Positions 1 through 64,000 of a stretch of 64,000 nt of DNA are shown one piece after another. The notes beneath the pieces were generated by a model that searched no databases, was not told the origin of the DNA, and saw nothing but the letters and a program-made list of their open reading frames with translations. The translations under genes were made by a program, and so were the position numbers. Within the stretch, counting starts at the first letter, position 1. Each line of letters starts with the position of its first letter. Source of the stretch: Paludibacter sp. (GTDB taxonomy: Bacteria; Bacteroidota; Bacteroidia; Bacteroidales; Paludibacteraceae); contig JARLGX010000031.1 in assembly GCA_031292575.1 (NCBI GenBank), forward strand, positions 1 to 64,000, written 5' to 3'.

Positions 1-93
<93 letters not shown>

Positions 94-98
94 TTTTA

Positions 99-135
99 AA
101 GCCTCAAGTAAAGTAATTTACTTGAGGCTTTTTTT
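99..135 (+). terminator. rRNA operon terminator
   Basis: A perfect 14-bp stem (99-112 with 117-130) around a GTAA loop is followed by a run of T to 135. It lies directly after the 5S rRNA and should end the rRNA transcript. Confidence 0.9.
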
Positions 136-215
136 GATATAATATTAATCGTTATGATTTAGAAATCTTAAAAAATATTAGACAATGAATTAATTGGTAT
201 ATTTGAACTTAATAC

Positions 216-256
216 AAAAAAACAGGCTATCTTGCTGCAAGATAGTCTGTTTTTTG
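216..256. terminator. bidirectional terminator
   Basis: AACAGGCTATCTTG (221-234) pairs with CAAGATAGTCTGTT (238-251), with one G-T pair and a 3-nt loop. A-tract and T-tract flank the two sides, so it can work on both strands. On the minus strand it lies about 55 bp after the stop of the small winged-helix gene. Confidence 0.75.
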
Positions 257-311
257 ATTACATGTCAGTTTGATTTTGATGATTTTCAGCTAAGTGATAA
301 TGACTTGAGGG

Positions 312-509
312 TTATACCAGAGCCACAAATAATTCGCCTTCTACCTCATTAAATTTTACTTTCCCTTCACGAGCTAACCAACCCAAAGCGAAATTTAAAT
401 CTTTTTCGACCAGTTTTGTTGCTTTTTTTAAGGCTTTTACACTCATTTCACCATTTTCTAATACCGACCATATTGAGCCAGCATTGATTCCGATTCTTTC
501 TGATAACAT
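312..509 (-). CDS. winged helix-turn-helix protein, DUF2582-like
   Basis: This 65-residue protein resembles the small winged-helix family DUF2582 of Bacteroidota. It has a helix with IGINAG and SIWSVL, a middle KALKKATKL, and the 'DLNFALGWLAREGKV' recognition-helix and wing region. I chose the ATG at 509; the frame can be extended 12 codons to a TTG, but family members begin close to the MLSERIGINAG segment. The protein is too short for any effector domain. It stands alone, with a terminator downstream and divergent from nothing obvious. DNA binding is inferred from fold resemblance only; its target is unknown. Confidence 0.75.
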   Translation of the reverse strand: MLSERIGINAGSIWSVLENGEMSVKALKKATKLVEKDLNFALGWLAREGKVKFNEVEGELFVALV

Positions 510-624
510 AATAGTTTGGATTGTTAATATATTAAACGTAAACAATATCGATACAAAAGTAAAAAAAATATGTTATATATCACTGATATAGTGAAAAATG
601 GATGCAAAGGAGTTAAGATCAAAA

Positions 625-2427
625 TTATTTGGAATACATATCATCGATTAATGATTTATATTTTTGCATAATCACAGCACGCCGAATTTTCAAAGTGTTA
701 GTTAACTCGCCTGTTTCAATGGCAAAACTTTTACGAATTAAGCTAAATCGTTTAATTAGTTCGTAATTTGCCATTCCTTTTTGAAGTTCAATAATTCTGG
801 TTTGTAATAACTCATGAATCTGAGGTAATTTCAAAAGTTCATCTACTGTTTCATATTTAAGTTTGTTTCTTTTTGCATATTCTTCTAAAGCAGGAATAGA
901 AGGTGCAATAATTGCCGTGACATAATTTCGTTCATCCCCAATTACTGCAACTTGTTCGATGTATTTATCCAGTCCCAGTCTCGTTTCAATTTCCTGAGGC
1001 GCAATGTATTTTCCATTGGAAGTCTTAAATAAATCCTTAATTCTTTCAGTCAAAATAATATTGTTGTCTTTAATGTATCCGGCATCACCTGTTTTAAACC
1101 AACCATCGTTGGTAAATGCGGCAGCATTGGCCTCTGGATTATTGTAATAACCTGGAAATATTGTTTTACCTTTGAGTTGAATTTCATTCTCTTCTCCAAT
1201 TCTGACTTCAACATCGGACATTATAGAGCCTACTGTTCCAACCTCGTAATTTATGTAATCAAAGCATGATACTGTGGCTGTACTTTCTGTTAAGCCGTAG
1301 CCGTAAACTAAAGGAACACCTATGCTACGGAAAAACAAGGCTATTTCATCTGATAGTTTTGCACCTGCAACCGGAAGAATATTAGCATTTTCAATTCCCA
1401 AAGTTTCTTTTACTTTTGAAAAGATTAATTTGTTTGCTACGGAGTAGCCAAATTTAAGAAAAATGTCCGGTTTCTTCCCTTTGCGCAAAATATCTACGTT
1501 GTATTTTTTCCCCGTTGCAATAGCCCAGCTTACCACACCTTGCATAATAGGTGAAAATGTAGCTATATTTTCTAATACACCTGCGTACACTTTTTCCCAA
1601 AAACGTGGAACGGCACACATCAAAGTAGGGCGAACATCCTTAATGGTTTGTTGAATTTCAGTTGGACGTAAATTTATGTATAAACTTATGCCATTGAAGA
1701 GACATAAGTAACACCATGTTCGTTCGAAAACATGCGAAAGGGGAAGGAATGCAACTGAAATATCGTTGTCTGACAGGCTTGTAAGGCGCATTGTGTTCAG
1801 TCGCATAGCTTCTTTAAAGCAACTATGAGGCAGCATTACTCCCTTTGGATTCCCGGTAGTACCGGACGTGTACAAAATACAAGCTAAATCGGTTTCGTTA
1901 CTTTCATTTTGACGATGTTCAACTTCAAAGTGCTTGGATGATTTTTCGCCAATTTTAACGAATTCAGAATAAAATATGATTTGTTCCGATTCTGGGAAAA
2001 CCACTTTATTATCAAAAACAATAATCTTTTTCAGAAATTTTGATTGTAGCATAACTTCATAAGCCACATTGAATTGTAGCTGGTCGCCAACAAACATAAT
2101 TTCGATTTCAGCATCGTTAACGATGTATTCTACTTGTGTAGCTGAAGAAGTGGCATAAAGTGGAATCATTACAGCGCGATTGGCAAAAAGAGCAAAGTCT
2201 ACAATTAAATTTTCAGCTTTGTTTTGAGAAAATTGAGCCACTCGCTGATGTTCAACAATCCCGATTTCAACAAATGCTTTTGCAATTGAAGAAACCTGAT
2301 TAGCAAATAAGTTCCAGGAAATTTTACTCCAACCGTCATTGAGTTCTTCACGATGAAACAAGGCAGTTTTTTCTCCGTATTTCTTTGCTTGAGCAAATAT
2401 TAACTGTGAAAAATGAAGATTTTCCAT
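625..2427 (-). CDS. long-chain fatty-acid--CoA ligase (AMP-forming)
   Basis: This 600-residue ANL-superfamily enzyme should activate free fatty acids with ATP to acyl-AMP and then acyl-CoA. The AMP-binding P-loop YTSGTTGNPKG is at about residues 186-196, the YGYGLTEST adenine-binding motif at 375-383, FKTGDAG at 444-450, and the hinge/C-terminal ERIKDLFKTSNGKYIAP segment at 461-477. Length and motif order fit the long-chain (FAA1/FadD-like) subgroup common in Bacteroidota. No membrane segment or signal peptide is seen. A TATCTTTG -7 element lies 44 bp upstream of the start. Chain-length preference cannot be read from the sequence, so I give no gene symbol. Confidence 0.9.
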   Translation of the reverse strand: MENLHFSQLIFAQAKKYGEKTALFHREELNDGWSKISWNLFANQVSSIAKAFVEIGIVEHQRVAQFSQNKAENLIVDFALFANRAVMIPLYATSSATQVEYIVNDAEIEIMFVGDQLQFNVAYEVMLQSKFLKKIIVFDNKVVFPESEQIIFYSEFVKIGEKSSKHFEVEHRQNESNETDLACILYTSGTTGNPKGVMLPHSCFKEAMRLNTMRLTSLSDNDISVAFLPLSHVFERTWCYLCLFNGISLYINLRPTEIQQTIKDVRPTLMCAVPRFWEKVYAGVLENIATFSPIMQGVVSWAIATGKKYNVDILRKGKKPDIFLKFGYSVANKLIFSKVKETLGIENANILPVAGAKLSDEIALFFRSIGVPLVYGYGLTESTATVSCFDYINYEVGTVGSIMSDVEVRIGEENEIQLKGKTIFPGYYNNPEANAAAFTNDGWFKTGDAGYIKDNNIILTERIKDLFKTSNGKYIAPQEIETRLGLDKYIEQVAVIGDERNYVTAIIAPSIPALEEYAKRNKLKYETVDELLKLPQIHELLQTRIIELQKGMANYELIKRFSLIRKSFAIETGELTNTLKIRRAVIMQKYKSLIDDMYSK

Positions 2428-2470
2428 ATTTATTATTTTAAATAAGTTGAAAATTTATAAATTATGAATA

Positions 2471-2478
2471 CAAAGATA
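2471..2478 (-). promoter_or_regulatory. -7 promoter element of the acyl-CoA ligase gene
   Basis: On the minus strand this reads TATCTTTG, a perfect TAnnTTTG. No clear TTG lies 19-20 bp upstream, so only the -7 half is supported. The start codon is 44 bp downstream. Confidence 0.45.
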
Positions 2479-2549
2479 CAATTATAGTAATAATAATTGC
2501 ACGATTTTCTACAAAATGTGCAATAACTAATTTATATGGAAAGTGAAAT

Positions 2550-3374
2550 TTAATCTTCTGTTTTAGACAAATGGCTTTCTGTTAAAGAATCTAACTCTGA
2601 TGTATTAGAAATTTCGAGGTTTAATTTCTTGATAAAATCAGGACTTTTAGCTATTTGTTGTAAAGCTAAGCGGGATGCTTCTTGCTGAGACTCTTTTTTA
2701 CTTGCTCCTGTTGCCTCACAAATTGTATTTCCACCTAAGTTTAATTGGGTCAGGAAAGAGTGTTTATTCGTGCTATTCAATGTCTCATTTATCAAAATAA
2801 ATTCAGGCTCAAGTCGGTTTTTCTGACACCATTCTATCAGCTTTGATTTAAAATTGACTTCATCTTCGACCACCTTGTCCAAGTTAATAAATGATTTGAT
2901 TAACCGTTGCTCGACAAACTTTTTACATTGTTTGTAGCCATAATCCAGATAAATTGCTCCCATTAGTGCTTCAAGAGCATTACCATAGATATTGTTATTA
3001 GTATGTGCATTAACGTATTTGGTTACTTTTACCATTTTATCAAGCCCGATTTCTACAGCCAGCTGATTTAAGGAATTCCGTTTTACTATTTTGGAACGTG
3101 TATTGGTAAGAAAGCCCTCTCGTTGATTTTCATAACGCCTGTAAAGAATATCTGTAACAACTGAATTTAGTACGGCATCTCCCAAGAATTCCAAACGTTC
3201 ATTACTCAAATTGTGTCCGGTTTCTGTAGGAATAGAAACTGATTTGTGGCGAACAGCCAATTGATAATATTCTATTTTATCAGGATAAAACCCCAATACT
3301 TTGTAAAAAGAAAAATAAGGCTCTTTTCGAGCATTCGAAATGAGCCTTATTTTTCGTAAGATCGTATTAATCAC
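2550..3374 (-). CDS. rnc: ribonuclease III
   Basis: A 274-residue double-strand-specific endoribonuclease for rRNA processing and mRNA turnover. The RNase III signature NERLEFLGDAV is at residues 58-68 and the second active-site motif GNALEALMGAIYLD at 131-144. A dsRNA-binding domain covers about 176-243 and ends in the usual GASKKESQQEAS helix. The second motif has Asn132 where E. coli RNase III has catalytic Asp114; from memory this substitution is common in Bacteroidota. A short unconserved tail follows the dsRBD. The gene starts 4 bp after fabF, in the conserved acpP-fabF-rnc order, so co-transcription is very likely. Confidence 0.95.
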   Translation of the reverse strand: MINTILRKIRLISNARKEPYFSFYKVLGFYPDKIEYYQLAVRHKSVSIPTETGHNLSNERLEFLGDAVLNSVVTDILYRRYENQREGFLTNTRSKIVKRNSLNQLAVEIGLDKMVKVTKYVNAHTNNNIYGNALEALMGAIYLDYGYKQCKKFVEQRLIKSFINLDKVVEDEVNFKSKLIEWCQKNRLEPEFILINETLNSTNKHSFLTQLNLGGNTICEATGASKKESQQEASRLALQQIAKSPDFIKKLNLEISNTSELDSLTESHLSKTED

Positions 3375-3378
3375 AAAC

Positions 3379-4641
3379 TTATTTTGAGTATTTTTTTATT
3401 ATTACACTCGCGTTATGTCCTCCAAAACCAAATGTGTTAGACAATACTGCATTAAGAGTTCGTTTTTGAGCTTTATTGAAAGTGAAATTGAGATTGTAAT
3501 CAATTTCGGGATCTTCATCACCTTCAGTAAAATTAATTGTTGGTGGAACGATATCATTTACAAGCGAAAGTACAGAGATGATAGCTTCTACAGCACCGGC
3601 AGCTCCCAAAAGGTGACCTGTCATTGACTTTGTAGAACTGATATTAAGTTTATATGCCTGTTCTCCAAAAACTTCTTTAATAGCTTTTGATTCGGAAATA
3701 TCACCTACCGGGGTAGATGTTCCGTGAACATTAATATAATCAATATCTTCAGGATTTAGTCCAGCATCTTTCAATGCTCGCTTCATCACTAAAATTGCTC
3801 CTAAACCTTCGGGGTGAGTTGCTGTTAGGTGATATGCATCTGCAGACATTCCGCCGCCAACTACTTCACAAAGAATATTGGCACCACGGGCAATAGCATG
3901 ATCTAATTCTTCAAGCACAAGACAACCGGCTCCTTCACCCATCACAAAACCATCGCGGCTTTTGCTGAATGGACGTGAAGCTGTGAGTGGGTCATCGTTT
4001 CGTGTCGACAATGCTGTAAGAGCATTAAAGCCACCAACTCCACCTGGCGTAATTGCAGCTTCGGCACCACCAGCCAAAATTATATTCGCTTTCCCCAACC
4101 GAATATAATTGAATGCATCTATGATGGCGTTTGTAGAAGAAGCACATGCTGATGCAGTCGAGTAGTTTGGTCCGCGAAAGCCATACATAATGGAAATCTG
4201 ACCAGCAGCAATATCCGATATCATTTTTGGAATAAAGAAAGGATTGAATTTAGGCCCTTGTTCCTTATTTGTATAATAATATGCGATTTCTTGCTCGAAA
4301 GTCTGAATACCACCAATTCCGGCGGCAAAAATTACTCCTACTTCGTCTTTATCAATTTTATCTAAGTCAACACCACAGTTTTCTATTGCTTCTTTTGCAG
4401 CTGCAATTGCATACTGAGCATAAATATCCAATTTGCGTGCTTCTTTCCTGTCAAAATACTTCAACGGATCGAAGTTCTTTACTTCACATGCAAATTGGGT
4501 TTTAAACTGGGAAGCATCGAAATGAGTAATAGGTCCGGCTCCACTCACTCCATTTTGGATATTCTCCCACATTTCGGGGATGGAAGATCCAACAGGAGTA
4601 ATCGCACCTAAACCTGTTACTACAACTCTTTTCAATTCCAT
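3379..4641 (-). CDS. fabF: beta-ketoacyl-ACP synthase II
   Basis: A 420-residue condensing enzyme of type II fatty acid synthesis, elongating acyl-ACP with malonyl-ACP in the cytoplasm. The catalytic triad is visible: Cys166 in STASACASS, His306 in NVHGTSTPVGD, and His343 in TGHLLGAAG, with Lys338 just before. GFVMGEGAG is at 231-239 and the C-terminal FGFGGHN is present. The length is that of FabF (about 410-420). It lies 22 bp after acpP, its carrier-protein substrate, and 4 bp before rnc. Confidence 0.97.
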   Translation of the reverse strand: MELKRVVVTGLGAITPVGSSIPEMWENIQNGVSGAGPITHFDASQFKTQFACEVKNFDPLKYFDRKEARKLDIYAQYAIAAAKEAIENCGVDLDKIDKDEVGVIFAAGIGGIQTFEQEIAYYYTNKEQGPKFNPFFIPKMISDIAAGQISIMYGFRGPNYSTASACASSTNAIIDAFNYIRLGKANIILAGGAEAAITPGGVGGFNALTALSTRNDDPLTASRPFSKSRDGFVMGEGAGCLVLEELDHAIARGANILCEVVGGGMSADAYHLTATHPEGLGAILVMKRALKDAGLNPEDIDYINVHGTSTPVGDISESKAIKEVFGEQAYKLNISSTKSMTGHLLGAAGAVEAIISVLSLVNDIVPPTINFTEGDEDPEIDYNLNFTFNKAQKRTLNAVLSNTFGFGGHNASVIIKKYSK

Positions 4642-4663
4642 AATAATTTATTCAGGAATGGGT

Positions 4664-4900
4664 TTATTTTTGTAAAGCTTCGATGTGAGCGATAGCATCG
4701 CCTACGGTAGTAATTTTTTCAGCTTGTTCGTCTGGAATAGAAATACCAAATTCTTTTTCGAATTCCATAATTAATTCTACAGTATCCAATGAATCAGCAC
4801 CAAGATCATTTGTAAAGCTTGCAGTTGGAGTTACGTCTGCTTCTTCTACTCCTAATTTGTCTACGATAATTGCTTTAACTTTAGCTTCTACTTCTGACAT
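4664..4900 (-). CDS. acpP: acyl carrier protein
   Basis: A 78-residue acidic carrier protein for fatty acid synthesis. The phosphopantetheine attachment site is Ser37 in [10 protein letters not shown]. The frame is open 25 codons further upstream, but the ATG at 4900 ([11 protein letters not shown]) gives the usual ACP length and N-terminus. It is the first gene of the acpP-fabF-rnc operon, divergent from purN with a 150-bp shared 5' region. Confidence 0.97.
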
Positions 4901-5002
4901 AATTTTTTTTTTTAGTTTATAAATAGAAATTGTTTTATAATTTTGCGGTGCAAAGGAAACAAAATTTATCGACATAACCTCGTTTTTGTTGATAAATTTT
5001 GT

Positions 5003-5010
5003 TATTTTTG
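5003..5010 (+). promoter_or_regulatory. -7 promoter element of purN
   Basis: TATTTTTG, a TAnnTTTG match, lies 40 bp upstream of the purN ATG at 5051. No good -33 box is seen. If correct, transcription begins at about 5017, which excludes the longer frame that opens at 4943. Confidence 0.4.
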
Positions 5011-5050
5011 CACAAACATCTTGTTTCTGTGCAAGTTTAAACCAAACTCA

Positions 5051-5617
5051 ATGCCTTTAAAAATAGCTCTTTTTGCATCCGGCTCTGGTTCTAATGCCGA
5101 AAATATTGTTCGGTATTTTTCAACCAATGATAAATTCGTTTTTCCGGTTATTATTTCCAATAAATCGAATGCTTTTGTTCATGATCGAGCACGAACACTT
5201 CAAATTCCTTCGTTCACATTCTCCAAAGACGAATTTTCTGATGGTGAAAAGATACTCGGGTTCTTAAAACAATATGAAATTGATTATGTTGTTTTAGCCG
5301 GTTTTCTTCTCAAAGTTCCGAAAGTGTTAATTGACTCGTTCCCAAATAAAATAATCAATATTCACCCTGCTTTGCTCCCAAAATATGGTGGTAAAGGTAT
5401 GTACGGACACCATGTACATCAGGCTGTTGCCGATTCCGGAGACACAGAATCAGGGATAACGATTCATTATGTAAATAGCAATTACGATGAGGGGGACATT
5501 ATTTTTCAGGCAAAATGTGCTGTTCTGCCAAGCGATACACCCGACACTATCGCAGATAAAGTTCATAAATTAGAATATGATTTTTATCCCAAAGTGATTG
5601 AGGATATTTGGGGATAA
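5051..5617 (+). CDS. purN: phosphoribosylglycinamide formyltransferase
   Basis: A 188-residue GAR transformylase, using 10-formyl-THF in the third step of purine synthesis. The phosphate-binding FASGSGSNAENI is at residues 8-19. The catalytic Asn103 and His105 sit in NIHPALLP, and Asp146 in the conserved YDEGDIIFQ. I chose the ATG at 5051 because MPLKIALFASGSG is the family N-terminus; the frame stays open upstream to 4943 but that extension overlaps the acpP 5' region and looks random. Monocistronic and divergent from acpP. Confidence 0.95.
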   Translation: MPLKIALFASGSGSNAENIVRYFSTNDKFVFPVIISNKSNAFVHDRARTLQIPSFTFSKDEFSDGEKILGFLKQYEIDYVVLAGFLLKVPKVLIDSFPNKIINIHPALLPKYGGKGMYGHHVHQAVADSGDTESGITIHYVNSNYDEGDIIFQAKCAVLPSDTPDTIADKVHKLEYDFYPKVIEDIWG

Positions 5618-5711
5618 GGTTCACTTGTTTTGATTCATAACTGCTGATTTCCTGCATTTTTAGCACCGACTTTTTTGTCGTATCTTTGCTGTTTGAAAAT
5701 GGTAGACAGAT

Positions 5712-5751
5712 ATATCGGCAAACTGTTTAAATTTAAACAGTTTGCCGATAT
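5712..5751. repeat. 40-bp perfect palindrome
   Basis: ATATCGGCAAACTGTTTAAA at 5712-5731 is followed without any spacer by its exact reverse complement at 5732-5751. It lies 95 bp after purN and 60 bp before ychF. There is no T-tract after it, so it is not a standard terminator. RNA from either strand would fold into a long hairpin. Confidence 0.9.
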
Positions 5752-5811
5752 GTGAATGTCCAATTTTACTGTTACTCAATTATACGGTTCAACAATTAAA
5801 TACTAAAAAAT

Positions 5812-6912
5812 ATGGCTCTTCAATGTGGTATCGTGGGTTTACCCAATGTAGGTAAATCTACTTTATTCAACTGTCTTTCAAATGCTAAAGCTCAAGCTGC
5901 TAATTTCCCTTTTTGTACTATCGAACCCAATGTTGGTGTTATAACTGTTCCCGATGAACGATTGAATAAGCTGGCTGAATTGGTTCATCCTCAGCGAATT
6001 GTTCCAACGACTGTAGAAATTGTTGATATTGCGGGATTAGTAAAAGGCGCCAGTAAAGGCGAAGGATTGGGAAATAAATTTTTGGCAAATATACGCGAAA
6101 CAGATGCTATTTTGCATGTGCTCCGTTGTTTCGACGATGATAATATCACTCATGTCGACGGTAGTATTAATCCTGTTCGCGATAAAGAAATTATTGATAC
6201 TGAACTTCAGTTGAAAGATTTGGAAACGGTTGAAAGCCGGATTAACAAGGTTCAAAAACAAGCTCAAACGGGTGGCGACAAACAAGCCAAAGCTATTTAC
6301 GACATTTATGTTCAATACAAGGAAGCCTTGATGCAAGGAAAATCGGCTCGAACAGTAAAATTGGATCCGTTGGATAAAAAATTGGTGAAGGATTTGTATC
6401 TGCTTACCGATAAACCAGTGATGTATATTTGCAATGTAGATGAAGCTTCTGCTAAAAACGGAAACGCATATGTGGATGCTTTACGAGAATCAATAAAGGA
6501 AGAAAACGCAGAAATTCTGATAGTGGCTGCTGCTACTGAGGCTGATATTGCTGAATTAGAAACTTACGAAGAACGGCAAATGTTTCTGGAAGAAGTTGGG
6601 TTAAGTGAATCGGGCGTTGCTCGATTAATCAGGGCTGCTTATCATTTATTGGAATTGCAAACATATTTTACAGCCGGCGTACAGGAAGTTCGTGCCTGGA
6701 CATTTGAAAAGGGTTGGAAAGCTCCTCAATGTGCCGGAGTGATTCATACCGATTTTGAAAAAGGATTTATCCGTGCCGAAGTGATTAAGTATATAGATTT
6801 CATAACTTTAGGCTCAGAATCTGCTTGCAAAGAAGCCGGTAAAATGAACGTAGAAGGAAAAGAATATGTAGTGCAGGACGGTGATATTATGCATTTTAGA
6901 TTTAATGTGTAA
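5812..6912 (+). CDS. ychF: redox-regulated ATPase YchF (Obg-related)
   Basis: A 366-residue P-loop NTPase of the Obg/YchF group that binds ribosomes and prefers ATP. The G1 motif GLPNVGKST is at residues 9-17 and G3 DIAGLVKGASKGEGLGN follows at about 71-87. The central helical insert and the C-terminal TGS domain (ending VVQDGDIMHFRFNV) are complete. The length equals the E. coli protein (363). Preceded by the 40-bp palindrome and followed by a hairpin shared with the convergent lipoprotein gene. Confidence 0.96.
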   Translation: MALQCGIVGLPNVGKSTLFNCLSNAKAQAANFPFCTIEPNVGVITVPDERLNKLAELVHPQRIVPTTVEIVDIAGLVKGASKGEGLGNKFLANIRETDAILHVLRCFDDDNITHVDGSINPVRDKEIIDTELQLKDLETVESRINKVQKQAQTGGDKQAKAIYDIYVQYKEALMQGKSARTVKLDPLDKKLVKDLYLLTDKPVMYICNVDEASAKNGNAYVDALRESIKEENAEILIVAAATEADIAELETYEERQMFLEEVGLSESGVARLIRAAYHLLELQTYFTAGVQEVRAWTFEKGWKAPQCAGVIHTDFEKGFIRAEVIKYIDFITLGSESACKEAGKMNVEGKEYVVQDGDIMHFRFNV

Positions 6913-6964
6913 GTACTGGTAACAACTATTTTTGATTTTATTGATACATTGCTATAGAAAATTA

Positions 6965-6996
6965 AAAGGTCTACAGATTTTACTCTGCAGACCTTT
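6965..6996. terminator. terminator between convergent genes
   Basis: AAAGGTCT (6965-6972) pairs with AGACCTTT (6989-6996), extended past one mismatch by CAG/CTG. It lies between the ends of ychF (plus) and the lipoprotein gene (minus), and probably serves both. Confidence 0.6.
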
Positions 6997-7016
6997 GTTT
7001 AATTTGAAATCTATGT

Positions 7017-7919
7017 TTACTTTTTCAAATTAAATTGTTTTGTTACACCATTGATAGTTGCTGTTGCAATGGCATCTTTTGTCCCATCACCATAATCAAT
7101 TGTCACAGTTTTAGTATCTGTTGTGATTACAATAGTTCCTTTGGTAAAATAAGGGAACCCACCGCCAATAATTAACGGATTGCTATCCTGAATTACGGCT
7201 GTATAGGCTACACCTTTAGCATTTACTCCACTTGAAGTTCCAGTAATTGAGTAGGTATCATCCCAATAAATAAGTGGCGTATTATTGTCGTCAATACGGG
7301 TTCGAACACGTTGTGAATTCCAAGTTACTATATTGCCATTTGAACGAATAATACTATCATTTGCACTGATTGTCCAATAAGGTTGTGAGCTTGTATTTAA
7401 TCCCATATAGGTAACTACTTTTGTACCTTTAACCTGATTGTCATTTACATAAAAGTTCGAGTAAGTAAATGTCCGAGTTGAATTTGCAAGAGTCATTTTG
7501 CCGCTTACAGTAATGTAAACCTTACCTTTAAGTACATTGCCTCGTTTTACAGTAACTCCTTTTGTTCCAAAATTAATACAGATAACTTTTGGATAATCAT
7601 TTAACCCCGGTCTGTCCACTGTAATAGTTATGCTATCAGTAGTGATTTTTAAACTATCAGTTGATTGTAAATGAACTCCAAGCATATAAGAATTTGCATT
7701 AACGTAACTGACTGCCTGATAACCCGAAGCGTCTAAGTTGTTTGTATAGTCATCAGCAGAGCTTACAATTTGATCGCTGATTGATGCGGCCTGCCCTTCG
7801 TCAGTTGCAGTTGTTGTTAGCGCTGAATCTGTAGCAGATGTTAAATTGGAAGTGCATGACACCAATGAGGTTAATCCAAATGAAATAACAAAGATTGCTA
7901 ATAAATTTACTCTTTTCAT
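7017..7919 (-). CDS. hypothetical lipoprotein
   Basis: A 300-residue protein I do not recognise. It has a lipoprotein signal peptide (MKRVNLLAIFVISFGLTSLV) with the lipobox LVSC and Cys22 as the lipidated residue, so it is anchored in the outer membrane or the periplasmic face. The rest is rich in Ser, Thr, Asn and beta-strand-like segments, with repeated 'gxvtvxrgn' and 'titvdtktvtidygdgtkd' patterns, suggesting a beta-sandwich. No catalytic motif is visible. It is monocistronic and convergent with ychF. Function unknown. Confidence 0.75.
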   Translation of the reverse strand: MKRVNLLAIFVISFGLTSLVSCTSNLTSATDSALTTTATDEGQAASISDQIVSSADDYTNNLDASGYQAVSYVNANSYMLGVHLQSTDSLKITTDSITITVDRPGLNDYPKVICINFGTKGVTVKRGNVLKGKVYITVSGKMTLANSTRTFTYSNFYVNDNQVKGTKVVTYMGLNTSSQPYWTISANDSIIRSNGNIVTWNSQRVRTRIDDNNTPLIYWDDTYSITGTSSGVNAKGVAYTAVIQDSNPLIIGGGFPYFTKGTIVITTDTKTVTIDYGDGTKDAIATATINGVTKQFNLKK

Positions 7920-8410
7920 ACTGATTAGTTTTTAATTGATTGTAGATGGAATTTATGTTTTATAAATTTAAGACAAACAATCCCAATGTTACCACTAATC
8001 AATTTAAAAAAAAGTGCAATATTTATTTTTCGATACTAAAAAGTGATATAAGTATTTTTATTGTCAAAGAATACGGAGGCAAAATTAAATGACGTAACAG
8101 AACTTCTTGCTTTTATTCAAATCTCAAAACAAATTTATAATATTGAAAGAACAATTCTTCGAAAAAATCAAATACTTTAGTTTAGAACCTGACTATTATG
8201 CTTATTTAGAGGTAAATTAAATATAACTTTAAAATAGAGAAATTTACTCTTGAGTAAAACTGCAGAGGCAATTCGTCCAATATTTTAGTTCTAAACTGCA
8301 ATAAATCTGTAATGAAATATGGTGTTAATTATTGGATGAATTTTTGGCATATAATTTGCAAATGGAGGGAATAACAAATTATTACGTAAAACTCATTAAA
8401 AATAAAGTTT
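7920..8410. other. intergenic region with short inverted repeats
   Basis: This 491-bp AT-rich gap separates two divergent secreted-protein genes and must hold both promoters, but I see no full TTTG-N19-TAnnTTTG pair. It contains TTTACTC-tt-GAGTAAA (8243-8258) and a 10-bp inverted repeat AGTTTAGAAC / GTTCTAAACT with arms near 8182 and 8289. No coding frame is convincing. Confidence 0.5.
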
Positions 8411-8740
8411 ATGAAAAAGTTAATTATTGCAGCATTAGCTGTTAGTTTAGGTTTAGCAACTTACGCTCAAGGACCTGGTACACAAAACACAAACATTAAA
8501 AAACATCCTCGCGTAAATCAGGTTAACAAGAGAATTGACAATCAGGAGAAAAGAATAACTGAAGAGAAAAAAGAAGGGGAAATTACCAAACAACAAGCAC
8601 ATAAAGATCGTAAAAACCTTTCGACTGTCAATCAGGAAAAGAAAGACATGCGTAAGATGGACAAAGGTCATCTAACTAAAAAAGATCAAAAAGTGCTGAA
8701 TCAACAGTTAAATAAAAACAGTAAAGAGATTGGTAAATAA
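8411..8740 (+). CDS. small secreted basic protein, unknown function
   Basis: A 109-residue protein with a typical signal peptide, MKKLIIAALAVSLGLATYAQ, and cleavage likely after the Ala-Gln. The mature 89 residues are extremely charged and Lys/Gln/Asn-rich, with patterns such as VNKRIDNQEKRITEEKK and KDRKNLSTVNQEKKDMRKM. These predict long helices, possibly a coiled coil, with no cysteine. Similar small periplasmic proteins occur in Bacteroidota, but I know no function. A clear terminator follows 30 bp after the stop, so it is transcribed alone. Confidence 0.75.
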   Translation: MKKLIIAALAVSLGLATYAQGPGTQNTNIKKHPRVNQVNKRIDNQEKRITEEKKEGEITKQQAHKDRKNLSTVNQEKKDMRKMDKGHLTKKDQKVLNQQLNKNSKEIGK

Positions 8741-8769
8741 ATTGAAGAATCAGTTAGTTGATACATAGA

Positions 8770-8797
8770 AAAAGCTGCTATTTTGCAGCTTTTCTTG
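8770..8797 (+). terminator. terminator of the small secreted protein gene
   Basis: AAAAGCTGC (8770-8778), a 6-nt loop, then GCAGCTTTT (8785-8793), ending in a T-rich tract. It lies 30 bp after the stop codon at 8740. Confidence 0.75.
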
Positions 8798-8964
8798 TTG
8801 TTCGTGTTATGTATTAAGGTTGATTACATGAACTCAACATAAGAATATCACCTATACTACCTCAAAACCTTTACAGAGGAATTCTTTATCCAAATGCTAA
8901 TCAGGTACAATTATATATCCCTTTTTTGAGATTGTTCTTGCAAATAAAAAGAACAGTGTTATCG

Positions 8965-9018
8965 TTAAACAACAAATACCTGATAATCTTTCTTGATTAT
9001 CAGGTATTTGTTGTTTAA
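8965..9018. terminator. 24-bp perfect hairpin downstream of tRNA-Gln(CUG)
   Basis: Arms 8965-8988 and 8995-9018 are perfectly complementary over 24 bp around a TTTCTT loop. It lies 8 bp beyond the tRNA-Gln(CUG) 3' end on the minus strand and is the likely tRNA terminator, although no long T-tract follows. The stem is unusually long. Confidence 0.6.
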
Positions 9019-9025
9019 TTTAACG

Positions 9026-9096
9026 TTGTCTTACTAAGATTCGAACTTAGACAGGCAGATCCAGAAACTGCAGTGCTACCATTACACCATAAGACA
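9026..9096 (-). tRNA. tRNA-Gln (anticodon CUG)
   Basis: On the minus strand a full cloverleaf folds: acceptor TGTCTTA/TAAGACA, D-arm GTG...CAC, anticodon loop TTCTGGA, and T-arm loop TTCGAAT. Positions 34-36 read CTG. The weak first pair U1-A72 is also typical of tRNA-Gln. CCA is not encoded. Pair 31-39 is a T-T mismatch, as in the neighbouring tRNA. Confidence 0.9.
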
Positions 9097-9191
9097 ATTT
9101 ATATTTTGAGAAAATCAGTATCCGGGGTTCTGATTTGTTTTGCGTGTCAAAATTACAAAAATAATTTGTTTTGACAAGCCAAGGTTGAAAA

Positions 9192-9225
9192 AACGGTTGA
9201 AATTCACTTTTGAATTTCAACCGTT
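9192..9225 (-). terminator. terminator of tRNA-Gln(UUG)
   Basis: AACGGTTGAAATTCA (9192-9206) and its exact complement (9211-9225) enclose a 4-nt loop. On the minus strand the stem is followed by TTTTTT. It lies 10 bp after the tRNA-Gln(UUG) 3' end. Confidence 0.8.
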
Positions 9226-9234
9226 GAGGTTTTG

Positions 9235-9305
9235 TTGTCTCACCAAGACTCGAACTTGGTCAGGCAGAACCAAAAACTGCAGTGCTACCATTACACCATG
9301 AGACA
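9235..9305 (-). tRNA. tRNA-Gln (anticodon UUG)
   Basis: The minus strand folds as acceptor TGTCTCA/TGAGACA, D-arm GTG...CAC, anticodon loop TTTTGGT and T-arm CCAAG-TTCGAGT-CTTGG. The anticodon is TTG, so glutamine. It is closely similar to the CUG tRNA 140 bp away, so the two arose by duplication. No CCA is encoded. Confidence 0.92.
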
Positions 9306-9401
9306 ATCGTTGGGCTTTATTTCTAAAGCGGTGCAAAGATACGAATTTTTTCTTTTTGCCAAAACGTTTTTAAAAATTATTTCTAAATAGCTTGATACCG
9401 T

Positions 9402-10694
9402 TTACTCTGCTATCAGTAAATAATAATTTTTCTTCCCTTTTTGAATCAATAGGTATTTGTTGTTCAGCAGTTTTGATCCATCAAGAATTTCATCCTGATT
9501 TTCTATTTTTTCTTTATTAATGCTCACGCCACCCGCCTGAACCAACTTGCGCATTTCACCTTTGGAGGGAAAAACGGCGGCTGTTTCGGTCAGTAAATCA
9601 ATGGCTTTTATACCCGCTTCGAGTGTTGTTTTAGAAATTGTAAATTGAGGAACGCCATCAAATACTGCCAATAACGTATCTTCATCGAGCTTTTTCAATG
9701 AGTCGGACGTTGAATTTCCAAAAAGGATATTCGAGGCTTCAAGTGCAGCCTGATAATCTTCTTTGGAATGAACCATGATGGTTACTTCCTGTGCCAACCG
9801 TTTTTGAAGCAACCGTAAATGTGGAGCTTGTGTGTGTTCGGCAATTAGCGTATCAGCTTCTTCTTTGTTAATTGTAGTGAAGACTTTGATATATTTTTCG
9901 GCATCGGCATCGCTAATGTTTAACCAAAACTGATAGAATTTATACGGCGAAGTATACCGACGATCCAACCAAACGTTCCCGCTTTCGGTTTTTCCAAATT
10001 TACCGCCATCAGCTTTAGTTATCAGGTTTATTGTCAATGCAAAAGCTTCATTGCTTGTTTTACGACGAATCAGTTCAGTTCCAGTGGTGATATTTCCCCA
10101 CTGATCGGAACCGCCCATTTGCAATTTGCAATTCATATTTTGATTAAGATACAGGAAATCGTATCCTTGAACCAACTGATAGGTGAATTCTGTAAACGAC
10201 ATGCCTTGCTTTGATTCTTCGCCCAACCGTTTTTTTACCGAGTCTTTCGACATCATGTAATTTACGGTAATGTGCTTCCCAATATCACGAATAAATTCGA
10301 GGAAAGAAAAGCTTTTCATCCAGTCGTAGTTATTTACCATCTCGGCTTTATTTGGAATTTCGGAGTCAAAATCAAGGAACTTTGACAGCTGGGCTTTGAT
10401 GCCATTCAGATTCTTTTGAAGTGTTTCCTCGTCTAATAAATTGCGTTCTTGCGATTTGCCTGATGGGTCACCAATCATTCCTGTTGCACCGCCAACCAGA
10501 ACAATTGGTTTGTGACCGGCTGCCTGAAACCGTTTCAATAACATGATTTGCGCGAAACTGCCCACGTGTAACGAATCGGAAGTTGGGTCAAAGCCGATAT
10601 ATGCAGCAGTCATTTCCTTTTTCAATTGTTCTTCGGTTCCGGGCATTACGGAATGAATCATTCCTCTCCACTGCAATTCTTCAATAAAATCCAT
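9402..10694 (-). CDS. tyrS: tyrosyl-tRNA synthetase
   Basis: A 430-residue class I aminoacyl-tRNA synthetase charging tRNA-Tyr. The HIGH-type motif is HVGS at residues 43-46 in [13 protein letters not shown], and the KMSKS-type motif is KFGKTES at 232-238. Tyrosine-binding residues lie in YDF...[10 protein letters not shown] around 178-201. A C-terminal S4 RNA-binding domain (about 350-430, with [15 protein letters not shown]) completes the normal length. A clear promoter is 50-85 bp upstream. Confidence 0.97.
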
Positions 10695-10746
10695 CTGTTT
10701 TTATGCTTTTATAGTCTGTTTAATATCCATCTTTTTTATGAACGCG

Positions 10747-10778
10747 CAAAGATACAACAATTTGCTTTTACCAACAAA
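10747..10778 (-). promoter_or_regulatory. tyrS promoter
   Basis: On the minus strand TTTG (10775-10778), a 20-nt spacer and TATCTTTG (10747-10754) form a full Bacteroidota-type promoter. The tyrS ATG is 53 bp downstream of the -7 box. Confidence 0.7.
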
Positions 10779-10831
10779 AACTTGTCTTTTACGTTCAATT
10801 GATTGGAAATATGAAATGAACTTTTAGTTTT

Positions 10832-10862
10832 TTTGTGCACTAACTTTTTTTCAGTACTTTCG
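10832..10862 (+). promoter_or_regulatory. promoter of the split 5'-nucleotidase operon
   Basis: TTTG (10832-10835), a 19-nt spacer and TACTTTCG (10855-10862), one mismatch from TAnnTTTG. The first start codon is at 10900. Confidence 0.6.
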
Positions 10863-10899
10863 TTACCTTTTCTAAGTTATATATCAAACCATATCATTT

Positions 10900-11661
10900 A
10901 TGAGCTTAAGAAATTATTTAATAATCCCTCTTTTTGCAATTGCGGCTCTATCGTGTAGCCATAAAACATGGCAAATAGTTCAGGCCACATCGGTGAAAAT
11001 TCCTATCGACAGTAGCACAGAAGCAATTGCCGATAAAAATTATGAAGCTTACTTGCAACCTGTAAAACTGAAGATTGATTCGCAGATGAATGTTGTAATC
11101 GGACAGGCAGCAGAAACTATGACAGGTCATGGTCCGGAAAGTTTGCTTTCGAACTTCAGTGCTGATGTTTATAGGCAGACAGCGTCAGGCTATTTAGGTC
11201 GGAACTTGGACATATCAATCGTAAATTTGGGTGGCTTGCGTACGGTAGTACCTTCTGGTGACATTACAATTAAAAAAGTATTTGAGCTTATGCCATTCGA
11301 AAATGAGTTGGTAATTCTTTGGTTGAAAGGCGACAAACTAAATGAGTTGCTCCAATTTTTTGCAAGTATAGGTGGACAGGGAGTTTCGGGATTGCGTATG
11401 GAAATTAGCAAAGGTAAAGCCGTGAACATTACCATCGATGGAAAACCATTGGACAAAGAAAAAATCTATAGCGTTGCCACCAACGATTATTTGGCGGCAG
11501 GCAACGATGATATGTTCCAATTGGCTCAGTATGAAAAACAGGTAAATACAGGCATAAAGGTGCGGGATATGTTGCTCGATTATATTAAAAATGAAACAAA
11601 AAAAGGAAATAAGATTCAATCTAAATTGGATGGGAGAATAACAGTAATTAGTCGGCAGTAA
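10900..11661 (+). CDS. 5'-nucleotidase C-terminal-domain lipoprotein
   Basis: A 253-residue lipoprotein: signal segment with lipobox ALSC and Cys19. The mature part matches the substrate-binding C-terminal domain of UshA-type 5'-nucleotidases, with GPESLLSNFSADV, DISIVNLGGLRTVVPSGDIT, the FELMPFENELVILWLKG segment and YSVATNDYLAAGNDD. It lacks the metal-dependent catalytic domain, which is encoded by the next gene, 26 bp downstream. The two proteins probably act together on the periplasmic or surface side to hydrolyse nucleotides. The order is reversed relative to the fused enzyme. Confidence 0.85.
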   Translation: MSLRNYLIIPLFAIAALSCSHKTWQIVQATSVKIPIDSSTEAIADKNYEAYLQPVKLKIDSQMNVVIGQAAETMTGHGPESLLSNFSADVYRQTASGYLGRNLDISIVNLGGLRTVVPSGDITIKKVFELMPFENELVILWLKGDKLNELLQFFASIGGQGVSGLRMEISKGKAVNITIDGKPLDKEKIYSVATNDYLAAGNDDMFQLAQYEKQVNTGIKVRDMLLDYIKNETKKGNKIQSKLDGRITVISRQ

Positions 11662-11687
11662 ATAATCAGTAGTAAAAAAGAAATATT

Positions 11688-12566
11688 ATGAAAATACAAG
11701 ATAAGTCAATAATTAAGTTTCATGGTCTAATAATTCTATTGATTTTCTTCACTGTTTCGGTGTTGGGTCAACAAAAGATAAAACTGGTAATTTTACATAC
11801 CAATGATACGCACAGTCAGGTGGAACCAACTGAGAAATCGAGTTTGAAAACAGCCGACATGGGGGGTTATGCCCGCAGGATGGGAGTGATTAAGCAAATA
11901 CGTGAACACGAAAAGAATGTGCTACTGGTGGATGCCGGCGATTATTGCCAGGGCACTCCGTATTTTAATTTTTTCAACGGTCGTGTGGAGATTGACGCTA
12001 TGAACCGTATGAAATACGATGCCGGAACTCTTGGGAATCATGAGTTTGATAATGGAATAGATACCTTGGCGGAAGTTTTGAAGAAAGCTCAATTTCCCCT
12101 GATAAGTTCAAATTATGATTTGTCTAAAACGGCTTTAAATGGGATGATAAAACCCTATATTGTACTTAAGCGTGCAGGGCTCCGCATTGGTATTATGGCA
12201 CTTGATGTAAATCCGAACAGCCTGATTTTTCAGAAAAACTACAAAGGGATGATTTACGAAGATCCTATTGAAAAAGCGAATGAAATTTCTACCCTATTGA
12301 AGAAAAAAGAAAAATGTGATGTGATTATTTGTTTGTCTCACCTTGGAGCAGTCAGCCCCAAAGGAGTTGTCAACGACTTTGAAGTGGCACATAACACACG
12401 TTACATCGACGTCATCATTGGTGGACATTCGCACAGCATGGTAACCAATACCACCGAAAAAAATGCGGATGGAAAACCCATCGTAATTGCTCAAATGGGG
12501 AAAAGCGGTTTATACTTGGGCAAAGTGGAATTGGAGTTAGAGAAGAAATTGGTCACTAAATGGTAG
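11688..12566 (+). CDS. 5'-nucleotidase metallophosphatase domain
   Basis: A 292-residue exported metallophosphoesterase, signal peptide about residues 1-28 ending in VLGQ. The binuclear metal motifs are complete: HTNDTH with Asp40 and His42, DAGDYCQG around Asp85, the GNHEFDNG motif with Asn117 and His118, His218 in CLSHLG, and GGHSH with His247 and His249. It is the catalytic half of a UshA-like nucleotidase; the substrate-binding half is the preceding gene. Its last 11 bp overlap the end of the convergent isochorismatase-like gene. Confidence 0.88.
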   Translation: MKIQDKSIIKFHGLIILLIFFTVSVLGQQKIKLVILHTNDTHSQVEPTEKSSLKTADMGGYARRMGVIKQIREHEKNVLLVDAGDYCQGTPYFNFFNGRVEIDAMNRMKYDAGTLGNHEFDNGIDTLAEVLKKAQFPLISSNYDLSKTALNGMIKPYIVLKRAGLRIGIMALDVNPNSLIFQKNYKGMIYEDPIEKANEISTLLKKKEKCDVIICLSHLGAVSPKGVVNDFEVAHNTRYIDVIIGGHSHSMVTNTTEKNADGKPIVIAQMGKSGLYLGKVELELEKKLVTKW

Positions 12567-13152
12567 CAAGGTTTTGTACTGAATAATTATTTTCACACCA
12601 TTTATCGGAAGTAATAACTTCTGCCTGCCTTGGGAAAATTTTAGTAGTAAGCACCCTATGCACTTCCTCGTCCAGATCGGCACAACAATCCGCAAGAACA
12701 GTTAGGGAATAATCTTTGTCAGCTGCTTCACGCAAAGTAGAGAGAACCACTCCGCTGGTAGCAATACCCGTAAGTACAAGGTGCTTTATTTCCATCGACC
12801 TAAGTACTACTTCCAGATCGCTGCCGGTAAAAGCGCTGACTCTCTTTTTAGTTATAATAATATCCCCCGGTTGTGGTTCAACAGATTCATGAACCTGGGT
12901 TGACTCTTCGTTGTCAAAAGCCATGTCGCCGTTTTTTAATACCGAAAAGGATTTGTTGTAAGCACTGGCCTCAGGATATCCTTTACGAAATCCAACAACG
13001 ACATAAATTACCGGTATATTATTTTCACGAGCTGATTTTATGGCTTTTTTAATTGAATGTGTAAAAACGGATGCATCATTTAGCCTGCTCAAAGTAACTC
13101 CCTGAATATCCATAACCAGAAGAGCTGTGTTTTGATTAATATTCTTTTCCAT
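12556..13152 (-). CDS. isochorismatase-family hydrolase
   Basis: A 198-residue alpha/beta hydrolase of the isochorismatase-like family. Asp15 (LLVMDIQ) and Lys102/Lys103 (TKKRVSAF) fit two members of the catalytic triad. At the third position, in GIATSGVVLST (residues 129-139), Val135 stands where nicotinamidase-type members carry the nucleophilic Cys, so amidase chemistry is unlikely. This Cys-less variant is a recognisable subgroup in many bacteria; its substrate is unknown to me. It is the last gene of a marR-led operon and its ATG overlaps the preceding stop as TAATG. The 3' end overlaps the convergent nucleotidase gene by 11 bp. Confidence 0.85.
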   Translation of the reverse strand: MEKNINQNTALLVMDIQGVTLSRLNDASVFTHSIKKAIKSARENNIPVIYVVVGFRKGYPEASAYNKSFSVLKNGDMAFDNEESTQVHESVEPQPGDIIITKKRVSAFTGSDLEVVLRSMEIKHLVLTGIATSGVVLSTLREAADKDYSLTVLADCCADLDEEVHRVLTTKIFPRQAEVITSDKWCENNYSVQNLATI

Positions 13153-13466
13153 TATTCTTTGTCTTTTTTTGAAAAGTTTAAACTTATCATACCGGTTGCG
13201 AGTATTCCTGCGAAAAAGGTAATTACTAAAAGCGTATGATTCGAAGTAAGTTTGCTTGTGTTGAAGAGAATGTATCCGATAGCAAGGTTAAAACACGCCC
13301 ATAAAGTATTCAGTAATGGCGATGAAAGCCCTTTGCCGGGCGGTTTGGAAAACGGAGTGGGAAATTTATCCCCTGAAAGCCCGTGTACTAAATGAGGAAT
13401 TGCATTTGTCAAAATCATTCCCGCAAAAAAGGCGGCAAGATAATGATACCATAGTATTGTTTCCAT
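13152..13466 (-). CDS. small integral membrane protein, unknown
   Basis: A 104-residue protein with three predicted membrane helices (about residues 5-27, 52-70 and 76-96). The first linker has HLVHGLSGDKFPTPFSKPPGKGLSSP, split here only for description; the HLVHG histidines and the PTPF-KPPG turn look like conserved positions. I recall similar unnamed small proteins in Bacteroidota and Proteobacteria but no function. It sits between the MFS exporter (28 bp upstream) and the isochorismatase-like gene (1-bp overlap), so it belongs to the marR operon. Confidence 0.7.
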   Translation of the reverse strand: METILWYHYLAAFFAGMILTNAIPHLVHGLSGDKFPTPFSKPPGKGLSSPLLNTLWACFNLAIGYILFNTSKLTSNHTLLVITFFAGILATGMISLNFSKKDKE

Positions 13467-13494
13467 TGGAGTCGATATTTTAATTTATTTCTTG

Positions 13495-14760
13495 TTAGTT
13501 GATAATGGCAGTAGAATTTTCGGAGTCTATAAACACGATTTCACTTGTTTTGGTCGAATTTCTTTTCAATAAAAAAGGCAGAAATAACAAAGCAATTAAA
13601 ACAGCTGCAATTCCCTGTGCTAAAATAGCGTTTTGCGCACCAATGCGTTGCGATACTGTTCCAATGAGCAACCCGCCCAAAGGCTGCATTCCGAAAAAGG
13701 CCATGGCAAAGAAACTGATTGCGCGTCCTCGCATTTCGATGGATGCTCCGGTTTGTACAATGGTGTTGCTTATAGTTGTTTGTGACATGGTGGCAAAGCC
13801 CGCCAGCATGGCAAAAAACAAAGCAACCGACAAATTCGTCATGTGTGAGAACAAAGCCAACGCTGCTCCAAAGAGCAATAGATTGAAAAACAAAATCTTT
13901 TTAAAATTCACATCCGGTTTTAATGTGGCGAGAAAAACAGCCCCAATCAATGCCCCAAGTCCTATGGCACTGTTCAGATAACCAAAAGTTGAAGCATTCC
14001 CTTTAAAAATCACTTTGGCATATACCGGAAGTAAAGTGTTGTAGGGCAAAACCAATAAACTGGCAAATGCCAGCAATAAAATGACTTTACCAAGAGTCGG
14101 AGTGTTTTTCAAATAGACAAATCCTTCTTTAAACTCTTTCATGGCATTTTTCGATTGTTTCGGAGGAATAAATGCCGGGAATTTTATAAACAGCAAAGAA
14201 GTCAACACTGCCAAATAACTTAGTGCATTGATTAGGAAGCAAGTTCCCGCACCGAGTTTTTCCAACACGATTCCTGAAATGGCCGGTCCAATCAGCAAAG
14301 CAAATTTTCCCATCGATGAATTGAGTGCTATGGCGTTTGGCAAATCTTCTTTTTTAGCTACCATCTCATTTACCATCGATTGTCTGGAAGGAATATCGAA
14401 GGCGTTAATGATTCCCAGTGCCACGCTGAGTGAAAGAATCTCCCACACCGTGTAGCGGGTAAAAATAACCAACGCTGCAAGCAGAAAAGCCTGAATCATG
14501 GATGCAGTTTGAGTAATGATCGTCACCCGATAACGGTTATAGCGGTCGGACACCACGCCACCCCAGGGTGAAAAAATAAAAGAAGGAAATTGAGTGGCAA
14601 ATGCTGCTAAGCCAAGCATAAAAGCTGAATGAGTTTGGGCATAAATCAGCCAGTATACTGCAGTTCGTTGCATCCATGTTCCAATCAACGATACGGATTG
14701 CCCTGAAAAATACAAACTGTAATTGCGGCTTCTAAATGCCCTGAACATACTGATATTCAT
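13495..14760 (-). CDS. MFS transporter, EntS-like exporter family
   Basis: A 421-residue protein with about 12 hydrophobic helices and the features of the MFS subgroup that includes enterobactin exporter EntS: N-terminal FRAFRSRNYSLYFSGQSVSLIGTWMQ-type start, SDRYNRYRV in the loop between helices 2 and 3, and SRQSMVNEMV after helix 5. It probably exports a small molecule by proton antiport across the inner membrane. It starts 5 bp after the MarR gene, so the regulator very likely controls it. The substrate cannot be read from the sequence. Confidence 0.87.
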   Translation of the reverse strand: MNISMFRAFRSRNYSLYFSGQSVSLIGTWMQRTAVYWLIYAQTHSAFMLGLAAFATQFPSFIFSPWGGVVSDRYNRYRVTIITQTASMIQAFLLAALVIFTRYTVWEILSLSVALGIINAFDIPSRQSMVNEMVAKKEDLPNAIALNSSMGKFALLIGPAISGIVLEKLGAGTCFLINALSYLAVLTSLLFIKFPAFIPPKQSKNAMKEFKEGFVYLKNTPTLGKVILLLAFASLLVLPYNTLLPVYAKVIFKGNASTFGYLNSAIGLGALIGAVFLATLKPDVNFKKILFFNLLLFGAALALFSHMTNLSVALFFAMLAGFATMSQTTISNTIVQTGASIEMRGRAISFFAMAFFGMQPLGGLLIGTVSQRIGAQNAILAQGIAAVLIALLFLPFLLKRNSTKTSEIVFIDSENSTAIIN

Positions 14761-14765
14761 CCGTT

Positions 14766-15197
14766 TTAATCAACAAGTTTTGTTAGTATGGCAATGGCAT
14801 TCATTAATGTCTCTTTTTCCGAATCGTTGGTTTTCTCTGAAATTGTTTTTGCCAACCATTCCATTTTTTGATTCATTCTTAACTCTACAAACTCTTTTCC
14901 CAAAGGAGTTATTGTTATAATAACTTTTCGTTTATCTTCCTGCGAAGGTGTTTTTTCAATCAAACCGTTATCGTGAAGTTTATTGATGATTTGAGACATC
15001 GACTGGCTGGTAACTTTCTCTTTAGCTGCCAGTTCGGATGGGAGCATTTCTCCCTGTTTATAAATTAAAGACAAAGTGGAACGTTCGGTCATAGAAAGTA
15101 TTTCATCCTCTTTAAGCTCACTGCGCATGACCTTTACCAAACGTGAAATGGAAACCCGTAACCTGGAAGCCAGTTCATTATCATTTATTTCCAACAT
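14766..15197 (-). CDS. MarR-family transcriptional regulator
   Basis: A 143-residue winged-helix regulator of MarR type. The recognition helix is in LAAKEKVTSQSMSQIINKLHDNGLIEK and the wing in SQEDKRKVIITITPLGKEFVE, both classic. It is the first gene of a four-gene operon with an MFS exporter, a small membrane protein and an isochorismatase-like hydrolase. A palindrome, ACTTTGCAAAGT, overlaps its own -7 box, so autorepression relieved by a small ligand is likely. Confidence 0.92.
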   Translation of the reverse strand: MLEINDNELASRLRVSISRLVKVMRSELKEDEILSMTERSTLSLIYKQGEMLPSELAAKEKVTSQSMSQIINKLHDNGLIEKTPSQEDKRKVIITITPLGKEFVELRMNQKMEWLAKTISEKTNDSEKETLMNAIAILTKLVD

Positions 15198-15228
15198 ATT
15201 TCAATTACTAAAGTTGTTTACTAAGTTT

Positions 15229-15265
15229 ACTTTGCAAAGTTACTTTATTATTTTTGAATGCACAA
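15229..15265 (-). promoter_or_regulatory. marR operon promoter with palindromic operator
   Basis: On the minus strand TTG (15263-15265), a 20-nt spacer and TAACTTTG (15235-15242) form a good promoter. A perfect 12-bp palindrome ACTTTGCAAAGT (15229-15240) overlaps the -7 box and is the candidate MarR site. Confidence 0.65.
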
Positions 15266-15295
15266 TAGTTCCTATGAATTAATTTTAATTTGTCA

Positions 15296-15712
15296 TTATG
15301 CAATAAAACCATTTTTATCGGGTATTGGAGAGCCGTGTGGGTCAATCTTCGGAAAATCAAGCAGTTCATCCATCCGCTCGAAAAATACAGAAGAATTGAT
15401 ATGTTCCACTTGTTCGGCAATTTCGTGAACAACATCCAATCCAAAACCCATTTTATTGACCAAAAACATTTCAGTTAAACGATGTTTCCGCGTTACCAGA
15501 GCGGCTTGTTTTTTCCCTTTTTCGGTTAGTGAAAGGGGTTTGTATTTCTCATAATTGACCAACCCCTGGTTTTTAAGGTTCTTAACCATACTATTAACCG
15601 TAGGCAAACTTACTTTTAGCAAGTTGCTTAATGCCGATACATTAACTTCCTCTTTTAAGTTTGAAAGGCTGTATAATGCCTTTAAATAATTTTCTTCTGC
15701 TGTTGATGCCAT
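15296..15712 (-). CDS. DtxR/MntR-family metal-dependent repressor
   Basis: A 138-residue regulator with an N-terminal winged helix (LKVSLPTVNSMVKNLKNQGLV, described in two parts) and the DtxR dimerisation domain. The metal-binding residues of MntR are matched by His77, Glu100, Glu103 and His104 in RKHRL and EIAEQVEH. It ends at DPHGSPIPDKNGFIA and lacks the C-terminal FeoA/SH3-like domain of longer family members; B. subtilis MntR (142 residues) is equally short, so truncation need not be assumed. Divergent from the Nramp gene, which fits Mn(II)-responsive repression of uptake. Confidence 0.88.
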   Translation of the reverse strand: MASTAEENYLKALYSLSNLKEEVNVSALSNLLKVSLPTVNSMVKNLKNQGLVNYEKYKPLSLTEKGKKQAALVTRKHRLTEMFLVNKMGFGLDVVHEIAEQVEHINSSVFFERMDELLDFPKIDPHGSPIPDKNGFIA

Positions 15713-15761
15713 GATTATATACTTTTCAAATAATAGCTAAACAATTTAACTCCTCTATTTG

Positions 15762-15775
15762 TTAGATGAGTCTAA
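15762..15775. promoter_or_regulatory. candidate MntR/DtxR operator
   Basis: TTAGA-TGAG-TCTAA is a 5-bp inverted repeat in the 103-bp gap between the divergent mntR-like and Nramp genes. Its layout resembles DtxR/MntR-type sites (TTAGG...CCTAA). One site could control both genes. Confidence 0.5.
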
Positions 15776-15815
15776 GTTATTGTTGAAAAAAAGTTGAAAC
15801 TATAGATAGTAAAAA

Positions 15816-17678
15816 ATGAGATCTGAATCTTTAAGCGAAGTACATTCAAGTGTACGAACAGATAGAAAAGGCTGGAGAAAAATATTAGCGTTTATTGGCC
15901 CTGCGTATTTAGTCAGCGTTGGATATATGGATCCGGGTAACTGGGCAACTGATATAGCGGGTGGTTCCGAGTTTGGGTATAAATTGATTTGGGTATTACT
16001 CATGTCGAACTTAATTGCCGTATTGTTACAGTCATTGAGTGCGCGTTTAGGAATAGTTGGGGGTATGGATTTGGCTCAGGCATCAAAAAATGCGTATCCA
16101 AAATGGGCAAATATTCCATTGTATATTTTGGCAGAAATAGCCATAGCTGCTTGCGATTTGGCAGAAATTGTGGGTATGGCCATTGGATTAAATTTATTAT
16201 TTGGTCTGCCACTTATTTGGGGTATCAGCATAACAGCATTTGATACAATTCTGCTTTTATTTCTATTAAAAAAAGGAATTCGAACCATGGAAATTTTTAT
16301 TGTTTCGCTGGTTTTTATTATTGGTCTTTCTTTTTTGATAGAAATGTTTATCATTGGTCCTGATTATGGAGAACTGGCAAAAGGCTTTCTTCCATCGAGT
16401 CTCAATACTGATGGGTTGTACATTGCAATAGGCATTATCGGAGCCACTGTGATGCCTCATAACCTGTATTTACATTCATCGTTGGTTCAAACCCGAAAAT
16501 TTGACCGAACGCATGAAGGAATGAAAAACGCGATAAAAATGAATTTATTTGATACCACCATTGCATTAAATATGGCGTTTTTTGTGAATGTTTCTATATT
16601 GGTATTGGCGGCAGCAGCGTTTTATGTAAATGGTTATTTTCATGTTGCCGAAATTCAGGATGCTTCAAAACTGTTGAATCATTTGTTTGGAAAAGCTGCT
16701 CCAACTCTTTTCGCCATTGCATTAATTGCCTCAGGACAAAGCTCAACGATAACAGGCACCTTAGCCGGACAAATTGTGATGGAAGGTCATTTAAATTTAA
16801 GAATTCAACCCTGGATAAGAAGGTTAATTACCCGATTATTGGCAATAATTCCGGCTTTGTTTACAATAATTTATTTTGGTGACAAAGCGCTTGGAGGTTT
16901 GTTGATTTTAAGTCAAGTAATTTTGAGTCTTCAACTTGGGTTTGCAGTTATTCCGCTTATTCATTTTAATTCAGATAAAAAATTAATGAAAGAATTTACT
17001 ATCAAATTATGGGTGAAAATTTTGGCGTGGTTGAGTGCTGCCATTATCGTATACTTGAATATCCATCTTGTAATTGATGAAATTTCAGGTTGGATAGCAA
17101 GTGCAGGGGGAGGCAAGATTTTTATTTATACATTGGTTATGCCTTTTTTCATTGGAAGTATTGCTCTTTTAGCTTATATTTTTATACATCCATTTATCAC
17201 TTCAACCTGGAAGAAAAAGTCTCAATTACCTCACGGGCAAGCATTGGATTTTACCGAATCTGCTTCAATTGAGTACAAGCATATTGGTATTGCCATCGAT
17301 TTTTCGTGGAATGATCAGAAAATAATAAAAAGTGCCTTGAATCAAGGAGGAAAATCGGCCACTTACACGTTTATTCACGTGGTTGAAAGTGCTGCAGCAA
17401 GGTATTTGGGCAAGAACACTATGGATTATGAAACACAATTAGACCATGATAGTTTGATAAAATATCAGAAAAATCTGAGTGACTTAGGTTATAAATCTAA
17501 TATCCAAATAGGTTTTGGAGGAGCCGCTGCTGAAATTACACGAATAATTTTACATCATGACATTGATTTACTTGTCATGGGCGCACATGGGCATAAAGGC
17601 TTTAAAGACATGGTGTTTGGCACAACAGTGGATGCTGTGAGACATAAAATTAAAATTCCTTTGTTCATAATAAACTAA
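15816..17678 (+). CDS. Nramp divalent metal transporter with C-terminal UspA domain
   Basis: A 620-residue fusion. Residues about 20-460 are an Nramp (MntH-type) proton-coupled Mn(II)/Fe(II) importer with 11-12 helices; the metal-binding motifs DPGNWATD (39-46) and MPHNLYLHS (213-221) are intact. Residues about 488-620 are a universal stress protein domain with the ATP-binding signature G-x2-G-x9-G-T at 589-603 (MGAHGHKG...FGTT). The Usp domain may sense ATP or stress and tune transport; that is inference. Divergent from an MntR-like repressor and followed by a good terminator. Confidence 0.93.
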   Translation: MRSESLSEVHSSVRTDRKGWRKILAFIGPAYLVSVGYMDPGNWATDIAGGSEFGYKLIWVLLMSNLIAVLLQSLSARLGIVGGMDLAQASKNAYPKWANIPLYILAEIAIAACDLAEIVGMAIGLNLLFGLPLIWGISITAFDTILLLFLLKKGIRTMEIFIVSLVFIIGLSFLIEMFIIGPDYGELAKGFLPSSLNTDGLYIAIGIIGATVMPHNLYLHSSLVQTRKFDRTHEGMKNAIKMNLFDTTIALNMAFFVNVSILVLAAAAFYVNGYFHVAEIQDASKLLNHLFGKAAPTLFAIALIASGQSSTITGTLAGQIVMEGHLNLRIQPWIRRLITRLLAIIPALFTIIYFGDKALGGLLILSQVILSLQLGFAVIPLIHFNSDKKLMKEFTIKLWVKILAWLSAAIIVYLNIHLVIDEISGWIASAGGGKIFIYTLVMPFFIGSIALLAYIFIHPFITSTWKKKSQLPHGQALDFTESASIEYKHIGIAIDFSWNDQKIIKSALNQGGKSATYTFIHVVESAAARYLGKNTMDYETQLDHDSLIKYQKNLSDLGYKSNIQIGFGGAAAEITRIILHHDIDLLVMGAHGHKGFKDMVFGTTVDAVRHKIKIPLFIIN

Positions 17679-17730
17679 TGTTATAAAACCGAGCAACAGA
17701 CTACCATTAATTTATATTTCAATCAAATAA

Positions 17731-17767
17731 AGTCTCCAAACTCTACCAGAGAGTGGAGACTCTTTTT
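17731..17767 (+). terminator. terminator of the Nramp-Usp gene
   Basis: AGTCTCCA (17731-17738) pairs with TGGAGACT (17754-17761), with further inner CTCT/AGAG pairing, followed by TTTTT. It lies about 50 bp after the stop codon. Confidence 0.75.
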
Positions 17768-17880
17768 ATTTATAAACATACAATAATTTAGACCAATGCT
17801 ATTGACTTGATTTGTAATGTGCGTGGAATAAAAACTACAAAAATTACCAATTGCATACGAATTTAACGTTAGTTTGTTAA

Positions 17881-18939
17881 TTAGTTTTTGATAGCTAAAG
17901 GCCAATCATTTTTATCCCACTCCAGTTTTTCAATTATAAGTTTTGGCTTTCCTCCATCGTGGGCATCATATCCATGAAACAAAATATAATCAGTACCATC
18001 AAAACTAACTACCGCATTGTGTCCAACTCCATACCAATTTTCGTCACCTTGTTGTACCAGTGTTCCGCCGCCTTTTGCCATTGGAATTCCGGCTTCATCC
18101 ACATAGGGACCGGTTAACTTTTCCGATCGTCCTACAATCATTTTATACGTACTCTTCTCTCCTTTGCAGCAATAATCTATCGAAGCAAATAAATAATAAT
18201 ACTTTCCTTTGTGGAAAATAAAAGGTGCTTCAATGGCATTACCTCCCGCATCTACAGGGTTACCTTCAATGGCGGGCGGATTGCTCAACCCAGAATCAGA
18301 CTTCCGTGAAGCAATGGTAGGAATAAACCGAATATCTTCGTCGATGCTTTTGGCATCGGGCGAAAGTTTCGCCAGTTTTATTCCATCCCAAAAAGAACCA
18401 AAACACAAATAAGGAGTCCCATCTTTATCTATAATTAAATTTGGATCAATGGCATTCCAGTTTGTTTTACCCGGTACAGACTCAATAATTTTCCCCTGGT
18501 CAACCCATTTGAAATTTGGATCGTGCGGATTAAGAGTTTTATTTATTGCCAGACCAATGCACGATGTATTTTTCCCAAAAGCCGAAACGGAATAATACAG
18601 ATAATACTGTCCGTTATACAGCGAAATATCAGGAGCCCAAAAATTTCCTTTAAATGATGGAATTGCATCAATCGTCCATTGAGGTACTTTTGCAAAAACA
18701 GGTTCTTCTTTTTTCCAACTTTTCATATCGGGCGAAGAGAAAACAGAAATTCCCCAGCCTGTACAAAACACATAATATGTGCTATCTTGCCTGATCATCA
18801 CAGGGTCATGAACAATGATACCGGACTTTGCAGATACCTGCGTAGAAAAAAACAGACTCAATAGAACGAAAGAAAAAACAATGCTTTTAATATTCAATGC
18901 TTTTTTTATAAATGAAATTTTAATAGTTATTGCGGACAT
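17881..18939 (-). CDS. GH43 arabinan endo-1,5-alpha-L-arabinosidase, short form
   Basis: A 352-residue exported five-bladed beta-propeller hydrolase. After a signal peptide (about 1-38) the GH43 catalytic residues are visible: base Asp45 in IVHDPVMIR, pKa-modulating Asp165 in WNAIDPNLI, and acid Glu237 in AIEAPF. FWAPDISLYNGQYYLYYS is the standard blade motif. The sequence resembles endo-arabinanases (subfamilies 4/5), which cut the 1,5-linked backbone. It is the last gene on the minus-strand arm of the arabinan locus, 302 bp after the other GH43 gene. Exact specificity (endo or exo) is not certain. Confidence 0.88.
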   Translation of the reverse strand: MSAITIKISFIKKALNIKSIVFSFVLLSLFFSTQVSAKSGIIVHDPVMIRQDSTYYVFCTGWGISVFSSPDMKSWKKEEPVFAKVPQWTIDAIPSFKGNFWAPDISLYNGQYYLYYSVSAFGKNTSCIGLAINKTLNPHDPNFKWVDQGKIIESVPGKTNWNAIDPNLIIDKDGTPYLCFGSFWDGIKLAKLSPDAKSIDEDIRFIPTIASRKSDSGLSNPPAIEGNPVDAGGNAIEAPFIFHKGKYYYLFASIDYCCKGEKSTYKMIVGRSEKLTGPYVDEAGIPMAKGGGTLVQQGDENWYGVGHNAVVSFDGTDYILFHGYDAHDGGKPKLIIEKLEWDKNDWPLAIKN

Positions 18940-19241
18940 TCGTTGTTGATTTTCAAGAGTTATTTAGTCGACCCTTAAAGAACTCCATTTTAGTTTTAAA
19001 AGAGACATGTTTTGAGATTTAACGATCAAATTTGCTAAGCAAAAAAGTTTTTCTGACAAGATACAAAGGGATGATTTCCATTAAAGCATCATTCTTTTGA
19101 AGTTATATGCAGCTGCAGCAAGCGTTACATTAACGCTTGCAAGAATTAGGCATCAAATAAGATAAATCTTGCTGATACAAATAAAGGTTTTGTCATAGTT
19201 TTTATTGTATATCTTATAGTTATATGCTTATTAAGGAACGA
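18940..19241 (-). other. intercistronic region between the two GH43 genes
   Basis: This 302-bp gap holds a perfect 10-bp hairpin, GCAAGCGTTA-cat-TAACGCTTGC (19118-19140), without a T-tract. I find no copy of the TCCACTA promoter motif here. The hairpin may protect or separate mRNA segments. Confidence 0.5.
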
Positions 19242-20894
19242 CTATTTATCCTTTTTGCCCCAATATGTAGCATTCAGGCTCTTCTCGGTACCCGCATACA
19301 CAAAGGTTACACGACGGGGAGTGGCTTCCCAATCGACTTCACGTTCTACGCAAACAATTACGTTTCCCAATGTAAGTTGTTTTTTTGTGGCATCGTAACT
19401 CCAGCTACCGACCAATGCACCTGACATAGTGCCATCGGCTTTTAGAGTTAATGCAGAGGCTGCATCTTGTACTCCATAGCTATATTTCAGATTGATGTGT
19501 TGCCAGGTTCCTACAAGCGAATCTTTGGTAATAGTGCCATAATCAGGTACTGCGGCGTAACGTTCTGGCAAAGCTATTGGCCATAGATTGTTGGGCTCGC
19601 TGATAGATGCCGGACACCAAACCAAACGACGTACATGCCCCATCATAATAGAATTAGAATAAGCATTTCCGCCAACGTTGACAGGCAATCGTGCCTGCGA
19701 CATAAAGAACCATTCGTTCGTATTTTCCTTCTGAAAAACACAACAATGCGATATACCTACCCAACCATAGCTGAGGTTGAATTTATATGGATGAGTTACG
19801 ATAGGGTAGCAGTCGCCGGCACCACTTGTAAAGTTGCGTCCGGTAATGTCATAGTACGGGCCTTCAATACTTGAGCTTCTGACCACGCGTGTATTATATG
19901 GTACGTCGAGTCCATCGTAAGCCATAAACAAATAGTAGTAACCATCTTTGTATATTATTTCGGAACCTTCGCTGGCTTGCCAACGCGATGAGGCTGTGCG
20001 AGTACCAACTCTCACGCCATACAGGGATGTTAAATCGCTTAAGCTGGTTGCCCAGGGATTTCCGAGTTTGTTGAGAGGCTTACCTGTTGTTGGATCGAGT
20101 TGCAATAGTGCAAAACCACTATGCCACGAACCATAAATTAAATAGTGTTTGCCATCGGGTGTTACTATATAGGTAGGATCTATGGCGTTGTAGTAAAAAT
20201 AGGCATTCCAATCCGATTCGCTGGAACGACTGTAGTCTAAGCCGCGATCTGATGATGAAGATACAACGTAACCCTTGTCAGTCCATACAGCTCCGGCGGG
20301 ATCGGTCGATTCGCACATACCAATAAAGGCCCGTTCGCTCCAACTACCATCAAAGGTCATTGTGCCCGTTTTAATGTAGTTAAAGACAACCACGCAGTAG
20401 TACATTCGCAAGATGTCCTGACCTCCAACGTTTACCCTGCGTACTACCGGTGCCCAGTAACCATATTGAATATTGTTTTTAGCAATGGCAACGAGACCCA
20501 TGCGCGAACGAATAGCATTGAGTGAATCGGCTACCCAGGAGGGTGCGTCGTAAAAAGGTCCGCCCACCCAGTCCCAGTTCACCAGGTCTTTTGAACGTTT
20601 ACCCTGGAAATGTCCATGCCCTTCAGCAGCATTGCCATATGATGCATCAGTGCCATACATATAGTAATAGCCATTGTAATAAGCCACTGACGGATCGTGC
20701 GCGTTAGCCAGATTCCAACTGTCTCGATTCGACCAGGAGGATATAGAGGAATAATCGTCAGCGTAAGTGGGAATTATGAAAGTTGAGGTGCTATCATTTC
20801 CATTTGTCACAGGCTGGGATTCATCTTTTTTGCACCCTACAAATAACAGAGCTGATATGCCGACTAATAAAATCGGGAAATATTTTAGTTTCAT
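19242..20894 (-). CDS. GH43 arabinan endo-arabinosidase lipoprotein with GH43_C domain
   Basis: A 550-residue surface or periplasmic lipoprotein with lipid-anchor Cys21. The GH43 catalytic trio is Asp67 in NAHDPSVAYY, Asp239 in YNAIDPTYI, and Glu309 in ASEGSEIIYK. After the propeller a C-terminal beta-barrel of about 90 residues (DSLVGTWQHINLKYS to the end) matches the GH43_C/lipocalin-like domain found on Bacteroides endo-arabinanases. I chose the ATG at 20894; the frame opens 9 codons earlier but the lipoprotein signal begins at MKLKYFPILL. Third enzyme-binding partner after SusC/SusD; likely cuts arabinan at the cell surface. Confidence 0.9.
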   Translation of the reverse strand: MKLKYFPILLVGISALLFVGCKKDESQPVTNGNDSTSTFIIPTYADDYSSISSWSNRDSWNLANAHDPSVAYYNGYYYMYGTDASYGNAAEGHGHFQGKRSKDLVNWDWVGGPFYDAPSWVADSLNAIRSRMGLVAIAKNNIQYGYWAPVVRRVNVGGQDILRMYYCVVVFNYIKTGTMTFDGSWSERAFIGMCESTDPAGAVWTDKGYVVSSSSDRGLDYSRSSESDWNAYFYYNAIDPTYIVTPDGKHYLIYGSWHSGFALLQLDPTTGKPLNKLGNPWATSLSDLTSLYGVRVGTRTASSRWQASEGSEIIYKDGYYYLFMAYDGLDVPYNTRVVRSSSIEGPYYDITGRNFTSGAGDCYPIVTHPYKFNLSYGWVGISHCCVFQKENTNEWFFMSQARLPVNVGGNAYSNSIMMGHVRRLVWCPASISEPNNLWPIALPERYAAVPDYGTITKDSLVGTWQHINLKYSYGVQDAASALTLKADGTMSGALVGSWSYDATKKQLTLGNVIVCVEREVDWEATPRRVTFVYAGTEKSLNATYWGKKDK

Positions 20895-21011
20895 GATAAG
20901 AAAATAATAAGTAAATGACAAATATGTATGTTGATGACTATAAATATAACGAGAATCAATCTTCTGTATTGTAAATATACAAGCCCGATAGCAATTAGAA
21001 ATGGTTAAAGC

Positions 21012-21052
21012 ACTTCCTTATCAACATACAAAAAGTACGTCGATAAGGAAGT
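21012..21052 (-). other. hairpin between susD-like and GH43 genes
   Basis: ACTTCCTTATC (21012-21022) pairs with GATAAGGAAGT (21042-21052), and the stem extends inward with G-U pairs on the minus-strand RNA. It lies 22 bp after the susD stop, without a strong T-tract. It could be a weak terminator or an RNA-stabilising structure that sets the ratio of SusCD to enzyme. Confidence 0.6.
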
Positions 21053-21074
21053 TTCTATTTTAAAAAATTGATTC

Positions 21075-22829
21075 CTATTTTACAACAGGATGCACAGTCC
21101 ATTTCGCTAAGAAAGCGGGACCGTTATCTATATTCTTGTTTGCAGAATTTCCTGTAAGGTTTGGGTCACCATCAAGAGTGGCCTGAAGTATTGGAAAATA
21201 CTCATGTCCTTTGGAGAAATACTGGAAAGATGATGCGCTGGCAGTTTCAGCAGTAAGCTCGTTCGTGTTGGCTGTACCATCGAGTTTATAATAACCATGT
21301 TGAACCAACTGCTGCAGACGACCTGCATCGTAGAAAAATCCCCAACGGAGCAAGTCGATTCCACGTCCGTTTTCACAACCGAATTCTTTTGGACGTTCAA
21401 CGTTTGCTATTTGTTCGAAAAGAGCATCTTTTGTTGGGAAGTCTGATAGTTTCAGATCAGGTAATGCAACACGTTCACGTACTTTATTGATGTAATCGAT
21501 AGCCGTTTGCGTAGGACCATTGATTTCGTTTTCGCATTCTGCCGCACGTAACAATACATCGCTATACCGCATCAGACGCAGGTTAATACCACAATGCAAT
21601 CCGGTAGTAATCGAATTATAAATATTGGTTCTGGCATTAGTCCACTTAGCGATAGAGATACCACCCTGAGATGTGTTCGAAAGTGGGGTAGCCGTAATGT
21701 TTTGTTGGTAAACAGTATTACAGCGCGGATCACCATTAGGATAAGCAGCCGTTTTAAGTCCGGTATAACTGTTGTATTGACTTTCATAGGTCACCAATGT
21801 CCAGTATAAACGTGGATCGAGGGTACCATCCGTACAATTTTCCTTTTTGAACTGATTATATAACCAGGGAGCTCCCGCAAGGTCGCCCCAGCTACCCAAT
21901 TGTTGTGAGGCATAATTGCTTTCTACAGCTTGACCCTGAGTTGCCTGCGAACTGATATTTACCGGAGTCCATTCCTGATCGGTACCGCCAGTTCCATAGT
22001 CCATAAATTGTACTTCGAAAAGACTTTCTTTGTTGTTTTCATAGGCCGGACCTTCTTTAAAGTTGTCACCATAGTCTGCCATCAACGCGTAAGTACCATA
22101 TTTGCCGCTAATGATGTCTTGCAGTACAACATAAGCTTCGGCATATTTATGACGAAACATCAGAGTACGAGCAAGATATCCGGCAGCCGAACCGCAGGTG
22201 GCACGACCCTTTGCCCATTCACCCCCTTTATCACGGGATGGCAAAATCTGCATAGCTGTAGTGAAATCCTTTTCTAACTGATCAAAGATTTCATCTTGTG
22301 TATTGCTGGCTGCATACATGGTATTTATGTTAGAATACGAAGCATAATCGGTAATCAAAGGTACAGTCTGATAATAAGTAGCCAATTCGTAATAAGCCAA
22401 TGAACGTAAGAAAAGTGCCTGACCTTTTATCTGATTATACGAGTCAGTTGACATAGTCACACCATCGACTTTAGACAATATATAATTTGCACGATTTACT
22501 ACGTGGTAACAGTCGCGCCAAGGCCACAAGTTTCCTATTTCATCAGTTGCTGTTGCATTGAGGTTGTCATACTCCAGGTACCACTGTTGAGATGAGTTCC
22601 AAACTTCGTCCCCACGCACTGCATCCAAAGTGTAGCCAACACGAGCGTATGTGCCTTCGAGACGAATACGGTTATAACATGCAATAACTACTTCCTGCAG
22701 ATCAGACTCCGTATTTCCAAAATTGTAGGTTGTCTGACTGTTTGGGTTCTCAACATTTAGTTGGCTATCGCAGGCAGTCATGCCCACAACAAATGCCAAC
22801 ACAGTTAGAATTTTACTTATATTTTTCAT
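21075..22829 (-). CDS. SusD/RagB-family glycan-binding lipoprotein
   Basis: A 584-residue outer-membrane surface lipoprotein. The ATG at 22829 gives MKNISKILTVLAFVVGMTAC, a lipobox with Cys20; the frame continues upstream into the SusC end, which I reject. The protein shows SusD features: N-terminal TPR-like helices (GQALFLRSLAYYELATYY), and the C-terminal segment with RYSDVLLRAAECENEI...YINKVRERV and ECGRGIDLLRWG-like text. It forms the lid of the SusC transporter and delivers arabino-oligosaccharides. It lies 28 bp after susC. Confidence 0.95.
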   Translation of the reverse strand: MKNISKILTVLAFVVGMTACDSQLNVENPNSQTTYNFGNTESDLQEVVIACYNRIRLEGTYARVGYTLDAVRGDEVWNSSQQWYLEYDNLNATATDEIGNLWPWRDCYHVVNRANYILSKVDGVTMSTDSYNQIKGQALFLRSLAYYELATYYQTVPLITDYASYSNINTMYAASNTQDEIFDQLEKDFTTAMQILPSRDKGGEWAKGRATCGSAAGYLARTLMFRHKYAEAYVVLQDIISGKYGTYALMADYGDNFKEGPAYENNKESLFEVQFMDYGTGGTDQEWTPVNISSQATQGQAVESNYASQQLGSWGDLAGAPWLYNQFKKENCTDGTLDPRLYWTLVTYESQYNSYTGLKTAAYPNGDPRCNTVYQQNITATPLSNTSQGGISIAKWTNARTNIYNSITTGLHCGINLRLMRYSDVLLRAAECENEINGPTQTAIDYINKVRERVALPDLKLSDFPTKDALFEQIANVERPKEFGCENGRGIDLLRWGFFYDAGRLQQLVQHGYYKLDGTANTNELTAETASASSFQYFSKGHEYFPILQATLDGDPNLTGNSANKNIDNGPAFLAKWTVHPVVK

Positions 22830-22857
22830 ATTGATACTCTCTTTTAATATTATATTA

Positions 22858-25800
22858 TTAGAATGAAGCGTGAATTCCAAACATGATTGTTTGAGGTGAT
22901 GGATACGAACAATAGTTGTAGCCTGGAGTAAATGTGCCTCCGGCGAAGTCCACATTATACCCTTTGTATTTAGTAAATGTGTACAGGTTTTGAGCCGATG
23001 CATATAAACGAACACCGTTCATATAGCCACCAAACCATTTGTCAGGGAAATTATATCCCAATTCAATGTTGGCAATTTTAAAATAGGATGCATCCTGAAT
23101 AAAACGTTGGCTAAACATATCGTTGGTTATAGAACCCGTTGTTTTGTATGCTACACGGGGTACGTTGGTGTTTGTATTTGCCGGTGTCCAGGCATTCAGC
23201 AAATCTACGCTTTTGTTGAGTGCACCATATGAGCTAAGCAATGTCATATCTACAAAATCTACAGCTTTGAAACCCGTAACTCCATAAGTAGACACACTCA
23301 GGTCGAAATTTTTGTATTCAGCATGGAGATTTAAACCGAAGTTTAACTTTGGAAGTCCGCTCCCTAAATATGTTTGGTCAGCAGCAGTAATTTCTCCATC
23401 GTTGTTGAGGTCGGCATATTTTATATCACCCGGTTGTGCCCCGTCCTGAGTGATGTGATTTCCTTTTGAGTTAACACGATTATCAATTTCAGATTGCGAC
23501 TGGTAGATACCTTGGGAAACATAGCCATAGAATGATCCAGCCTCACGACCTACCTCAGTGCGACAATAGCCAACAGTTAGAGGATTGTTTGCAACTCCTA
23601 ACTTTGTAACCATATTATTGATGGTAGACATGTTTGCCGAGATATCGTACTTCACAGCATTTTTATGATTGTGATATGTCAATGTAAACTCTAACCCTGT
23701 ATTTTGCATCGTTGCTGCATTCATAGTTACCGTTGTGTTGGTAGCACCCGCACTGGGAGGAACCGGTACACCATAAAGAAGGTCTTCAGAAATTGCGTTG
23801 TAATAATCAAAAGTAAACTCTAACGAATTATTGAACATTGCCATATCAAGTCCATAATCAGCTGTCTTTTTCTTTTCCCATCCGATAGCTGTGTTTACAT
23901 AGTTAGACACGGCAGATCCGGTTACCTTCGTATTTCCAAAACTATAAGTATAGTTACCCCTTGACATCACATCCATATATTCGTATGCACCGATATTCTG
24001 TACACCAAGTTCACCATAACTAGCACGAACCTTGAACAGATTCACTAATGATTCGGATACAGGGAAGAATTTTTCACGATCAAGACGCCAACCTCCTGAT
24101 ATAGAAGGAAAAGTGACCCAACGGTTTTCTGACAAACGACTTGAACCATCACGACGGGCTGTAACCGTAACCAGGTATTTATCATCGTAATTATAATTTA
24201 GACGACCAATATATGATGCCAATAAACTCTGCTCTTCATAACTTTGTGATGATGTGGTTGTAGCATTATTTAATTGCAAGTAATAAGGTTCACTCAAAGT
24301 AACACCAAAGCCAGTCAGTGTGTGAGTTAAATCGCTCTCAAAAGTTTGACCAACTAATGCATTGATGTGGTGAAGTCCGAACTTACCATCGTAGGTTATG
24401 GTGTTTTCGATAAGCGAATGGCTGTAACTACGATAGCCTTCAGTCAGTTTTTCATCACTTTTTGACAAATAGTTAGTGGTACTTTGAATAAATGCAGGTA
24501 CAAATGTTAGATCCTTTGCGTATGTACGGCTGTAAGATGTATTCAGGTTATAATTTAACTTTTGGTTGCTGCTTTTAAGCCCAATCATGTCTAATAGGTC
24601 AACGTCTGCAGATCCTGTAGCAACAATGCGATCAACAGTTGTATTTCTTTTGATCAAATTATTTTCCAGCAATACGTTGGTTACACGCAAGTCCCCATGA
24701 ACGTTGTCATAGTAAGTACCATAACCGTATGAGTCATAACTGTAATTTGACGCAGCGGGAATTTTGTCATCGAGAACCCAGGTTGATGGATCGTAAGCCT
24801 TGATGGTTGGAGGTAAAAGCAACACCGAAGCCATTACAGGATATTGTGCTCCATAAAGACCTTGAACATATTCATTGGCATTACTCAATGCCATATAATC
24901 CTGATTACTATGGCTATATACAATGTTTGTTTTAAGTTTTAAAAACTTACTTTCCATTGTGTTAGTTACGCGGGCAGTGTAACGGTCGAAGTTTGGTCCG
25001 GTGCCTACCATCGTACCTTTCTGGTTAAAGTAGTCGAGAGAAATGTTATATGTATTTTTATTCCCGCCGCCTGACATATTTATGCTGTGATCCTGACGAA
25101 TACCTGTTTTAAATGCTTCATCAAACCAGTTTGTGTTCACCTTTGCACTTCCATCGGCATTGTACAAATAGTTTGCATTGGTAGGATCATATCCACCTGG
25201 AACACTCATGCCACTATTGCCATAAGCCATGTTGATGTATTTTCCGTATTGCTTTGAATCCATTACATCGTACACTCCTTTTTGAATATTATCAATTCCA
25301 AAGTAACCATTGTAGGTTATTTTCATTGGCTGATTCTTATTTCCTTGCTTAGTGGTAATAATAATTACCCCATTAGCCGCACGTGAACCGTAAATTGCAG
25401 CTGCAGATGCATCTTTCAATACCTGAAGAGATTCGATGTCATTTGGCGAGAAGTCGCGTATAGATCCTCCCATAGGTACTCCATCTATGACGTAAAGTGG
25501 GTCAGTGTTTGTGAACGAACCCAGTCCACGAATACGAACGGTAGGGTCGGCACCCGGTTGTCCATCGGTTGTAATTTGTAATCCGGGCACTTTTCCTTCC
25601 AGCATGGTAGAGATGTTTGAGTTCGATACTTTTTTCAACTCTTCAGTATTGACAATGGCTACTGAGCCTGTAAGGTCAACTTTGCGTTGTGTACCATAAC
25701 CTATTACTACCAATTGGGTAAGTTCATTGACATTGGCAGCCAAAACAATATTTCCAAGTTTGGTTTTATCACCAACTGCAACTTCCAGTTTTTTGAAACC

Positions 25801-26064
25801 TACATAGGATACCACCAACGTAGCATTTGAAGGAACAGAAAGAGAGAAACTACCATCCAAATCGGTTATTGTACTATTGGTTGTACCTTTTTGCTGGATT
25901 GTTGCGCTAGGAAGCGGTTCTCCATTATCATCAATTATTTTACCCTTTACGGTGATATTACCTTGTTGAGCCATTGACACCTGGTTTGCATTACCAGTGG
26001 CTTCTGAGAATGTTGCCGGTGTAAATGCCAGCAACCCCAGAAGGATTAAATATGAATATTTCAT
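22858..26064 (-). CDS. SusC/RagA-family TonB-dependent transporter
   Basis: A 1068-residue outer-membrane importer. Order of parts: signal peptide (1-22), carboxypeptidase-D-like domain (about 35-110, VKGKIIDDNGEPLPSATI), plug with the conserved VVIGYGTQRKVDLTGS and LQVLKDASAAAIYGSRAANG, then a 22-strand barrel ending in an aromatic residue (GIHASF). I chose the ATG at 26064 since the frame upstream runs into the preceding gene. It imports glycan fragments bound by the SusD partner, using TonB energy. It is the second gene of the operon, 25 bp after the glycan-binding lipoprotein, which is unusual, as susC is mostly first. Confidence 0.95.
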   Translation of the reverse strand: MKYSYLILLGLLAFTPATFSEATGNANQVSMAQQGNITVKGKIIDDNGEPLPSATIQQKGTTNSTITDLDGSFSLSVPSNATLVVSYVGFKKLEVAVGDKTKLGNIVLAANVNELTQLVVIGYGTQRKVDLTGSVAIVNTEELKKVSNSNISTMLEGKVPGLQITTDGQPGADPTVRIRGLGSFTNTDPLYVIDGVPMGGSIRDFSPNDIESLQVLKDASAAAIYGSRAANGVIIITTKQGNKNQPMKITYNGYFGIDNIQKGVYDVMDSKQYGKYINMAYGNSGMSVPGGYDPTNANYLYNADGSAKVNTNWFDEAFKTGIRQDHSINMSGGGNKNTYNISLDYFNQKGTMVGTGPNFDRYTARVTNTMESKFLKLKTNIVYSHSNQDYMALSNANEYVQGLYGAQYPVMASVLLLPPTIKAYDPSTWVLDDKIPAASNYSYDSYGYGTYYDNVHGDLRVTNVLLENNLIKRNTTVDRIVATGSADVDLLDMIGLKSSNQKLNYNLNTSYSRTYAKDLTFVPAFIQSTTNYLSKSDEKLTEGYRSYSHSLIENTITYDGKFGLHHINALVGQTFESDLTHTLTGFGVTLSEPYYLQLNNATTTSSQSYEEQSLLASYIGRLNYNYDDKYLVTVTARRDGSSRLSENRWVTFPSISGGWRLDREKFFPVSESLVNLFKVRASYGELGVQNIGAYEYMDVMSRGNYTYSFGNTKVTGSAVSNYVNTAIGWEKKKTADYGLDMAMFNNSLEFTFDYYNAISEDLLYGVPVPPSAGATNTTVTMNAATMQNTGLEFTLTYHNHKNAVKYDISANMSTINNMVTKLGVANNPLTVGYCRTEVGREAGSFYGYVSQGIYQSQSEIDNRVNSKGNHITQDGAQPGDIKYADLNNDGEITAADQTYLGSGLPKLNFGLNLHAEYKNFDLSVSTYGVTGFKAVDFVDMTLLSSYGALNKSVDLLNAWTPANTNTNVPRVAYKTTGSITNDMFSQRFIQDASYFKIANIELGYNFPDKWFGGYMNGVRLYASAQNLYTFTKYKGYNVDFAGGTFTPGYNYCSYPSPQTIMFGIHASF

Positions 26065-26089
26065 TGTCTTTATATTTTTATCTTTGTGA

Positions 26090-27805
26090 TTATTGAACAA
26101 GTACCATATAAGATTCCTCTGTAACGAGTGCACAAGTCAGATCAGAACTATTTACCGTTACACCCGCATATTTTTGGAAATGCGTTTCGCCGTTGGCGTA
26201 AGTAACATTATAAATCACATTAGCCGTGTTGTCGCCATTGTTTGTAACTGTGATGACTATCTTGGAGCCACTTATATTTGATGTAAATGAAGCCCAATTC
26301 CAGTCAGATGTGGCGGTGGCAGTGTTATAGCCGGCGTCCCAACCGTAATTGTCCATCCTAACTACAGCATATTCAGTGGTCTTGCCAGCATTACGAAGAA
26401 CTACACAGGGGCTGTGCCAGTTTGCTAAATTATCGGAATAGCAGTACATGATAAATGTCTGACTCGAACCCGATGCGACTGTGTAGTCACTAGAGAATGC
26501 CGTCCACCAAGCGGTAGAGAAGTTAACAGCACCTATTTGACTTAGACCCTTTACAAGAGTCACCGGGCAAGTTGTAGTTGTTGTTTTTGTTGCTCCAGCA
26601 TAAGAAATGACAACGTTCTGAGAACCTTCGGCAGCTGGAATTTTTCCAAACTTAAGATTGGCATTTGATATAACGCCTTGGGTTCCGTCGGAATAAGTAG
26701 CTGTTACGACAAGTCCAGCAGTGTTAAATATTATCGAATCGCTGCTGAAGTAATAGTATGAGGTGATAGTTGGCAATGTAGTAACCGCTAAGCTCAAAAC
26801 AGGGTTAGTTACTTCCAAAGTATAGTAGCCTGATATAGCCTGGCAGAAAGCGCCTTGCTTCGTTTTGTTATAAGAAACAACAACTGTCTTGGTCCCGAGT
26901 GAAGTCATATCAGGAATAACTGTGAAGGTTAGATTTGTAGAATCAACTTTCGCAGTAGATCCGTCAGCGTAAGTAACAGTAGCTACAGCCTTACCCCAGA
27001 AGTTTGGGTTGCCCTTTTCGACAAAAGCAGGAGCTCCCGTAACAGCGATTGAAACTGGTTTAACGTCTGCAACAACAGTGACTTTAGATGGTATAAGGTA
27101 TGCTTTTTTCATCTCGAAATGGCTGCCATCGCAAACTAAGAAAGCATTGATATCATCAATGGCTGAAACCGGTTGATGATAGGTCTCGACCAGTTTTGTA
27201 CCATTTGTTCCAACGGAGGTGACTGTTACAAACACATTACCGGTAGCAGAATGGTCAATGTCCATAGAAACATGAGCGCCCTGCATGGTCGTACGGAAGT
27301 CGTCCCAAATATCTCCATTTCCATTGGTGTCGGGATAGTTTTGGGTGATCAGACTTATTGCAAAAGCATAACTGGGATTAACACTTGACATTGTTCCACC
27401 CCAGCCGTAAGCATCGGAACGAAGAGCAAAGTATTCTGAATAAGTGCTGGCAGTCCGATCGGATACCGGATTGGTAACAACAAGATTCCAGTTATTCCAG
27501 TTGTTTAATCCGGAAGAATGGTTGATAAACTCCAGGTGCAATAACTTGTTCGAAGGAATGGTGAAGTAATCGGAGAATGCAGTCCACCATGCGGAACTGT
27601 TATCTTCAGCTCCGACAATCGGCGTAGCGATGGTGACATAAGTAGTGTCACCTGTGTTCGGTTTTGCAGCTGCAATTGAGTCTATCCTGTGTTGCAGGTT
27701 AGAAGGGGCATTGATTGGATAGAATCCAAGGTCATCGCATCCAACTAAGCTAAAAGCCAAGACTGCTGCACACGCAGTGCACATCATTAGTTTGGTGATT
27801 TTCAT
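26090..27805 (-). CDS. putative surface glycan-binding lipoprotein with duplicated domain and Ig-like repeats
   Basis: A 571-residue lipoprotein (lipobox LVGC, Cys23). It has a mirror-like architecture: domain A (about 65-240), two bacterial Ig-like domains (about 248-333 and 338-418), and a second copy A' (about 424-571). A and A' share AWWTAFSxxYT, a following NLxNW/NNW segment, and DxYGW, so they are internal duplicates, rich in Trp and Tyr as in carbohydrate-binding modules. The Ig-like units have VTATYSDGT-type strands. As the first gene of the SusC/SusD operon it most likely plays the SGBP (SusE-like) role of capturing arabinan at the surface. No enzyme motif is seen. Confidence 0.75.
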   Translation of the reverse strand: MKITKLMMCTACAAVLAFSLVGCDDLGFYPINAPSNLQHRIDSIAAAKPNTGDTTYVTIATPIVGAEDNSSAWWTAFSDYFTIPSNKLLHLEFINHSSGLNNWNNWNLVVTNPVSDRTASTYSEYFALRSDAYGWGGTMSSVNPSYAFAISLITQNYPDTNGNGDIWDDFRTTMQGAHVSMDIDHSATGNVFVTVTSVGTNGTKLVETYHQPVSAIDDINAFLVCDGSHFEMKKAYLIPSKVTVVADVKPVSIAVTGAPAFVEKGNPNFWGKAVATVTYADGSTAKVDSTNLTFTVIPDMTSLGTKTVVVSYNKTKQGAFCQAISGYYTLEVTNPVLSLAVTTLPTITSYYYFSSDSIIFNTAGLVVTATYSDGTQGVISNANLKFGKIPAAEGSQNVVISYAGATKTTTTTCPVTLVKGLSQIGAVNFSTAWWTAFSSDYTVASGSSQTFIMYCYSDNLANWHSPCVVLRNAGKTTEYAVVRMDNYGWDAGYNTATATSDWNWASFTSNISGSKIVITVTNNGDNTANVIYNVTYANGETHFQKYAGVTVNSSDLTCALVTEESYMVLVQ

Positions 27806-28588
27806 GAAATTAGAATTAATTGTTATTTATTGATATAATTAAAGTGTCAGGTTTACAACCTACACGTTGATTTTGTTTCATAACAGGAATAGTAGTCTGG
27901 TTTTCGGCCATTTTTGAAATTCGACTATTCTGCTTTTAATCGTTTACAGGGATTTAAATCTTTTTCCCACCAAGCACTCCTCCAATTCACAAAATTGCAT
28001 CAGTAGCTCCATTTCTTGATGTTTTGTACATACTCATTTGTCAACTGTTAATTTTAATGTATTTAAATCAAAATTGAGATTAGATTTAAACAATTTCTAA
28101 AGGATCAAGGAAATGCTGTGTTTTCATAACTTTATAATTTTAATTGATCTTGAGTTTTATGTTTTATTTGAAGCTTATTCTATTTTTCAATCGCTTTCAG
28201 TTTAATTTTTCAACCATTCTTAAGCGTCTTATTTACACTTAATCTGACAACAAAAAACCAAATGACTTTACTTAATATTATCGAATATTTATTTTTCATC
28301 CAATTGAATTATATCGTTGCAAATGTATGTATAGTGGTTCACGGCATGGTCAACAAATGTTTTTTTATAGTGGACAATTGTATATAAAGAGAAAAAATAA
28401 AATATCCACTTATAAATATCCTCAGTAACCATAAGGAAACCAGGCATTTTGTACATATTTCTCATTAGATTTAAAGAAGCCCTGTCTGAAAATAATTTGG
28501 GAGATACCGAACTTATCTTCGGAACAGAACGACTTTAATTCTAATTACTAAACTAATACCTGATTGACTTAAACTACCTGTTTTCTTA
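27806..28588 (-). other. long upstream region of the SusCD operon
   Basis: A 783-bp gap without a convincing gene. The candidate promoter (-7 box TACATTTG at 28320-28327) with upstream TCCACTA-type sites would give an untranslated leader of about 500 nt. The leader is AT-rich and I see no known riboswitch in it. TATAGTGG occurs twice (28330-28337 and 28366-28373). Confidence 0.5.
28320..28386 (-). promoter_or_regulatory. HTCS-type promoter of the SusCD operon
   Basis: On the minus strand the heptamer TCCACTA (28368-28374), preceded by ATACAATTG, ends 40 bp before the -7 box TACATTTG (28320-28327). A weak second heptamer TTGACCA (28347-28353) ends 19 bp before it. The same layout occurs at three other promoters of this locus. 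No TTTG -33 box is present. Confidence 0.6.
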
Positions 28589-30541
28589 TTACAACTTTAT
28601 CACATATAAATTGAATGATTTCGGAGCTAATATTGCTTCAAATGTATTTCCTGAAACTTTGATTTCGTTGGTTACGGGAACTACTGCTGTAGGATTATCC
28701 AGTTTTTCCTGGCCAGGATTTGCCGATGTTAAAATAGTATGTGTTCCTGTGCGTTCAGCTTTATTCATACCATTAAACGTATATGCAGCCTTTTTTTCAG
28801 CATCAGAAGTATTGACTATTTTCAGGATAATCTCGTTTTTGTTTTTATCAAGCACCGACGATGCATAAATTCCATCCTGACCTTCCAGGGGTAATTTGTT
28901 TTCAACGGTTTTCAACACATTTGTACCTACATTCATTCCGTAGAGTTGTTGCACATAATAATTTACAGACCTGACACTACGCAAATTATCGAACCAAATC
29001 AGGTCTGGCTTCCATTGCCAACCCTGCACATGTGCAAAAAGAGGTGCATAGGTACATTGATAAACCACATCGGCATTACGTTCAAAACCGGTCATAAAAG
29101 CAGCTTCACAAAGTGCCGATTCAAAACTATTTTTGCGGTCTTTCGTGTGACAGGCATATTCCCCTGCAAATACTTTAGGTCCTTTACGGTCGTAATTATC
29201 GTAGCGGTTGGCATTCGACAAAAACCATTGTGGATCTTTATAGTAATGTTCGTCCACCAAATCTGCTTTCAATCGTTTCATCTCTTTCCATCCAAATTCA
29301 AAATCTTTTCCATCGGGACTTGGACCGGCCGTACCAACTATTTTAAAATTAGGATATTTGGCATGAATCGCTTTCATAAATGGTTCTAAACGTTCGGGAT
29401 AAAGACTTCCCCATTGTTCATTGCCTATTGCCATCATTTTCAAATTGAACGAAGCCGGATGACCCATATCGGAACGAACTTTTCCCCATTTGGTAGTTAC
29501 ATCTCCATTGGCGAATTCAATCAAATCCAAAGCATCCTGAATGTAAGGATCTAATTTATTTACAGCAACATTTTCTTTATCATCGTGATTTTGAAACTGG
29601 CACGCCAATCCGCAGCTGATTACCGGAAGTGGTTCTGCTCCAATATCTTCCGAAAGTTGAAAGAGTTCATAAAATCCCATTCCATACGATTGGAAATAAT
29701 CAGGGAAAAAACGGTTTGGGAAAGTGTATTGCCAGCGGTTTTCGTTTAATTTTCGGTTTTCAACCGGTCCAACCGAATTTTTCCATTCATAACGCGAGTT
29801 TAGATCAGTTCCTTCCACAATACAACCGCCCGGAAAGCGGAAAATGCCCGGGTGTAAATCATATAAAGCTTGTGCTAAATCTTTTCTTAACCCATTTTCC
29901 CTGCCTTTCCAGGTATCAACCGGAAACAGAGAAACATGATCAATATCAAGTGAATTTTTAGATGTCAAAAAAATACGCAAACGGCCTTTCAACTCTGTTT
30001 TACTTGCCTTCAAAACGATCTGGTATTTTTTCCAATCTTTGGAATCGATGGTGAGTGTTTGTGAATTAAATATACTACTTTCAGGGTCAATCAGTTCAAT
30101 GCGAATGCTACTGCTTTCGCCTTCGGGCAATCGGGCCCAAACTGAAAAACGGTATTCAGCATCTTGTTTTACAGAAATTCCGAAAAAACCTTCGTTATCC
30201 ATTCCGGTTTGTTTCACATTGTGCCCGGGATATGAAAGGCGCACGTAATGAGGATTGTTTGGAAATGCAGGCTTGTCAGTGCGAACTTCCACTTTGCCAA
30301 AGCTTGTCCAACCTAACAAGCTCTGCGGAAATTCAAATGAACGATTCTTTATCATTTCGGCATAAAGCCCGCCATCTGCGCCATAATTAATATCTTCGAA
30401 GAAAATACCGTACATGGTCTTCTGAATAGGTGATCCTATTTTTTTTAGATCAACCTGAATGGCGTGTGTTTGTGAAAAGATTAATTGTGTTCCCAATACA
30501 ATTGAGCATACCAACACAACCAATGATTTTGATTTTCTCAT
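28589..30541 (-). CDS. GH51 alpha-L-arabinofuranosidase
   Basis: A 650-residue exported retaining glycosidase that removes alpha-L-arabinofuranose side chains or terminal residues from arabinan or arabinoxylan. A signal peptide (about 1-27) is followed by a CBM-like jelly-roll insert (about 75-210) and the (beta/alpha)8 barrel. The acid/base is Glu375 in AIGNEQWG and the nucleophile Glu461 in VFAGEYACH. GIFFEDINYGADGGLYAEM is the family N-terminal motif. It has its own promoter with two TCCACC heptamers, separate from the SusCD operon. Confidence 0.93.
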   Translation of the reverse strand: MRKSKSLVVLVCSIVLGTQLIFSQTHAIQVDLKKIGSPIQKTMYGIFFEDINYGADGGLYAEMIKNRSFEFPQSLLGWTSFGKVEVRTDKPAFPNNPHYVRLSYPGHNVKQTGMDNEGFFGISVKQDAEYRFSVWARLPEGESSSIRIELIDPESSIFNSQTLTIDSKDWKKYQIVLKASKTELKGRLRIFLTSKNSLDIDHVSLFPVDTWKGRENGLRKDLAQALYDLHPGIFRFPGGCIVEGTDLNSRYEWKNSVGPVENRKLNENRWQYTFPNRFFPDYFQSYGMGFYELFQLSEDIGAEPLPVISCGLACQFQNHDDKENVAVNKLDPYIQDALDLIEFANGDVTTKWGKVRSDMGHPASFNLKMMAIGNEQWGSLYPERLEPFMKAIHAKYPNFKIVGTAGPSPDGKDFEFGWKEMKRLKADLVDEHYYKDPQWFLSNANRYDNYDRKGPKVFAGEYACHTKDRKNSFESALCEAAFMTGFERNADVVYQCTYAPLFAHVQGWQWKPDLIWFDNLRSVRSVNYYVQQLYGMNVGTNVLKTVENKLPLEGQDGIYASSVLDKNKNEIILKIVNTSDAEKKAAYTFNGMNKAERTGTHTILTSANPGQEKLDNPTAVVPVTNEIKVSGNTFEAILAPKSFNLYVIKL

Positions 30542-30584
30542 ATTATAACTTAAATTTAATTAGCAAAAGGTATTTTTAATTCTG

Positions 30585-30650
30585 CAAAGAAAGTACAATT
30601 ATTTCGGCAAGAGGTGGACGAAATTTTCTTTTTGGTGGAAATTTGTATAT
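30585..30650 (-). promoter_or_regulatory. HTCS-type promoter of the GH51 gene
   Basis: On the minus strand, heptamers TCCACCA (30633-30639, preceded by TACAAATT) and TCCACCT (30612-30618) lie 21 bp apart. They end 40 and 19 bp before the -7 box TTTCTTTG (30585-30592). No separate -33 box is seen. Confidence 0.6.
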
Positions 30651-30757
30651 TATCAATTAAATTTAATCTCAAAATAGCTTACCCAGGCAACTTCAAAATA
30701 TTGCTGTAACAGACATTATATCAACTTTTTTAATCAAGAAACTATAAATAGAAGTGT

Positions 30758-33700
30758 TTATTCTTTCTTGTTTTCAAAAAAAGAACTTGGCTGAATTCCA
30801 AAATGCTTGGTAAAGCATCGTGTAAAATATTTGGGGTCATTAAATCCTACTTCGTAAGCAATTTCCGAAATGTTTAAAGTATGGTTCACATTGTTCTTAA
30901 TGATTAATTCCCGAGCAACATTAAGTCTGTAAACCCGGATAAACCTGCTGGCCGACTGACCTGCCAGATTCGTGAGTTTTTTGTGCAACAAACTCCGACT
31001 TATTCCCATTGATTCCATAAACTCAGTAACATCGAATTCGGAATTGGTATAATTTTCTTTAATCACTTTTAAAGCCTTGTCGATAAATTTTTTATCCAAT
31101 GATTCGTCATCAAAATTCAAAACGTTGGAATCCATATTTTCGGCAAAATTGAGTTGTATCCGTTTCCGCTTTTCGTTCAAATTCCTGATTATAGCTTTTA
31201 ATAATTCCTCATCAAAGGGTTTTACCAAAAATGCATCGGCACCCAATTGGAAGCTTTCAATTTGAGTATCGGTAGATGATTTGGCTGTGAGTAGAATGAC
31301 TGGAATATGCGATGTTGTAAAAGCAGTTTTCACCCGTTTGCAAAACTCCATACCATCCATTTCGGGCATCATAATATCACTTATTATTAAATCCGGCAAA
31401 TATCGATTGGTAACCTCAAGCCCGACCACCCCATTGGGAGCCTCGAGCACATTGAACTCTTCACATAGAATTGAGCGGACGTACTGGCGCATATCACTGT
31501 TATCTTCTACAATTAGTAAAATCGGTTTTGTTTTCGAAAATTCTTCAGAGATATTATCGTGAACGTTTTCTTCGTTTCTCGGATTCATTTCCATAGGTTT
31601 TCCGTCGATAGAAACTACAGTTGATATACGACGATCAATAGGTATTATAAACCTGAAACACGAACCACCTGAAGTTTGATTGAGAACCTCAATTTTTCCA
31701 TCATGTAATTCAATAATACGTTTACAAAGATAAAGTCCAATGCCGGTTCCACTTTGTCCATAGCCTGAATAAGCATGATTTTGTTTGGATTGAAAAAATC
31801 TGTCGAAAATTTTCTCCCTGTCATTTTCCGGAATACCTTTCCCTGTGTCTTTTACCGCCACATAAAGCCTTTCTCTCCGGTCGGTTTTATCTGTATAGGT
31901 ACTTGCTACAACGGTAATCATACCATGGTCGGGAGTAAATTTAATAGCATTTGACAGCAGGTTTCCCATTACTTTTTGCATATTATCCCTATCGAAAAAG
32001 AATTCGGGTGGGTTAATACGGTATAGCTTTCTAAATGTAATTCCTCTATCTTTTACTAAATCTTCGAATGGCAAAATCAAATCATTCAAAAACTCGATAA
32101 AATTTTGCTGGGTTTTAACTATTTCCATTTTCCCCGAGTCTACTTTTCGGAAATCCATCAGTTGATTGATTAAACCAAGCAACAATCTTGAATTCCGTTG
32201 CACAATATTTAATTGCTCGAGCACTTTCGGGTTTGTACTTAATTTCAAGGAACGTTCTACCGGACCAAGAATTAAGGTTATTGGTGTCCTAAATTCATGT
32301 GTGATATTGGTGAAAAAAGAAATTTTATCAACATTTGCTTCTTCAACCTTTTTTGAAAGTAAGATTAATTCTTCCTTTTGATATGTAATTTTTTGATTTT
32401 GAGCAATCAACATCTCGTTTTGCCGTGATACCTCATCCTGATGTTCAATCAACACTTCCATATTTGATTTCAACTGTTGAGCCTGTTCTTCAAGCATTTC
32501 CTTCTGTTGTTCAATTTCTTGTGTTCGTTCATCCACAAGTTTTTTTAGTTGAACCTTTTGTTTTTCCAGCAACTTGATCCGATGTACTGAATATTGGTAA
32601 ATTCCGTAAATTATTGAGCTGATAAACAAGATAATAAACCACCACGTTTTGTAAAATGGTGGTATCACTTTAATATTGAGGGTTGTAACTTGGTCGGACC
32701 AGCTGCCATCTGTATTGGTACATTTAATTTCCAGTTGATAGTTTCCAAATTTTATATTTGTAAAGTTTGCAAAACGTCTATCGGAACTCACTTCTGTCCA
32801 GTTATTATCAAACCCTTTTAAGCGGTAAGCGTATTTAATCTTGTCAGCCAAATTATAACACAGCGCTGAAAATTCGACACTAAAAGCTTTGTCAGATTCT
32901 TTGAGCACGATCTGATTTAAATTATCGCCTTCAAATTTGAGTTGACGATTCGAATTTTTGAAATTTGGTGAAAAGACATCTTCATTCAACACCTTAATTC
33001 GTGTAATCGATGCTTTATTTTTATTTAGTACCGGTGTGGATTTTAATGGATTAAAACAAGTTAAGCCTGCCACATTTCCAAAGTACATTTTACCATCGTG
33101 CCCTTTAAAATAGGCATCCCAGTAGAATTGATTAGATTTCAATCCATCAGTTTTGGTGAAACTTCGGGTGCTGTTTCTGTTTGGATTGTATACGCATAAC
33201 CCTTTGTCGGTGCTTAACCATATTCTACCGGCATCATCTTCCAACATTCCATAGATTACATTGTCAAGTAAACCCTTATTTTGGTCGAAATTTTCAAATT
33301 TCATTTCATCGGCTTTCTCTTTCAGGCAATAAATTCCATTGCCATTGCTTCCGAACCACAATTGGCCTTCTTTGGTTTCAAGTATGCAATTTATTTTTTC
33401 AATTTTGTGTGAAGCGGGGTTTGTTAACTCATAACGAAAATACTTGTATTGAATTTTATTCTGACTTAAATTTGATTTTGCCAAGTACACACAAAACAAA
33501 CCATATCCGGTTCCAATCCACAAGCGTTGTTTTTTATCGATATACATTCCGGTAACAAATCGGATATGTTTTTCGCTGGGTAAATAATCTAAAACGTGAA
33601 TGAAATGTTCGGTATCTAAATTGAAAAAATCCAAACCAGCTCGTGTTCCAATCCATAATCCATGATTTTTTTCATCGGAAACAATTGATGCTACAAAATC

Positions 33701-35062
33701 ATTTATTAGGCTGTTTTTTGAGGATGGGTTATTGTAAAATTGTTGAAATACTGGCTTATACTTGTCTTTATTTCTCAACCGATTTATTCCTTTTCCCCAA
33801 GTGCCAAACCAATAATCGCCCCGATAATCCTGACAAATACAGCTTACCGAATTGTGACTCAACGACTTTTGATTTTGTGATTGGCTATAGCAATGTATAA
33901 AATCCGATGAACCTTGCTTCCGTAAATTAAGTCCTCCTTCAACAGTTCCTACCCATAAATTACCTGAATTATCTTCGTAAATTGAATTTACAGGGTTTTT
34001 AGATAAACTGCCTTGGTTTTCGGCAGAGTGACTAAGGTTTGTAAAAATATTCAAATCAGGGGTTAATAAATTAACTCCTCCTTTTTCGGTTCCAAACCAA
34101 ATTAAATTATCATTAACTAAAATACAACTTACAAAGTTGTTATTCAGTGTAATTCCACTTGAGTTACTTTCGGATGTTATATGATCAAAGGCATCAGTTC
34201 GATAATCATAGATATTTAAACCAATAAGCGTACCGATCAGTAATTGACCATTTTGACTTTTGTTTATATCGGTAATATAGTTAGACGAAAGTGAATTTGG
34301 ATTTACAGGGTTCGAAAAATAGGCAGTTAAAGTCTCCGATATTGGTTCATATTTATACAAGCCGGTAGCGGTTCCAATCCAAATTAATCCGTTGTCGTAA
34401 TAAAGTACATTTATAATGCCCGGAAATTGTTTAAGTTTTTGTCCGGCACTTACTTTATTATATTTGCCATTACTTCCTTTAATTAGTTGAAAAACTTCTG
34501 TGTCCTGGGCTACAAATATACTTCCGTTAAACTGAATAAATGCCGTGACCGTTGTAGCGCTATGGTAAACATCGTTTAGTTTTATGTGATTATCAGACGT
34601 GTAATGCAAATTAAACAGGCCATTATCATAACCAATCCAAATATCATTGGACTCATCTCTTTTTATAAATTTTATTGACCTTGAATCGAGATTTGGCTTA
34701 GAATCCAATATTACGCTTGCATTTACAATTTCGCCTGTTTTATAATTTAGAAAATAAAGCCCATTTTCGGTTCCAATCCAGAGATTCCCGTTTTGATCCT
34801 CTTCTACACAACTAACATTATCGCACTGCAAAGGGTTTGCCGAATTCCGGCTGTTGAAATGGATAAAATCATAGCCGTCGTACCTGTCTAAACCATTGTT
34901 TGTTGAAATCCACATAAATCCGCGCGAATCGCGAAAAATATGTTGAACCAAATTGCGCGACAACCCATTGTCGGCTGTTAAGTAGGTGATTTTATAAGTC
35001 GATGCCCATACGGATACGAAACCGAAAAGAATGAGAAAAGCTGGAAGGAATATTTTTTTCAT
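30758..35062 (-). CDS. hybrid two-component system sensor/regulator (HTCS)
   Basis: A 1434-residue one-protein two-component system that senses a periplasmic sugar and acts as transcription factor. Signal peptide 1-21; two seven-bladed regulator-propeller domains (repeats such as LWIGTENGL, about 25-680); Y_Y_Y domain (about 720-800); membrane helix (about 806-824); coiled coil; histidine kinase with His922 in THEFRTP and ATP-binding GTGIGLYLC; receiver with Asp1229 in IISDIMMP and Lys1281; AraC-type HTH (about 1335-1434). The start at 35062 is chosen because the frame upstream overlaps the promoter. It is the obvious regulator of this arabinan locus; the ligand is probably an arabino-oligosaccharide. 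Confidence 0.95.
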   Translation of the reverse strand: MKKIFLPAFLILFGFVSVWASTYKITYLTADNGLSRNLVQHIFRDSRGFMWISTNNGLDRYDGYDFIHFNSRNSANPLQCDNVSCVEEDQNGNLWIGTENGLYFLNYKTGEIVNASVILDSKPNLDSRSIKFIKRDESNDIWIGYDNGLFNLHYTSDNHIKLNDVYHSATTVTAFIQFNGSIFVAQDTEVFQLIKGSNGKYNKVSAGQKLKQFPGIINVLYYDNGLIWIGTATGLYKYEPISETLTAYFSNPVNPNSLSSNYITDINKSQNGQLLIGTLIGLNIYDYRTDAFDHITSESNSSGITLNNNFVSCILVNDNLIWFGTEKGGVNLLTPDLNIFTNLSHSAENQGSLSKNPVNSIYEDNSGNLWVGTVEGGLNLRKQGSSDFIHCYSQSQNQKSLSHNSVSCICQDYRGDYWFGTWGKGINRLRNKDKYKPVFQQFYNNPSSKNSLINDFVASIVSDEKNHGLWIGTRAGLDFFNLDTEHFIHVLDYLPSEKHIRFVTGMYIDKKQRLWIGTGYGLFCVYLAKSNLSQNKIQYKYFRYELTNPASHKIEKINCILETKEGQLWFGSNGNGIYCLKEKADEMKFENFDQNKGLLDNVIYGMLEDDAGRIWLSTDKGLCVYNPNRNSTRSFTKTDGLKSNQFYWDAYFKGHDGKMYFGNVAGLTCFNPLKSTPVLNKNKASITRIKVLNEDVFSPNFKNSNRQLKFEGDNLNQIVLKESDKAFSVEFSALCYNLADKIKYAYRLKGFDNNWTEVSSDRRFANFTNIKFGNYQLEIKCTNTDGSWSDQVTTLNIKVIPPFYKTWWFIILFISSIIYGIYQYSVHRIKLLEKQKVQLKKLVDERTQEIEQQKEMLEEQAQQLKSNMEVLIEHQDEVSRQNEMLIAQNQKITYQKEELILLSKKVEEANVDKISFFTNITHEFRTPITLILGPVERSLKLSTNPKVLEQLNIVQRNSRLLLGLINQLMDFRKVDSGKMEIVKTQQNFIEFLNDLILPFEDLVKDRGITFRKLYRINPPEFFFDRDNMQKVMGNLLSNAIKFTPDHGMITVVASTYTDKTDRRERLYVAVKDTGKGIPENDREKIFDRFFQSKQNHAYSGYGQSGTGIGLYLCKRIIELHDGKIEVLNQTSGGSCFRFIIPIDRRISTVVSIDGKPMEMNPRNEENVHDNISEEFSKTKPILLIVEDNSDMRQYVRSILCEEFNVLEAPNGVVGLEVTNRYLPDLIISDIMMPEMDGMEFCKRVKTAFTTSHIPVILLTAKSSTDTQIESFQLGADAFLVKPFDEELLKAIIRNLNEKRKRIQLNFAENMDSNVLNFDDESLDKKFIDKALKVIKENYTNSEFDVTEFMESMGISRSLLHKKLTNLAGQSASRFIRVYRLNVARELIIKNNVNHTLNISEIAYEVGFNDPKYFTRCFTKHFGIQPSSFFENKKE

Positions 35063-35084
35063 GTAGTTGAAATAAAGATAACTA

Positions 35085-35140
35085 CGAAAATAAATAAAAT
35101 ATCTTGTATTGTTAGTGGATAATTGTTTAATATGTGTGGA
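35085..35140 (-). promoter_or_regulatory. HTCS-type promoter of the HTCS gene (autoregulation)
   Basis: On the minus strand TCCACAC (35134-35140) and TCCACTA (35113-35119, preceded by TAAACAATTA) lie 21 bp apart and end 41 and 20 bp before a -7-like TATTTTCG (35085-35092). Same layout as the enzyme promoters, so the regulator probably controls itself. Confidence 0.55.
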
Positions 35141-35149
35141 CTTTTTCAT

Positions 35150-35430
35150 AATTCAATAGTTAATTGAGGTGCCGATATTGAATATGAGGATATAAGCTTA
35201 CAAAATAGTTGTAAAAAAATGTGCTAAAAAGTATTTGTTTTTATACCAAAGAGAGCAAAACAAATCCATTTAAAGTTCTATGGACAATCTTTCACAATAG
35301 AAAGAATAAAAAGGTAATTCAGAATAAAAGCATTTCACTCACACAAAGTGAATCTTTGACGAGGTTAGATTTTAAATCAACACTCCAAATCCGACATCAA
35401 TAAACAGCCTGTTTTATCCGCAATTCCAAT
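35150..35430. other. divergent intergenic region, upper part
   Basis: Between the HTCS promoter and the transporter promoter lies AT-rich DNA with no recognisable gene. A 60-codon frame at 35221-35403 has no family resemblance and atypical composition; I do not call it. Confidence 0.4.
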
Positions 35431-35495
35431 TGAACAATAATCCGCTACTATTATTTTTTTGTACACTAACTCCATTTTTATTTTTCATATTTTTG
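35431..35495 (+). promoter_or_regulatory. HTCS-type promoter of the transporter-GH127 operon
   Basis: TGAACAATAA precedes the heptamer TCCGCTA (35441-35447); a second heptamer TACACTA is at 35462-35468, again 21 bp on. They end 40 and 19 bp before the -7 box TATTTTTG (35488-35495). Here the motif is on the plus strand, in the sense direction of its gene. Confidence 0.6.
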
Positions 35496-35595
35496 TAAAA
35501 GTTTTTTCAAATAATTACAATTTTAAATGCGAGTTCTTCATTCTTCCCAATTAATCTATGTAATTTTGCACATTGAAAATGATTGATTTGAAGCT

Positions 35596-36486
35596 ATGTT
35601 GAAAAAATTAAAACCATACATGATGCCCATTTCTATAACAGTGGGTGCTATTTTTTACAAGTTCTTTGCCTCTTTGGCTTTTTTTACTCCGTATCTGATT
35701 TTTGTCATGTTATTCCTGACTTATTGCACCCTGAGGTTAGACCAAATGCGTTTGTCGCGTCTTCACTTATGGCTGATTTTGATTCAGGTCTTCGGTAGTT
35801 TGGCAGTATTTTTAGTACTCTCGCCGATTAATGTCACACTCGCACAAGGAGCCATGATTTGTGTACTTGCTCCAACGGGTACTGCTGCTCCTGTAATTAC
35901 AGGTATGTTGAAAGGCAATATCGGCAGTCTGACATCGTATAGTTTAGTAAGCAATATGGTAGTGGCATTGGCAGCACCGGTAATTTTTGCCTTGGTGGGC
36001 AGTTACCAAAGTTTGCCATTTTTTGAATCGTTTTTAGCTATTTCGCAGCGGGTATTTGTATTATTATTTCTTCCGTTTGCTTTGGCAATGGTTTTGCAGA
36101 AATTTGTTCCGGCAATAACAATGAAAATAGCGTCTTTTTCTGGTCTTTCATTTTATTTCTGGTCATTGGCATTGGGAATAGTTACCGGACGAACCGTCGT
36201 ATTTATTCTGCAACAAAAAGGTACAAGTCATTTTGTTGAAATTATGGTAGCGGTTTTAGCCTTGGTGGTTTGTGTGGCTCAGTTTTTAATCGGGAGGGGA
36301 GTTGGGAAGCATTACAATGATACTGTGGCAGGAGGTCAGGGACTGGGACAGAAAAACACGATACTTGCAATTTGGATGGCGCAGGTTTATCTCAATCCAA
36401 TTGCTTCGATAGGGCCAGGTGCTTATGTACTTTGGCAAAATATTATAAATTCGTATCAGGTATGGCTTGTGCGGAAAAGTATTTAG
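35596..36486 (+). CDS. BASS/SBF-like membrane transporter
   Basis: A 296-residue inner-membrane protein with about nine or ten hydrophobic helices and almost no soluble part. Segments such as LAQGAMICVLAPTGTAAPVITGML and the C-terminal GQKNTILAIWMAQVYLNPIASIGPGAYV resemble bacterial members of the bile-acid:sodium symporter superfamily annotated only as 'transporter'. It is 24 bp upstream of the GH127 gene and shares the arabinan-type promoter, so it may import a product such as L-arabinose or an arabinobiose. That substrate is inference; the family is not a known sugar carrier. Confidence 0.7.
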   Translation: MLKKLKPYMMPISITVGAIFYKFFASLAFFTPYLIFVMLFLTYCTLRLDQMRLSRLHLWLILIQVFGSLAVFLVLSPINVTLAQGAMICVLAPTGTAAPVITGMLKGNIGSLTSYSLVSNMVVALAAPVIFALVGSYQSLPFFESFLAISQRVFVLLFLPFALAMVLQKFVPAITMKIASFSGLSFYFWSLALGIVTGRTVVFILQQKGTSHFVEIMVAVLALVVCVAQFLIGRGVGKHYNDTVAGGQGLGQKNTILAIWMAQVYLNPIASIGPGAYVLWQNIINSYQVWLVRKSI

Positions 36487-36510
36487 TAACTTATTCAACG
36501 TTCAATATAA

Positions 36511-38481
36511 ATGAAAAAAACACTCATCACACTTACAGCATGTTTCCTGTTTGCGGGATTATCATTCGCTCAAACAACCGATTATCCGTATCAGGGTATA
36601 ACATTTAATCAGGTAAAGCTAAACGATGCATTTTGGTTTCCACGGGTTGAAACCAATCGTACAGTCACCATTCCGTCTTCGTTTCAGAAATGTCAGGAAA
36701 CCGGACGCATACAGAACTTTGTAAATGCCGCCACGCATACCGGAAAATTTCTTACTACGTTTCCATTTGATGATACAGATATTTACAAAACAATTGAAGG
36801 TGCATCCTTTTCAATGGCTGTTCATCCCGATGCCAAACTGGATAAGTACGTGGATAGTTTAATCACCATTGTGTCCAAAGCTCAGGAACCTGATGGATAT
36901 TTGTACACTGCACGAACCATTGATCCTGCACATCCGCATCCCTGGTCGGGCAAGGACCGTTGGGTAAATGAATCGGTAATGAGTCACGAGCTTTATAACT
37001 CCGGACATTTGTTCGAAGCAGCCTCAGCACATTTTCTTTCCACAGGGAAAAGGAATTTTCTCAATATTGCTTTGAAAAATGCGGACTTATTGACTCAGGT
37101 ATTTGGTCCCGGAAAAAGAAACGACGCTCCCGGACATGAAATAGTGGAAATGGGACTTGTTCGGCTTTATCGGATTACCGGAGAAAAAAAATACCTCAAT
37201 CTGGCCAAATTCTTTATTGATTGCCGTGGAAAGAAATTAGATAAAAACCGTGCTTACTGGCAGGATCAGGAACCGGTTGTAGACCAAAGAGAGGCCGTTG
37301 GTCATGCCGTTCGGGCTGCATATTTATATTCGGGAGTGGCCGATGTAGCTGCACTTACCGGTAACAAAGAATATGTGACTGCCATCGACAGCATCTGGGA
37401 AAATGTAGTTTCTAAAAAATTCTACATCAACGGAGGTATTGGTGCAAAACATGATGGAGAAAAATTCGGAGATAACTACGAACTGCCTAACAAAAGTGCC
37501 TACAACGAAACCTGTGCAGCCATTGCCAACGTGTATTGGAATTTTAGGATGTTCGAACTGCACGGACAATCCAAGTATATTGATGTGCTCGAACGTAGCC
37601 TTTATAACAATGTTCTTTCGGGTGTAAGCCTGGATGGGAAAAACTTTTTCTACCCAAATCCGCTTGCCGCCGATGGAAGTTATGTACGTCAGCCCTGGTT
37701 CGATTGTTCTTGTTGTCCAACTAACTTATGCCGCTTTATATCGTCGGTTACTGGTTATATTTATGCCCAAAAAGAAAGCAACCTGTACGTAAATTTATTT
37801 ATAGGAAGTAGCGCAACATTGAAGTTAAACGGAAAACAAGCTGTTGAAATTACACAACGCAGCAATTATCCCTGGGCGGGTGCTATCAGTTTTAGCATTC
37901 AACCAACGAAGAAAACCAGGTTTGCTCTTAGGTTACGCATTCCGGGTTGGGTGAACAATCAGCCTGTTCCAAGTAATTTATACAGCTACCTGACTAAAAC
38001 AAAAACGTCTTATTCAATAAAAGTAAATGGCAAAGATTTTAGTCCAACTGTGGAAGATGGTTATGCTGTGATTGACCGCGAATGGAAAAAAGGCGATAAA
38101 GTTGACTATAACTTACCAATGGCTATCCAACGTGTAGCTGCTAACGAAAGCGTGGCCGCCGACCGTGGTTTGGTGGCGTTGGAACGTGGACCGATTCTTT
38201 ATTGCCTTGAAGACAAAGACAATGCTTTTGACCTGAATAATTTTATTTTACCCGACTCAGCCACTTTAAATCTCACTTTTGCCAAAGATGTTCTAAACGG
38301 AACTTATACAATTAAAGGAGATGGAATTAGTATTTCGCCAACGGCCAACAAACTCGGGTTCCAATCCGAAACAAAAACTTTTATGGCTATCCCTTACAAC
38401 GTGTGGGACAACCGCGGAGGTTCTAAAATGCGTGTTTGGATTCCCCGCTCTGTCAGCGAGTTTAAATTGTCGGAAGAATAA
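36511..38481 (+). CDS. GH127 beta-L-arabinofuranosidase
   Basis: A 656-residue exported (signal peptide 1-20) enzyme of the former DUF1680 family, GH127. It has the Zn-cysteine active site of HypBA1-type enzymes: Glu333 and Cys335 in YNETCAA, and Cys399, Cys401 and Cys402 in DCSCCPTN, where one Cys acts as nucleophile. Glu317 in GEKFG is a candidate acid/base. The fold is an alpha/alpha-barrel followed by beta-sandwiches. GH127 removes beta-L-arabinofuranose, as in plant hydroxyproline-linked or pectin side chains. Second gene of the operon with the BASS-like transporter. Confidence 0.9.
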   Translation: MKKTLITLTACFLFAGLSFAQTTDYPYQGITFNQVKLNDAFWFPRVETNRTVTIPSSFQKCQETGRIQNFVNAATHTGKFLTTFPFDDTDIYKTIEGASFSMAVHPDAKLDKYVDSLITIVSKAQEPDGYLYTARTIDPAHPHPWSGKDRWVNESVMSHELYNSGHLFEAASAHFLSTGKRNFLNIALKNADLLTQVFGPGKRNDAPGHEIVEMGLVRLYRITGEKKYLNLAKFFIDCRGKKLDKNRAYWQDQEPVVDQREAVGHAVRAAYLYSGVADVAALTGNKEYVTAIDSIWENVVSKKFYINGGIGAKHDGEKFGDNYELPNKSAYNETCAAIANVYWNFRMFELHGQSKYIDVLERSLYNNVLSGVSLDGKNFFYPNPLAADGSYVRQPWFDCSCCPTNLCRFISSVTGYIYAQKESNLYVNLFIGSSATLKLNGKQAVEITQRSNYPWAGAISFSIQPTKKTRFALRLRIPGWVNNQPVPSNLYSYLTKTKTSYSIKVNGKDFSPTVEDGYAVIDREWKKGDKVDYNLPMAIQRVAANESVAADRGLVALERGPILYCLEDKDNAFDLNNFILPDSATLNLTFAKDVLNGTYTIKGDGISISPTANKLGFQSETKTFMAIPYNVWDNRGGSKMRVWIPRSVSEFKLSEE

Positions 38482-38952
38482 TAAAAGTAGAAAATTTATA
38501 TCCAAGGGCTTCTGCTTTCGAGAAAACACTTACTGTTAAGTAATAGGTTAAGTAATCTTCAGCCTGCCCGATACGAGGCTTTCAGGGTGACTGAATAACG
38601 TTTATCAGGGTGCCTGAATAAGGATGTTCAGCATGGCTGAATAGAGGCCTTACGTTCTGCGTAGATTGGCCAGTCGTTAGTTCGGCGAAGTCTTCATATT
38701 TCCATATTCATCCAAGAAGAAAGGCACAAATAATTGTGTCTTTTCTTTTGTCCAGCTATTTTGCGAATTCGTTTCACTCCGCTAAACTCCTTTCCCACGG
38801 CAATTTTACGAAGCCTCTCAGTCGCAATATTGAAAATTGTGGATAACTTCGGGGTTAATTTTTTAGCTGCTTTCAAAAAATGATGTATCTTTAGCAATCA
38901 AAATTCAGTTCCCCGATGGGAATTGTAAACAACCAATAAACAACCGCTTAAC
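38482..38952. other. intergenic region before dnaE
   Basis: A 471-bp gap with no recognisable gene. It contains a four-unit 23-bp tandem repeat (38559-38650), then a diverged element resembling one at 52360. A -7-like TATCTTTA (38886-38893) lies 60 bp before dnaE. Confidence 0.5.
38559..38650. repeat. four 23-bp tandem repeats with hairpin core
   Basis: Units start at 38559, 38582, 38605 and 38628, each exactly 23 bp. Consensus TCAGssTGnCTGAATA plus a variable tail. Units 3 and 4 hold TCAGG-gtg-CCTGA and TCAGC-atg-GCTGA, i.e. 5-bp hairpins with a compensated base pair; unit 1 is the most degraded. Confidence 0.75.
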
Positions 38953-41900
38953 ATGAGTTCCTTTGTTCATCTTCACGTTCACTCGCACTATTCGGTACTG
39001 GATGGCATGTCAACCATTTCCGGTTTGGTGGACAAAGCTTCCAAAAGCGGCATGCACGCCGTGGCACTAACCGACCATGGAAGCATGTTTGGAATCAAAG
39101 AGTTTTTTAATTATACCAAAAAGAAAAACAGCAAAGTAAAAAGTCAAATTTCCGAACTTGAAAAACAGCTCAAAGCCGAAGGCTTGAAGGACGATGAAAA
39201 AATCGAGATCGAAAAACAGATAGAAGAAGCCAGGCATAAAATTTTTAAACCGATTATTGGTTGCGAAGCCTATGTGGCGCGCCGTGGTCACTTGTCTAAA
39301 GATGGCACCGAAGATCGTAGTGGTTATCACCTGGTGTTGCTTGCCAAAAACAAAAAGGGCTATCAAAACTTGTGCAAACTTGTTTCTACATCGTGGATTG
39401 ATGGCATGTATTACCGCCCACGTATCGACCATGAATTGTTGGAAAAATACAGCGAAGGCTTGATAGCATCGTCGGCTTGCCTGGGTGGCGAAATTCATAA
39501 GAAAGTGGAAAACGGCAACCTGGAAGAAGCCGAAAAAGCGGTGCTGTGGTATAAGCGTGTGTTTGGCGACGATTTCTACATCGAACTGCAACGCCACAAG
39601 ACCGATAAGCCGAATGCCGATTATTCTACCTACGATAAACAGATGCGCCAGAATGAAGAACTGATTAAACTGGCCCGAAAAACAAATACAAAACTGGTGG
39701 CTACCAACGATGTTCACTTTGTGGAAGAAGAACATGGCGAAGCCCACGAACGGTTGATATGCCTGAGCACCGGTAAGGAACTCGACGACCCGAACCGTAT
39801 GCGTTATACCAAACAGGAATGGCTCAAAACGCCGGAGCAAATGTGGCAGATATTTGCCGACGTGCCCGAAGCGTTGGAAAATTCGGTGGAAATTGCCGAA
39901 AAAGTAGAATTTTTCGATATCGATTCCAATGCCATGATGCCTGTTTTTCCCATCCCCGAAAGTTTTGCCACCGAGGAGCAATATCGAGCTAAGTTCACCG
40001 AAGAAATGCTTCGCGAAGAGTTTAAAGACGGATTTAACCGGTTGGGCGGGTATGATAAAGCCGTACGCGTAAAACTGGAAGCTGACTACCTGAAAGAGTT
40101 AACACTCATAGGCGCTAAACAACGTTACGGAGAAAACATAGAACCCGAAACGATGGAGCGCATTGATTTTGAGTTGGATGTAATGAAAACCATGGGTTTC
40201 CCCGGTTACTTCCTCATTGTACAGGATTTCATCAATGCAGCCCGTGGCATGAAAGTCTCCGTTGGACCCGGGCGTGGTTCGGCGGCAGGTTCGGTGGTAG
40301 CTTATTGCCTGCGGATTACCGACATTGACCCACTGAAATACGATTTGCTGTTTGAGCGTTTCCTTAACCCCGACCGTATTTCCATGCCCGATATTGATAT
40401 TGACTTTGACGATGACGGACGTGGACAAGTGCTGCGTTGGGTGACCGAAAAATATGGCAAAGAACGGGTGGCACATATTATTACCTATGGCACTATGGCC
40501 ACAAAATCGTCTATCAAGGATGTGGCGCGCGTACAACGGTTGCCACTCTCGGAAGCAGACAGATTAACAAAGCTTATTCCCGATAAATTCCCCGAAGGAG
40601 CTGATGGAAAAGCCACGAAAGTAAATATCGCAAACTGCCTGAAATATGTTCCCGAACTGCAAGCTGCACGGAACTCGTCCGATCAAAACCTTTCAAACAC
40701 ATTGCGTTATGCCGAAATGCTGGAAGGAACAGTTCGTCAAACAGGCGTTCATGCTTGCGGTGTCATTATCGGTGCCGACGATTTGAGTTATTTAGTGCCA
40801 CTTAGCACAGCCATCGACAAAGAGACTAACGAAGAAATGTTAGTTACGCAGTACGAAGGCTCAGTGATAGAAGAAATAGGCCTGATTAAAATGGACTTTT
40901 TGGGACTAAAAACCTTGTCTATCATTAAAGAAGCATTAGCTAATATCAAAAAATCGAAAGGAATTGATTTGGACATAGACACCATTCCAATTGATGATTG
41001 CAAAACATACGAACTTTTCAGCAAAGGGTTAACAGTTGGTACATTCCAGTTCGAATCGGCCGGAATGCAAAAGCACTTAATCAACCTCCAACCGACCCAG
41101 TTCGAAGATTTGATTGCCATGAATGCCTTATACCGCCCGGGTCCAATGCAATATATCCCTCAGTTTATTAATCGTAAACATGGTCGCGAGAAGATTGAAT
41201 ATCCGTTCCCGATTATGGAAAAACGTTTGAAAGATACTTACGGCATCACGGTGTATCAGGAACAGGTCATGCTTCTGAGTCGCGATTTGGCAGGGTTTAC
41301 CCGTGGCCAGTCCGACGAATTGCGCAAAGCGATGGGGAAAAAGCTTATCGACAAAATGGAAGCCCTGAAAGTGAAGTTTATGGAAGGTTGCCAGAAAAAC
41401 GGCTTTGGACCAAAAGAAAAGCTGGAACAAATCTGGAGCGACTGGGCTGAATTTGCCAAATATGCTTTCAATAAATCGCACGCTACCTGCTATTCGTGGA
41501 TTGCTTATCAAACGGCTTATCTGAAAGCGCACTATCCGGCAGAGTTTATGGCTGCCAACTTAACGCGCAACAAGGATGACATTACCGAAGTCGGCAAATT
41601 CATGGATGAGTGTAAAAATCTTGGCATGAGTGTGATGGGACCTGATGTAAACGAAAGTGATTTGACTTTTACAGTAAACGCAGAAGGAAACATCAGGTTT
41701 GGTCTCGGTGGCGTAAAGGGTGTGGGCGAAGGTGCAGTGGAAGCCATTGTGAATGAACGCAAGCTGAATGGAAAATACAAGAGCATGTTCGACTTGATTG
41801 AACGCGTAAACCTGACGGCTTGTAACAAGCGGGCTGTGGAAAGTTTGGCATTGTCAGGCGCCTTCGATAGTTTTCATGACATTCGAAGGGAACAGCTTTT

Positions 41901-42750
41901 TGCTGAAAACAGCAAAGGTGAGCAGGTTTTGGAATCCATTCTGCGCTATGGAAATAAGTTTCAAACTGATTTGGCAATGACAAAAAATTCACTTTTCGGA
42001 GGAATGGACACTGTAGAAATTACCAAACCGGAAATTCCGTATGCGCCTGAATGGTCGCCACTGGAACGATTGAACAAAGAACGTGATTTAATTGGTATGT
42101 ATCTTTCGGCTCATCCATTGGATGAGTTTGAATTTGAGATAAACCATATTTGCAATACCACAACGGTTGATTTGAAGGAGCTTTCCCCATTACAAGGCAA
42201 AGCATTGAAAATAGGTGGAATGGTAACTAATTTCCGCCATGGAACATCAAAAGCCGGCAATCCTTATGGCATTTTCACGCTCGAGGATTATGTTGGTGCT
42301 TTTGAGTTTGCTCTTTTTGGGAAAAACTATATCGAGTTTGGCAAATACATGATTAAGGATTTGTATTTGTTTATTCATGCAGTGGTTCAGGAAAAAGGCG
42401 CTGATTATAAATATAGAAAGCAAGAAAATACAGATCCGAATATCCCAAAAGAACTGGAACTGAAAATTCAGAAAATCGAAGTATTTTCGGACATCAAAGA
42501 TAACTTAATTAGTACGTTGACATTGACTATTCCAATACAACAAATGACTGAAGATTTTTCTGTTGAATTTACCGATTTAGTGCTTAAAAACAAAGGAAAT
42601 GTGAATCTGTATTTTCAGGTTGTAGATGAAGATTCACCAAACAAAATAAAATTATTTGCGCGTCAACACCGGATTCAAATAAATAAAAAAGTATATCACA
42701 TGTTGTCGCGGGCTCAAAAAGAGGGAATTATTGACTTTCAGGTTCATTAA
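38953..42750 (+). CDS. dnaE: DNA polymerase III subunit alpha
   Basis: The 1265-residue catalytic subunit of the replicative polymerase. The N-terminal PHP domain begins FVHLHVHSHYSVLDG; the polymerase core has GPGRGSAAGS at 438-447 and the metal-binding PDIDIDFDDD at 479-488; the C-terminus holds the tandem HhH and an OB-fold (KIGGMVTNFRHG...). A charged helical insert at about 56-98 separates parts of the PHP domain. Length is normal for Bacteroidota DnaE1. Monocistronic with trxA about 200 bp downstream. Confidence 0.97.
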   Translation: MSSFVHLHVHSHYSVLDGMSTISGLVDKASKSGMHAVALTDHGSMFGIKEFFNYTKKKNSKVKSQISELEKQLKAEGLKDDEKIEIEKQIEEARHKIFKPIIGCEAYVARRGHLSKDGTEDRSGYHLVLLAKNKKGYQNLCKLVSTSWIDGMYYRPRIDHELLEKYSEGLIASSACLGGEIHKKVENGNLEEAEKAVLWYKRVFGDDFYIELQRHKTDKPNADYSTYDKQMRQNEELIKLARKTNTKLVATNDVHFVEEEHGEAHERLICLSTGKELDDPNRMRYTKQEWLKTPEQMWQIFADVPEALENSVEIAEKVEFFDIDSNAMMPVFPIPESFATEEQYRAKFTEEMLREEFKDGFNRLGGYDKAVRVKLEADYLKELTLIGAKQRYGENIEPETMERIDFELDVMKTMGFPGYFLIVQDFINAARGMKVSVGPGRGSAAGSVVAYCLRITDIDPLKYDLLFERFLNPDRISMPDIDIDFDDDGRGQVLRWVTEKYGKERVAHIITYGTMATKSSIKDVARVQRLPLSEADRLTKLIPDKFPEGADGKATKVNIANCLKYVPELQAARNSSDQNLSNTLRYAEMLEGTVRQTGVHACGVIIGADDLSYLVPLSTAIDKETNEEMLVTQYEGSVIEEIGLIKMDFLGLKTLSIIKEALANIKKSKGIDLDIDTIPIDDCKTYELFSKGLTVGTFQFESAGMQKHLINLQPTQFEDLIAMNALYRPGPMQYIPQFINRKHGREKIEYPFPIMEKRLKDTYGITVYQEQVMLLSRDLAGFTRGQSDELRKAMGKKLIDKMEALKVKFMEGCQKNGFGPKEKLEQIWSDWAEFAKYAFNKSHATCYSWIAYQTAYLKAHYPAEFMAANLTRNKDDITEVGKFMDECKNLGMSVMGPDVNESDLTFTVNAEGNIRFGLGGVKGVGEGAVEAIVNERKLNGKYKSMFDLIERVNLTACNKRAVESLALSGAFDSFHDIRREQLFAENSKGEQVLESILRYGNKFQTDLAMTKNSLFGGMDTVEITKPEIPYAPEWSPLERLNKERDLIGMYLSAHPLDEFEFEINHICNTTTVDLKELSPLQGKALKIGGMVTNFRHGTSKAGNPYGIFTLEDYVGAFEFALFGKNYIEFGKYMIKDLYLFIHAVVQEKGADYKYRKQENTDPNIPKELELKIQKIEVFSDIKDNLISTLTLTIPIQQMTEDFSVEFTDLVLKNKGNVNLYFQVVDEDSPNKIKLFARQHRIQINKKVYHMLSRAQKEGIIDFQVH

Positions 42751-42947
42751 ATCAAATTCAGGTTTTTGATAGATTTTTTGAATAAGCCTATTTTATTTTT
42801 TATGTAAACAATTTCAACCTGAATCTGTTTTACAGTCAATATTTAGAGAGTGCCTGAACCTAATTTACAAACTTGACAAAGTAAGCATAGTTCAAGTTAT
42901 CAATTAATTATGAATCTCAAATTATTAATTATTTAATTTTATATATT

Positions 42948-43262
42948 ATGGCTTTAGAAATTACTGATGAGAACATCAAAGAAATTATCAACAGCGGGAA
43001 ACCGGTAGTTATCGACTTTTGGGCAGAGTGGTGTGGTCCATGCCGTATGGTGGGTCCAATTGTAGAAGAATTGGCAAAAGAATATGACGGAAAAGTTGTA
43101 ATTGGAAAGATGGATGTGGATAACAATGTAGACACACCAAACCAATACGGCATTCGGAACATCCCTACTATGTTGTTTTTCAAAAACGGACAAGTAGTTG
43201 ACAAACAGATTGGTGCAACTCAAAAAGCTGTTCTGACAGCAAAAGTTGAAGCTTTGTTGTAA
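42948..43262 (+). CDS. trxA: thioredoxin
   Basis: A 104-residue cytoplasmic thioredoxin. The redox site WCGPC is at residues 28-32, the cis-Pro motif NIPTMLFF follows in the usual place, and no signal peptide is present. It would reduce ribonucleotide reductase and, of interest here, the thioredoxin-coupled arsenate reductase encoded at 58022. A bidirectional terminator follows. Confidence 0.96.
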   Translation: MALEITDENIKEIINSGKPVVIDFWAEWCGPCRMVGPIVEELAKEYDGKVVIGKMDVDNNVDTPNQYGIRNIPTMLFFKNGQVVDKQIGATQKAVLTAKVEALL

Positions 43263-43283
43263 AATTTACATCGGAATGTAATT

Positions 43284-43325
43284 ATCAGGCAAATTGGATT
43301 TTTAATCTGATTTGCCTGATTTTTT
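43284..43325. terminator. terminator between trxA and trmN6
   Basis: ATCAGGCAAAT (43284-43294) pairs with ATTTGCCTGAT (43310-43320), with inner GATT/AATC pairing, followed by TTTTT. It lies between convergent genes and probably serves both. Confidence 0.8.
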
Positions 43326-43326
43326 G

Positions 43327-44043
43327 CTATAGTTTCAAATAAAAATTCTTTGCCAGTTCAGTAAATTCGGGCGAGTAATGATGGCGCTCCTCTGATTCTA
43401 TAACCAGTTCAGATACATCGGTTTGACCTTTTTGTAAACAAAATTCGAGCAATAACCGCTTAGCCCCGGCAGTTGGTTTTGGAAAAATTACAACCCTTTT
43501 TGAACAGGTTAATCCATTTTTTAGAGTAAAATCAATGCATTCCATCCCTTCATTTACGGGAAGAATGATGCAAATTCTCCCTTCGGGATGCAGCAATTTA
43601 ATGGCGTTTTCAATTAATTCCTCGTGTGTAAGTAATTCTGTGTGACGAGCATTTGTGCGACTTTCAGATGGTGCTTTCAACGAATTAATGAAATAAGGCG
43701 GATTTGAAACAATTAAATCATACCGTTTTTTTGATGTCAGGGCAAATTGTTGCAGCGAAATCTGCTGCATGCTAATTCTATTCGGCCAGGGCGATTGATT
43801 GACATTCTCAGTGGCTTGTAAAATTGCATTTGTATCAATGTCAATTGCATCAACAAAGGAATTGGGATTGCGCTGAGCCAGCATTAGGGCAATTAGCCCC
43901 GATCCAGTTCCTATATCAAGTATTTCTTTTGCTTTGTCGACAGATGCCCATACTCCTAATAAAACAGCATCAATCCCTACTTTCATGGCACATTTATCGT
44001 GAAAAATGGTAAATTGTTTGAACTGAAAGTAGGGTTTCGGCAT
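43327..44043 (-). CDS. trmN6: tRNA1(Val) adenine(37)-N6-methyltransferase
   Basis: A 238-residue SAM-dependent methyltransferase of the YfiC/TrmN6 type, modifying A37 of tRNA1-Val. The SAM-binding motif ILDIGTGSGLIALML is at about 41-55 and the N6-adenine motif NPPYF at 114-118. The N-terminus FQFKQFTIFHDKCAMKVGIDAVLLGVW, read in pieces, is typical. It starts 3 bp after the upstream Gln/Asn-rich gene on the same strand, so they may be co-transcribed. Confidence 0.9.
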   Translation of the reverse strand: MPKPYFQFKQFTIFHDKCAMKVGIDAVLLGVWASVDKAKEILDIGTGSGLIALMLAQRNPNSFVDAIDIDTNAILQATENVNQSPWPNRISMQQISLQQFALTSKKRYDLIVSNPPYFINSLKAPSESRTNARHTELLTHEELIENAIKLLHPEGRICIILPVNEGMECIDFTLKNGLTCSKRVVIFPKPTAGAKRLLLEFCLQKGQTDVSELVIESEERHHYSPEFTELAKNFYLKL

Positions 44044-44046
44044 ATT

Positions 44047-44745
44047 TTATTTTCTGTTTATATTCACAGGCGGATTTGACCTTATTGTTGAGTTATTAGG
44101 TGTGGATTGTGGTTGTGTTGTTGAATTATTTGGATGAATTCCAGTTTCGGGTCTTCGTTGTAATGATGGCGAATTACCTGAAGAAGAATGAATTGATTGT
44201 TGATTGTTTTGAATTAATGTTGACCGGAAGGTGGAAGTAGCACCTCTTCTCCCTGATTGTTCAGATTGATTTCTTACATGAAAATTTGGATTGACCGGGC
44301 GATTATTGCTTCTTTGATATAAATCTCCTGAATTAGATCGAAAATTAGTTGTGGAACGAAATCCGGCTGAGTTCAGTGACTGATTTCGATTCAAAGATTG
44401 AGTCTGAATCCGAATTGTTGAACGCTCGTACCTTTTGCTTTGTAACCTCATATTCTGTTCAGGGGTTAATACACGTTGAATTTCCGCATTTTTATTCTTC
44501 ATTCTCACTAGAGCCTCGCTACGTTTGTTTGATATCTGGCGTTCACGGGCGTAGCGCAAATTTATTTCGTATAGTTGATTGGATTGTTGAGATGTAAGAT
44601 TCAACTCCTGTTGGAGCATTTCAGTTTGTTTAGCTGCTTCTTGCTCTGGAGTTCTTTGAATTACAACGGTGTTACCCTGACTGTAAATCGGTATAGTCAA
44701 AGCGAGAAAAAAGAGAAAAGGAGTAACAACTTTTGGTAGTTTCAT
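44047..44745 (-). CDS. secreted Gln/Asn/Ser-rich protein with LTxxQ-like repeat
   Basis: A 232-residue exported protein (signal peptide MKLPKVVTPFLFFLALTIPIYSQ). I chose the ATG at 44745; the frame opens 31 codons earlier but without a signal. Residues about 45-105 are a charged helical region with LNLTSQQSNQLYEINLRYARER and VLTPEQNMRL, which recalls the LTxxQ motif of Spy/CpxP periplasmic chaperones. The rest (about 110-232) is low-complexity, rich in Ser, Asn, Gln, Arg and Pro, and probably disordered. Family assignment is tentative. Confidence 0.65.
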   Translation of the reverse strand: MKLPKVVTPFLFFLALTIPIYSQGNTVVIQRTPEQEAAKQTEMLQQELNLTSQQSNQLYEINLRYARERQISNKRSEALVRMKNKNAEIQRVLTPEQNMRLQSKRYERSTIRIQTQSLNRNQSLNSAGFRSTTNFRSNSGDLYQRSNNRPVNPNFHVRNQSEQSGRRGATSTFRSTLIQNNQQSIHSSSGNSPSLQRRPETGIHPNNSTTQPQSTPNNSTIRSNPPVNINRK

Positions 44746-44865
44746 AAAAATAAAAATCATTTGAAGCAACTGAAGTCTCAACAATGACCGTGCCAAAAAC
44801 CTATTATTTTTAAAAGTTACGTCAGAACTGATAACCAATAATTTATTTATTTCCGATTAAGCTTT

Positions 44866-45633
44866 CTACTTGTTAAAATTTCGCAACTTAATATTAGTCA
44901 AAACTTTTTTAGTATGGAGCGAAAAATCACTGTTCATCATCCAGCCATAATATCCCATGTCAGTTTTCAACACATCTACAACTTTTTGTCCTTTGTATTT
45001 ACCAAAGTTGATTATTTCTTCATTTTTTTCATTGTAAACAATGCGTCCGGCAAAGTCAACATTGTTGTTTTGGGTTGTAAATTTTGACAAGAATTCAACA
45101 TCATTCTTTAGTTCCGGATACCGGTCCAGCTGGGCTTGAAGCACTTCGTATGTGGCTAACGCATCGGCTTCTGCTCCATGAGCTCCAATCAAATCTTTAT
45201 CACAATAAAACTTATAGGCAGCTCCAAGTGTACGTTGTTCCATTTTATGAAATACTACCTGTACATCTACAAATTTTCGTTTCATCAAGTCAATATCGAT
45301 GTCGGCTCGTAGCAGTTCTTCAGCTAACAACGGAATATCAAACCGATTGGAATTGTAGCCGGCCAAATCACATCCTTCGATATCCCGCACAATTTCTTTA
45401 GCCACAGTTTTAAAGGTAGGGCAGTTAGCCACATCTTCATCAGTAATCCCATGAATGTCAGTGGAACCTTTAGGTATAGCCATTTCGGGATTTATGCGGA
45501 TTGTTTTTGTTTCTTCGCGTCCGTTTGGTGATACTTTATGATAAGAAATTTCGACGATTCTATCTGAAACAATATTTGTTCCGGTAGTTTCAAGATCGAA
45601 AAAAATTATGGGATTTTTAAGTTGAAGCTTCAT
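44866..45633 (-). CDS. DnaQ-like 3'-5' exonuclease with C-terminal DUF3820-like domain
   Basis: A 255-residue DEDD exonuclease. Exo I is FFDLETTG with Asp13 and Glu15, Exo II contains GYNSNRFDIPLL, and Exo III HGAEADALATYEVL, so it is the DEDDh type, as in the proofreading epsilon subunit. Residues about 205-255 (INFGKYKGQKVVDVL...YYGWMMNSDF) are a small domain seen at the end of several bacterial exonucleases. It lies downstream of dnaN on the same strand but behind a strong hairpin. It may be the replicative proofreader or a repair exonuclease; I give no symbol. Confidence 0.88.
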   Translation of the reverse strand: MKLQLKNPIIFFDLETTGTNIVSDRIVEISYHKVSPNGREETKTIRINPEMAIPKGSTDIHGITDEDVANCPTFKTVAKEIVRDIEGCDLAGYNSNRFDIPLLAEELLRADIDIDLMKRKFVDVQVVFHKMEQRTLGAAYKFYCDKDLIGAHGAEADALATYEVLQAQLDRYPELKNDVEFLSKFTTQNNNVDFAGRIVYNEKNEEIINFGKYKGQKVVDVLKTDMGYYGWMMNSDFSLHTKKVLTNIKLRNFNK

Positions 45634-45707
45634 TTTAGGGTCTAAAATTTAAGGTTTAAAAAACAAGAAACCTTTGGTAAATATGATTATAAAAAAGTGA
45701 ATTAAGA

Positions 45708-45748
45708 AAGTCAAAGGTCAAATATCAGAGACATTTGACCTTTGACTT
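45708..45748 (-). terminator. terminator of dnaN
   Basis: AAGTCAAAGGTCAAAT (45708-45723) and its exact complement (45733-45748) form a 16-bp stem with a 9-nt loop. It lies 17 bp after the dnaN stop on the minus strand. Confidence 0.75.
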
Positions 45749-45764
45749 TATACAGATTTGAGAT

Positions 45765-46901
45765 TTAATCATTTAGAAGCATTGGCATTAATAGCATCAA
45801 AATTTCTTCATCTTTCTCGTTTTCAAATGGAAGAATTAAGCCTGCACGTGATGCATCCGACATTTCCATAACTATGTCTGTGGCATTGATATTTCCAAGT
45901 ATTTCAATAAGGAAAGAGGATTTGAAACCTATTTTGATTGGTTCTCCATCAAACTGACAACTAATGGTTTCTTCAGCAGAAATTGAGAAATCAATATCCT
46001 GAGCGGAAATATGGATTAAATTTCCATTGAATGTAAGTTTTACAAGATTGCTTGCCTGATTTGCAAACACAGACACACGCTTCAAAGCGTTAAGGAGTGT
46101 AACGCGATCAATAATTATTTTAAATGGATTTAATTTTGGAATTACACCGTTGTAATTAGGAAAACGACCTTCAACCTGACGGCAAATCATGGTGTAATTT
46201 GCCAACTTAAAATGTGCATTTTTGCTGTCGAAACGAATTTCAACTTCACCACTTTCTTTTGGAAGAATGTTTTTTAGCATATTGGCCGGTTTCTTTGGCA
46301 ATATGAAATTCACAGTTTCTTCAGGTTGTATAGATGCCGAAGTATATATTGTTTTATAGCGCACCAGCTTGTGAGCATCGGTTGCCACTAAAGTTAAACT
46401 ATCGGTTGTAATATCAAAAAATACTCCATTCATCACCGGACGCAATTCATCGTCAGCTGTACAGAATAACGTTTTTGATACTCCGGTATATAAAGTTGAA
46501 ACAGGAAGCGTTAGCGAGCGGGCATCATCTTGCAGTTGTGGCATACGTGGGTATTCGTCTCCGTTTTGACCGATAAAATTATATGATCCGTTAGCAGAAG
46601 TTATGACTAAAGCTAAATTAGAATCATTAATATTGAAGGTAAGTGGTTGTTCCGAAAATTCGCGTAAAGTATCCAGCAATAAACGTGAAGCCACTGCTAC
46701 TTTACCATCACCATCTGCAGTTTCAACTTCCATTGAGGTTATTAAAGTTGTCTCAATATCCGAAGCTGTCATTGTTAGCGTTTTCCCTTCGAGTTGAAGC
46801 AAAAAATTATCTAAAATAGGTAGCGAGTTCTTGTTGTTTATTACACGGCTGATGGCTTGCAAGTGGCTCAATAGATCAGTGCTTGAAACAATGAATTTCA
46901 T
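45765..46901 (-). CDS. dnaN: DNA polymerase III beta sliding clamp
   Basis: A 378-residue clamp of normal length with three repeated domains. It begins MKFIVSSTDLLSHLQAISRVI and ends with the characteristic LLMPMLLN segment. Family motifs include LLDTLREFSEQPL, MNGVFFDI, and LVATDAHKLV. It tethers the polymerase (dnaE at 38953) to DNA. The gene is not next to dnaA here, which is normal for Bacteroidota. A -7 element TACATTTG lies 40 bp upstream. Confidence 0.97.
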   Translation of the reverse strand: MKFIVSSTDLLSHLQAISRVINNKNSLPILDNFLLQLEGKTLTMTASDIETTLITSMEVETADGDGKVAVASRLLLDTLREFSEQPLTFNINDSNLALVITSANGSYNFIGQNGDEYPRMPQLQDDARSLTLPVSTLYTGVSKTLFCTADDELRPVMNGVFFDITTDSLTLVATDAHKLVRYKTIYTSASIQPEETVNFILPKKPANMLKNILPKESGEVEIRFDSKNAHFKLANYTMICRQVEGRFPNYNGVIPKLNPFKIIIDRVTLLNALKRVSVFANQASNLVKLTFNGNLIHISAQDIDFSISAEETISCQFDGEPIKIGFKSSFLIEILGNINATDIVMEMSDASRAGLILPFENEKDEEILMLLMPMLLND

Positions 46902-46941
46902 ATCTTTCTTTTTTTAGGATTGACGTTCGAAAATAATTTAG

Positions 46942-46949
46942 CAAATGTA
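46942..46949 (-). promoter_or_regulatory. -7 promoter element of dnaN
   Basis: Minus strand TACATTTG, a perfect TAnnTTTG, 40 bp upstream of the start codon. The -33 position reads TTTT rather than TTTG. Confidence 0.45.
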
Positions 46950-47030
46950 CTGAATATTTTAAACAATAAAAAATTCTTCTTCTATTTTTCAATAAAAAAT
47001 GAATTTATTAGAAAATTATCGGGAAATTAA

Positions 47031-47073
47031 TTGAGTTATCAAATATTGTTCGTAGTTTTGCGAACTACGAACA
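47031..47073 (+). promoter_or_regulatory. arsR promoter with embedded inverted-repeat operator
   Basis: TTG (47031-47033), a 19-nt spacer and TAGTTTTG (47053-47060) form a perfect promoter. An inverted repeat with 11-bp arms (47047-47057 / 47063-47073) covers the -7 box. Its inner part is GTTCG-N8-CGAAC (47048-47065), where N8 is exactly the -7 box. The start codon is 18 bp further on. Confidence 0.8.
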
Positions 47074-47090
47074 TATAAATAAATATCAAG

Positions 47091-47423
47091 ATGGAAAGCT
47101 GTAAAAACAAAGATTATACAATTGACAACGAGCAACTTGCTCGTTTTGCAAAAGCAATGGGTCATCCTGCACGAATTACCATACTGAATTATCTGGCTTC
47201 GATGGACAATTGCTATTTTGGTGATATATACAACGAATTACCCATAGCTAAAGCCACTGTATCGCAACATTTGAAAGAATTGAAAGATGCCGGACTTATT
47301 CAGGGCGAAATTGAAACGCCCAAGGTAAAGTATTGTATAAATAGTGAAAACTGGGAAAAAGCACAAGCGTATTTCGAAACATTCTTTGCGCTGAAAACTG
47401 AAAAAACAACTTGCTGTAAATAA
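47091..47423 (+). CDS. arsR: ArsR-family repressor (first copy)
   Basis: A 110-residue winged-helix metalloregulator. FAKAMGHPARITILNYLA is the ArsR N-terminal motif and AKATVSQHLKELKDAGLI the recognition helix. Thiols that could bind As(III) are Cys4, Cys42 (DNCYFGDI) and the C-terminal Cys-Cys pair. It leads an operon with a thioredoxin-like protein, ArsF and ArsG, and its operator sits on its own promoter. It shares the (N/T)CxxGDI...LP layout with the second ArsR at 57653. Confidence 0.93.
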   Translation: MESCKNKDYTIDNEQLARFAKAMGHPARITILNYLASMDNCYFGDIYNELPIAKATVSQHLKELKDAGLIQGEIETPKVKYCINSENWEKAQAYFETFFALKTEKTTCCK

Positions 47424-47445
47424 ATTGTATAAAATAAGAACTATT

Positions 47446-47694
47446 ATGAACATTCAAATTTTAGGAACCGGCTGCCCAAAGTGCAAGTCACTCGAAAAAG
47501 CCACTCGCGAAGTAGTTGATCAAAATGGAATCAATGCCACCATTACCAAAGTGGAAGATATTGTTGAAATTATGAAATTCAATATCATGACCACCCCCGC
47601 ATTGGTTGTGGATGGTAAAGTAGTTGTAAAAGGTCGTGTCCCGTCAATGGATGAATTAAAACAAATACTAACAAATAAAATTTACATGATATGA
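47446..47694 (+). CDS. thioredoxin-like small redox protein (ArsE-like candidate)
   Basis: An 82-residue protein of the 'redox-active disulfide protein 2' / glutaredoxin-like type. The redox motif CPKC is at residues 10-13 (LGTGCPKCKSLEKA), and TTPALVVDGKVVVKGRVPS carries the cis-Pro. The ATG at 47446 is chosen; 7 extra codons upstream are not conserved. Its last 4 bp overlap the arsF start. By position it could be ArsE, the partner of ArsF in reducing nitrophenyl arsenicals in the arsEFG operon described in Shewanella; this is inference from context. Confidence 0.8.
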   Translation: MNIQILGTGCPKCKSLEKATREVVDQNGINATITKVEDIVEIMKFNIMTTPALVVDGKVVVKGRVPSMDELKQILTNKIYMI

Positions 47695-48116
47695 AAAAGC
47701 TCGTTTATGTTTCGGCGTTTGTATTATTAGTTGCGTCGCTTTTCACAGTAAGTGCTGTAAATCCACAGAAAAAAGGAACAGCAACAATTACTAAATTACC
47801 TAAAGTAGAGGTGTATTATTTTCATTACACCCGACGTTGCTCAACTTGTCAGGCTGTGGAAACTGAATCTCAAAAAGCTGTTTCAGCACTATATCCAACT
47901 CAATTGAAAGAAGGTAAAATTCATTTTCAAGCAATTAATTTGGATGACAAAGGAAGTAACATTTTAGCCTCCAAATGCAAAGCGGAAGGTCAGGTATTGT
48001 TAGTGATTAGCAGCGGTAAACGGATTGACTTAACAGAACAAGGTTTTATGTATGCGTTAAATAAACCTGAAAAGCTGAAAGCTGAATTGAAGAAAACGAT
48101 AGATCCGTTGTTGTAA
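47691..48116 (+). CDS. arsF: ArsF-family nitroreductase subunit
   Basis: A 141-residue exported or membrane-anchored thioredoxin-fold protein. Residues 1-23 are a signal or anchor segment. The motif CSTC in YTRRCSTCQAVE (about 50-53) is the likely redox pair, and Cys95 (SKCKAEG) is a third thiol. Length and motifs match the family named 'nitrophenyl compound nitroreductase subunit ArsF'. Established idea: ArsE and ArsF reduce the nitro group of nitroaromatic arsenicals such as roxarsone. It overlaps the preceding gene as ATGA. Confidence 0.78.
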   Translation: MKKLVYVSAFVLLVASLFTVSAVNPQKKGTATITKLPKVEVYYFHYTRRCSTCQAVETESQKAVSALYPTQLKEGKIHFQAINLDDKGSNILASKCKAEGQVLLVISSGKRIDLTEQGFMYALNKPEKLKAELKKTIDPLL

Positions 48117-48277
48117 TGTGCCAATTAATTAATATGCCAATAACTTAATGTGCCAATATGCCAATTAATTAATATGCCTATTAATATTAATTATAGGTAA
48201 TAGAGTTTATTCTTGAAATACATTATCACATTGGCACATTTTCAAATTAGCACATTAGCACATTTTCAAATCAACTT
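48117..48277. repeat. intergenic microrepeats, arsF-arsG gap
   Basis: The gap is built from short AT-rich words: TGCCAATTAATTAATATGCC twice, then CACATTGGCACATTTTCAAA and GCACATTTTCAAAT. The second kind recurs at 49004-49078 between arsG and the ferredoxin gene and at the 3' end of the second arsR. This suggests one repeat family spread through the arsenic region. Confidence 0.6.
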
Positions 48278-48979
48278 ATGGAGATACTGCAAAATATATT
48301 AGAAAACTCGCAATATGCATTTCTGACTGCCATTCTGTTGGGATTGATGACAGCCATCAGTCCTTGTCCGTTGGCGACTAATATTTCAGCGATTGGTTTT
48401 ATCAGTCGCGATATTGAAAACCGCCGCAGGGTGTTTATCAATGGATTAGTTTATACATTGGGACGTGCAATAAGTTATACAGGCTTGGCACTCATTATTT
48501 TCTTTGGAGCAAGCAAAATGAATATCTCCATGATTTTTCAGGGTTGGGGCGAAAAACTGTTAGGCCCTATACTCATTTTGATTGGTTTATTTATGCTCGA
48601 CGTGATTAAAATCAAGTTCCCCGGCTTCTCGGGCTTGACTGATAAAATTGGCGAGAACAGTAAAGGCAGTTATTGGAGCACATTGTTGTTGGGAATGGTT
48701 TTCGCGTTGGCATTTTGTCCGTACAGCGGCGTGTTGTATTTTGTGATGCTTATTCCAATGACTGTAGCCAGTGCAAGCGGCATGTATCTTCCTGTTTTAT
48801 TTGCCATTGCCACCGGATTGCCCGTTATTCTTTTTGCGTGGCTGTTGGCTTATGCAGTTGGTAACGTAGGCAAGCTATACAATCAAATAAAAACCTTTGA
48901 GCTTTGGTTCAGACGAGTGGTTTCGGTTGTTTTTATAGTGGTAGGGATTTATTATGTGGTTATATTTTTTGCCCCCTAA
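48278..48979 (+). CDS. arsG: ArsG-family aromatic arsenical efflux permease
   Basis: A 233-residue membrane protein of the DsbD/CcdA-like fold with six helices. Two conserved Cys-Pro motifs, ISPCPLATN (about residue 28-36) and AFCPYSGVLYF (about 145-155), lie in related helices as in the CcdA pseudo-repeat. Length and motifs match ArsG, which in the arsEFG system exports trivalent aminophenyl arsenicals. It follows ArsF by 161 bp of repeat-rich DNA. A CCCCCT-AA-AGGGGG palindrome directly follows the stop codon. Confidence 0.8.
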   Translation: MEILQNILENSQYAFLTAILLGLMTAISPCPLATNISAIGFISRDIENRRRVFINGLVYTLGRAISYTGLALIIFFGASKMNISMIFQGWGEKLLGPILILIGLFMLDVIKIKFPGFSGLTDKIGENSKGSYWSTLLLGMVFALAFCPYSGVLYFVMLIPMTVASASGMYLPVLFAIATGLPVILFAWLLAYAVGNVGKLYNQIKTFELWFRRVVSVVFIVVGIYYVVIFFAP

Positions 48980-49081
48980 CCCCCTAAAGGGGGAACTATA
49001 TTAGCATATTATCACATTGGCATATTGGCTCATTGGCACATTATCTCATTTTCAAATTAGCACATTTTCAAATTAAATATT

Positions 49082-49312
49082 ATGGACGAAATTATTTGTC
49101 ATTGCAAACAAGTTACAAAAAGCGAAATTGAAAAAGCCATTGCCGATGGTGCTAAAACGCTTAAAGACATTCAGAAAACAACCGGAGCTTGCACCGGAAA
49201 TGAATGTAAAGAACTGAATCCTTCTGGCAAGTGCTGTTCGTCAGATATAAATGCCATGCTACCAATACCAAGATTCAAAATGGCTTCCACCTGCGGTTGT
49301 GGACATTGCTAA
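49082..49312 (+). CDS. Bfd-like [2Fe-2S] ferredoxin, Cys-rich
   Basis: A 76-residue protein of the BFD-like (2Fe-2S) family. The N-terminal ICHCKQVTKSEIEKAI (Cys6, Cys8) and TGACTGNECKEL (Cys37, Cys42) match the four cluster ligands of Bfd and of copper/arsenic-associated Bfd domains. After that come Cys51-Cys52 and a tail with Cys71, Cys73 and Cys76, giving nine Cys in 76 residues. It sits between ArsG and ArsP, so it may deliver electrons to ArsE/F or bind arsenic directly. Function here is inference. Confidence 0.8.
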   Translation: MDEIICHCKQVTKSEIEKAIADGAKTLKDIQKTTGACTGNECKELNPSGKCCSSDINAMLPIPRFKMASTCGCGHC

Positions 49313-49336
49313 ACAAGAAATTTTTTTATTCAAATT

Positions 49337-49354
49337 GTTCGTCTTATTACGAAC
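49337..49354. promoter_or_regulatory. second ArsR operator, upstream of arsP
   Basis: GTTCG-N8-CGAAC (49337-49354) repeats exactly the inner operator of the arsR promoter at 47048-47065, with the same 8-nt spacing. It lies 31 bp before the arsP start, so ArsR probably controls arsP separately. The spacer here (TCTTATTA) is not a -7 box. Confidence 0.65.
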
Positions 49355-49385
49355 TTTATTAAGTTCAAACATAAAAAACAGAGTT

Positions 49386-50405
49386 ATGAAATTAAATAAA
49401 AACGTCATTATACCATTGATATTGTTACCAGTCTGGTATGTGATTTATACGAACCTACAACCAGTAACCGATTGGTTTGTTGACTCGGTGTTGGGTATGA
49501 CAAAAGGCACTCACCTTGCCGAAACACTGCGATTCTTTATTTTCGAGTTTCCGAAAGTATTAATGCTGTTAGTACTGATTATTTTCTTTGTAGGAATTCT
49601 ACGCAGCTATTTTACAGCCGAACGTACCCGAAAAGCGTTGGAAGGCAAATCAACATTTATGGGTAATATTATGGCTTCCATGTTGGGAATTGTTACCCCG
49701 TTTTGTTCCTGCTCTGCCATTCCGCTGTTTCTGGGTTTTGTGGAATCGGGCGTTCCATTGGGAGTTACCTTCTCATTCCTTATTGCAGCTCCTATGATTA
49801 ACGAAGTGGCCGTTATCCTTTTATACGGTATGTTTGGTTGGAAAACGGCACTTATTTATATAGGTACAGGTCTGGTCATTGCCATTATAGCAGGTTGGAT
49901 TATTGGAAAACTCAAACTCGAAAAATGGGTGGAAGAATGGGTATATTCTACCAAATTGGGCGAAGGTGAAGGAGACGAAGAAAAAATCACTTTTTCACAA
50001 CGAATTACCATGGGTTACGATGCCGTGAAAGAAATCGTAGGTAAGGTGTGGTTGTATGTTGCATTTGGTATTTTAGTCGGTGCAGGTGCACACGGCTATG
50101 TTCCTGCCGAATTTATGGCTTCCTTTATGGGTAAAGATGTTTGGTATGCTGTTCCGTTGTCGGTGTTGATTGGTATTCCGTTGTATTCCAACGCTGCGGG
50201 TATTGTCCCAATCGTTTCGGTACTGATTGAAAAAGGAGCTTCGCTTGGCACGGCTTTGGCATTTATGATGTCAGTGATTGCCTTGTCATTACCTGAAATG
50301 ATTATTCTCCGAAAAGTATTAAAAATGCCGTTGATTCTGACTTTTATTGCTATTGTTGGTGGAGGGATTATGATAGTTGGATTTCTGTTTAACTGGATAT
50401 TTTAA
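49386..50405 (+). CDS. arsP: ArsP-family organoarsenical efflux permease
   Basis: A 339-residue permease of the DUF318/ArsP family with about 8-10 helices. The signature TPFCSCSAIPLF (Cys107, Cys109) carries the thiols thought to bind trivalent organoarsenicals. I chose the ATG at 49386; the frame runs upstream into the ferredoxin gene but without homology. Known ArsP proteins export methyl- and aromatic As(III) compounds from the cytosol. A copy of the ArsR operator lies just upstream. Together with ArsG it gives two organoarsenical exporters in one block. Confidence 0.9.
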   Translation: MKLNKNVIIPLILLPVWYVIYTNLQPVTDWFVDSVLGMTKGTHLAETLRFFIFEFPKVLMLLVLIIFFVGILRSYFTAERTRKALEGKSTFMGNIMASMLGIVTPFCSCSAIPLFLGFVESGVPLGVTFSFLIAAPMINEVAVILLYGMFGWKTALIYIGTGLVIAIIAGWIIGKLKLEKWVEEWVYSTKLGEGEGDEEKITFSQRITMGYDAVKEIVGKVWLYVAFGILVGAGAHGYVPAEFMASFMGKDVWYAVPLSVLIGIPLYSNAAGIVPIVSVLIEKGASLGTALAFMMSVIALSLPEMIILRKVLKMPLILTFIAIVGGGIMIVGFLFNWIF

Positions 50406-50418
50406 AACAGGCTGCAAT

Positions 50419-50491
50419 AAAACGAGGGGAACTGAAAGTAAGATACGCGGAATCTTTCACTATATTGAAGTTTAGAAACTGCCCTCGTTTT
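50419..50491 (+). terminator. probable terminator of the arsP unit
   Basis: AAAACGAGGG (50419-50428) pairs with CCCTCGTTTT (50482-50491) across a 53-nt loop that has inner pairing (GAACTG..., AAACTG). It begins 14 bp after the arsP stop. The long loop makes it less certain. Confidence 0.45.
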
Positions 50492-50526
50492 CTGTAGCTT
50501 ATAAAATTCAGCACCTAATGTTTGGC
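50491..50526. repeat. dispersed 36-nt element, copy 1
   Basis: TCTGTAGC at one end and GTTTGGC at the other enclose AAAAT and AGCACC blocks. It matches 28 of 36 positions with 52309-52344 at the same length and orientation. The bases before it (CCTCGTTT against CCCCGTTA) also match. Confidence 0.6.
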
Positions 50527-50605
50527 CGGACAGAATAATACCTACCTATGACCAACTGAAGAAGCTTTGCCTACGCACTACCACATTGAAATTGAACCCA
50601 ATATC

Positions 50606-50878
50606 CTAATTGCATTTTGAAAAAACAATCATGTATGGTCTGACTTCACTTCTGGCAAGACCGTCAATGATTGCCGGGTCGTTGTTTACTATTTCATGAA
50701 GTTCTTCTTCGTCTTTTACATTCAGAATGAACATACCTCCTTTTTTTTCGTCAATAAATGGCCCGGTAATTAATAATTTGCCATTTTCAAAAAGCCCTTT
50801 AAGATAATCCACATGTGGATTCATCATTTCCCTTGTAATGTTTTCTTTTATAAAATGATGTATTACAACAAAATTCAT
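50606..50878 (-). CDS. YciI-like protein
   Basis: A 90-residue protein of the YCII family (alpha/beta dimeric ferredoxin-like fold). It has the N-terminal FVVIHHF strand, the HVDYLKGLFENGKLLITGPF segment with its conserved His, and the NDPAIIDGLARSEVRPYMI end with the Asp-Pro pair. Family members are thought to be small enzymes or binding proteins of unclear role. It stands alone on the minus strand between the arsenic block and a hypothetical gene. Confidence 0.85.
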   Translation of the reverse strand: MNFVVIHHFIKENITREMMNPHVDYLKGLFENGKLLITGPFIDEKKGGMFILNVKDEEELHEIVNNDPAIIDGLARSEVRPYMIVFSKCN

Positions 50879-51022
50879 AATTCAATTTCCTCCTTTTCTC
50901 TCTCCACCTCTTTGCAAGGGGTTAATGGTTATTTGTATATAACAAAGTGATTAGCAAACTTTATATCATATATCTCTCTACCTCGTAGCAAACCGAGGGG
51001 GAGGTGGATTAGTTTCTAATTG

Positions 51023-52084
51023 TCAATGCCTTAATTTTATCTCCAAAAGTTTTTCAAATCCATATGTCGGTGAATAAATAAGAAAATCATTTATTAGTGG
51101 GCTATCGGTTTCCAAAATTATATAGTTTTGATGTTTTTCATTCTTTGAATAATTTGAAGTTCTTTTTTCATATTCATCCATTGTCATTTCTGGATTATCC
51201 CTAATTAAATCATATGCATTCTTGGTGATTGGAATACTCCTAATTTGTGCAACCGAATCGGATTGAGCATAATAATAATCTTTGAATTTTGCATGGTGGA
51301 TGAAAGATTTATTAATGGAATCAAAGCTGACAACACTTAATTCATTTAAACTTCCTTTATCTTGCAAAATAGCCAAGACAACCTTGTTATCCATAATCGT
51401 TACAATTTGGTATGTACCTCCGTTGAGTTTTATAATTTTTGAAATATCTTTCTTATTGCATCGTATTGAATCATAACTTGTAATTATTTTAATTTTGTAT
51501 GTTGCATTTCCTGTACAGAGTGAGTCTACTTTAATAGAATTACTAATAGGATTAGACAATGATATATAATTCGGGTCTACCTTGTGTTTTCCATACTTCT
51601 CATTTAATGCTGGTGGAATTCTTCTTCCAAAATGAATAGAGTTTAACCCCTTCTTAACTTTCAACTTTTGACTTAATGAGTTATACAGCTGACTTTCGAT
51701 TAAAGTCAATTTCATAGTCTTAGATAAAGTATTATCATTGAAATTAAAGATTGATAATTTATTATTAGTGGAATTATATAAACTAGGAAATTTCAACTCT
51801 ATTTTTAATTCAAAACCTTTGGTGTCTTTTTCAATTTTCAGCATTCCACTCTTTTGCAACGAATCTAAAACAACTGATTTGTCTTTTTCACCTAAATTCA
51901 TAGCAGGTAATATCTCTTGCGCATTGTATACTTGAACACGAGATTCATATACGGGTTTCTTAAATATTGATTTAAAATGTTCGTTGTAAAATTTAACTTT
52001 GTCGGCATAGTCCATTTTCTCTTGTGCCGTTATTTTTAAAGCAATAACTATTAAAAAGTAGATGAGGTAATTGTGTTTTTTCAT
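51023..52084 (-). CDS. hypothetical secreted protein
   Basis: A 353-residue protein I do not recognise. It has a signal peptide (MKKHNYLIYFLIVIALKITAQ). The mature part is rich in Lys, Asn, Ser and Ile, with several repeated SIK/SLN/NSI segments and no visible catalytic motif. Three Cys are not paired in any known pattern. Base composition is lower in GC than neighbouring genes, consistent with recent arrival. No operon partner. Possibly a mixed alpha/beta periplasmic protein. Confidence 0.6.
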   Translation of the reverse strand: MKKHNYLIYFLIVIALKITAQEKMDYADKVKFYNEHFKSIFKKPVYESRVQVYNAQEILPAMNLGEKDKSVVLDSLQKSGMLKIEKDTKGFELKIELKFPSLYNSTNNKLSIFNFNDNTLSKTMKLTLIESQLYNSLSQKLKVKKGLNSIHFGRRIPPALNEKYGKHKVDPNYISLSNPISNSIKVDSLCTGNATYKIKIITSYDSIRCNKKDISKIIKLNGGTYQIVTIMDNKVVLAILQDKGSLNELSVVSFDSINKSFIHHAKFKDYYYAQSDSVAQIRSIPITKNAYDLIRDNPEMTMDEYEKRTSNYSKNEKHQNYIILETDSPLINDFLIYSPTYGFEKLLEIKLRH

Positions 52085-52405
52085 ATTTTGATGATTTTGT
52101 ATGATTCTCCGTACTATTAGATTTTTATTTTCAGGTCACTTAATGACTATTTAGTTTTGTTGTCAAGTAAAAAACAGCTTTTCAACAATTTGTTTTCAAA
52201 TTTTCAATCTCTCGATTTTTGTTTTCCATTAGTCATAATATAAAGTTGTAGATAATTCGGGGTTCAAATTTCACCTATTGTCACGGTCTACATTCTGTCT
52301 CCCCGTTATCTGTAGCATGCAAAATCTAGCACCATAGGTTTGGCAACAGCCACTGAAAACTACGCCGAACCCAAGAACGCCAATCTACCCTACGCCGAGC
52401 AGGGT
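52085..52405. other. intergenic region with dispersed elements
   Basis: A 321-bp gap between two unrecognised secreted-protein genes. It holds copy 2 of the 36-nt element (52309-52344) and, at 52360-52390, CTACGCCGAAC...GCCAATCTAC, whose reverse complement recurs in diverged form at 38662-38690. No gene is convincing. Confidence 0.5.
52309..52344. repeat. dispersed 36-nt element, copy 2
   Basis: Same-length counterpart of 50491-50526, 28 of 36 positions identical, including TCTGTAGC, AAAAT, AGCACC and GTTTGGC. Confidence 0.6.
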
Positions 52406-53092
52406 TTATTGTATTATTTTCGTCTTTAAATAGTCGTATGTTCTGTTATCATTCTTGTCGAGTTTCGCTCTTTTTATGAGAATTGTCGAGTCTGATTTCC
52501 ATTTAATTTCGTTTGGAATCCAATTATCTATTTCTTTCTCGAAAACCAACTTTATATCGTTGTTTTCAATTTTATAGAGCTGAATTCCGTTCGGCATTTC
52601 TCCCGATTCCAAGCCTCCTGAAGAACTAATTATGTATTTATTATTTGGTGAGAAGTTTGGAAAATCCCAAAGTTCAGTCTGTTTTCCTGTATTTAAACTA
52701 ACAAGGAAGATTCTTGACCATTCCCAATAAGTCGCTTCAATTTCAACGACATTACATAATTTTATTGTCTTAAGATATTTGTATGTCACCATGTTTTCAC
52801 CTTCAATAGTGTCGTTTGCAAATACAACTTTCTTTCCTGTCTTTGGAAGAATCAAGATTGTGTCATGTTTAAAGATTATTTTCGTTGTGTCGATAGAAAG
52901 CGAATCAATGTTTTTAATTCCGTCAGAATGTATTGTCTCAAATTCAGAAAGAGTTATTGAGTCGAGATATACAGTTCTGTTTCCGATAGTCAAAGAGTCA
53001 ATCGGAAGTGAGTCTGATTGTTTTGAGTCTTCTTTTTTCGAGTTGCACCCAAAAGCTAAAATGATAATGGCTAAAGTCAGAATGTGTCTCAT
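52406..53092 (-). CDS. hypothetical lipoprotein
   Basis: A 228-residue lipoprotein: MRHILTLAIIILAFGC, Cys16 as lipid anchor. I chose the ATG at 53092; 15 upstream codons add no signal. After a Ser/Asp-rich linker (KKEDSKQSDSLPIDSLTIG) come beta-rich segments, for example VEIEATYWEWSRIFLVSL, TELWDFPNFSPNNKYIISS and IQLYKIENNDIKLVFEKEI, resembling beta-propeller-like or DPP6-type blades. No enzyme motif. A good promoter is found at 53226-53256. Function unknown. Confidence 0.65.
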   Translation of the reverse strand: MRHILTLAIIILAFGCNSKKEDSKQSDSLPIDSLTIGNRTVYLDSITLSEFETIHSDGIKNIDSLSIDTTKIIFKHDTILILPKTGKKVVFANDTIEGENMVTYKYLKTIKLCNVVEIEATYWEWSRIFLVSLNTGKQTELWDFPNFSPNNKYIISSSGGLESGEMPNGIQLYKIENNDIKLVFEKEIDNWIPNEIKWKSDSTILIKRAKLDKNDNRTYDYLKTKIIQ

Positions 53093-53225
53093 ATTTTGTT
53101 TTTTATAATTACTGCTAACACCAAAATATACGAACAATTCGCATATATTTTTATTATATTTAGGTTTTAGTTCCTATATTCCATGTTTTGAGGAAATAAA
53201 GTAACAAGCTTATTTTTTTTCGCCC

Positions 53226-53256
53226 CAAAGATAAAAAATCCATTTAACATCACCAA
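53226..53256 (-). promoter_or_regulatory. promoter of the 52406-53092 lipoprotein gene
   Basis: On the minus strand TTG (53254-53256), a 20-nt spacer and TATCTTTG (53226-53233) match the Bacteroidota consensus. The leader to the ATG would be about 125 nt. Confidence 0.5.
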
Positions 53257-53324
53257 CCATTATCTCAGCTTTTTTAAATAAATTTATCAAAGGCGTGTTT
53301 AAGGGTGTAATTATATATATAAAA

Positions 53325-53352
53325 AACCGTGCAGCTTATTCGCTACACGGTT
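53325..53352 (-). terminator. terminator of the FN3-like gene
   Basis: AACCGTG and CACGGTT (53325-53331 / 53346-53352) pair, with an inner AGC/GCT. On the minus strand the stem is followed by TTTTTT, 46 bp after the gene's stop codon. Confidence 0.75.
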
Positions 53353-53397
53353 ATTGGTCGAAAGTTGGATATCTGTTTTAGCAAGCTGTAGGGCTAA

Positions 53398-54030
53398 CTA
53401 CAGCACGTAGCTGCTAATTTCGTCGCTCCAAATGCGTGAAGGGTCACTACCTGCACCTGCTACTCTGTAATTATATAGCTTACCGCTGATTAGTCCGTCC
53501 ATCACGAGTTTGCTTTTGGTGCTGGTTCTTTGAATCCACACGCTGTTGGGGGTAACCGGCAATTCCATGTATTCAAATTCATAGAAATCGGCATTAGATA
53601 CCACATTGCAACTTAATATCATGCTGCCTTTGTTGGTTCCCGGCTTTACACTAAATCCGATTGGTTTGGCTAATTGGCCTATCGTTGCCGGTTTTTTATT
53701 TACATCAAAGCCACTGCTCAGAATTCTGGCTTCATCACCGTTGCTGGTGGTTTGCACATAGTCGGCCAACTGTTTGAGTAGCACAGTTAATGCTGCCCGC
53801 AGGTTGTTTTTAATTACCGTATCGGCTTTTGAACCATACTCTACTTTTCCCAATGCAACAATATATTCATTGTTAGCATCCGTCACATCCTTCAGCAGTG
53901 GAATGGGAGTTGCAAATGCCGCATTATCGGTCATCTCTCCAACAATAAAATTAGTCTTACTACTCAAACCGGCATCGGTGTATTTACCGGTTGAAAAATC
54001 TTTCGAAACTTTTGAATTTCCCATTAGCAT
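53398..54030 (-). CDS. hypothetical protein with fibronectin-III-like C-terminus
   Basis: A 210-residue protein without signal peptide. Residues about 40-110 form a helical region (EYIVALGKVEYGSKADTVIKNN, then LKQLADYV). Residues about 120-210 look like a fibronectin type III domain: SVKPGTNKGSMILSCNVVSNADFYEFEYM, then LVMDGLISGKLYNYRVAGAG and a WSDEIS end. Such helix-plus-FN3 proteins occur in Bacteroidota as unnamed families; a structural role is plausible. A 24-codon frame precedes it by 34 bp. Confidence 0.65.
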   Translation of the reverse strand: MLMGNSKVSKDFSTGKYTDAGLSSKTNFIVGEMTDNAAFATPIPLLKDVTDANNEYIVALGKVEYGSKADTVIKNNLRAALTVLLKQLADYVQTTSNGDEARILSSGFDVNKKPATIGQLAKPIGFSVKPGTNKGSMILSCNVVSNADFYEFEYMELPVTPNSVWIQRTSTKSKLVMDGLISGKLYNYRVAGAGSDPSRIWSDEISSYVL

Positions 54031-54064
54031 ACATTTTTTAATAATTAAACCTTACTTTAAATCG

Positions 54065-54139
54065 CTATTTTTCTTCTACTCCGTTTTCAACAAGGAGTTT
54101 ATTGTCTGTTGTTTGTACCAATAGAGTTTGTATATCCAT
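54065..54139 (-). CDS. possible 24-residue small ORF upstream of the FN3-like gene
   Basis: On the minus strand ATG at 54139 begins a frame MDIQTLLVQTTDNKLLVENG..., ending at TAG 54065-54067. It lies on the same strand 34 bp before the FN3-like gene. The residue mix is protein-like, but no homology or start signal supports it, so it may be chance. Confidence 0.3.
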   Translation of the reverse strand: MDIQTLLVQTTDNKLLVENGVEEK

Positions 54140-54315
54140 TTTAAACGTATCACCAATTAGCACCTCATTGCAAATGAGGGAAAGGATGTTCAAAAACCAC
54201 ATTTCAATTAATTATCGTTTCTGACACAGTTTGTTAGGCATTATATAAGTTACAATCCTTATAATTTCGAATTCCAAGATAGTAGACGTTTTTTTTCTGA
54301 AATTTTTTCTGTTAA

Positions 54316-54413
54316 GACCTCCAAACCCCCAAATGGGGGCTCAAGAGTGATTCTAAGAAAAGAATATTTTACATACTTGGTCTTAAAGCCCCCATTTGGG
54401 GGTTTGGGGGGTC
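54316..54413. repeat. G/C-rich inverted repeat flanking 45 bp
   Basis: GACCTCCAAACCCCCAAATG and its continuation GGGGCT (54316-54341) are mirrored at 54387-54413, with one indel. Each arm is itself a palindrome (CCCCCAAATGGGGG, CCCCCATTTGGGGG). The 45 bp between show no coding sense. Confidence 0.8.
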
Positions 54414-54460
54414 AATAAAAAACTAACTTATATAATCTCTATTGAATAGACCCAACTACA

Positions 54461-54649
54461 TTTCAACTTTCATCCATTTTGTGTCAACTTTCCCCAAAGT
54501 TGTTCTAACTTTCATCCGTTTTACTTCAACTTTCCCCAAAGTTGCTTCAACTTTCATCCGTTTTGTGTCAACTTTCCCCAAAGTTGTTCCAATTTTCATC
54601 CGTTTTACTTCAACTTTCCCCAAAGTTGCTTCAACTTTCATCCATTTTA
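54461..54649. repeat. 42-bp tandem array, 4.5 units, each with a hairpin
   Basis: Units start at 54461, 54503, 54545, 54587 and 54629 (partial). Every full unit ends with CAACTTT-CCCC-AAAGTTG, a perfect 7-bp hairpin, and contains CAACTTTCATCCGTTTT. Units alternate GTGTC and ACTTC, giving an 84-bp higher order. Since 42 is a multiple of 3, frames on both strands stay open (14-residue repeats); I do not call them genes. Confidence 0.9.
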
Positions 54650-55053
54650 AGCTTACATATTGGGAATTTGGAAGAACCCGGGATAATTGTATCAGTAAAT
54701 AACCGCTTAATAAGTCACTTAGGTATTTTTATACAGCAAATTGCTTTTGGTTGATTTCGAATAGCTGTCCTTACGCTGACGTTTAAAAACTAAGTGGGAT
54801 ATTTTCGATATACAAAGAGCGTTGTTGTTGAAAACGATGCAAAGGAATAGAACATTCTTATCTAAAAAAACTACGCATACGTGGGAAAATGCAGGTTAAA
54901 TTATTAAAGTTTTTTAAAAATGTTTCTTTGTTAATAAATTATTGTTTCTTTTGCATTTCGATTTTTACATTAACATTGCAGCAAGGCAACTGAAAACAAC
55001 TTGCCTCTACTAAGAAATCCATTTCTATCTTAAATTTAAATCTGTTTTTAAGT

Positions 55054-55833
55054 ATGTATCACAATCCATCCATTCAACTTCTGATTCGTCAACTTGTAAG
55101 TATTGTTTCCGGTTTGAACCTGACTGTTTCAACCCGCATGGCCGCCGATTTTAAATTAATTTTACAGCACTATATCACGCACAGGTCATCGTTGGCAAAA
55201 TTCAGCACCACTTTATTTGATTTAAAAGATCAGCAACTGGTGCTGCACAATTCATTTTTTACTCAATACTTTCATAGTCCGTTGCTCAACTCCGCCATCC
55301 AAAATAATTTTGAACGTCTTATCAGCTTTACATGCCCCTTAAATATTGCTTTTTGTTTGCAAACCGAAATAATCATGATGAATCACCTGAGAAAACTCAC
55401 CACAGAGCAACTTCGGAATTATGAAGTCAGGTATATCCGAAATTTACTGGAAAAGGATGGGCTGTATCATTCGTATGTGATCTACATACAGGTGTATAAG
55501 TTTGATGAGTTTGGCCGTCCGTGGATTTTGAAAATTGAAACTACCCGCACCGAGGTAACTACCCTGCCTGAATTCCACTGGTTCAGTCATTCGACTGAGG
55601 GTTATACCGAAGAGCATGCCTATTCATTGCATTTACAAAAACTGAAGTTTACTGAGAAGGAAAAAACAGTACTCGAATTATTAGTCAAAAATAAAACCAT
55701 GGGTACTATTGGACGAATTATGAAAAAAAGTCCGGATACCATACAATCATACTATAAAACGCTGGAACAGAAAATGAATGTCGTTTCAGTTCAGGAAGTA
55801 AGGGAAATTGGACATATTCTGGGATATTGCTAG
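55054..55833 (+). CDS. LuxR-type transcriptional regulator with unknown N-terminal domain
   Basis: A 259-residue protein. Residues about 195-255 are a LuxR-type HTH (KLKFTEKEKTVLELLVKNKTMGTIG, then KKSPDTIQSYYKTLEQKMNV). The first ~190 residues resemble no domain I know; they look mixed alpha/beta, with a PAS-like core possible (SYVIYIQVYKFDEFGRPWILKIE). No membrane segment or receiver Asp motif is visible. It stands alone beside the repeat region. Similar LuxR proteins with sensory N-termini are frequent in Bacteroidota. Confidence 0.75.
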   Translation: MYHNPSIQLLIRQLVSIVSGLNLTVSTRMAADFKLILQHYITHRSSLAKFSTTLFDLKDQQLVLHNSFFTQYFHSPLLNSAIQNNFERLISFTCPLNIAFCLQTEIIMMNHLRKLTTEQLRNYEVRYIRNLLEKDGLYHSYVIYIQVYKFDEFGRPWILKIETTRTEVTTLPEFHWFSHSTEGYTEEHAYSLHLQKLKFTEKEKTVLELLVKNKTMGTIGRIMKKSPDTIQSYYKTLEQKMNVVSVQEVREIGHILGYC

Positions 55834-56278
55834 AATAATAAACCCTGCATTCGCTGGCAGGTAAGTAAGTGGAACAAAATGATGTCTTATAATTCTATTT
55901 ATAAAAAAACGAGAATAGAACGCTGATTTACGCTGATATAGCAGATTTTAAAACCGATTTAATTTAAGTACGTTGATCTTCGATTCGACAAGTCGAAATG
56001 ATTTCCATGTATTTCCTATCTAATCAGTTATGCTTGCATGGCCATAATCAGTTTTAAATCTGTTTAATTATTACCGGCGAATAACCACGTTCTATTTTTA
56101 TTGCAGTTTAAGCGGAAAGGCGTACTGATACCTATGGTATTCATGATATTAGGTGTGATATTTGTAATTGTCGGTAAACTTTGGCTACTGTGAGTTATTC
56201 CTGATATCTATAAAACCGATCAATGCATTGTTTTTTACAAAGATTTCATAACTTTGGCACAAAATTAAAAATGCTATT
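55834..56278. other. intergenic region with imperfect inverted repeat and a gene remnant
   Basis: AATAGAACG near 55915 and CGTTCTATT near 56089 bracket about 180 bp; CAGATTTTAAAACCGATT and AATCAGTTTTAAATCTG inside are complementary with small gaps. The outline suggests a decayed MITE-like element. After it, 56101-56193 reads as 30 codons encoding one membrane helix (KGVLIPMVFMILGVIFVIVG) up to a stop, with only a TTG start: a possible gene remnant. Confidence 0.45.
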
Positions 56279-57544
56279 ATGGAAATACTGTCGCAAATTC
56301 CCAAAGAACTCACTGAATTTTTATTAGTGGTGCTTTTCTCGCTGCTGATTGGGCTTGAGCAAAGAAGACTTCATATCGATTTAGCATTTGAATCGCTGTT
56401 CGGTACAGATCGAACGATAGTACTTATAAGCATATTGGGTTTTATGCTTTATACTGTGATGCCTGTTTCGATGGGACTTTTTGTAGGTGGAGGAGTCATC
56501 ATCTCTGCACTTTTGGGAGTGTATTATTACAATAAAATCAAGCTGCAAAATAAATGGGGTTTTACATCCATTGTTATTGCACTTATTGCTTATTGCCTTA
56601 CACCACTGGTTGACCGTCAGCCAATGTGGTTGGTAATGCTGGTTGTGGTAACTACTTTAATCGTTGTAGAAATTAAAGAAAGTCTTTTCAACTTCACGAA
56701 GAAATTCGATAGAAATGAATTCACGTTGCTGGCTAAATTTATAATAATAGCGGGAATAATTCTACCCTTACTACCTCACGATATACTTTCAAAAACTATC
56801 AATATTTCACCCTACCAAATTTGGGTATCTATTGTTGCTGTTACCGGCATTTCTTACTTCAGTTATTTACTCCGGAAATTTGTGTTCCCTAATTCGGGTA
56901 TAATTTTATCTGCTATTTTAGGCGGATTATACAGCAGCACAGCTACTACTATTATTCTTGCCCGTAAAAGTAAAGAAGAAAGCAATGATTTAAAAATCGT
57001 ATCAGGGATTTTTGGTGCAACGGGTATGATGTACGTCCGGATTTTGATACTTGCCTGGATTTTCAATCAAGAAGTTGCATTGGTATTGCTGCCTTATTTC
57101 TTAATTTTTGTTGTGGTTACTGCTGCTATCATTTTTGCTTTGAATATAAAGAACAAAAAGACTGTTAACGACCCCGTTGTTGAAAACACTACAAAAAATC
57201 CATTGGAATTTAAAACAGCACTCATCTTTGGACTATTGTTTGGTTTTTTTGCCATTGTTACTAATTTGGTTGTTACAAATTATGGAAATATTGGTGTAAA
57301 TATTCTTTCATTTATTGTGGGCGTAACTGATATTGATCCTTACATTTTAAATCTTTTTCAGCATGTTAGCGGAAATCTACAAGTCGGCACTATTGCAAAT
57401 GCCACAATAATTGCCACGGCAAGTAACAGCGTTATAAAAATGATTTACACACTCATTTTGGGAAATAAATCCATTAAGAGGAAAATTATTTTTGGCTTTT
57501 CAGCTCTTATAATTGTCAGTATAGCATCAACCTTCTTTTTGTAA
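56279..57544 (+). CDS. MgtC/SapB and DUF4010 membrane protein
   Basis: A 421-residue membrane protein with about 12 helices. The N-terminal third (LVVLFSLLIGLEQRR...FGTDRTIVLISILGFMLY) is the MgtC/SapB domain, with a normal GLEQ/ER motif. The rest is DUF4010 (GGLYSSTATTIILARKSKE, FGATGMMYVRILILAW). Such proteins are often annotated as Mg2+ transporters, but transport has not been shown for the type. It lies upstream of the second arsenic block, on the same strand, with no shared promoter evident. Confidence 0.85.
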   Translation: MEILSQIPKELTEFLLVVLFSLLIGLEQRRLHIDLAFESLFGTDRTIVLISILGFMLYTVMPVSMGLFVGGGVIISALLGVYYYNKIKLQNKWGFTSIVIALIAYCLTPLVDRQPMWLVMLVVVTTLIVVEIKESLFNFTKKFDRNEFTLLAKFIIIAGIILPLLPHDILSKTINISPYQIWVSIVAVTGISYFSYLLRKFVFPNSGIILSAILGGLYSSTATTIILARKSKEESNDLKIVSGIFGATGMMYVRILILAWIFNQEVALVLLPYFLIFVVVTAAIIFALNIKNKKTVNDPVVENTTKNPLEFKTALIFGLLFGFFAIVTNLVVTNYGNIGVNILSFIVGVTDIDPYILNLFQHVSGNLQVGTIANATIIATASNSVIKMIYTLILGNKSIKRKIIFGFSALIIVSIASTFFL

Positions 57545-57616
57545 CGCAACTGAAATATGAGTTATAATTCTAGTTTTATTTTAGAATAAATGATTAAAAA
57601 GATTTTTTTATCAAAA

Positions 57617-57642
57617 TTTATGTCGTATGTTTGCGACATAAA
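57617..57642 (+). promoter_or_regulatory. operator and -7 box of the second arsR
   Basis: TTTATGTCG-TATGTTTG-CGACATAAA: 9-bp arms enclose an 8-nt spacer that is a perfect TAnnTTTG -7 box. This is the same geometry as the arsR operator at 47048, with different arms. It fixes the start of the second ArsR at 57653, since a longer frame would include the promoter. Confidence 0.75.
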
Positions 57643-57652
57643 ACAAAGCATC

Positions 57653-58015
57653 ATGAGAAAACCGGAAGTTTTTGATAAAGAGTTACAAGAGTTAGCCAAA
57701 TTTGCTAAAGTTATATCACATCCAGCCAGGTTGGCGATTCTAAAATACTTGGCTGAAACAAAAACTTGTATTTCGGGAGATATTTCCGATAAGTTGCCAC
57801 TGAGTAGAACTACCGTGTCGCAACATTTAAAAGAGTTGCGCGATCTGGGATTGATTCATGGTGAGATAGATGGACTTAAAATCAATTATTGCTTGTGCAG
57901 TTCTTCAATTAACGAGTACTTAGATAAGTTCGATCGGTTTTTCGCTGAAATAAAATCTACTGAAATCAGTTGCGAAACTCCTGTTAATCTTCAAATCAAC
58001 TCATTTTCAAATTAA
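57653..58015 (+). CDS. arsR: ArsR-family repressor (second copy)
   Basis: A 120-residue winged-helix metalloregulator: LAKFAKVISHPARLAILKYLA and the recognition helix SRTTVSQHLKELRDLGLI. Candidate As(III) thiols are the Cys in KTCISGDI, the CLC pair in INYCLCSSS, and SCETP near the end. The start is placed at MRKPEVFDKEL because the operator/-7 box lies upstream of it. The last codons (QINSFSN) fall in the CATTTTCAAAT repeat found between other ars genes. First gene of the arsC-arsN2-acr3 operon. Confidence 0.92.
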   Translation: MRKPEVFDKELQELAKFAKVISHPARLAILKYLAETKTCISGDISDKLPLSRTTVSQHLKELRDLGLIHGEIDGLKINYCLCSSSINEYLDKFDRFFAEIKSTEISCETPVNLQINSFSN

Positions 58016-58021
58016 ATAAAT

Positions 58022-58447
58022 ATGAAAGTATTAATTCTTTGTACAGGTAATAGTTGCCGTAGTCAAATGGCACATGGTTTTTTAAAATCGTTCGACCCAA
58101 CAATCACTGTTTGTTCTGCCGGTACACAAGCTTCGGGCAAACTGAATCAAAAAGCCGTTGCCGCCATGAAAGAAGCCGGTATAGATATTAGCCATCATAC
58201 TTCTGATTCGGTAGAGAAATATCTTGGAGAAGCTTGGGATTACGTAATAACCGTTTGTGGTGGAGCTAACGAGGCTTGTCCGGCGTTTATCGGAAAAGTA
58301 AAACACCGCTTGCACATTGGGTTTGATGACCCAAGTCACGCTGTAGGAACAGATGAATTTATATGGAGTGAATTTATAAGAGTCCGTGACGAAATAAAAG
58401 ACGGGTTTTATAAATTTTATATCGAACAAATCAAACCCCAACTATGA
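58022..58447 (+). CDS. arsC: arsenate reductase, thioredoxin-coupled (LMW-phosphatase type)
   Basis: A 141-residue ArsC of the S. aureus pI258 type. The P-loop CTGNSCRS holds nucleophile Cys7 and Arg13; the shuttle cysteines Cys79 and Cys86 lie in VCGGANEACP; the DDPSHA loop supplies the acid. It reduces As(V) to As(III), regenerated by thioredoxin (trxA is at 42948). It lies 6 bp after arsR and overlaps the next gene by 4 bp. Confidence 0.95.
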   Translation: MKVLILCTGNSCRSQMAHGFLKSFDPTITVCSAGTQASGKLNQKAVAAMKEAGIDISHHTSDSVEKYLGEAWDYVITVCGGANEACPAFIGKVKHRLHIGFDDPSHAVGTDEFIWSEFIRVRDEIKDGFYKFYIEQIKPQL

Positions 58448-59028
58448 TATCAGAAGATGAAAAGAAACTGCTTCATGAAAGATACGCTGAACTTGCAAAG
58501 AAAAGCTTGATCAGAACACAGTATTCGTGTGGAGGAAATTCAACGGGCATAGATGAACCGGATTACGTTCCTATTGTTCCAGAAGTTCCTTTTGAAAAAA
58601 ATATTTTATATACAATAGCCCGTGAAGAAGACATGAAGGCTATCATTGAATTGCTCAAAACAAACAACCTTCCTACAACTGACCTGAATACTGGACAGAG
58701 AACATTTATTGTCGCTCTTTCTGACGGAAAAGTAATTGGTTGTGTGGCACTGGAGAGTTACAACGATGCAGGTCTGCTTCGATCACTCGTCGTAAACAAT
58801 GATTTTCGCGCTAAAAGTATCGGTCAAAAGCTCGTGTTTGAGGCCGAAGTACTGAATAACAAATTAAAAAATCTTTATCTTCTCACTACCACTGCTGCCG
58901 GATTTTTTCTAAAAATAGGTTGGAAAAACACTGAACGTACTTCTGTACCCGAAAGTATTGCTCGTTCTGACGAGTTTGCATCAATTTGTCCATCAACTGC
59001 TATTTGCATGACTAAACCTTTAGAATAA
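58444..59028 (+). CDS. arsN2: ArsN2-type acetyltransferase with ArsM-like N-terminal segment
   Basis: A 194-residue protein. Residues about 55-194 are a GNAT acetyltransferase of the ArsN2 group, with [21 protein letters not shown], the acetyl-CoA loop [10 protein letters not shown], and the hallmark [17 protein letters not shown]. Residues 1-50 ([13 protein letters not shown]...SCGGNSTG) resemble the first helix and Cys-Gly loop of arsenite methyltransferase ArsM, but the methyltransferase domain is missing. The role of ArsN2 is not settled. Overlaps arsC as ATGA and ends 7 bp before acr3. Confidence 0.85.
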
Positions 59029-59035
59029 GATTTTT

Positions 59036-60079
59036 ATGAAAACCCGTCTCAAATTTCTCGACCGCTATCTCACTCTTTGGATTTTTATTGCCATGTTTCT
59101 TGGTGTATTTGCAGGATGGGTAAGTCCCAATGTTGCTACTTTCTGGAATAGTATGTCATCGGGAACAACAAATATACCAATCGCCATTGGGTTAATAATT
59201 ATGATGTATCCACCATTGGCGAAAGTCAAATACGAAGAACTTGGCGATGTTTTCAAAAACACCAAAATACTTGGTTTGTCATTGGTACAGAACTGGATTA
59301 TCGGACCCGTATTGATGTTTTTTTTGGCAATCGTCTTTCTGCAATTCAATATTGATTATATGTACGGATTGATTCTGATTGGATTAGCCCGATGCATTGC
59401 AATGGTTATTGTTTGGAATGATTTGGCAAAAGGCGACCGTCAATATGCTGCCGGTTTAGTTGCGTTCAATTCTATTTTTCAGGTATTACTTTTTTCGGTG
59501 TATGCTTATGTTTTCATTGCTGTATTGCCAAGCTGGTTCGGACTTCCGGTAAACGATTCAGTGGCAAAAATAACCCTGAGCGCCATTGCTAAAAGTGTAT
59601 TTATTTATTTGGGCATTCCCATGATTTCAGGCTTTCTGACACGGTTTATTTTAATTCGTGTCAAGACCAACGTTTGGTACGAAACGAAGTTTGTTCCCAA
59701 AATCTCACCGCTTACCCTTATTGCATTACTATTTACAATTATAGTTATGTTTTCCCTCAAAGGCGAATACATCGTGAAAATTCCGTTTGACGTTTTGCGA
59801 ATTGCCATTCCGTTGGTTATTTACTTTGTGGTGATGTTTGTGTTTTCGTTCTTTATGAGCAAAAAGATGGGTGCAACCTACGAACAATCAACGACACTTT
59901 CATTCACAGCAGCCAGCAATAATTTCGAATTGGCCATTGCCGTTGCAATTGCTATTTTTGGTATTAATTCGGGTGAAGCTTTTACGGCAGTTATTGGCCC
60001 GTTAGTTGAAGTTCCTGTAATGATTGGGTTGGTAAATGTTGCTCTATGGTTCAAAAAAACGCGGTTTAAAATTCAATGA
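59036..60079 (+). CDS. arsB: Acr3 arsenite efflux permease
   Basis: A 347-residue inner-membrane arsenite exporter of the ACR3 family (bile/arsenite/riboflavin superfamily) with ten helices. The conserved [16 protein letters not shown] carries Cys120, equivalent to the essential Cys of characterised Acr3, and the [17 protein letters not shown] helix holds the conserved Glu. It should expel As(III) produced by ArsC. Last gene of the arsR-arsC-arsN2-acr3 operon; often labelled arsB in Bacteroidota, though it is Acr3. Confidence 0.95.
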
Positions 60080-60198
60080 AATTTGGAGTTTTAATTTTTT
60101 CAACAAGTACCGCAAACGATTATAAACATGAATGGACTTCCGTTAAATTTATCCAATTTGATAATAATGGCATCCTGATTTGCTTAGAGAAAGCTCGT

Positions 60199-62079
60199 TT
60201 AGTTAGCACTCTTTGTGGCTTTTGAATTTTTAGTTGGAGCAGCCGGTGCTTTTGAATTATTATCTTTCAGCAATGGTTTTAAATCAGGATTATTGGGGTT
60301 TAAATTTTTTGTATCTGGGCTACCCGGTTTTGGTCGTTTTATTTTTGGGTATATAGTGAATACATCATTTTCATTTTTAGGGCGCTGATCTTCAACCCAA
60401 AAAAAAGTTTTCAAATAGAAATCGTTTCCTTTCAACTGTGTAAGCGGGTACATAACTCCTGTGCTGGCAGAGGTCAATACAACTCTTTGAACTTTCTTGT
60501 TTTTGAGGTACATGAAAACATAACTACTTTGAGTTTTATTGAGTCCTATTAATGTGGAGTCCTTATCGTCCATAGGATAATAAATTGTTTCTGCATTTCC
60601 ATTTACATTCACCCTTTTTAATTGTCCGCTGTCCACATAAGCTATAATTTCCTTTCCGGAAAGTTGGTTATAATAAATTGAGTCTACATGTTGAATGGCT
60701 ACAGCCAGATGCTGAATATGAATTTTTTCTACCTTTTTGTTTTTAGTGAAAGCTTGTATAAAATCACCCGAAAGTTGATTATTATCCGCCCAAAGAACTG
60801 GCTCACCATACATGTTCAGAACAGAATCTCGTGAAGAATAGAGCAATGAGTCACAAATTCCCTGAACATCATTTCGATAGAATCGAACATGATAGAATCC
60901 ACGAGCCACATTGTAAATAGAGTCTTTAGAGGTAAATAAAGTATCAGCATGAACAAACATTGAATCTTTGCCCGACCAATCAACTAACATGGCAGAATCT
61001 GTTGCCATTCCCTTTTTTGTAAGTTCGTTATAATAACAATAATCTCCGTACAAAGTGGATTTTTGAACGCTATCATTCAAAATAACCCAAGTAAAACCTT
61101 CCCCGTATTTTGCATTTTTATCATAGAAAATTGTATCGGCTACCAACGATTTTCCATCTTTTTGTTTCACCAACGAGCGGTCTAAAAGCATAGAACGTTC
61201 TGTTTCCGTGTTATACCAACCTCGTTTACTGTAAATATCTGTTTCGCCGTTGTATAATATATGTGTTGGTCCAACTATATTAGCAATTTTTGTTCTGGTA
61301 TTATATTTCAGTGTATCTGAGTCTAAAATAAATTTTTTGTTTTTAAGATGTACTTTAGTTTTAAATATAGCATCGTTTGTTGCCGGTGAATATTGCCCCC
61401 AAATTGAAGTTAGTTGATTCAGTGAATCAGTAATTTTACCTCCGGTATAGTAGTAAGATAAGTTAGCCACTCTGTCATAGTTCAAACTATCAGTAACAAG
61501 GGTAGTTTTGCGGTTTTCAAGCCTTACATTATGTCGCAGACGTGCCAGCTTTGTATTTCCATCATAATACAGTTTATCGCCATATACAAAAAGCGTATCG
61601 CCTTGCACAATTCGCACATGCCCAAATGCATTTAATGAGTTTGCCTTTTCAAAAAAATAAGCACTGTCACAATAAAGCAATGCATTATCATGTCTGAACC
61701 GCACGTTACCCTTCAATACTTGAATATCAGGGCTGAATTGTTTGTTGAATGTAAGTGTTTCTGAATTTTCAAGATATACGAGGGTAGCTTTCTTATTAGC
61801 CAATGGGTTAACAATGGGAGCAAGAGGTTTTGGCTCTGGGGCTGCTTTTTCCTTTTTAGAATCCTTTTTTGTTTTTTTTGAAGGCACTTTTAAAGGTGAT
61901 TGATTTTGTAAAATTTCTGTGCGCAGTTGTTTAGGCCTGATTTGAGCTTGCACAACAATCAGAAACAAACACAGCACACCGAAAACAACGATGTGCTTGT
62001 GATTTATTGATCTTTTTAAAAATATCGACTTCAAAGACTTGTAATTGAACTTTTGATGAGTTAAATAGTTTATTGACAA
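60199..62079 (-). CDS. OstA/LptA-like envelope protein
   Basis: A 626-residue exported protein; a membrane or signal segment is at about 28-46, after a basic N-terminus. Residues about 95-270 carry the OstA/LptA repeat pattern: VQVLKGNVRFRHDNALLYCDSAYFFEK, KLYYDGNTKLARLRHNVRLENR, LKYNTRTKIANIVGPTHILY. The remainder continues the same beta-jellyroll type, with a Pro-rich, disordered C-terminus. It probably binds or moves lipopolysaccharide toward the outer membrane. It lies 9 bp after surA. Confidence 0.82.
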   Translation of the reverse strand: MSINYLTHQKFNYKSLKSIFLKRSINHKHIVVFGVLCLFLIVVQAQIRPKQLRTEILQNQSPLKVPSKKTKKDSKKEKAAPEPKPLAPIVNPLANKKATLVYLENSETLTFNKQFSPDIQVLKGNVRFRHDNALLYCDSAYFFEKANSLNAFGHVRIVQGDTLFVYGDKLYYDGNTKLARLRHNVRLENRKTTLVTDSLNYDRVANLSYYYTGGKITDSLNQLTSIWGQYSPATNDAIFKTKVHLKNKKFILDSDTLKYNTRTKIANIVGPTHILYNGETDIYSKRGWYNTETERSMLLDRSLVKQKDGKSLVADTIFYDKNAKYGEGFTWVILNDSVQKSTLYGDYCYYNELTKKGMATDSAMLVDWSGKDSMFVHADTLFTSKDSIYNVARGFYHVRFYRNDVQGICDSLLYSSRDSVLNMYGEPVLWADNNQLSGDFIQAFTKNKKVEKIHIQHLAVAIQHVDSIYYNQLSGKEIIAYVDSGQLKRVNVNGNAETIYYPMDDKDSTLIGLNKTQSSYVFMYLKNKKVQRVVLTSASTGVMYPLTQLKGNDFYLKTFFWVEDQRPKNENDVFTIYPKIKRPKPGSPDTKNLNPNNPDLKPLLKDNNSKAPAAPTKNSKATKSAN

Positions 62080-62088
62080 CTGTTGATG

Positions 62089-63444
62089 CTATTTTTTAAT
62101 CCAGCCCGGATATTGAAAATTGCAGTTTTGCCATGCTGGATCAATGCTGATATATGTTTCCTTTTGTTTTTTTGCAATCCAGTTATTCAAAAATTCTTGT
62201 TTCTTTTTATTTTCAAAATATGTTTTTAGCATTTGATAATCATCCGTAAGGTTTGCTTTATGGTTTTCAACTTTTGATTTCAATTTGACCACTGCCACTA
62301 CTTCTTTGTTAGTTGCTTTGTCAATCATGGAGAAAGGTTTTGATATTTCACCAACATTCATATCATAAACCGTTTTGGCAACTTCGGGCGGTAAATCCTG
62401 ATATTCAAATTTTGATGTACCATTTTTGTCATTCAACATTAAACCTGCATTCATTGCAGTGTTCTTATCTTGCGAGAAATAAATTACTGCTTGTTCAAAA
62501 GTTAGTTTGTTTTCTCGAATCAAATTCGAAATAGAATCCAGTTTGTGAATTGCTTTTTCTTTTTCTTCAATTGAGACACGAGGTTTTAATAATATGTGTC
62601 GGCAATTAATCCGATCGCCCCTTTTTTCAATTAATTGAATTATATGATACCCAAATTCAGTTTGCACAATGCGCGATACCTTTTTGGTGTCTTGCAAGTT
62701 AAAAGCTACAGATGCAAACTCAGGCACTAATTGTCCGCGCCCCATGAACCCAAGTTCGCCTCCTCGTTTAGCGCTTTCGGTGTCTTCGGAATATAACCTT
62801 GCCAATACTGAAAAATCTGCCTCTCCACTATTTATACGATTAGTAAAATCGCGTAGTTTCTCTTTAATACGGTTAATTTCTTCTAATGGAACCGGAGGCT
62901 CAAAACTAACAATTTGCAATTCTACTTGTGCCGGAACAGTTGGAACACTATCTACCGGAAGTTCTTTGAAGAATCTGCGAACTTCAGCCGGAGTAGATTT
63001 TATATCACCAACCAGTTTTTGTTGCATTTGTTGTATAATTTGCTGGTTTCTAACCATATCACGGAGCTTCTCACGCAAATCAGCAGTGCTCATCTTGAAG
63101 TATTCTTCCATTTTTTCTTTAGAGCCGATTTGAGCAATATAATAGTTTAATTGCTTTTCAACCTGATTCATCACTGCAGGTTCACTCACAACAACGCTAT
63201 CCAATGCAGCTTGATGCAAATAAAGCTTTTGAATAGCAAGTTGCTCAGGAATTACACAATATGGATCTCCCTGAATAGGTGTACCATCGTACTGAGCCCG
63301 CAATTTTTGTTCCTCAACCTCTGATCGTAGAATGGACTCGTCGCCAACAATCCAGATTACTTCATCAATTATATTTTTTTGTGCCCACATTTTCAAAGGT
63401 GCGAGACTTAAAAGTAGAAGGAAAGAAAAAATTATTTTTTTCAT
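62089..63444 (-). CDS. SurA-like periplasmic peptidylprolyl isomerase
   Basis: A 451-residue exported protein (signal peptide MKKIIFSFLLLLSLAPLKMWAQ, cut in the Gln region). An N-terminal SurA-type chaperone part (about 25-170) is followed by two parvulin domains: the first about 175-275 with GGELGFMGRGQLVPEFASVAF and GYHIIQLIEKR, the second about 280-380 with INCRHILLKP and LPPEVAKTVYDMNVGEIS. It helps outer-membrane proteins fold. The next gene on the strand encodes the OstA-like protein, 9 bp on. Confidence 0.88.
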   Translation of the reverse strand: MKKIIFSFLLLLSLAPLKMWAQKNIIDEVIWIVGDESILRSEVEEQKLRAQYDGTPIQGDPYCVIPEQLAIQKLYLHQAALDSVVVSEPAVMNQVEKQLNYYIAQIGSKEKMEEYFKMSTADLREKLRDMVRNQQIIQQMQQKLVGDIKSTPAEVRRFFKELPVDSVPTVPAQVELQIVSFEPPVPLEEINRIKEKLRDFTNRINSGEADFSVLARLYSEDTESAKRGGELGFMGRGQLVPEFASVAFNLQDTKKVSRIVQTEFGYHIIQLIEKRGDRINCRHILLKPRVSIEEKEKAIHKLDSISNLIRENKLTFEQAVIYFSQDKNTAMNAGLMLNDKNGTSKFEYQDLPPEVAKTVYDMNVGEISKPFSMIDKATNKEVVAVVKLKSKVENHKANLTDDYQMLKTYFENKKKQEFLNNWIAKKQKETYISIDPAWQNCNFQYPGWIKK

Positions 63445-63512
63445 AAAGTTTATATTGACGTTGAATATTTATATGTGTGTTTGAATATGAAAATCAGTCT
63501 TTTTAGTTGTTT

Positions 63513-64000
63513 TTATTTTTTGTAGAATGTTACCAATTGATCTTTTACGGCATCATCATATATTTCATTTTTAAATTTTAAAATAAAATCTGCCTTTTGT
63601 TTATTGAGCAGAATTTCTGCAATTTTATCTTTAGCCATTTCGTAAGGCTCTGCCTGTCCGATTGTCCTAAATGACTGAATGCGAAGAAAATAATGTTGTA
63701 AACTGTCTTGTGTTTCCACAAACTTGTTTGAACTTAAGAATTTAGCCGGATCTGTAATTTTCAAAGGTATTCTTTTTAGAATATCTGAAAATAGTAGCCA
63801 TTTATTGCCAAAATAATCATAACTTATAGCTTTTTGAATACTATATTTCTCAATATTTTCAAGTGATTTTGTGTTGGCAGATTGCACCCAACTGCGTACA
63901 TTATTAAGATTTGGGGCATTTTTCGGAACAATAAGCAATAAACCTTTGAGTATATTTTCTTGTAAAATAAGCTGTCCGCTGTACTGCGTATAAAATGCTT
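63513..64000 (-). CDS. PPIase-like protein, C-terminal part (runs off window)
   Basis: The frame is open from the stop at 63513 to the right edge, so at least 162 codons belong to a larger gene; the TTG at 63938 is not a real start. The visible part begins AFYTQYSGQLILQEN and LKGLLLIVPKNAPN, then a helical region (VRSWVQ, ENIEKYSIQKAISYDYFG) and a C-terminal NKQKADFILKFKNEIYDDA. This fits the C-terminal half of an unnamed parvulin-like periplasmic protein encoded next to surA in Bacteroidales. The PPIase domain itself lies outside the window. Confidence 0.7.
   Translation of the reverse strand, partial: AFYTQYSGQLILQENILKGLLLIVPKNAPNLNNVRSWVQSANTKSLENIEKYSIQKAISYDYFGNKWLLFSDILKRIPLKITDPAKFLSSNKFVETQDSLQHYFLRIQSFRTIGQAEPYEMAKDKIAEILLNKQKADFILKFKNEIYDDAVKDQLVTFYKK

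What the first reader, a model, noticed from the sequence alone, without database searches (positions are those of the whole stretch)
28320..35495. Four promoters of the arabinan locus share two TCCACTA-like heptamers at fixed distance from the -7 box
Seen in sequence: upstream of the SusCD operon, GH51, the HTCS gene and the transporter-GH127 operon, two heptamers (TCCACTA/TTGACCA, TCCACCA/TCCACCT, TCCACAC/TCCACTA, TCCGCTA/TACACTA) lie 21 bp apart. They end 40/19, 40/19, 41/20 and 40/19 bp before TAnnTTTG-like boxes. An ACAAT-rich block precedes the better heptamer in each case. The near heptamer sits where the -33 box should be. Inference: direct-repeat sites of the AraC domain of the HTCS, activating promoters without a -33 box, including its own gene.
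Basis: partly seen in the sequence, partly recalled or inferred. Interest (0 to 1): 0.85.

Follow-up and report, generated by a model that had tools for sequence, protein, structure and literature searches.

The report
Arabinan regulator's paired promoter binding sites
Four promoters of an arabinan-digestion gene cluster carry the same pair of short DNA sites at a fixed place, very likely where the cluster's own sugar-sensing regulator docks to switch the genes on; this type of site has been predicted before in gut bacteria, but its fixed position and wide conservation give a simple rule that can be tested.

Summary
It is not chance. A motif search on 24 upstream regions of related genomes, window excluded, found the same repeat, and a matrix from those sites ranks exactly these four first in the window (46, 39, 37, 27 bits; fifth 7.9). 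Genome-wide they are four of the top five model hits; the other precedes pectinesterase and GH28 genes. Of 33 further hits examined in the genus, 31 precede CAZyme or SusC-type genes. Among 80 named loci a strong site lies beside the regulator in 27 of 40 with a similar DNA-binding domain and 4 of 39 without. In 28 of 28 loci picked by near half-site and box alone, the partner lies at 21 bp. Best explanation: direct-repeat sites of the AraC-type domain of the locus's hybrid two-component regulator (HTCS), the near half-site lying in the -33 region. HTCS sites as direct repeats about 21 bp apart were predicted in Bacteroides in 2013, so the kind is known. The lock to the -7 box, and autoregulation in close relatives only, are additions. 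Binding, activation and start sites are unproven.

The parts
28320..28383 (-). HTCS-type promoter upstream of P571-SusC-SusD-GH43-GH43 (operon inferred): far heptamer 28374..28368, near 28353..28347, -7-type box TACATTTG 28327..28320
   Evidence: 37.0 bits; E 6.5e-6, whole genome; conserved in L034-L036
30585..30648 (-). HTCS-type promoter of GH51: far 30639..30633, near 30618..30612, box TTTCTTTG 30592..30585
   Evidence: 46.0 bits; E 6.9e-8; found in 11 genus loci
35085..35149 (-). HTCS-type promoter of the HTCS gene itself: far 35140..35134, near 35119..35113, box TATTTTCG 35092..35085
   Evidence: 39.0 bits; E 1.8e-8; found in 10 genus loci, one with a poor far half-site (L035) and one with a 19-bp repeat (L038)
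35432..35495 (+). HTCS-type promoter of the transporter-GH127 pair: far 35441..35447, near 35462..35468, box TATTTTTG 35488..35495
   Evidence: 27.0 bits; E 0.0097; absent from the 28 readable homologues of the transporter fetched from the genus
35561..35568 (+). second -7-type box TAATTTTG of the transporter gene, likely its ancestral promoter
   Evidence: 35 bp before the ATG; 13 of 28 readable homologues have a TA..TT[TC]G box 28-43 bp before the ATG
30758..35062 (-). HTCS: propeller sensor, Y_Y_Y, HisKA, HATPase, receiver, AraC-type HTH; likely start ATG 35062 (signal-peptide-like), not 35149
   Evidence: Pfam; translation; orthologues
28589..30541 (-). GH51 alpha-L-arabinofuranosidase
   Evidence: Pfam
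26090..27805 (-). P571, first gene behind the SusCD promoter (only a weak Big_3 match below cutoff)
22858..26133 (-). SusC-like TonB-dependent receptor
21075..23015 (-). SusD-like protein
19242..20921 (-). GH43 with GH43_C domain
17881..18939 (-). GH43
35596..36486 (+). transporter, weak SBF (sodium/bile acid symporter) match just below cutoff
36511..38481 (+). GH127 beta-L-arabinofuranosidase

Best explanation
The paired heptamers are the cores of two half-sites of about 15 bp (roughly ACAWTTNTCCWCNN), repeated head to tail with a 21-bp period (two helical turns). They are bound by two AraC-type DNA-binding domains of the HTCS encoded in the same locus (30758-35062). In the expected cycle, an arabinan oligosaccharide in the periplasm leads to phosphorylation of the receiver domain, which frees the DNA-binding domains; the dimer sits on one face of the DNA with its near half-site core at -26 to -20 from the start of the -7 box (one base further upstream in the HTCS promoter), in the -33 region, and recruits RNA polymerase to a TAnnTTTG-type promoter (class II-like activation). 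This switches on the SusCD-GH43 genes, GH51, the HTCS gene itself and, through a site apparently gained in this lineage, the transporter-GH127 pair. Shown here by computation: the repeat, its spacing, its lock to the box, its conservation, its rarity in the genome and its co-occurrence with this class of DNA-binding domain. Inferred: binding, activation, ligand and start sites.
For: Ab initio motif search on 24 relatives' upstream regions (window excluded) recovers the repeat: best of 8 runs 686 bits, worst 518, four shuffled controls 332-348. The matrix from those sites ranks the four window sites 1-4. Whole-genome model search: four of the top five; the remaining one precedes pectinesterase and GH28. 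Of 33 further hits examined (one in this genome, 32 in the genus), 31 precede a CAZyme or SusC-type gene within the first three genes, 1 precedes a LamG-domain gene only, 1 has no gene. Site of 20 bits or more beside the HTCS in 27 of 40 named loci with DBD identity of 50% or more (25 of 38 without two training loci) against 4 of 39 below 50%. Far half-site at lag 21 in 28 of 28 loci selected on near half-site plus box alone; some of these loci are closely related. Recognition helices almost invariant among 13 orthologues; the five other HTCS-like DBDs found in this genome share 33-35% with it. The receiver carries SHIP, part of the SHIP-DK motif tied to phosphorylation-gated DNA binding in PMC11253607 (passages).
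Against: No binding or expression data. Genomes without a close orthologue of this HTCS (G018, G023) also have hits before pectate-lyase-like genes, and 38 of 48 genus genomes have some hit at E up to 0.1, so a related regulator may share the motif and the contig-31 site may not belong to this HTCS. 13 of 40 loci with a similar DBD lack a strong adjacent site. In one relative (L038) the repeat of the HTCS promoter is 19 bp, and L035 has a poor far half-site. Lack of a -33 TTG does not set these promoters apart (7 of 26 against 25 of 91 have TTG there). One hit (G014:C80) has no gene behind it. No random promoter set was scanned for its share of CAZyme genes.
Confidence: 0.82

Rival explanations
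1. The sites belong to another AraC-type or HTCS regulator of the cell that acts on pectin and its side chains, and the HTCS beside them is at most one of several users.
For: Hits before pectate-lyase-like genes in G018 and G023, whose best match to this HTCS is about 39% or lower; one own-genome site lies before pectinesterase and GH28, about 30 kb from a different HTCS-like gene on contig 31.
Against: The motif beside the HTCS tracks the identity of its own DBD in named loci (27 of 40 against 4 of 39); the DBDs of the other five HTCS-like proteins found here share 33-35% with it and have other recognition helices.
Confidence: 0.1
2. The near half-site is an operator: the HTCS or another protein represses by blocking RNA polymerase, with relief on arabinan.
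For: The site covers the -33 region; repression by one HTCS, BT2391, is mentioned in PMC11253607 (passages).
Against: HTCSs with an intact SHIP-type interface show phosphorylation-dependent DNA binding in PMC11253607 (passages), and this HTCS has SHIP; the repressing BT2391 deviates from that motif.
Confidence: 0.07
3. The heptamers are a general upstream element of ordinary promoters of this organism, unrelated to arabinan.
For: They stand at a fixed distance from a TAnnTTTG-like box.
Against: Few strong hits in 3.46 Mb; of 117 box promoters in 55 stretches chosen from such loci only 26 score above the cut of 12 bits; 28 of 28 readable transporter homologues lack the site.
Confidence: 0.01

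Closest known systems
Predicted HTCS binding motifs of Bacteroides (Ravcheev et al. 2013, PMC3878776; passages read), including HTCS_Ara-1 (BT0366) and HTCS_Ara-2 (BT3049)
   Same: Direct repeat of two conserved sites, 21 bp apart on average, upstream of operons of glycan loci; arabinan loci with HTCS and SusCD among them; reading as a dimer on one face of the DNA.
   Different: The passages read do not tie the repeat to a -7 box. The sites here are in a Paludibacter-like lineage, include the HTCS gene's own promoter and a lineage-specific transporter-GH127 promoter. The 2013 logos and site lists could not be seen.
E. coli AraC at araI1-araI2 (recalled, no call)
   Same: Two half-sites in direct repeat with a 21-bp period, the near one reaching the -35 region; each half-site read by two HTH motifs in neighbouring grooves.
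   Different: The sugar binds AraC directly; here a membrane histidine kinase and receiver domain gate the DNA-binding domain. The promoter is of TAnnTTTG type, not sigma-70.
MtlR at PmtlE of Pseudomonas fluorescens (PMC4514859; passages read)
   Same: AraC/XylS activator on direct repeats upstream of the -35 sequence, tested by mutation, EMSA and footprint.
   Different: Two 15-bp blocks upstream of a -35 sequence; one-component regulator.

Membership tests
HTCS regulator (hybrid two-component system) | Periplasmic propeller sensor, Y_Y_Y, histidine kinase, receiver and AraC-type HTH in one polypeptide | tested here: met
   Reg_prop, Y_Y_Y, HisKA, HATPase_c, Response_reg and HTH_18 all above cutoff; REC-DBD matches PDB 12aw (E 1.3e-48) and the sensor matches 4a2l (E 9.9e-95) by sequence
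HTCS regulator (hybrid two-component system) | SHIP-DK interface motif of phosphorylation-gated members | tested here: inconclusive
   S1251 H1252 I1253 P1254 invariant in 13 orthologues; the DK position was not aligned with BT4124
HTCS direct-repeat binding motif (Ravcheev 2013) | Two similar sites in direct repeat, about 21 bp apart, upstream of operons of the cognate HTCS locus | tested here: met
HTCS direct-repeat binding motif (Ravcheev 2013) | Same sequence logo as HTCS_Ara-1 | not testable with these tools
   logos are in figures and supplements, which could not be read here
HTCS direct-repeat binding motif (Ravcheev 2013) | Bound by the HTCS DNA-binding domain | not testable with these tools
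   needs EMSA or footprint
AraC-type class II activator promoter | Near half-site at or overlapping the distal core promoter element | tested here: inconclusive
   near heptamer at -26 to -20 from the box start in three of four promoters, one base further upstream in the fourth, similar in relatives; but the distal element itself is weak in this group and was not defined by mapped starts
AraC-type class II activator promoter | Activation of transcription | not testable with these tools
   no expression data

The most novel reading that the evidence does not exclude
HTCS-activated promoters of Bacteroidales follow one rigid grammar: half-sites in a 21-bp direct repeat, the nearest ending 19-20 bp before a TAnnTTTG box, so that the regulator stands in for the -33 element; only the half-site letters change with the recognition helices. 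Genes join a regulon simply by gaining such a block upstream of their old promoter, as the transporter-GH127 pair appears to have done here. Support beyond arabinan: a different HTCS group (13 loci) with another half-site (about AACATTTnnCCCC) keeps C-rich pairs at -66/-65, -45/-44 and -25/-24 from its box; a motif-blind test in other HTCS loci peaks at lag 21, but weakly (z 2.9), and shows no clear peak in the HTCS-B loci.
Probability: 0.5. Interest if true: 0.65.

Novelty: new member of a known kind. Interest (0 to 1): 0.5.

Why it matters
HTCSs control many glycan-utilization loci of gut and environmental Bacteroidota; in B. thetaiotaomicron motifs were predicted for 16 of 36 of them (PMC3878776). 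A repeat at a fixed distance from the -7 box, tied to one class of DNA-binding domain and found from Paludibacter-like bacteria to Bacteroides, would let regulons be read from sequence. It names the bases to footprint and mutate, and offers a defined part for glycan-inducible promoters.

Tried and rejected
Generic upstream element: rejected, since few strong hits exist in the genome and most box promoters in these loci lack it (91 of 117 below the cut). Chance similarity of AT-rich sequence: rejected by Markov controls and the lag test. Transporter site as an ancestral feature of that gene: rejected, 28 of 28 readable homologues lack it. A contrast in -33 content between HTCS-type and other promoters: not found (7 of 26 against 25 of 91). 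A motif-blind proof that the 21-bp geometry holds for HTCSs in general: weak only (z 2.9 in 79 promoters; z 1.3, not the maximum, in 53 promoters of HTCS-B loci; 1.0 in 39 control promoters). A known RNA family in the long SusCD leader: none at gathering thresholds. A regular-expression search for HTH motifs printed nothing; replaced by tblastn.

Rows dropped: L039 was left out of the 24 training regions as a near-duplicate of L037, L038's GH51 region because the contig ends there, and L047-L053 as more distant. The 33 hits leave out two in L039 (HTCS and GH51 promoters). L062 was mis-read (wrong stretch taken), so 28 of 29 transporter homologues count. One of 80 named loci gave no DBD match. 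One search displayed 25 of the 80 loci. In one search two of 25 loci (L097, L103) lie at contig ends and are unreliable.
Full report
What is there. The window holds an arabinan utilization locus: GH43 (17881-18939), GH43 with GH43_C (19242-20921), SusD (21075-23015), SusC (22858-26133), a 571-aa protein (26090-27805), GH51 (28589-30541) and an HTCS (30758-35062), all on the minus strand, then a transporter (35596-36486) and GH127 (36511-38481) on the plus strand. The longest HTCS reading frame opens at 35149, but a signal-peptide-like N-terminus begins at ATG 35062, so the sites at 35113-35140 most likely lie upstream of the gene and not in it. The eight heptamers and four boxes are at the stated places and distances; two of the four boxes differ by one base from TAnnTTTG.

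More than chance. Orthologues of the HTCS were found in the genus, and stretches around them fetched (those used for training are 62-78% identical). Gibbs sampling on 24 upstream regions (10 HTCS, 11 GH51, 3 SusCD; window excluded) converged on a 36-bp motif with TCCWC cores 21 bp apart: best total 686 bits, the other seven runs 518-685, four shuffled controls 332-348 (only the best run's sites were looked at). A TAnnTT[TC]G-like box follows at a near-constant distance: the gap from near heptamer to box is 20 bp in 8 of 10 HTCS promoters, 19 bp in 9 of 11 GH51 and 3 of 3 SusCD promoters, 18-20 bp in the rest (aligned). A matrix from these sites ranks the four window sites first (46.0, 39.0, 37.0, 27.0) with the next at 7.9; 20 Markov sequences of the same length reach at most 15.9. 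The transporter promoter has no orthologue in the training set, so its score is independent.

Whole genome. A sequence-only profile from the relatives' sites was run over the 3.46-Mb genome. The five best hits are the HTCS, GH51 and SusCD sites, one at contig 31 (60442-60501) before a pectinesterase and a GH28 gene, and the transporter site (E 1.8e-8, 6.9e-8, 6.5e-6, 6.4e-5, 0.0097). Of the hits ranked 6-30 (E 0.13 and worse), 12 of 25 lie inside reading frames and 9 of 25 have a gene start within 300 bp in the right direction; these genes were not identified. In the genus scan (48 genomes; 38 have some hit at E up to 0.1) I examined 33 hits outside the training and window sites: all down to E 0.0019 except two in the near-duplicate locus L039, plus four weaker ones near known loci. 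One of the 33 is the contig-31 hit. 31 of 33 precede a CAZyme or SusC-type gene within the first three genes (GH51, GH43, GH127, GH97, GH88, GH31, Melibiase_2, pectinesterase, pectate-lyase-like, or LamG with SusC or GH127); some of these were named by BLASTP to Pfam-scanned genes. One (G020:C89) precedes a LamG-domain gene only and one (G014:C80) has no gene behind it. No random promoter set was scanned for comparison.

Link to the regulator. 80 named loci encoding relatives of the HTCS were fetched (a capped list); the nearest are Paludibacter sp. UBA6032 (76%), a Bacteroidetes MAG RA.bin87 (67%) and Paludibacter sp. 47-17 (55%). With the genus matrix, a site of 20 bits or more lies within 0.9 kb of the HTCS ends in 27 of 40 loci whose DNA-binding domain is at least 50% identical (25 of 38 without two training loci), in 4 of 39 below 50%, and in 0 of 1 without a domain match. 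Elsewhere in the same loci such scores occur in 2 of 40 and 5 of 39. The profile search agrees. Several are Bacteroides loci with GH43 and GH51 on one side and SusC genes on the other (25 of 80 loci displayed), much like the BT0366 locus as described in PMC3878776 (passages); identity with BT0366 was not tested. When sites were chosen by near half-site and box alone, the best partner among lags 12-35 lay at 21 in 28 of 28 loci, out of 38 eligible; some are closely related. The recognition helices are nearly invariant among 13 orthologues, and the five other HTCS-like domains found in this genome share 33-35% with this one.

Mechanism. The half-site of about 15 bp has two conserved parts (ACA and TCCWC) roughly one helical turn apart, as expected for a domain with two HTH motifs; two half-sites 21 bp apart place two domains on one face of the DNA (inference; the same reading of HTCS motifs is in PMC3878776). 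The near half-site lies in the -33 region. TTG starting 26-20 bp before the box occurs in 7 of 26 site promoters and 25 of 91 other boxes, and in 2 of 24 training promoters; in the window only the SusCD promoter has it, as the first letters of its near heptamer. So the lack of a -33 element fits the model but does not set these promoters apart; PMC7366714 notes that no -33 motif was identified in Flavobacterium johnsoniae (passage). I favour class II-like activation, with repression as a minor rival. SHIP in the receiver fits phosphorylation-gated binding as reported in PMC11253607 (passages).

Details that change the picture. The transporter keeps a box at 35561-35568, 35 bp before its ATG; 13 of 28 readable homologues have such a box 28-43 bp before theirs, while 28 of 28 lack the HTCS site (best matrix score 4.2 against 15.7). 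The HTCS site thus looks gained upstream of an older promoter. Autoregulation of the HTCS gene is seen in the window and the 10 genus loci used; among the named loci the strong adjacent sites face neighbouring genes, apart from one training locus (L197). The SusCD transcript would have a leader of about 510 nt (from the box position; no start is mapped).

Generality. A different HTCS group in 13 genus loci has another half-site but conserved C-rich pairs at -66/-65, -45/-44 and -25/-24 from its box. A motif-blind test in other HTCS loci has its maximum at lag 21 (z 2.9, 79 promoters) but not in the HTCS-B loci (z 1.3, 53 promoters), so the general rule is suggested, not shown.

Known or new. 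PMC3878776 predicted motifs for 16 HTCSs as direct repeats, 21 bp apart on average (passages). So this is a new member of a known kind. In the passages read I saw no link to a -7 box, and the searches (20 of 70 papers listed; 12 of 48 listed) showed no paper that I recognised as giving one; I read passages of six papers only, so this is no proof of absence.

Noticed in passing
window 27987-28031 (-), within the leader 27806-28315: The long SusCD leader is well conserved in L035 and L036 and holds a 14-codon frame MYKTSRNGATDAIL that resembles the N-terminus of SusC in L034 (MYKTQKDGATYAQ...); it may be a relic or a leader peptide.
   Followed up: partly
window 35561-35568 (+): A second -7-type box before the transporter, matching the apparent ancestral promoter of its homologues.
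   Followed up: yes
L181-L194, regions before the ~949-aa gene and SusCD: Another HTCS group shows half-sites of about AACATTTnnCCCC with a similar 21-bp period, three in a row, the nearest at about the same distance from the box.
   Followed up: partly
G000 contig 31, 60442-60501 (-), locus L143: A strong site of the same model precedes a pectinesterase and GH28 gene pair outside the window, a candidate further regulon member.
   Followed up: partly
window 35063-35149 (-): The longest reading frame of the HTCS gene starts 87 bases before the likely start and swallows its own promoter site; gene callers may do the same.
   Followed up: yes
window 1-95 (+), 9026-9096 (-), 9235-9305 (-): A 5S rRNA cut at the window edge and two tRNAs.
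   Followed up: no
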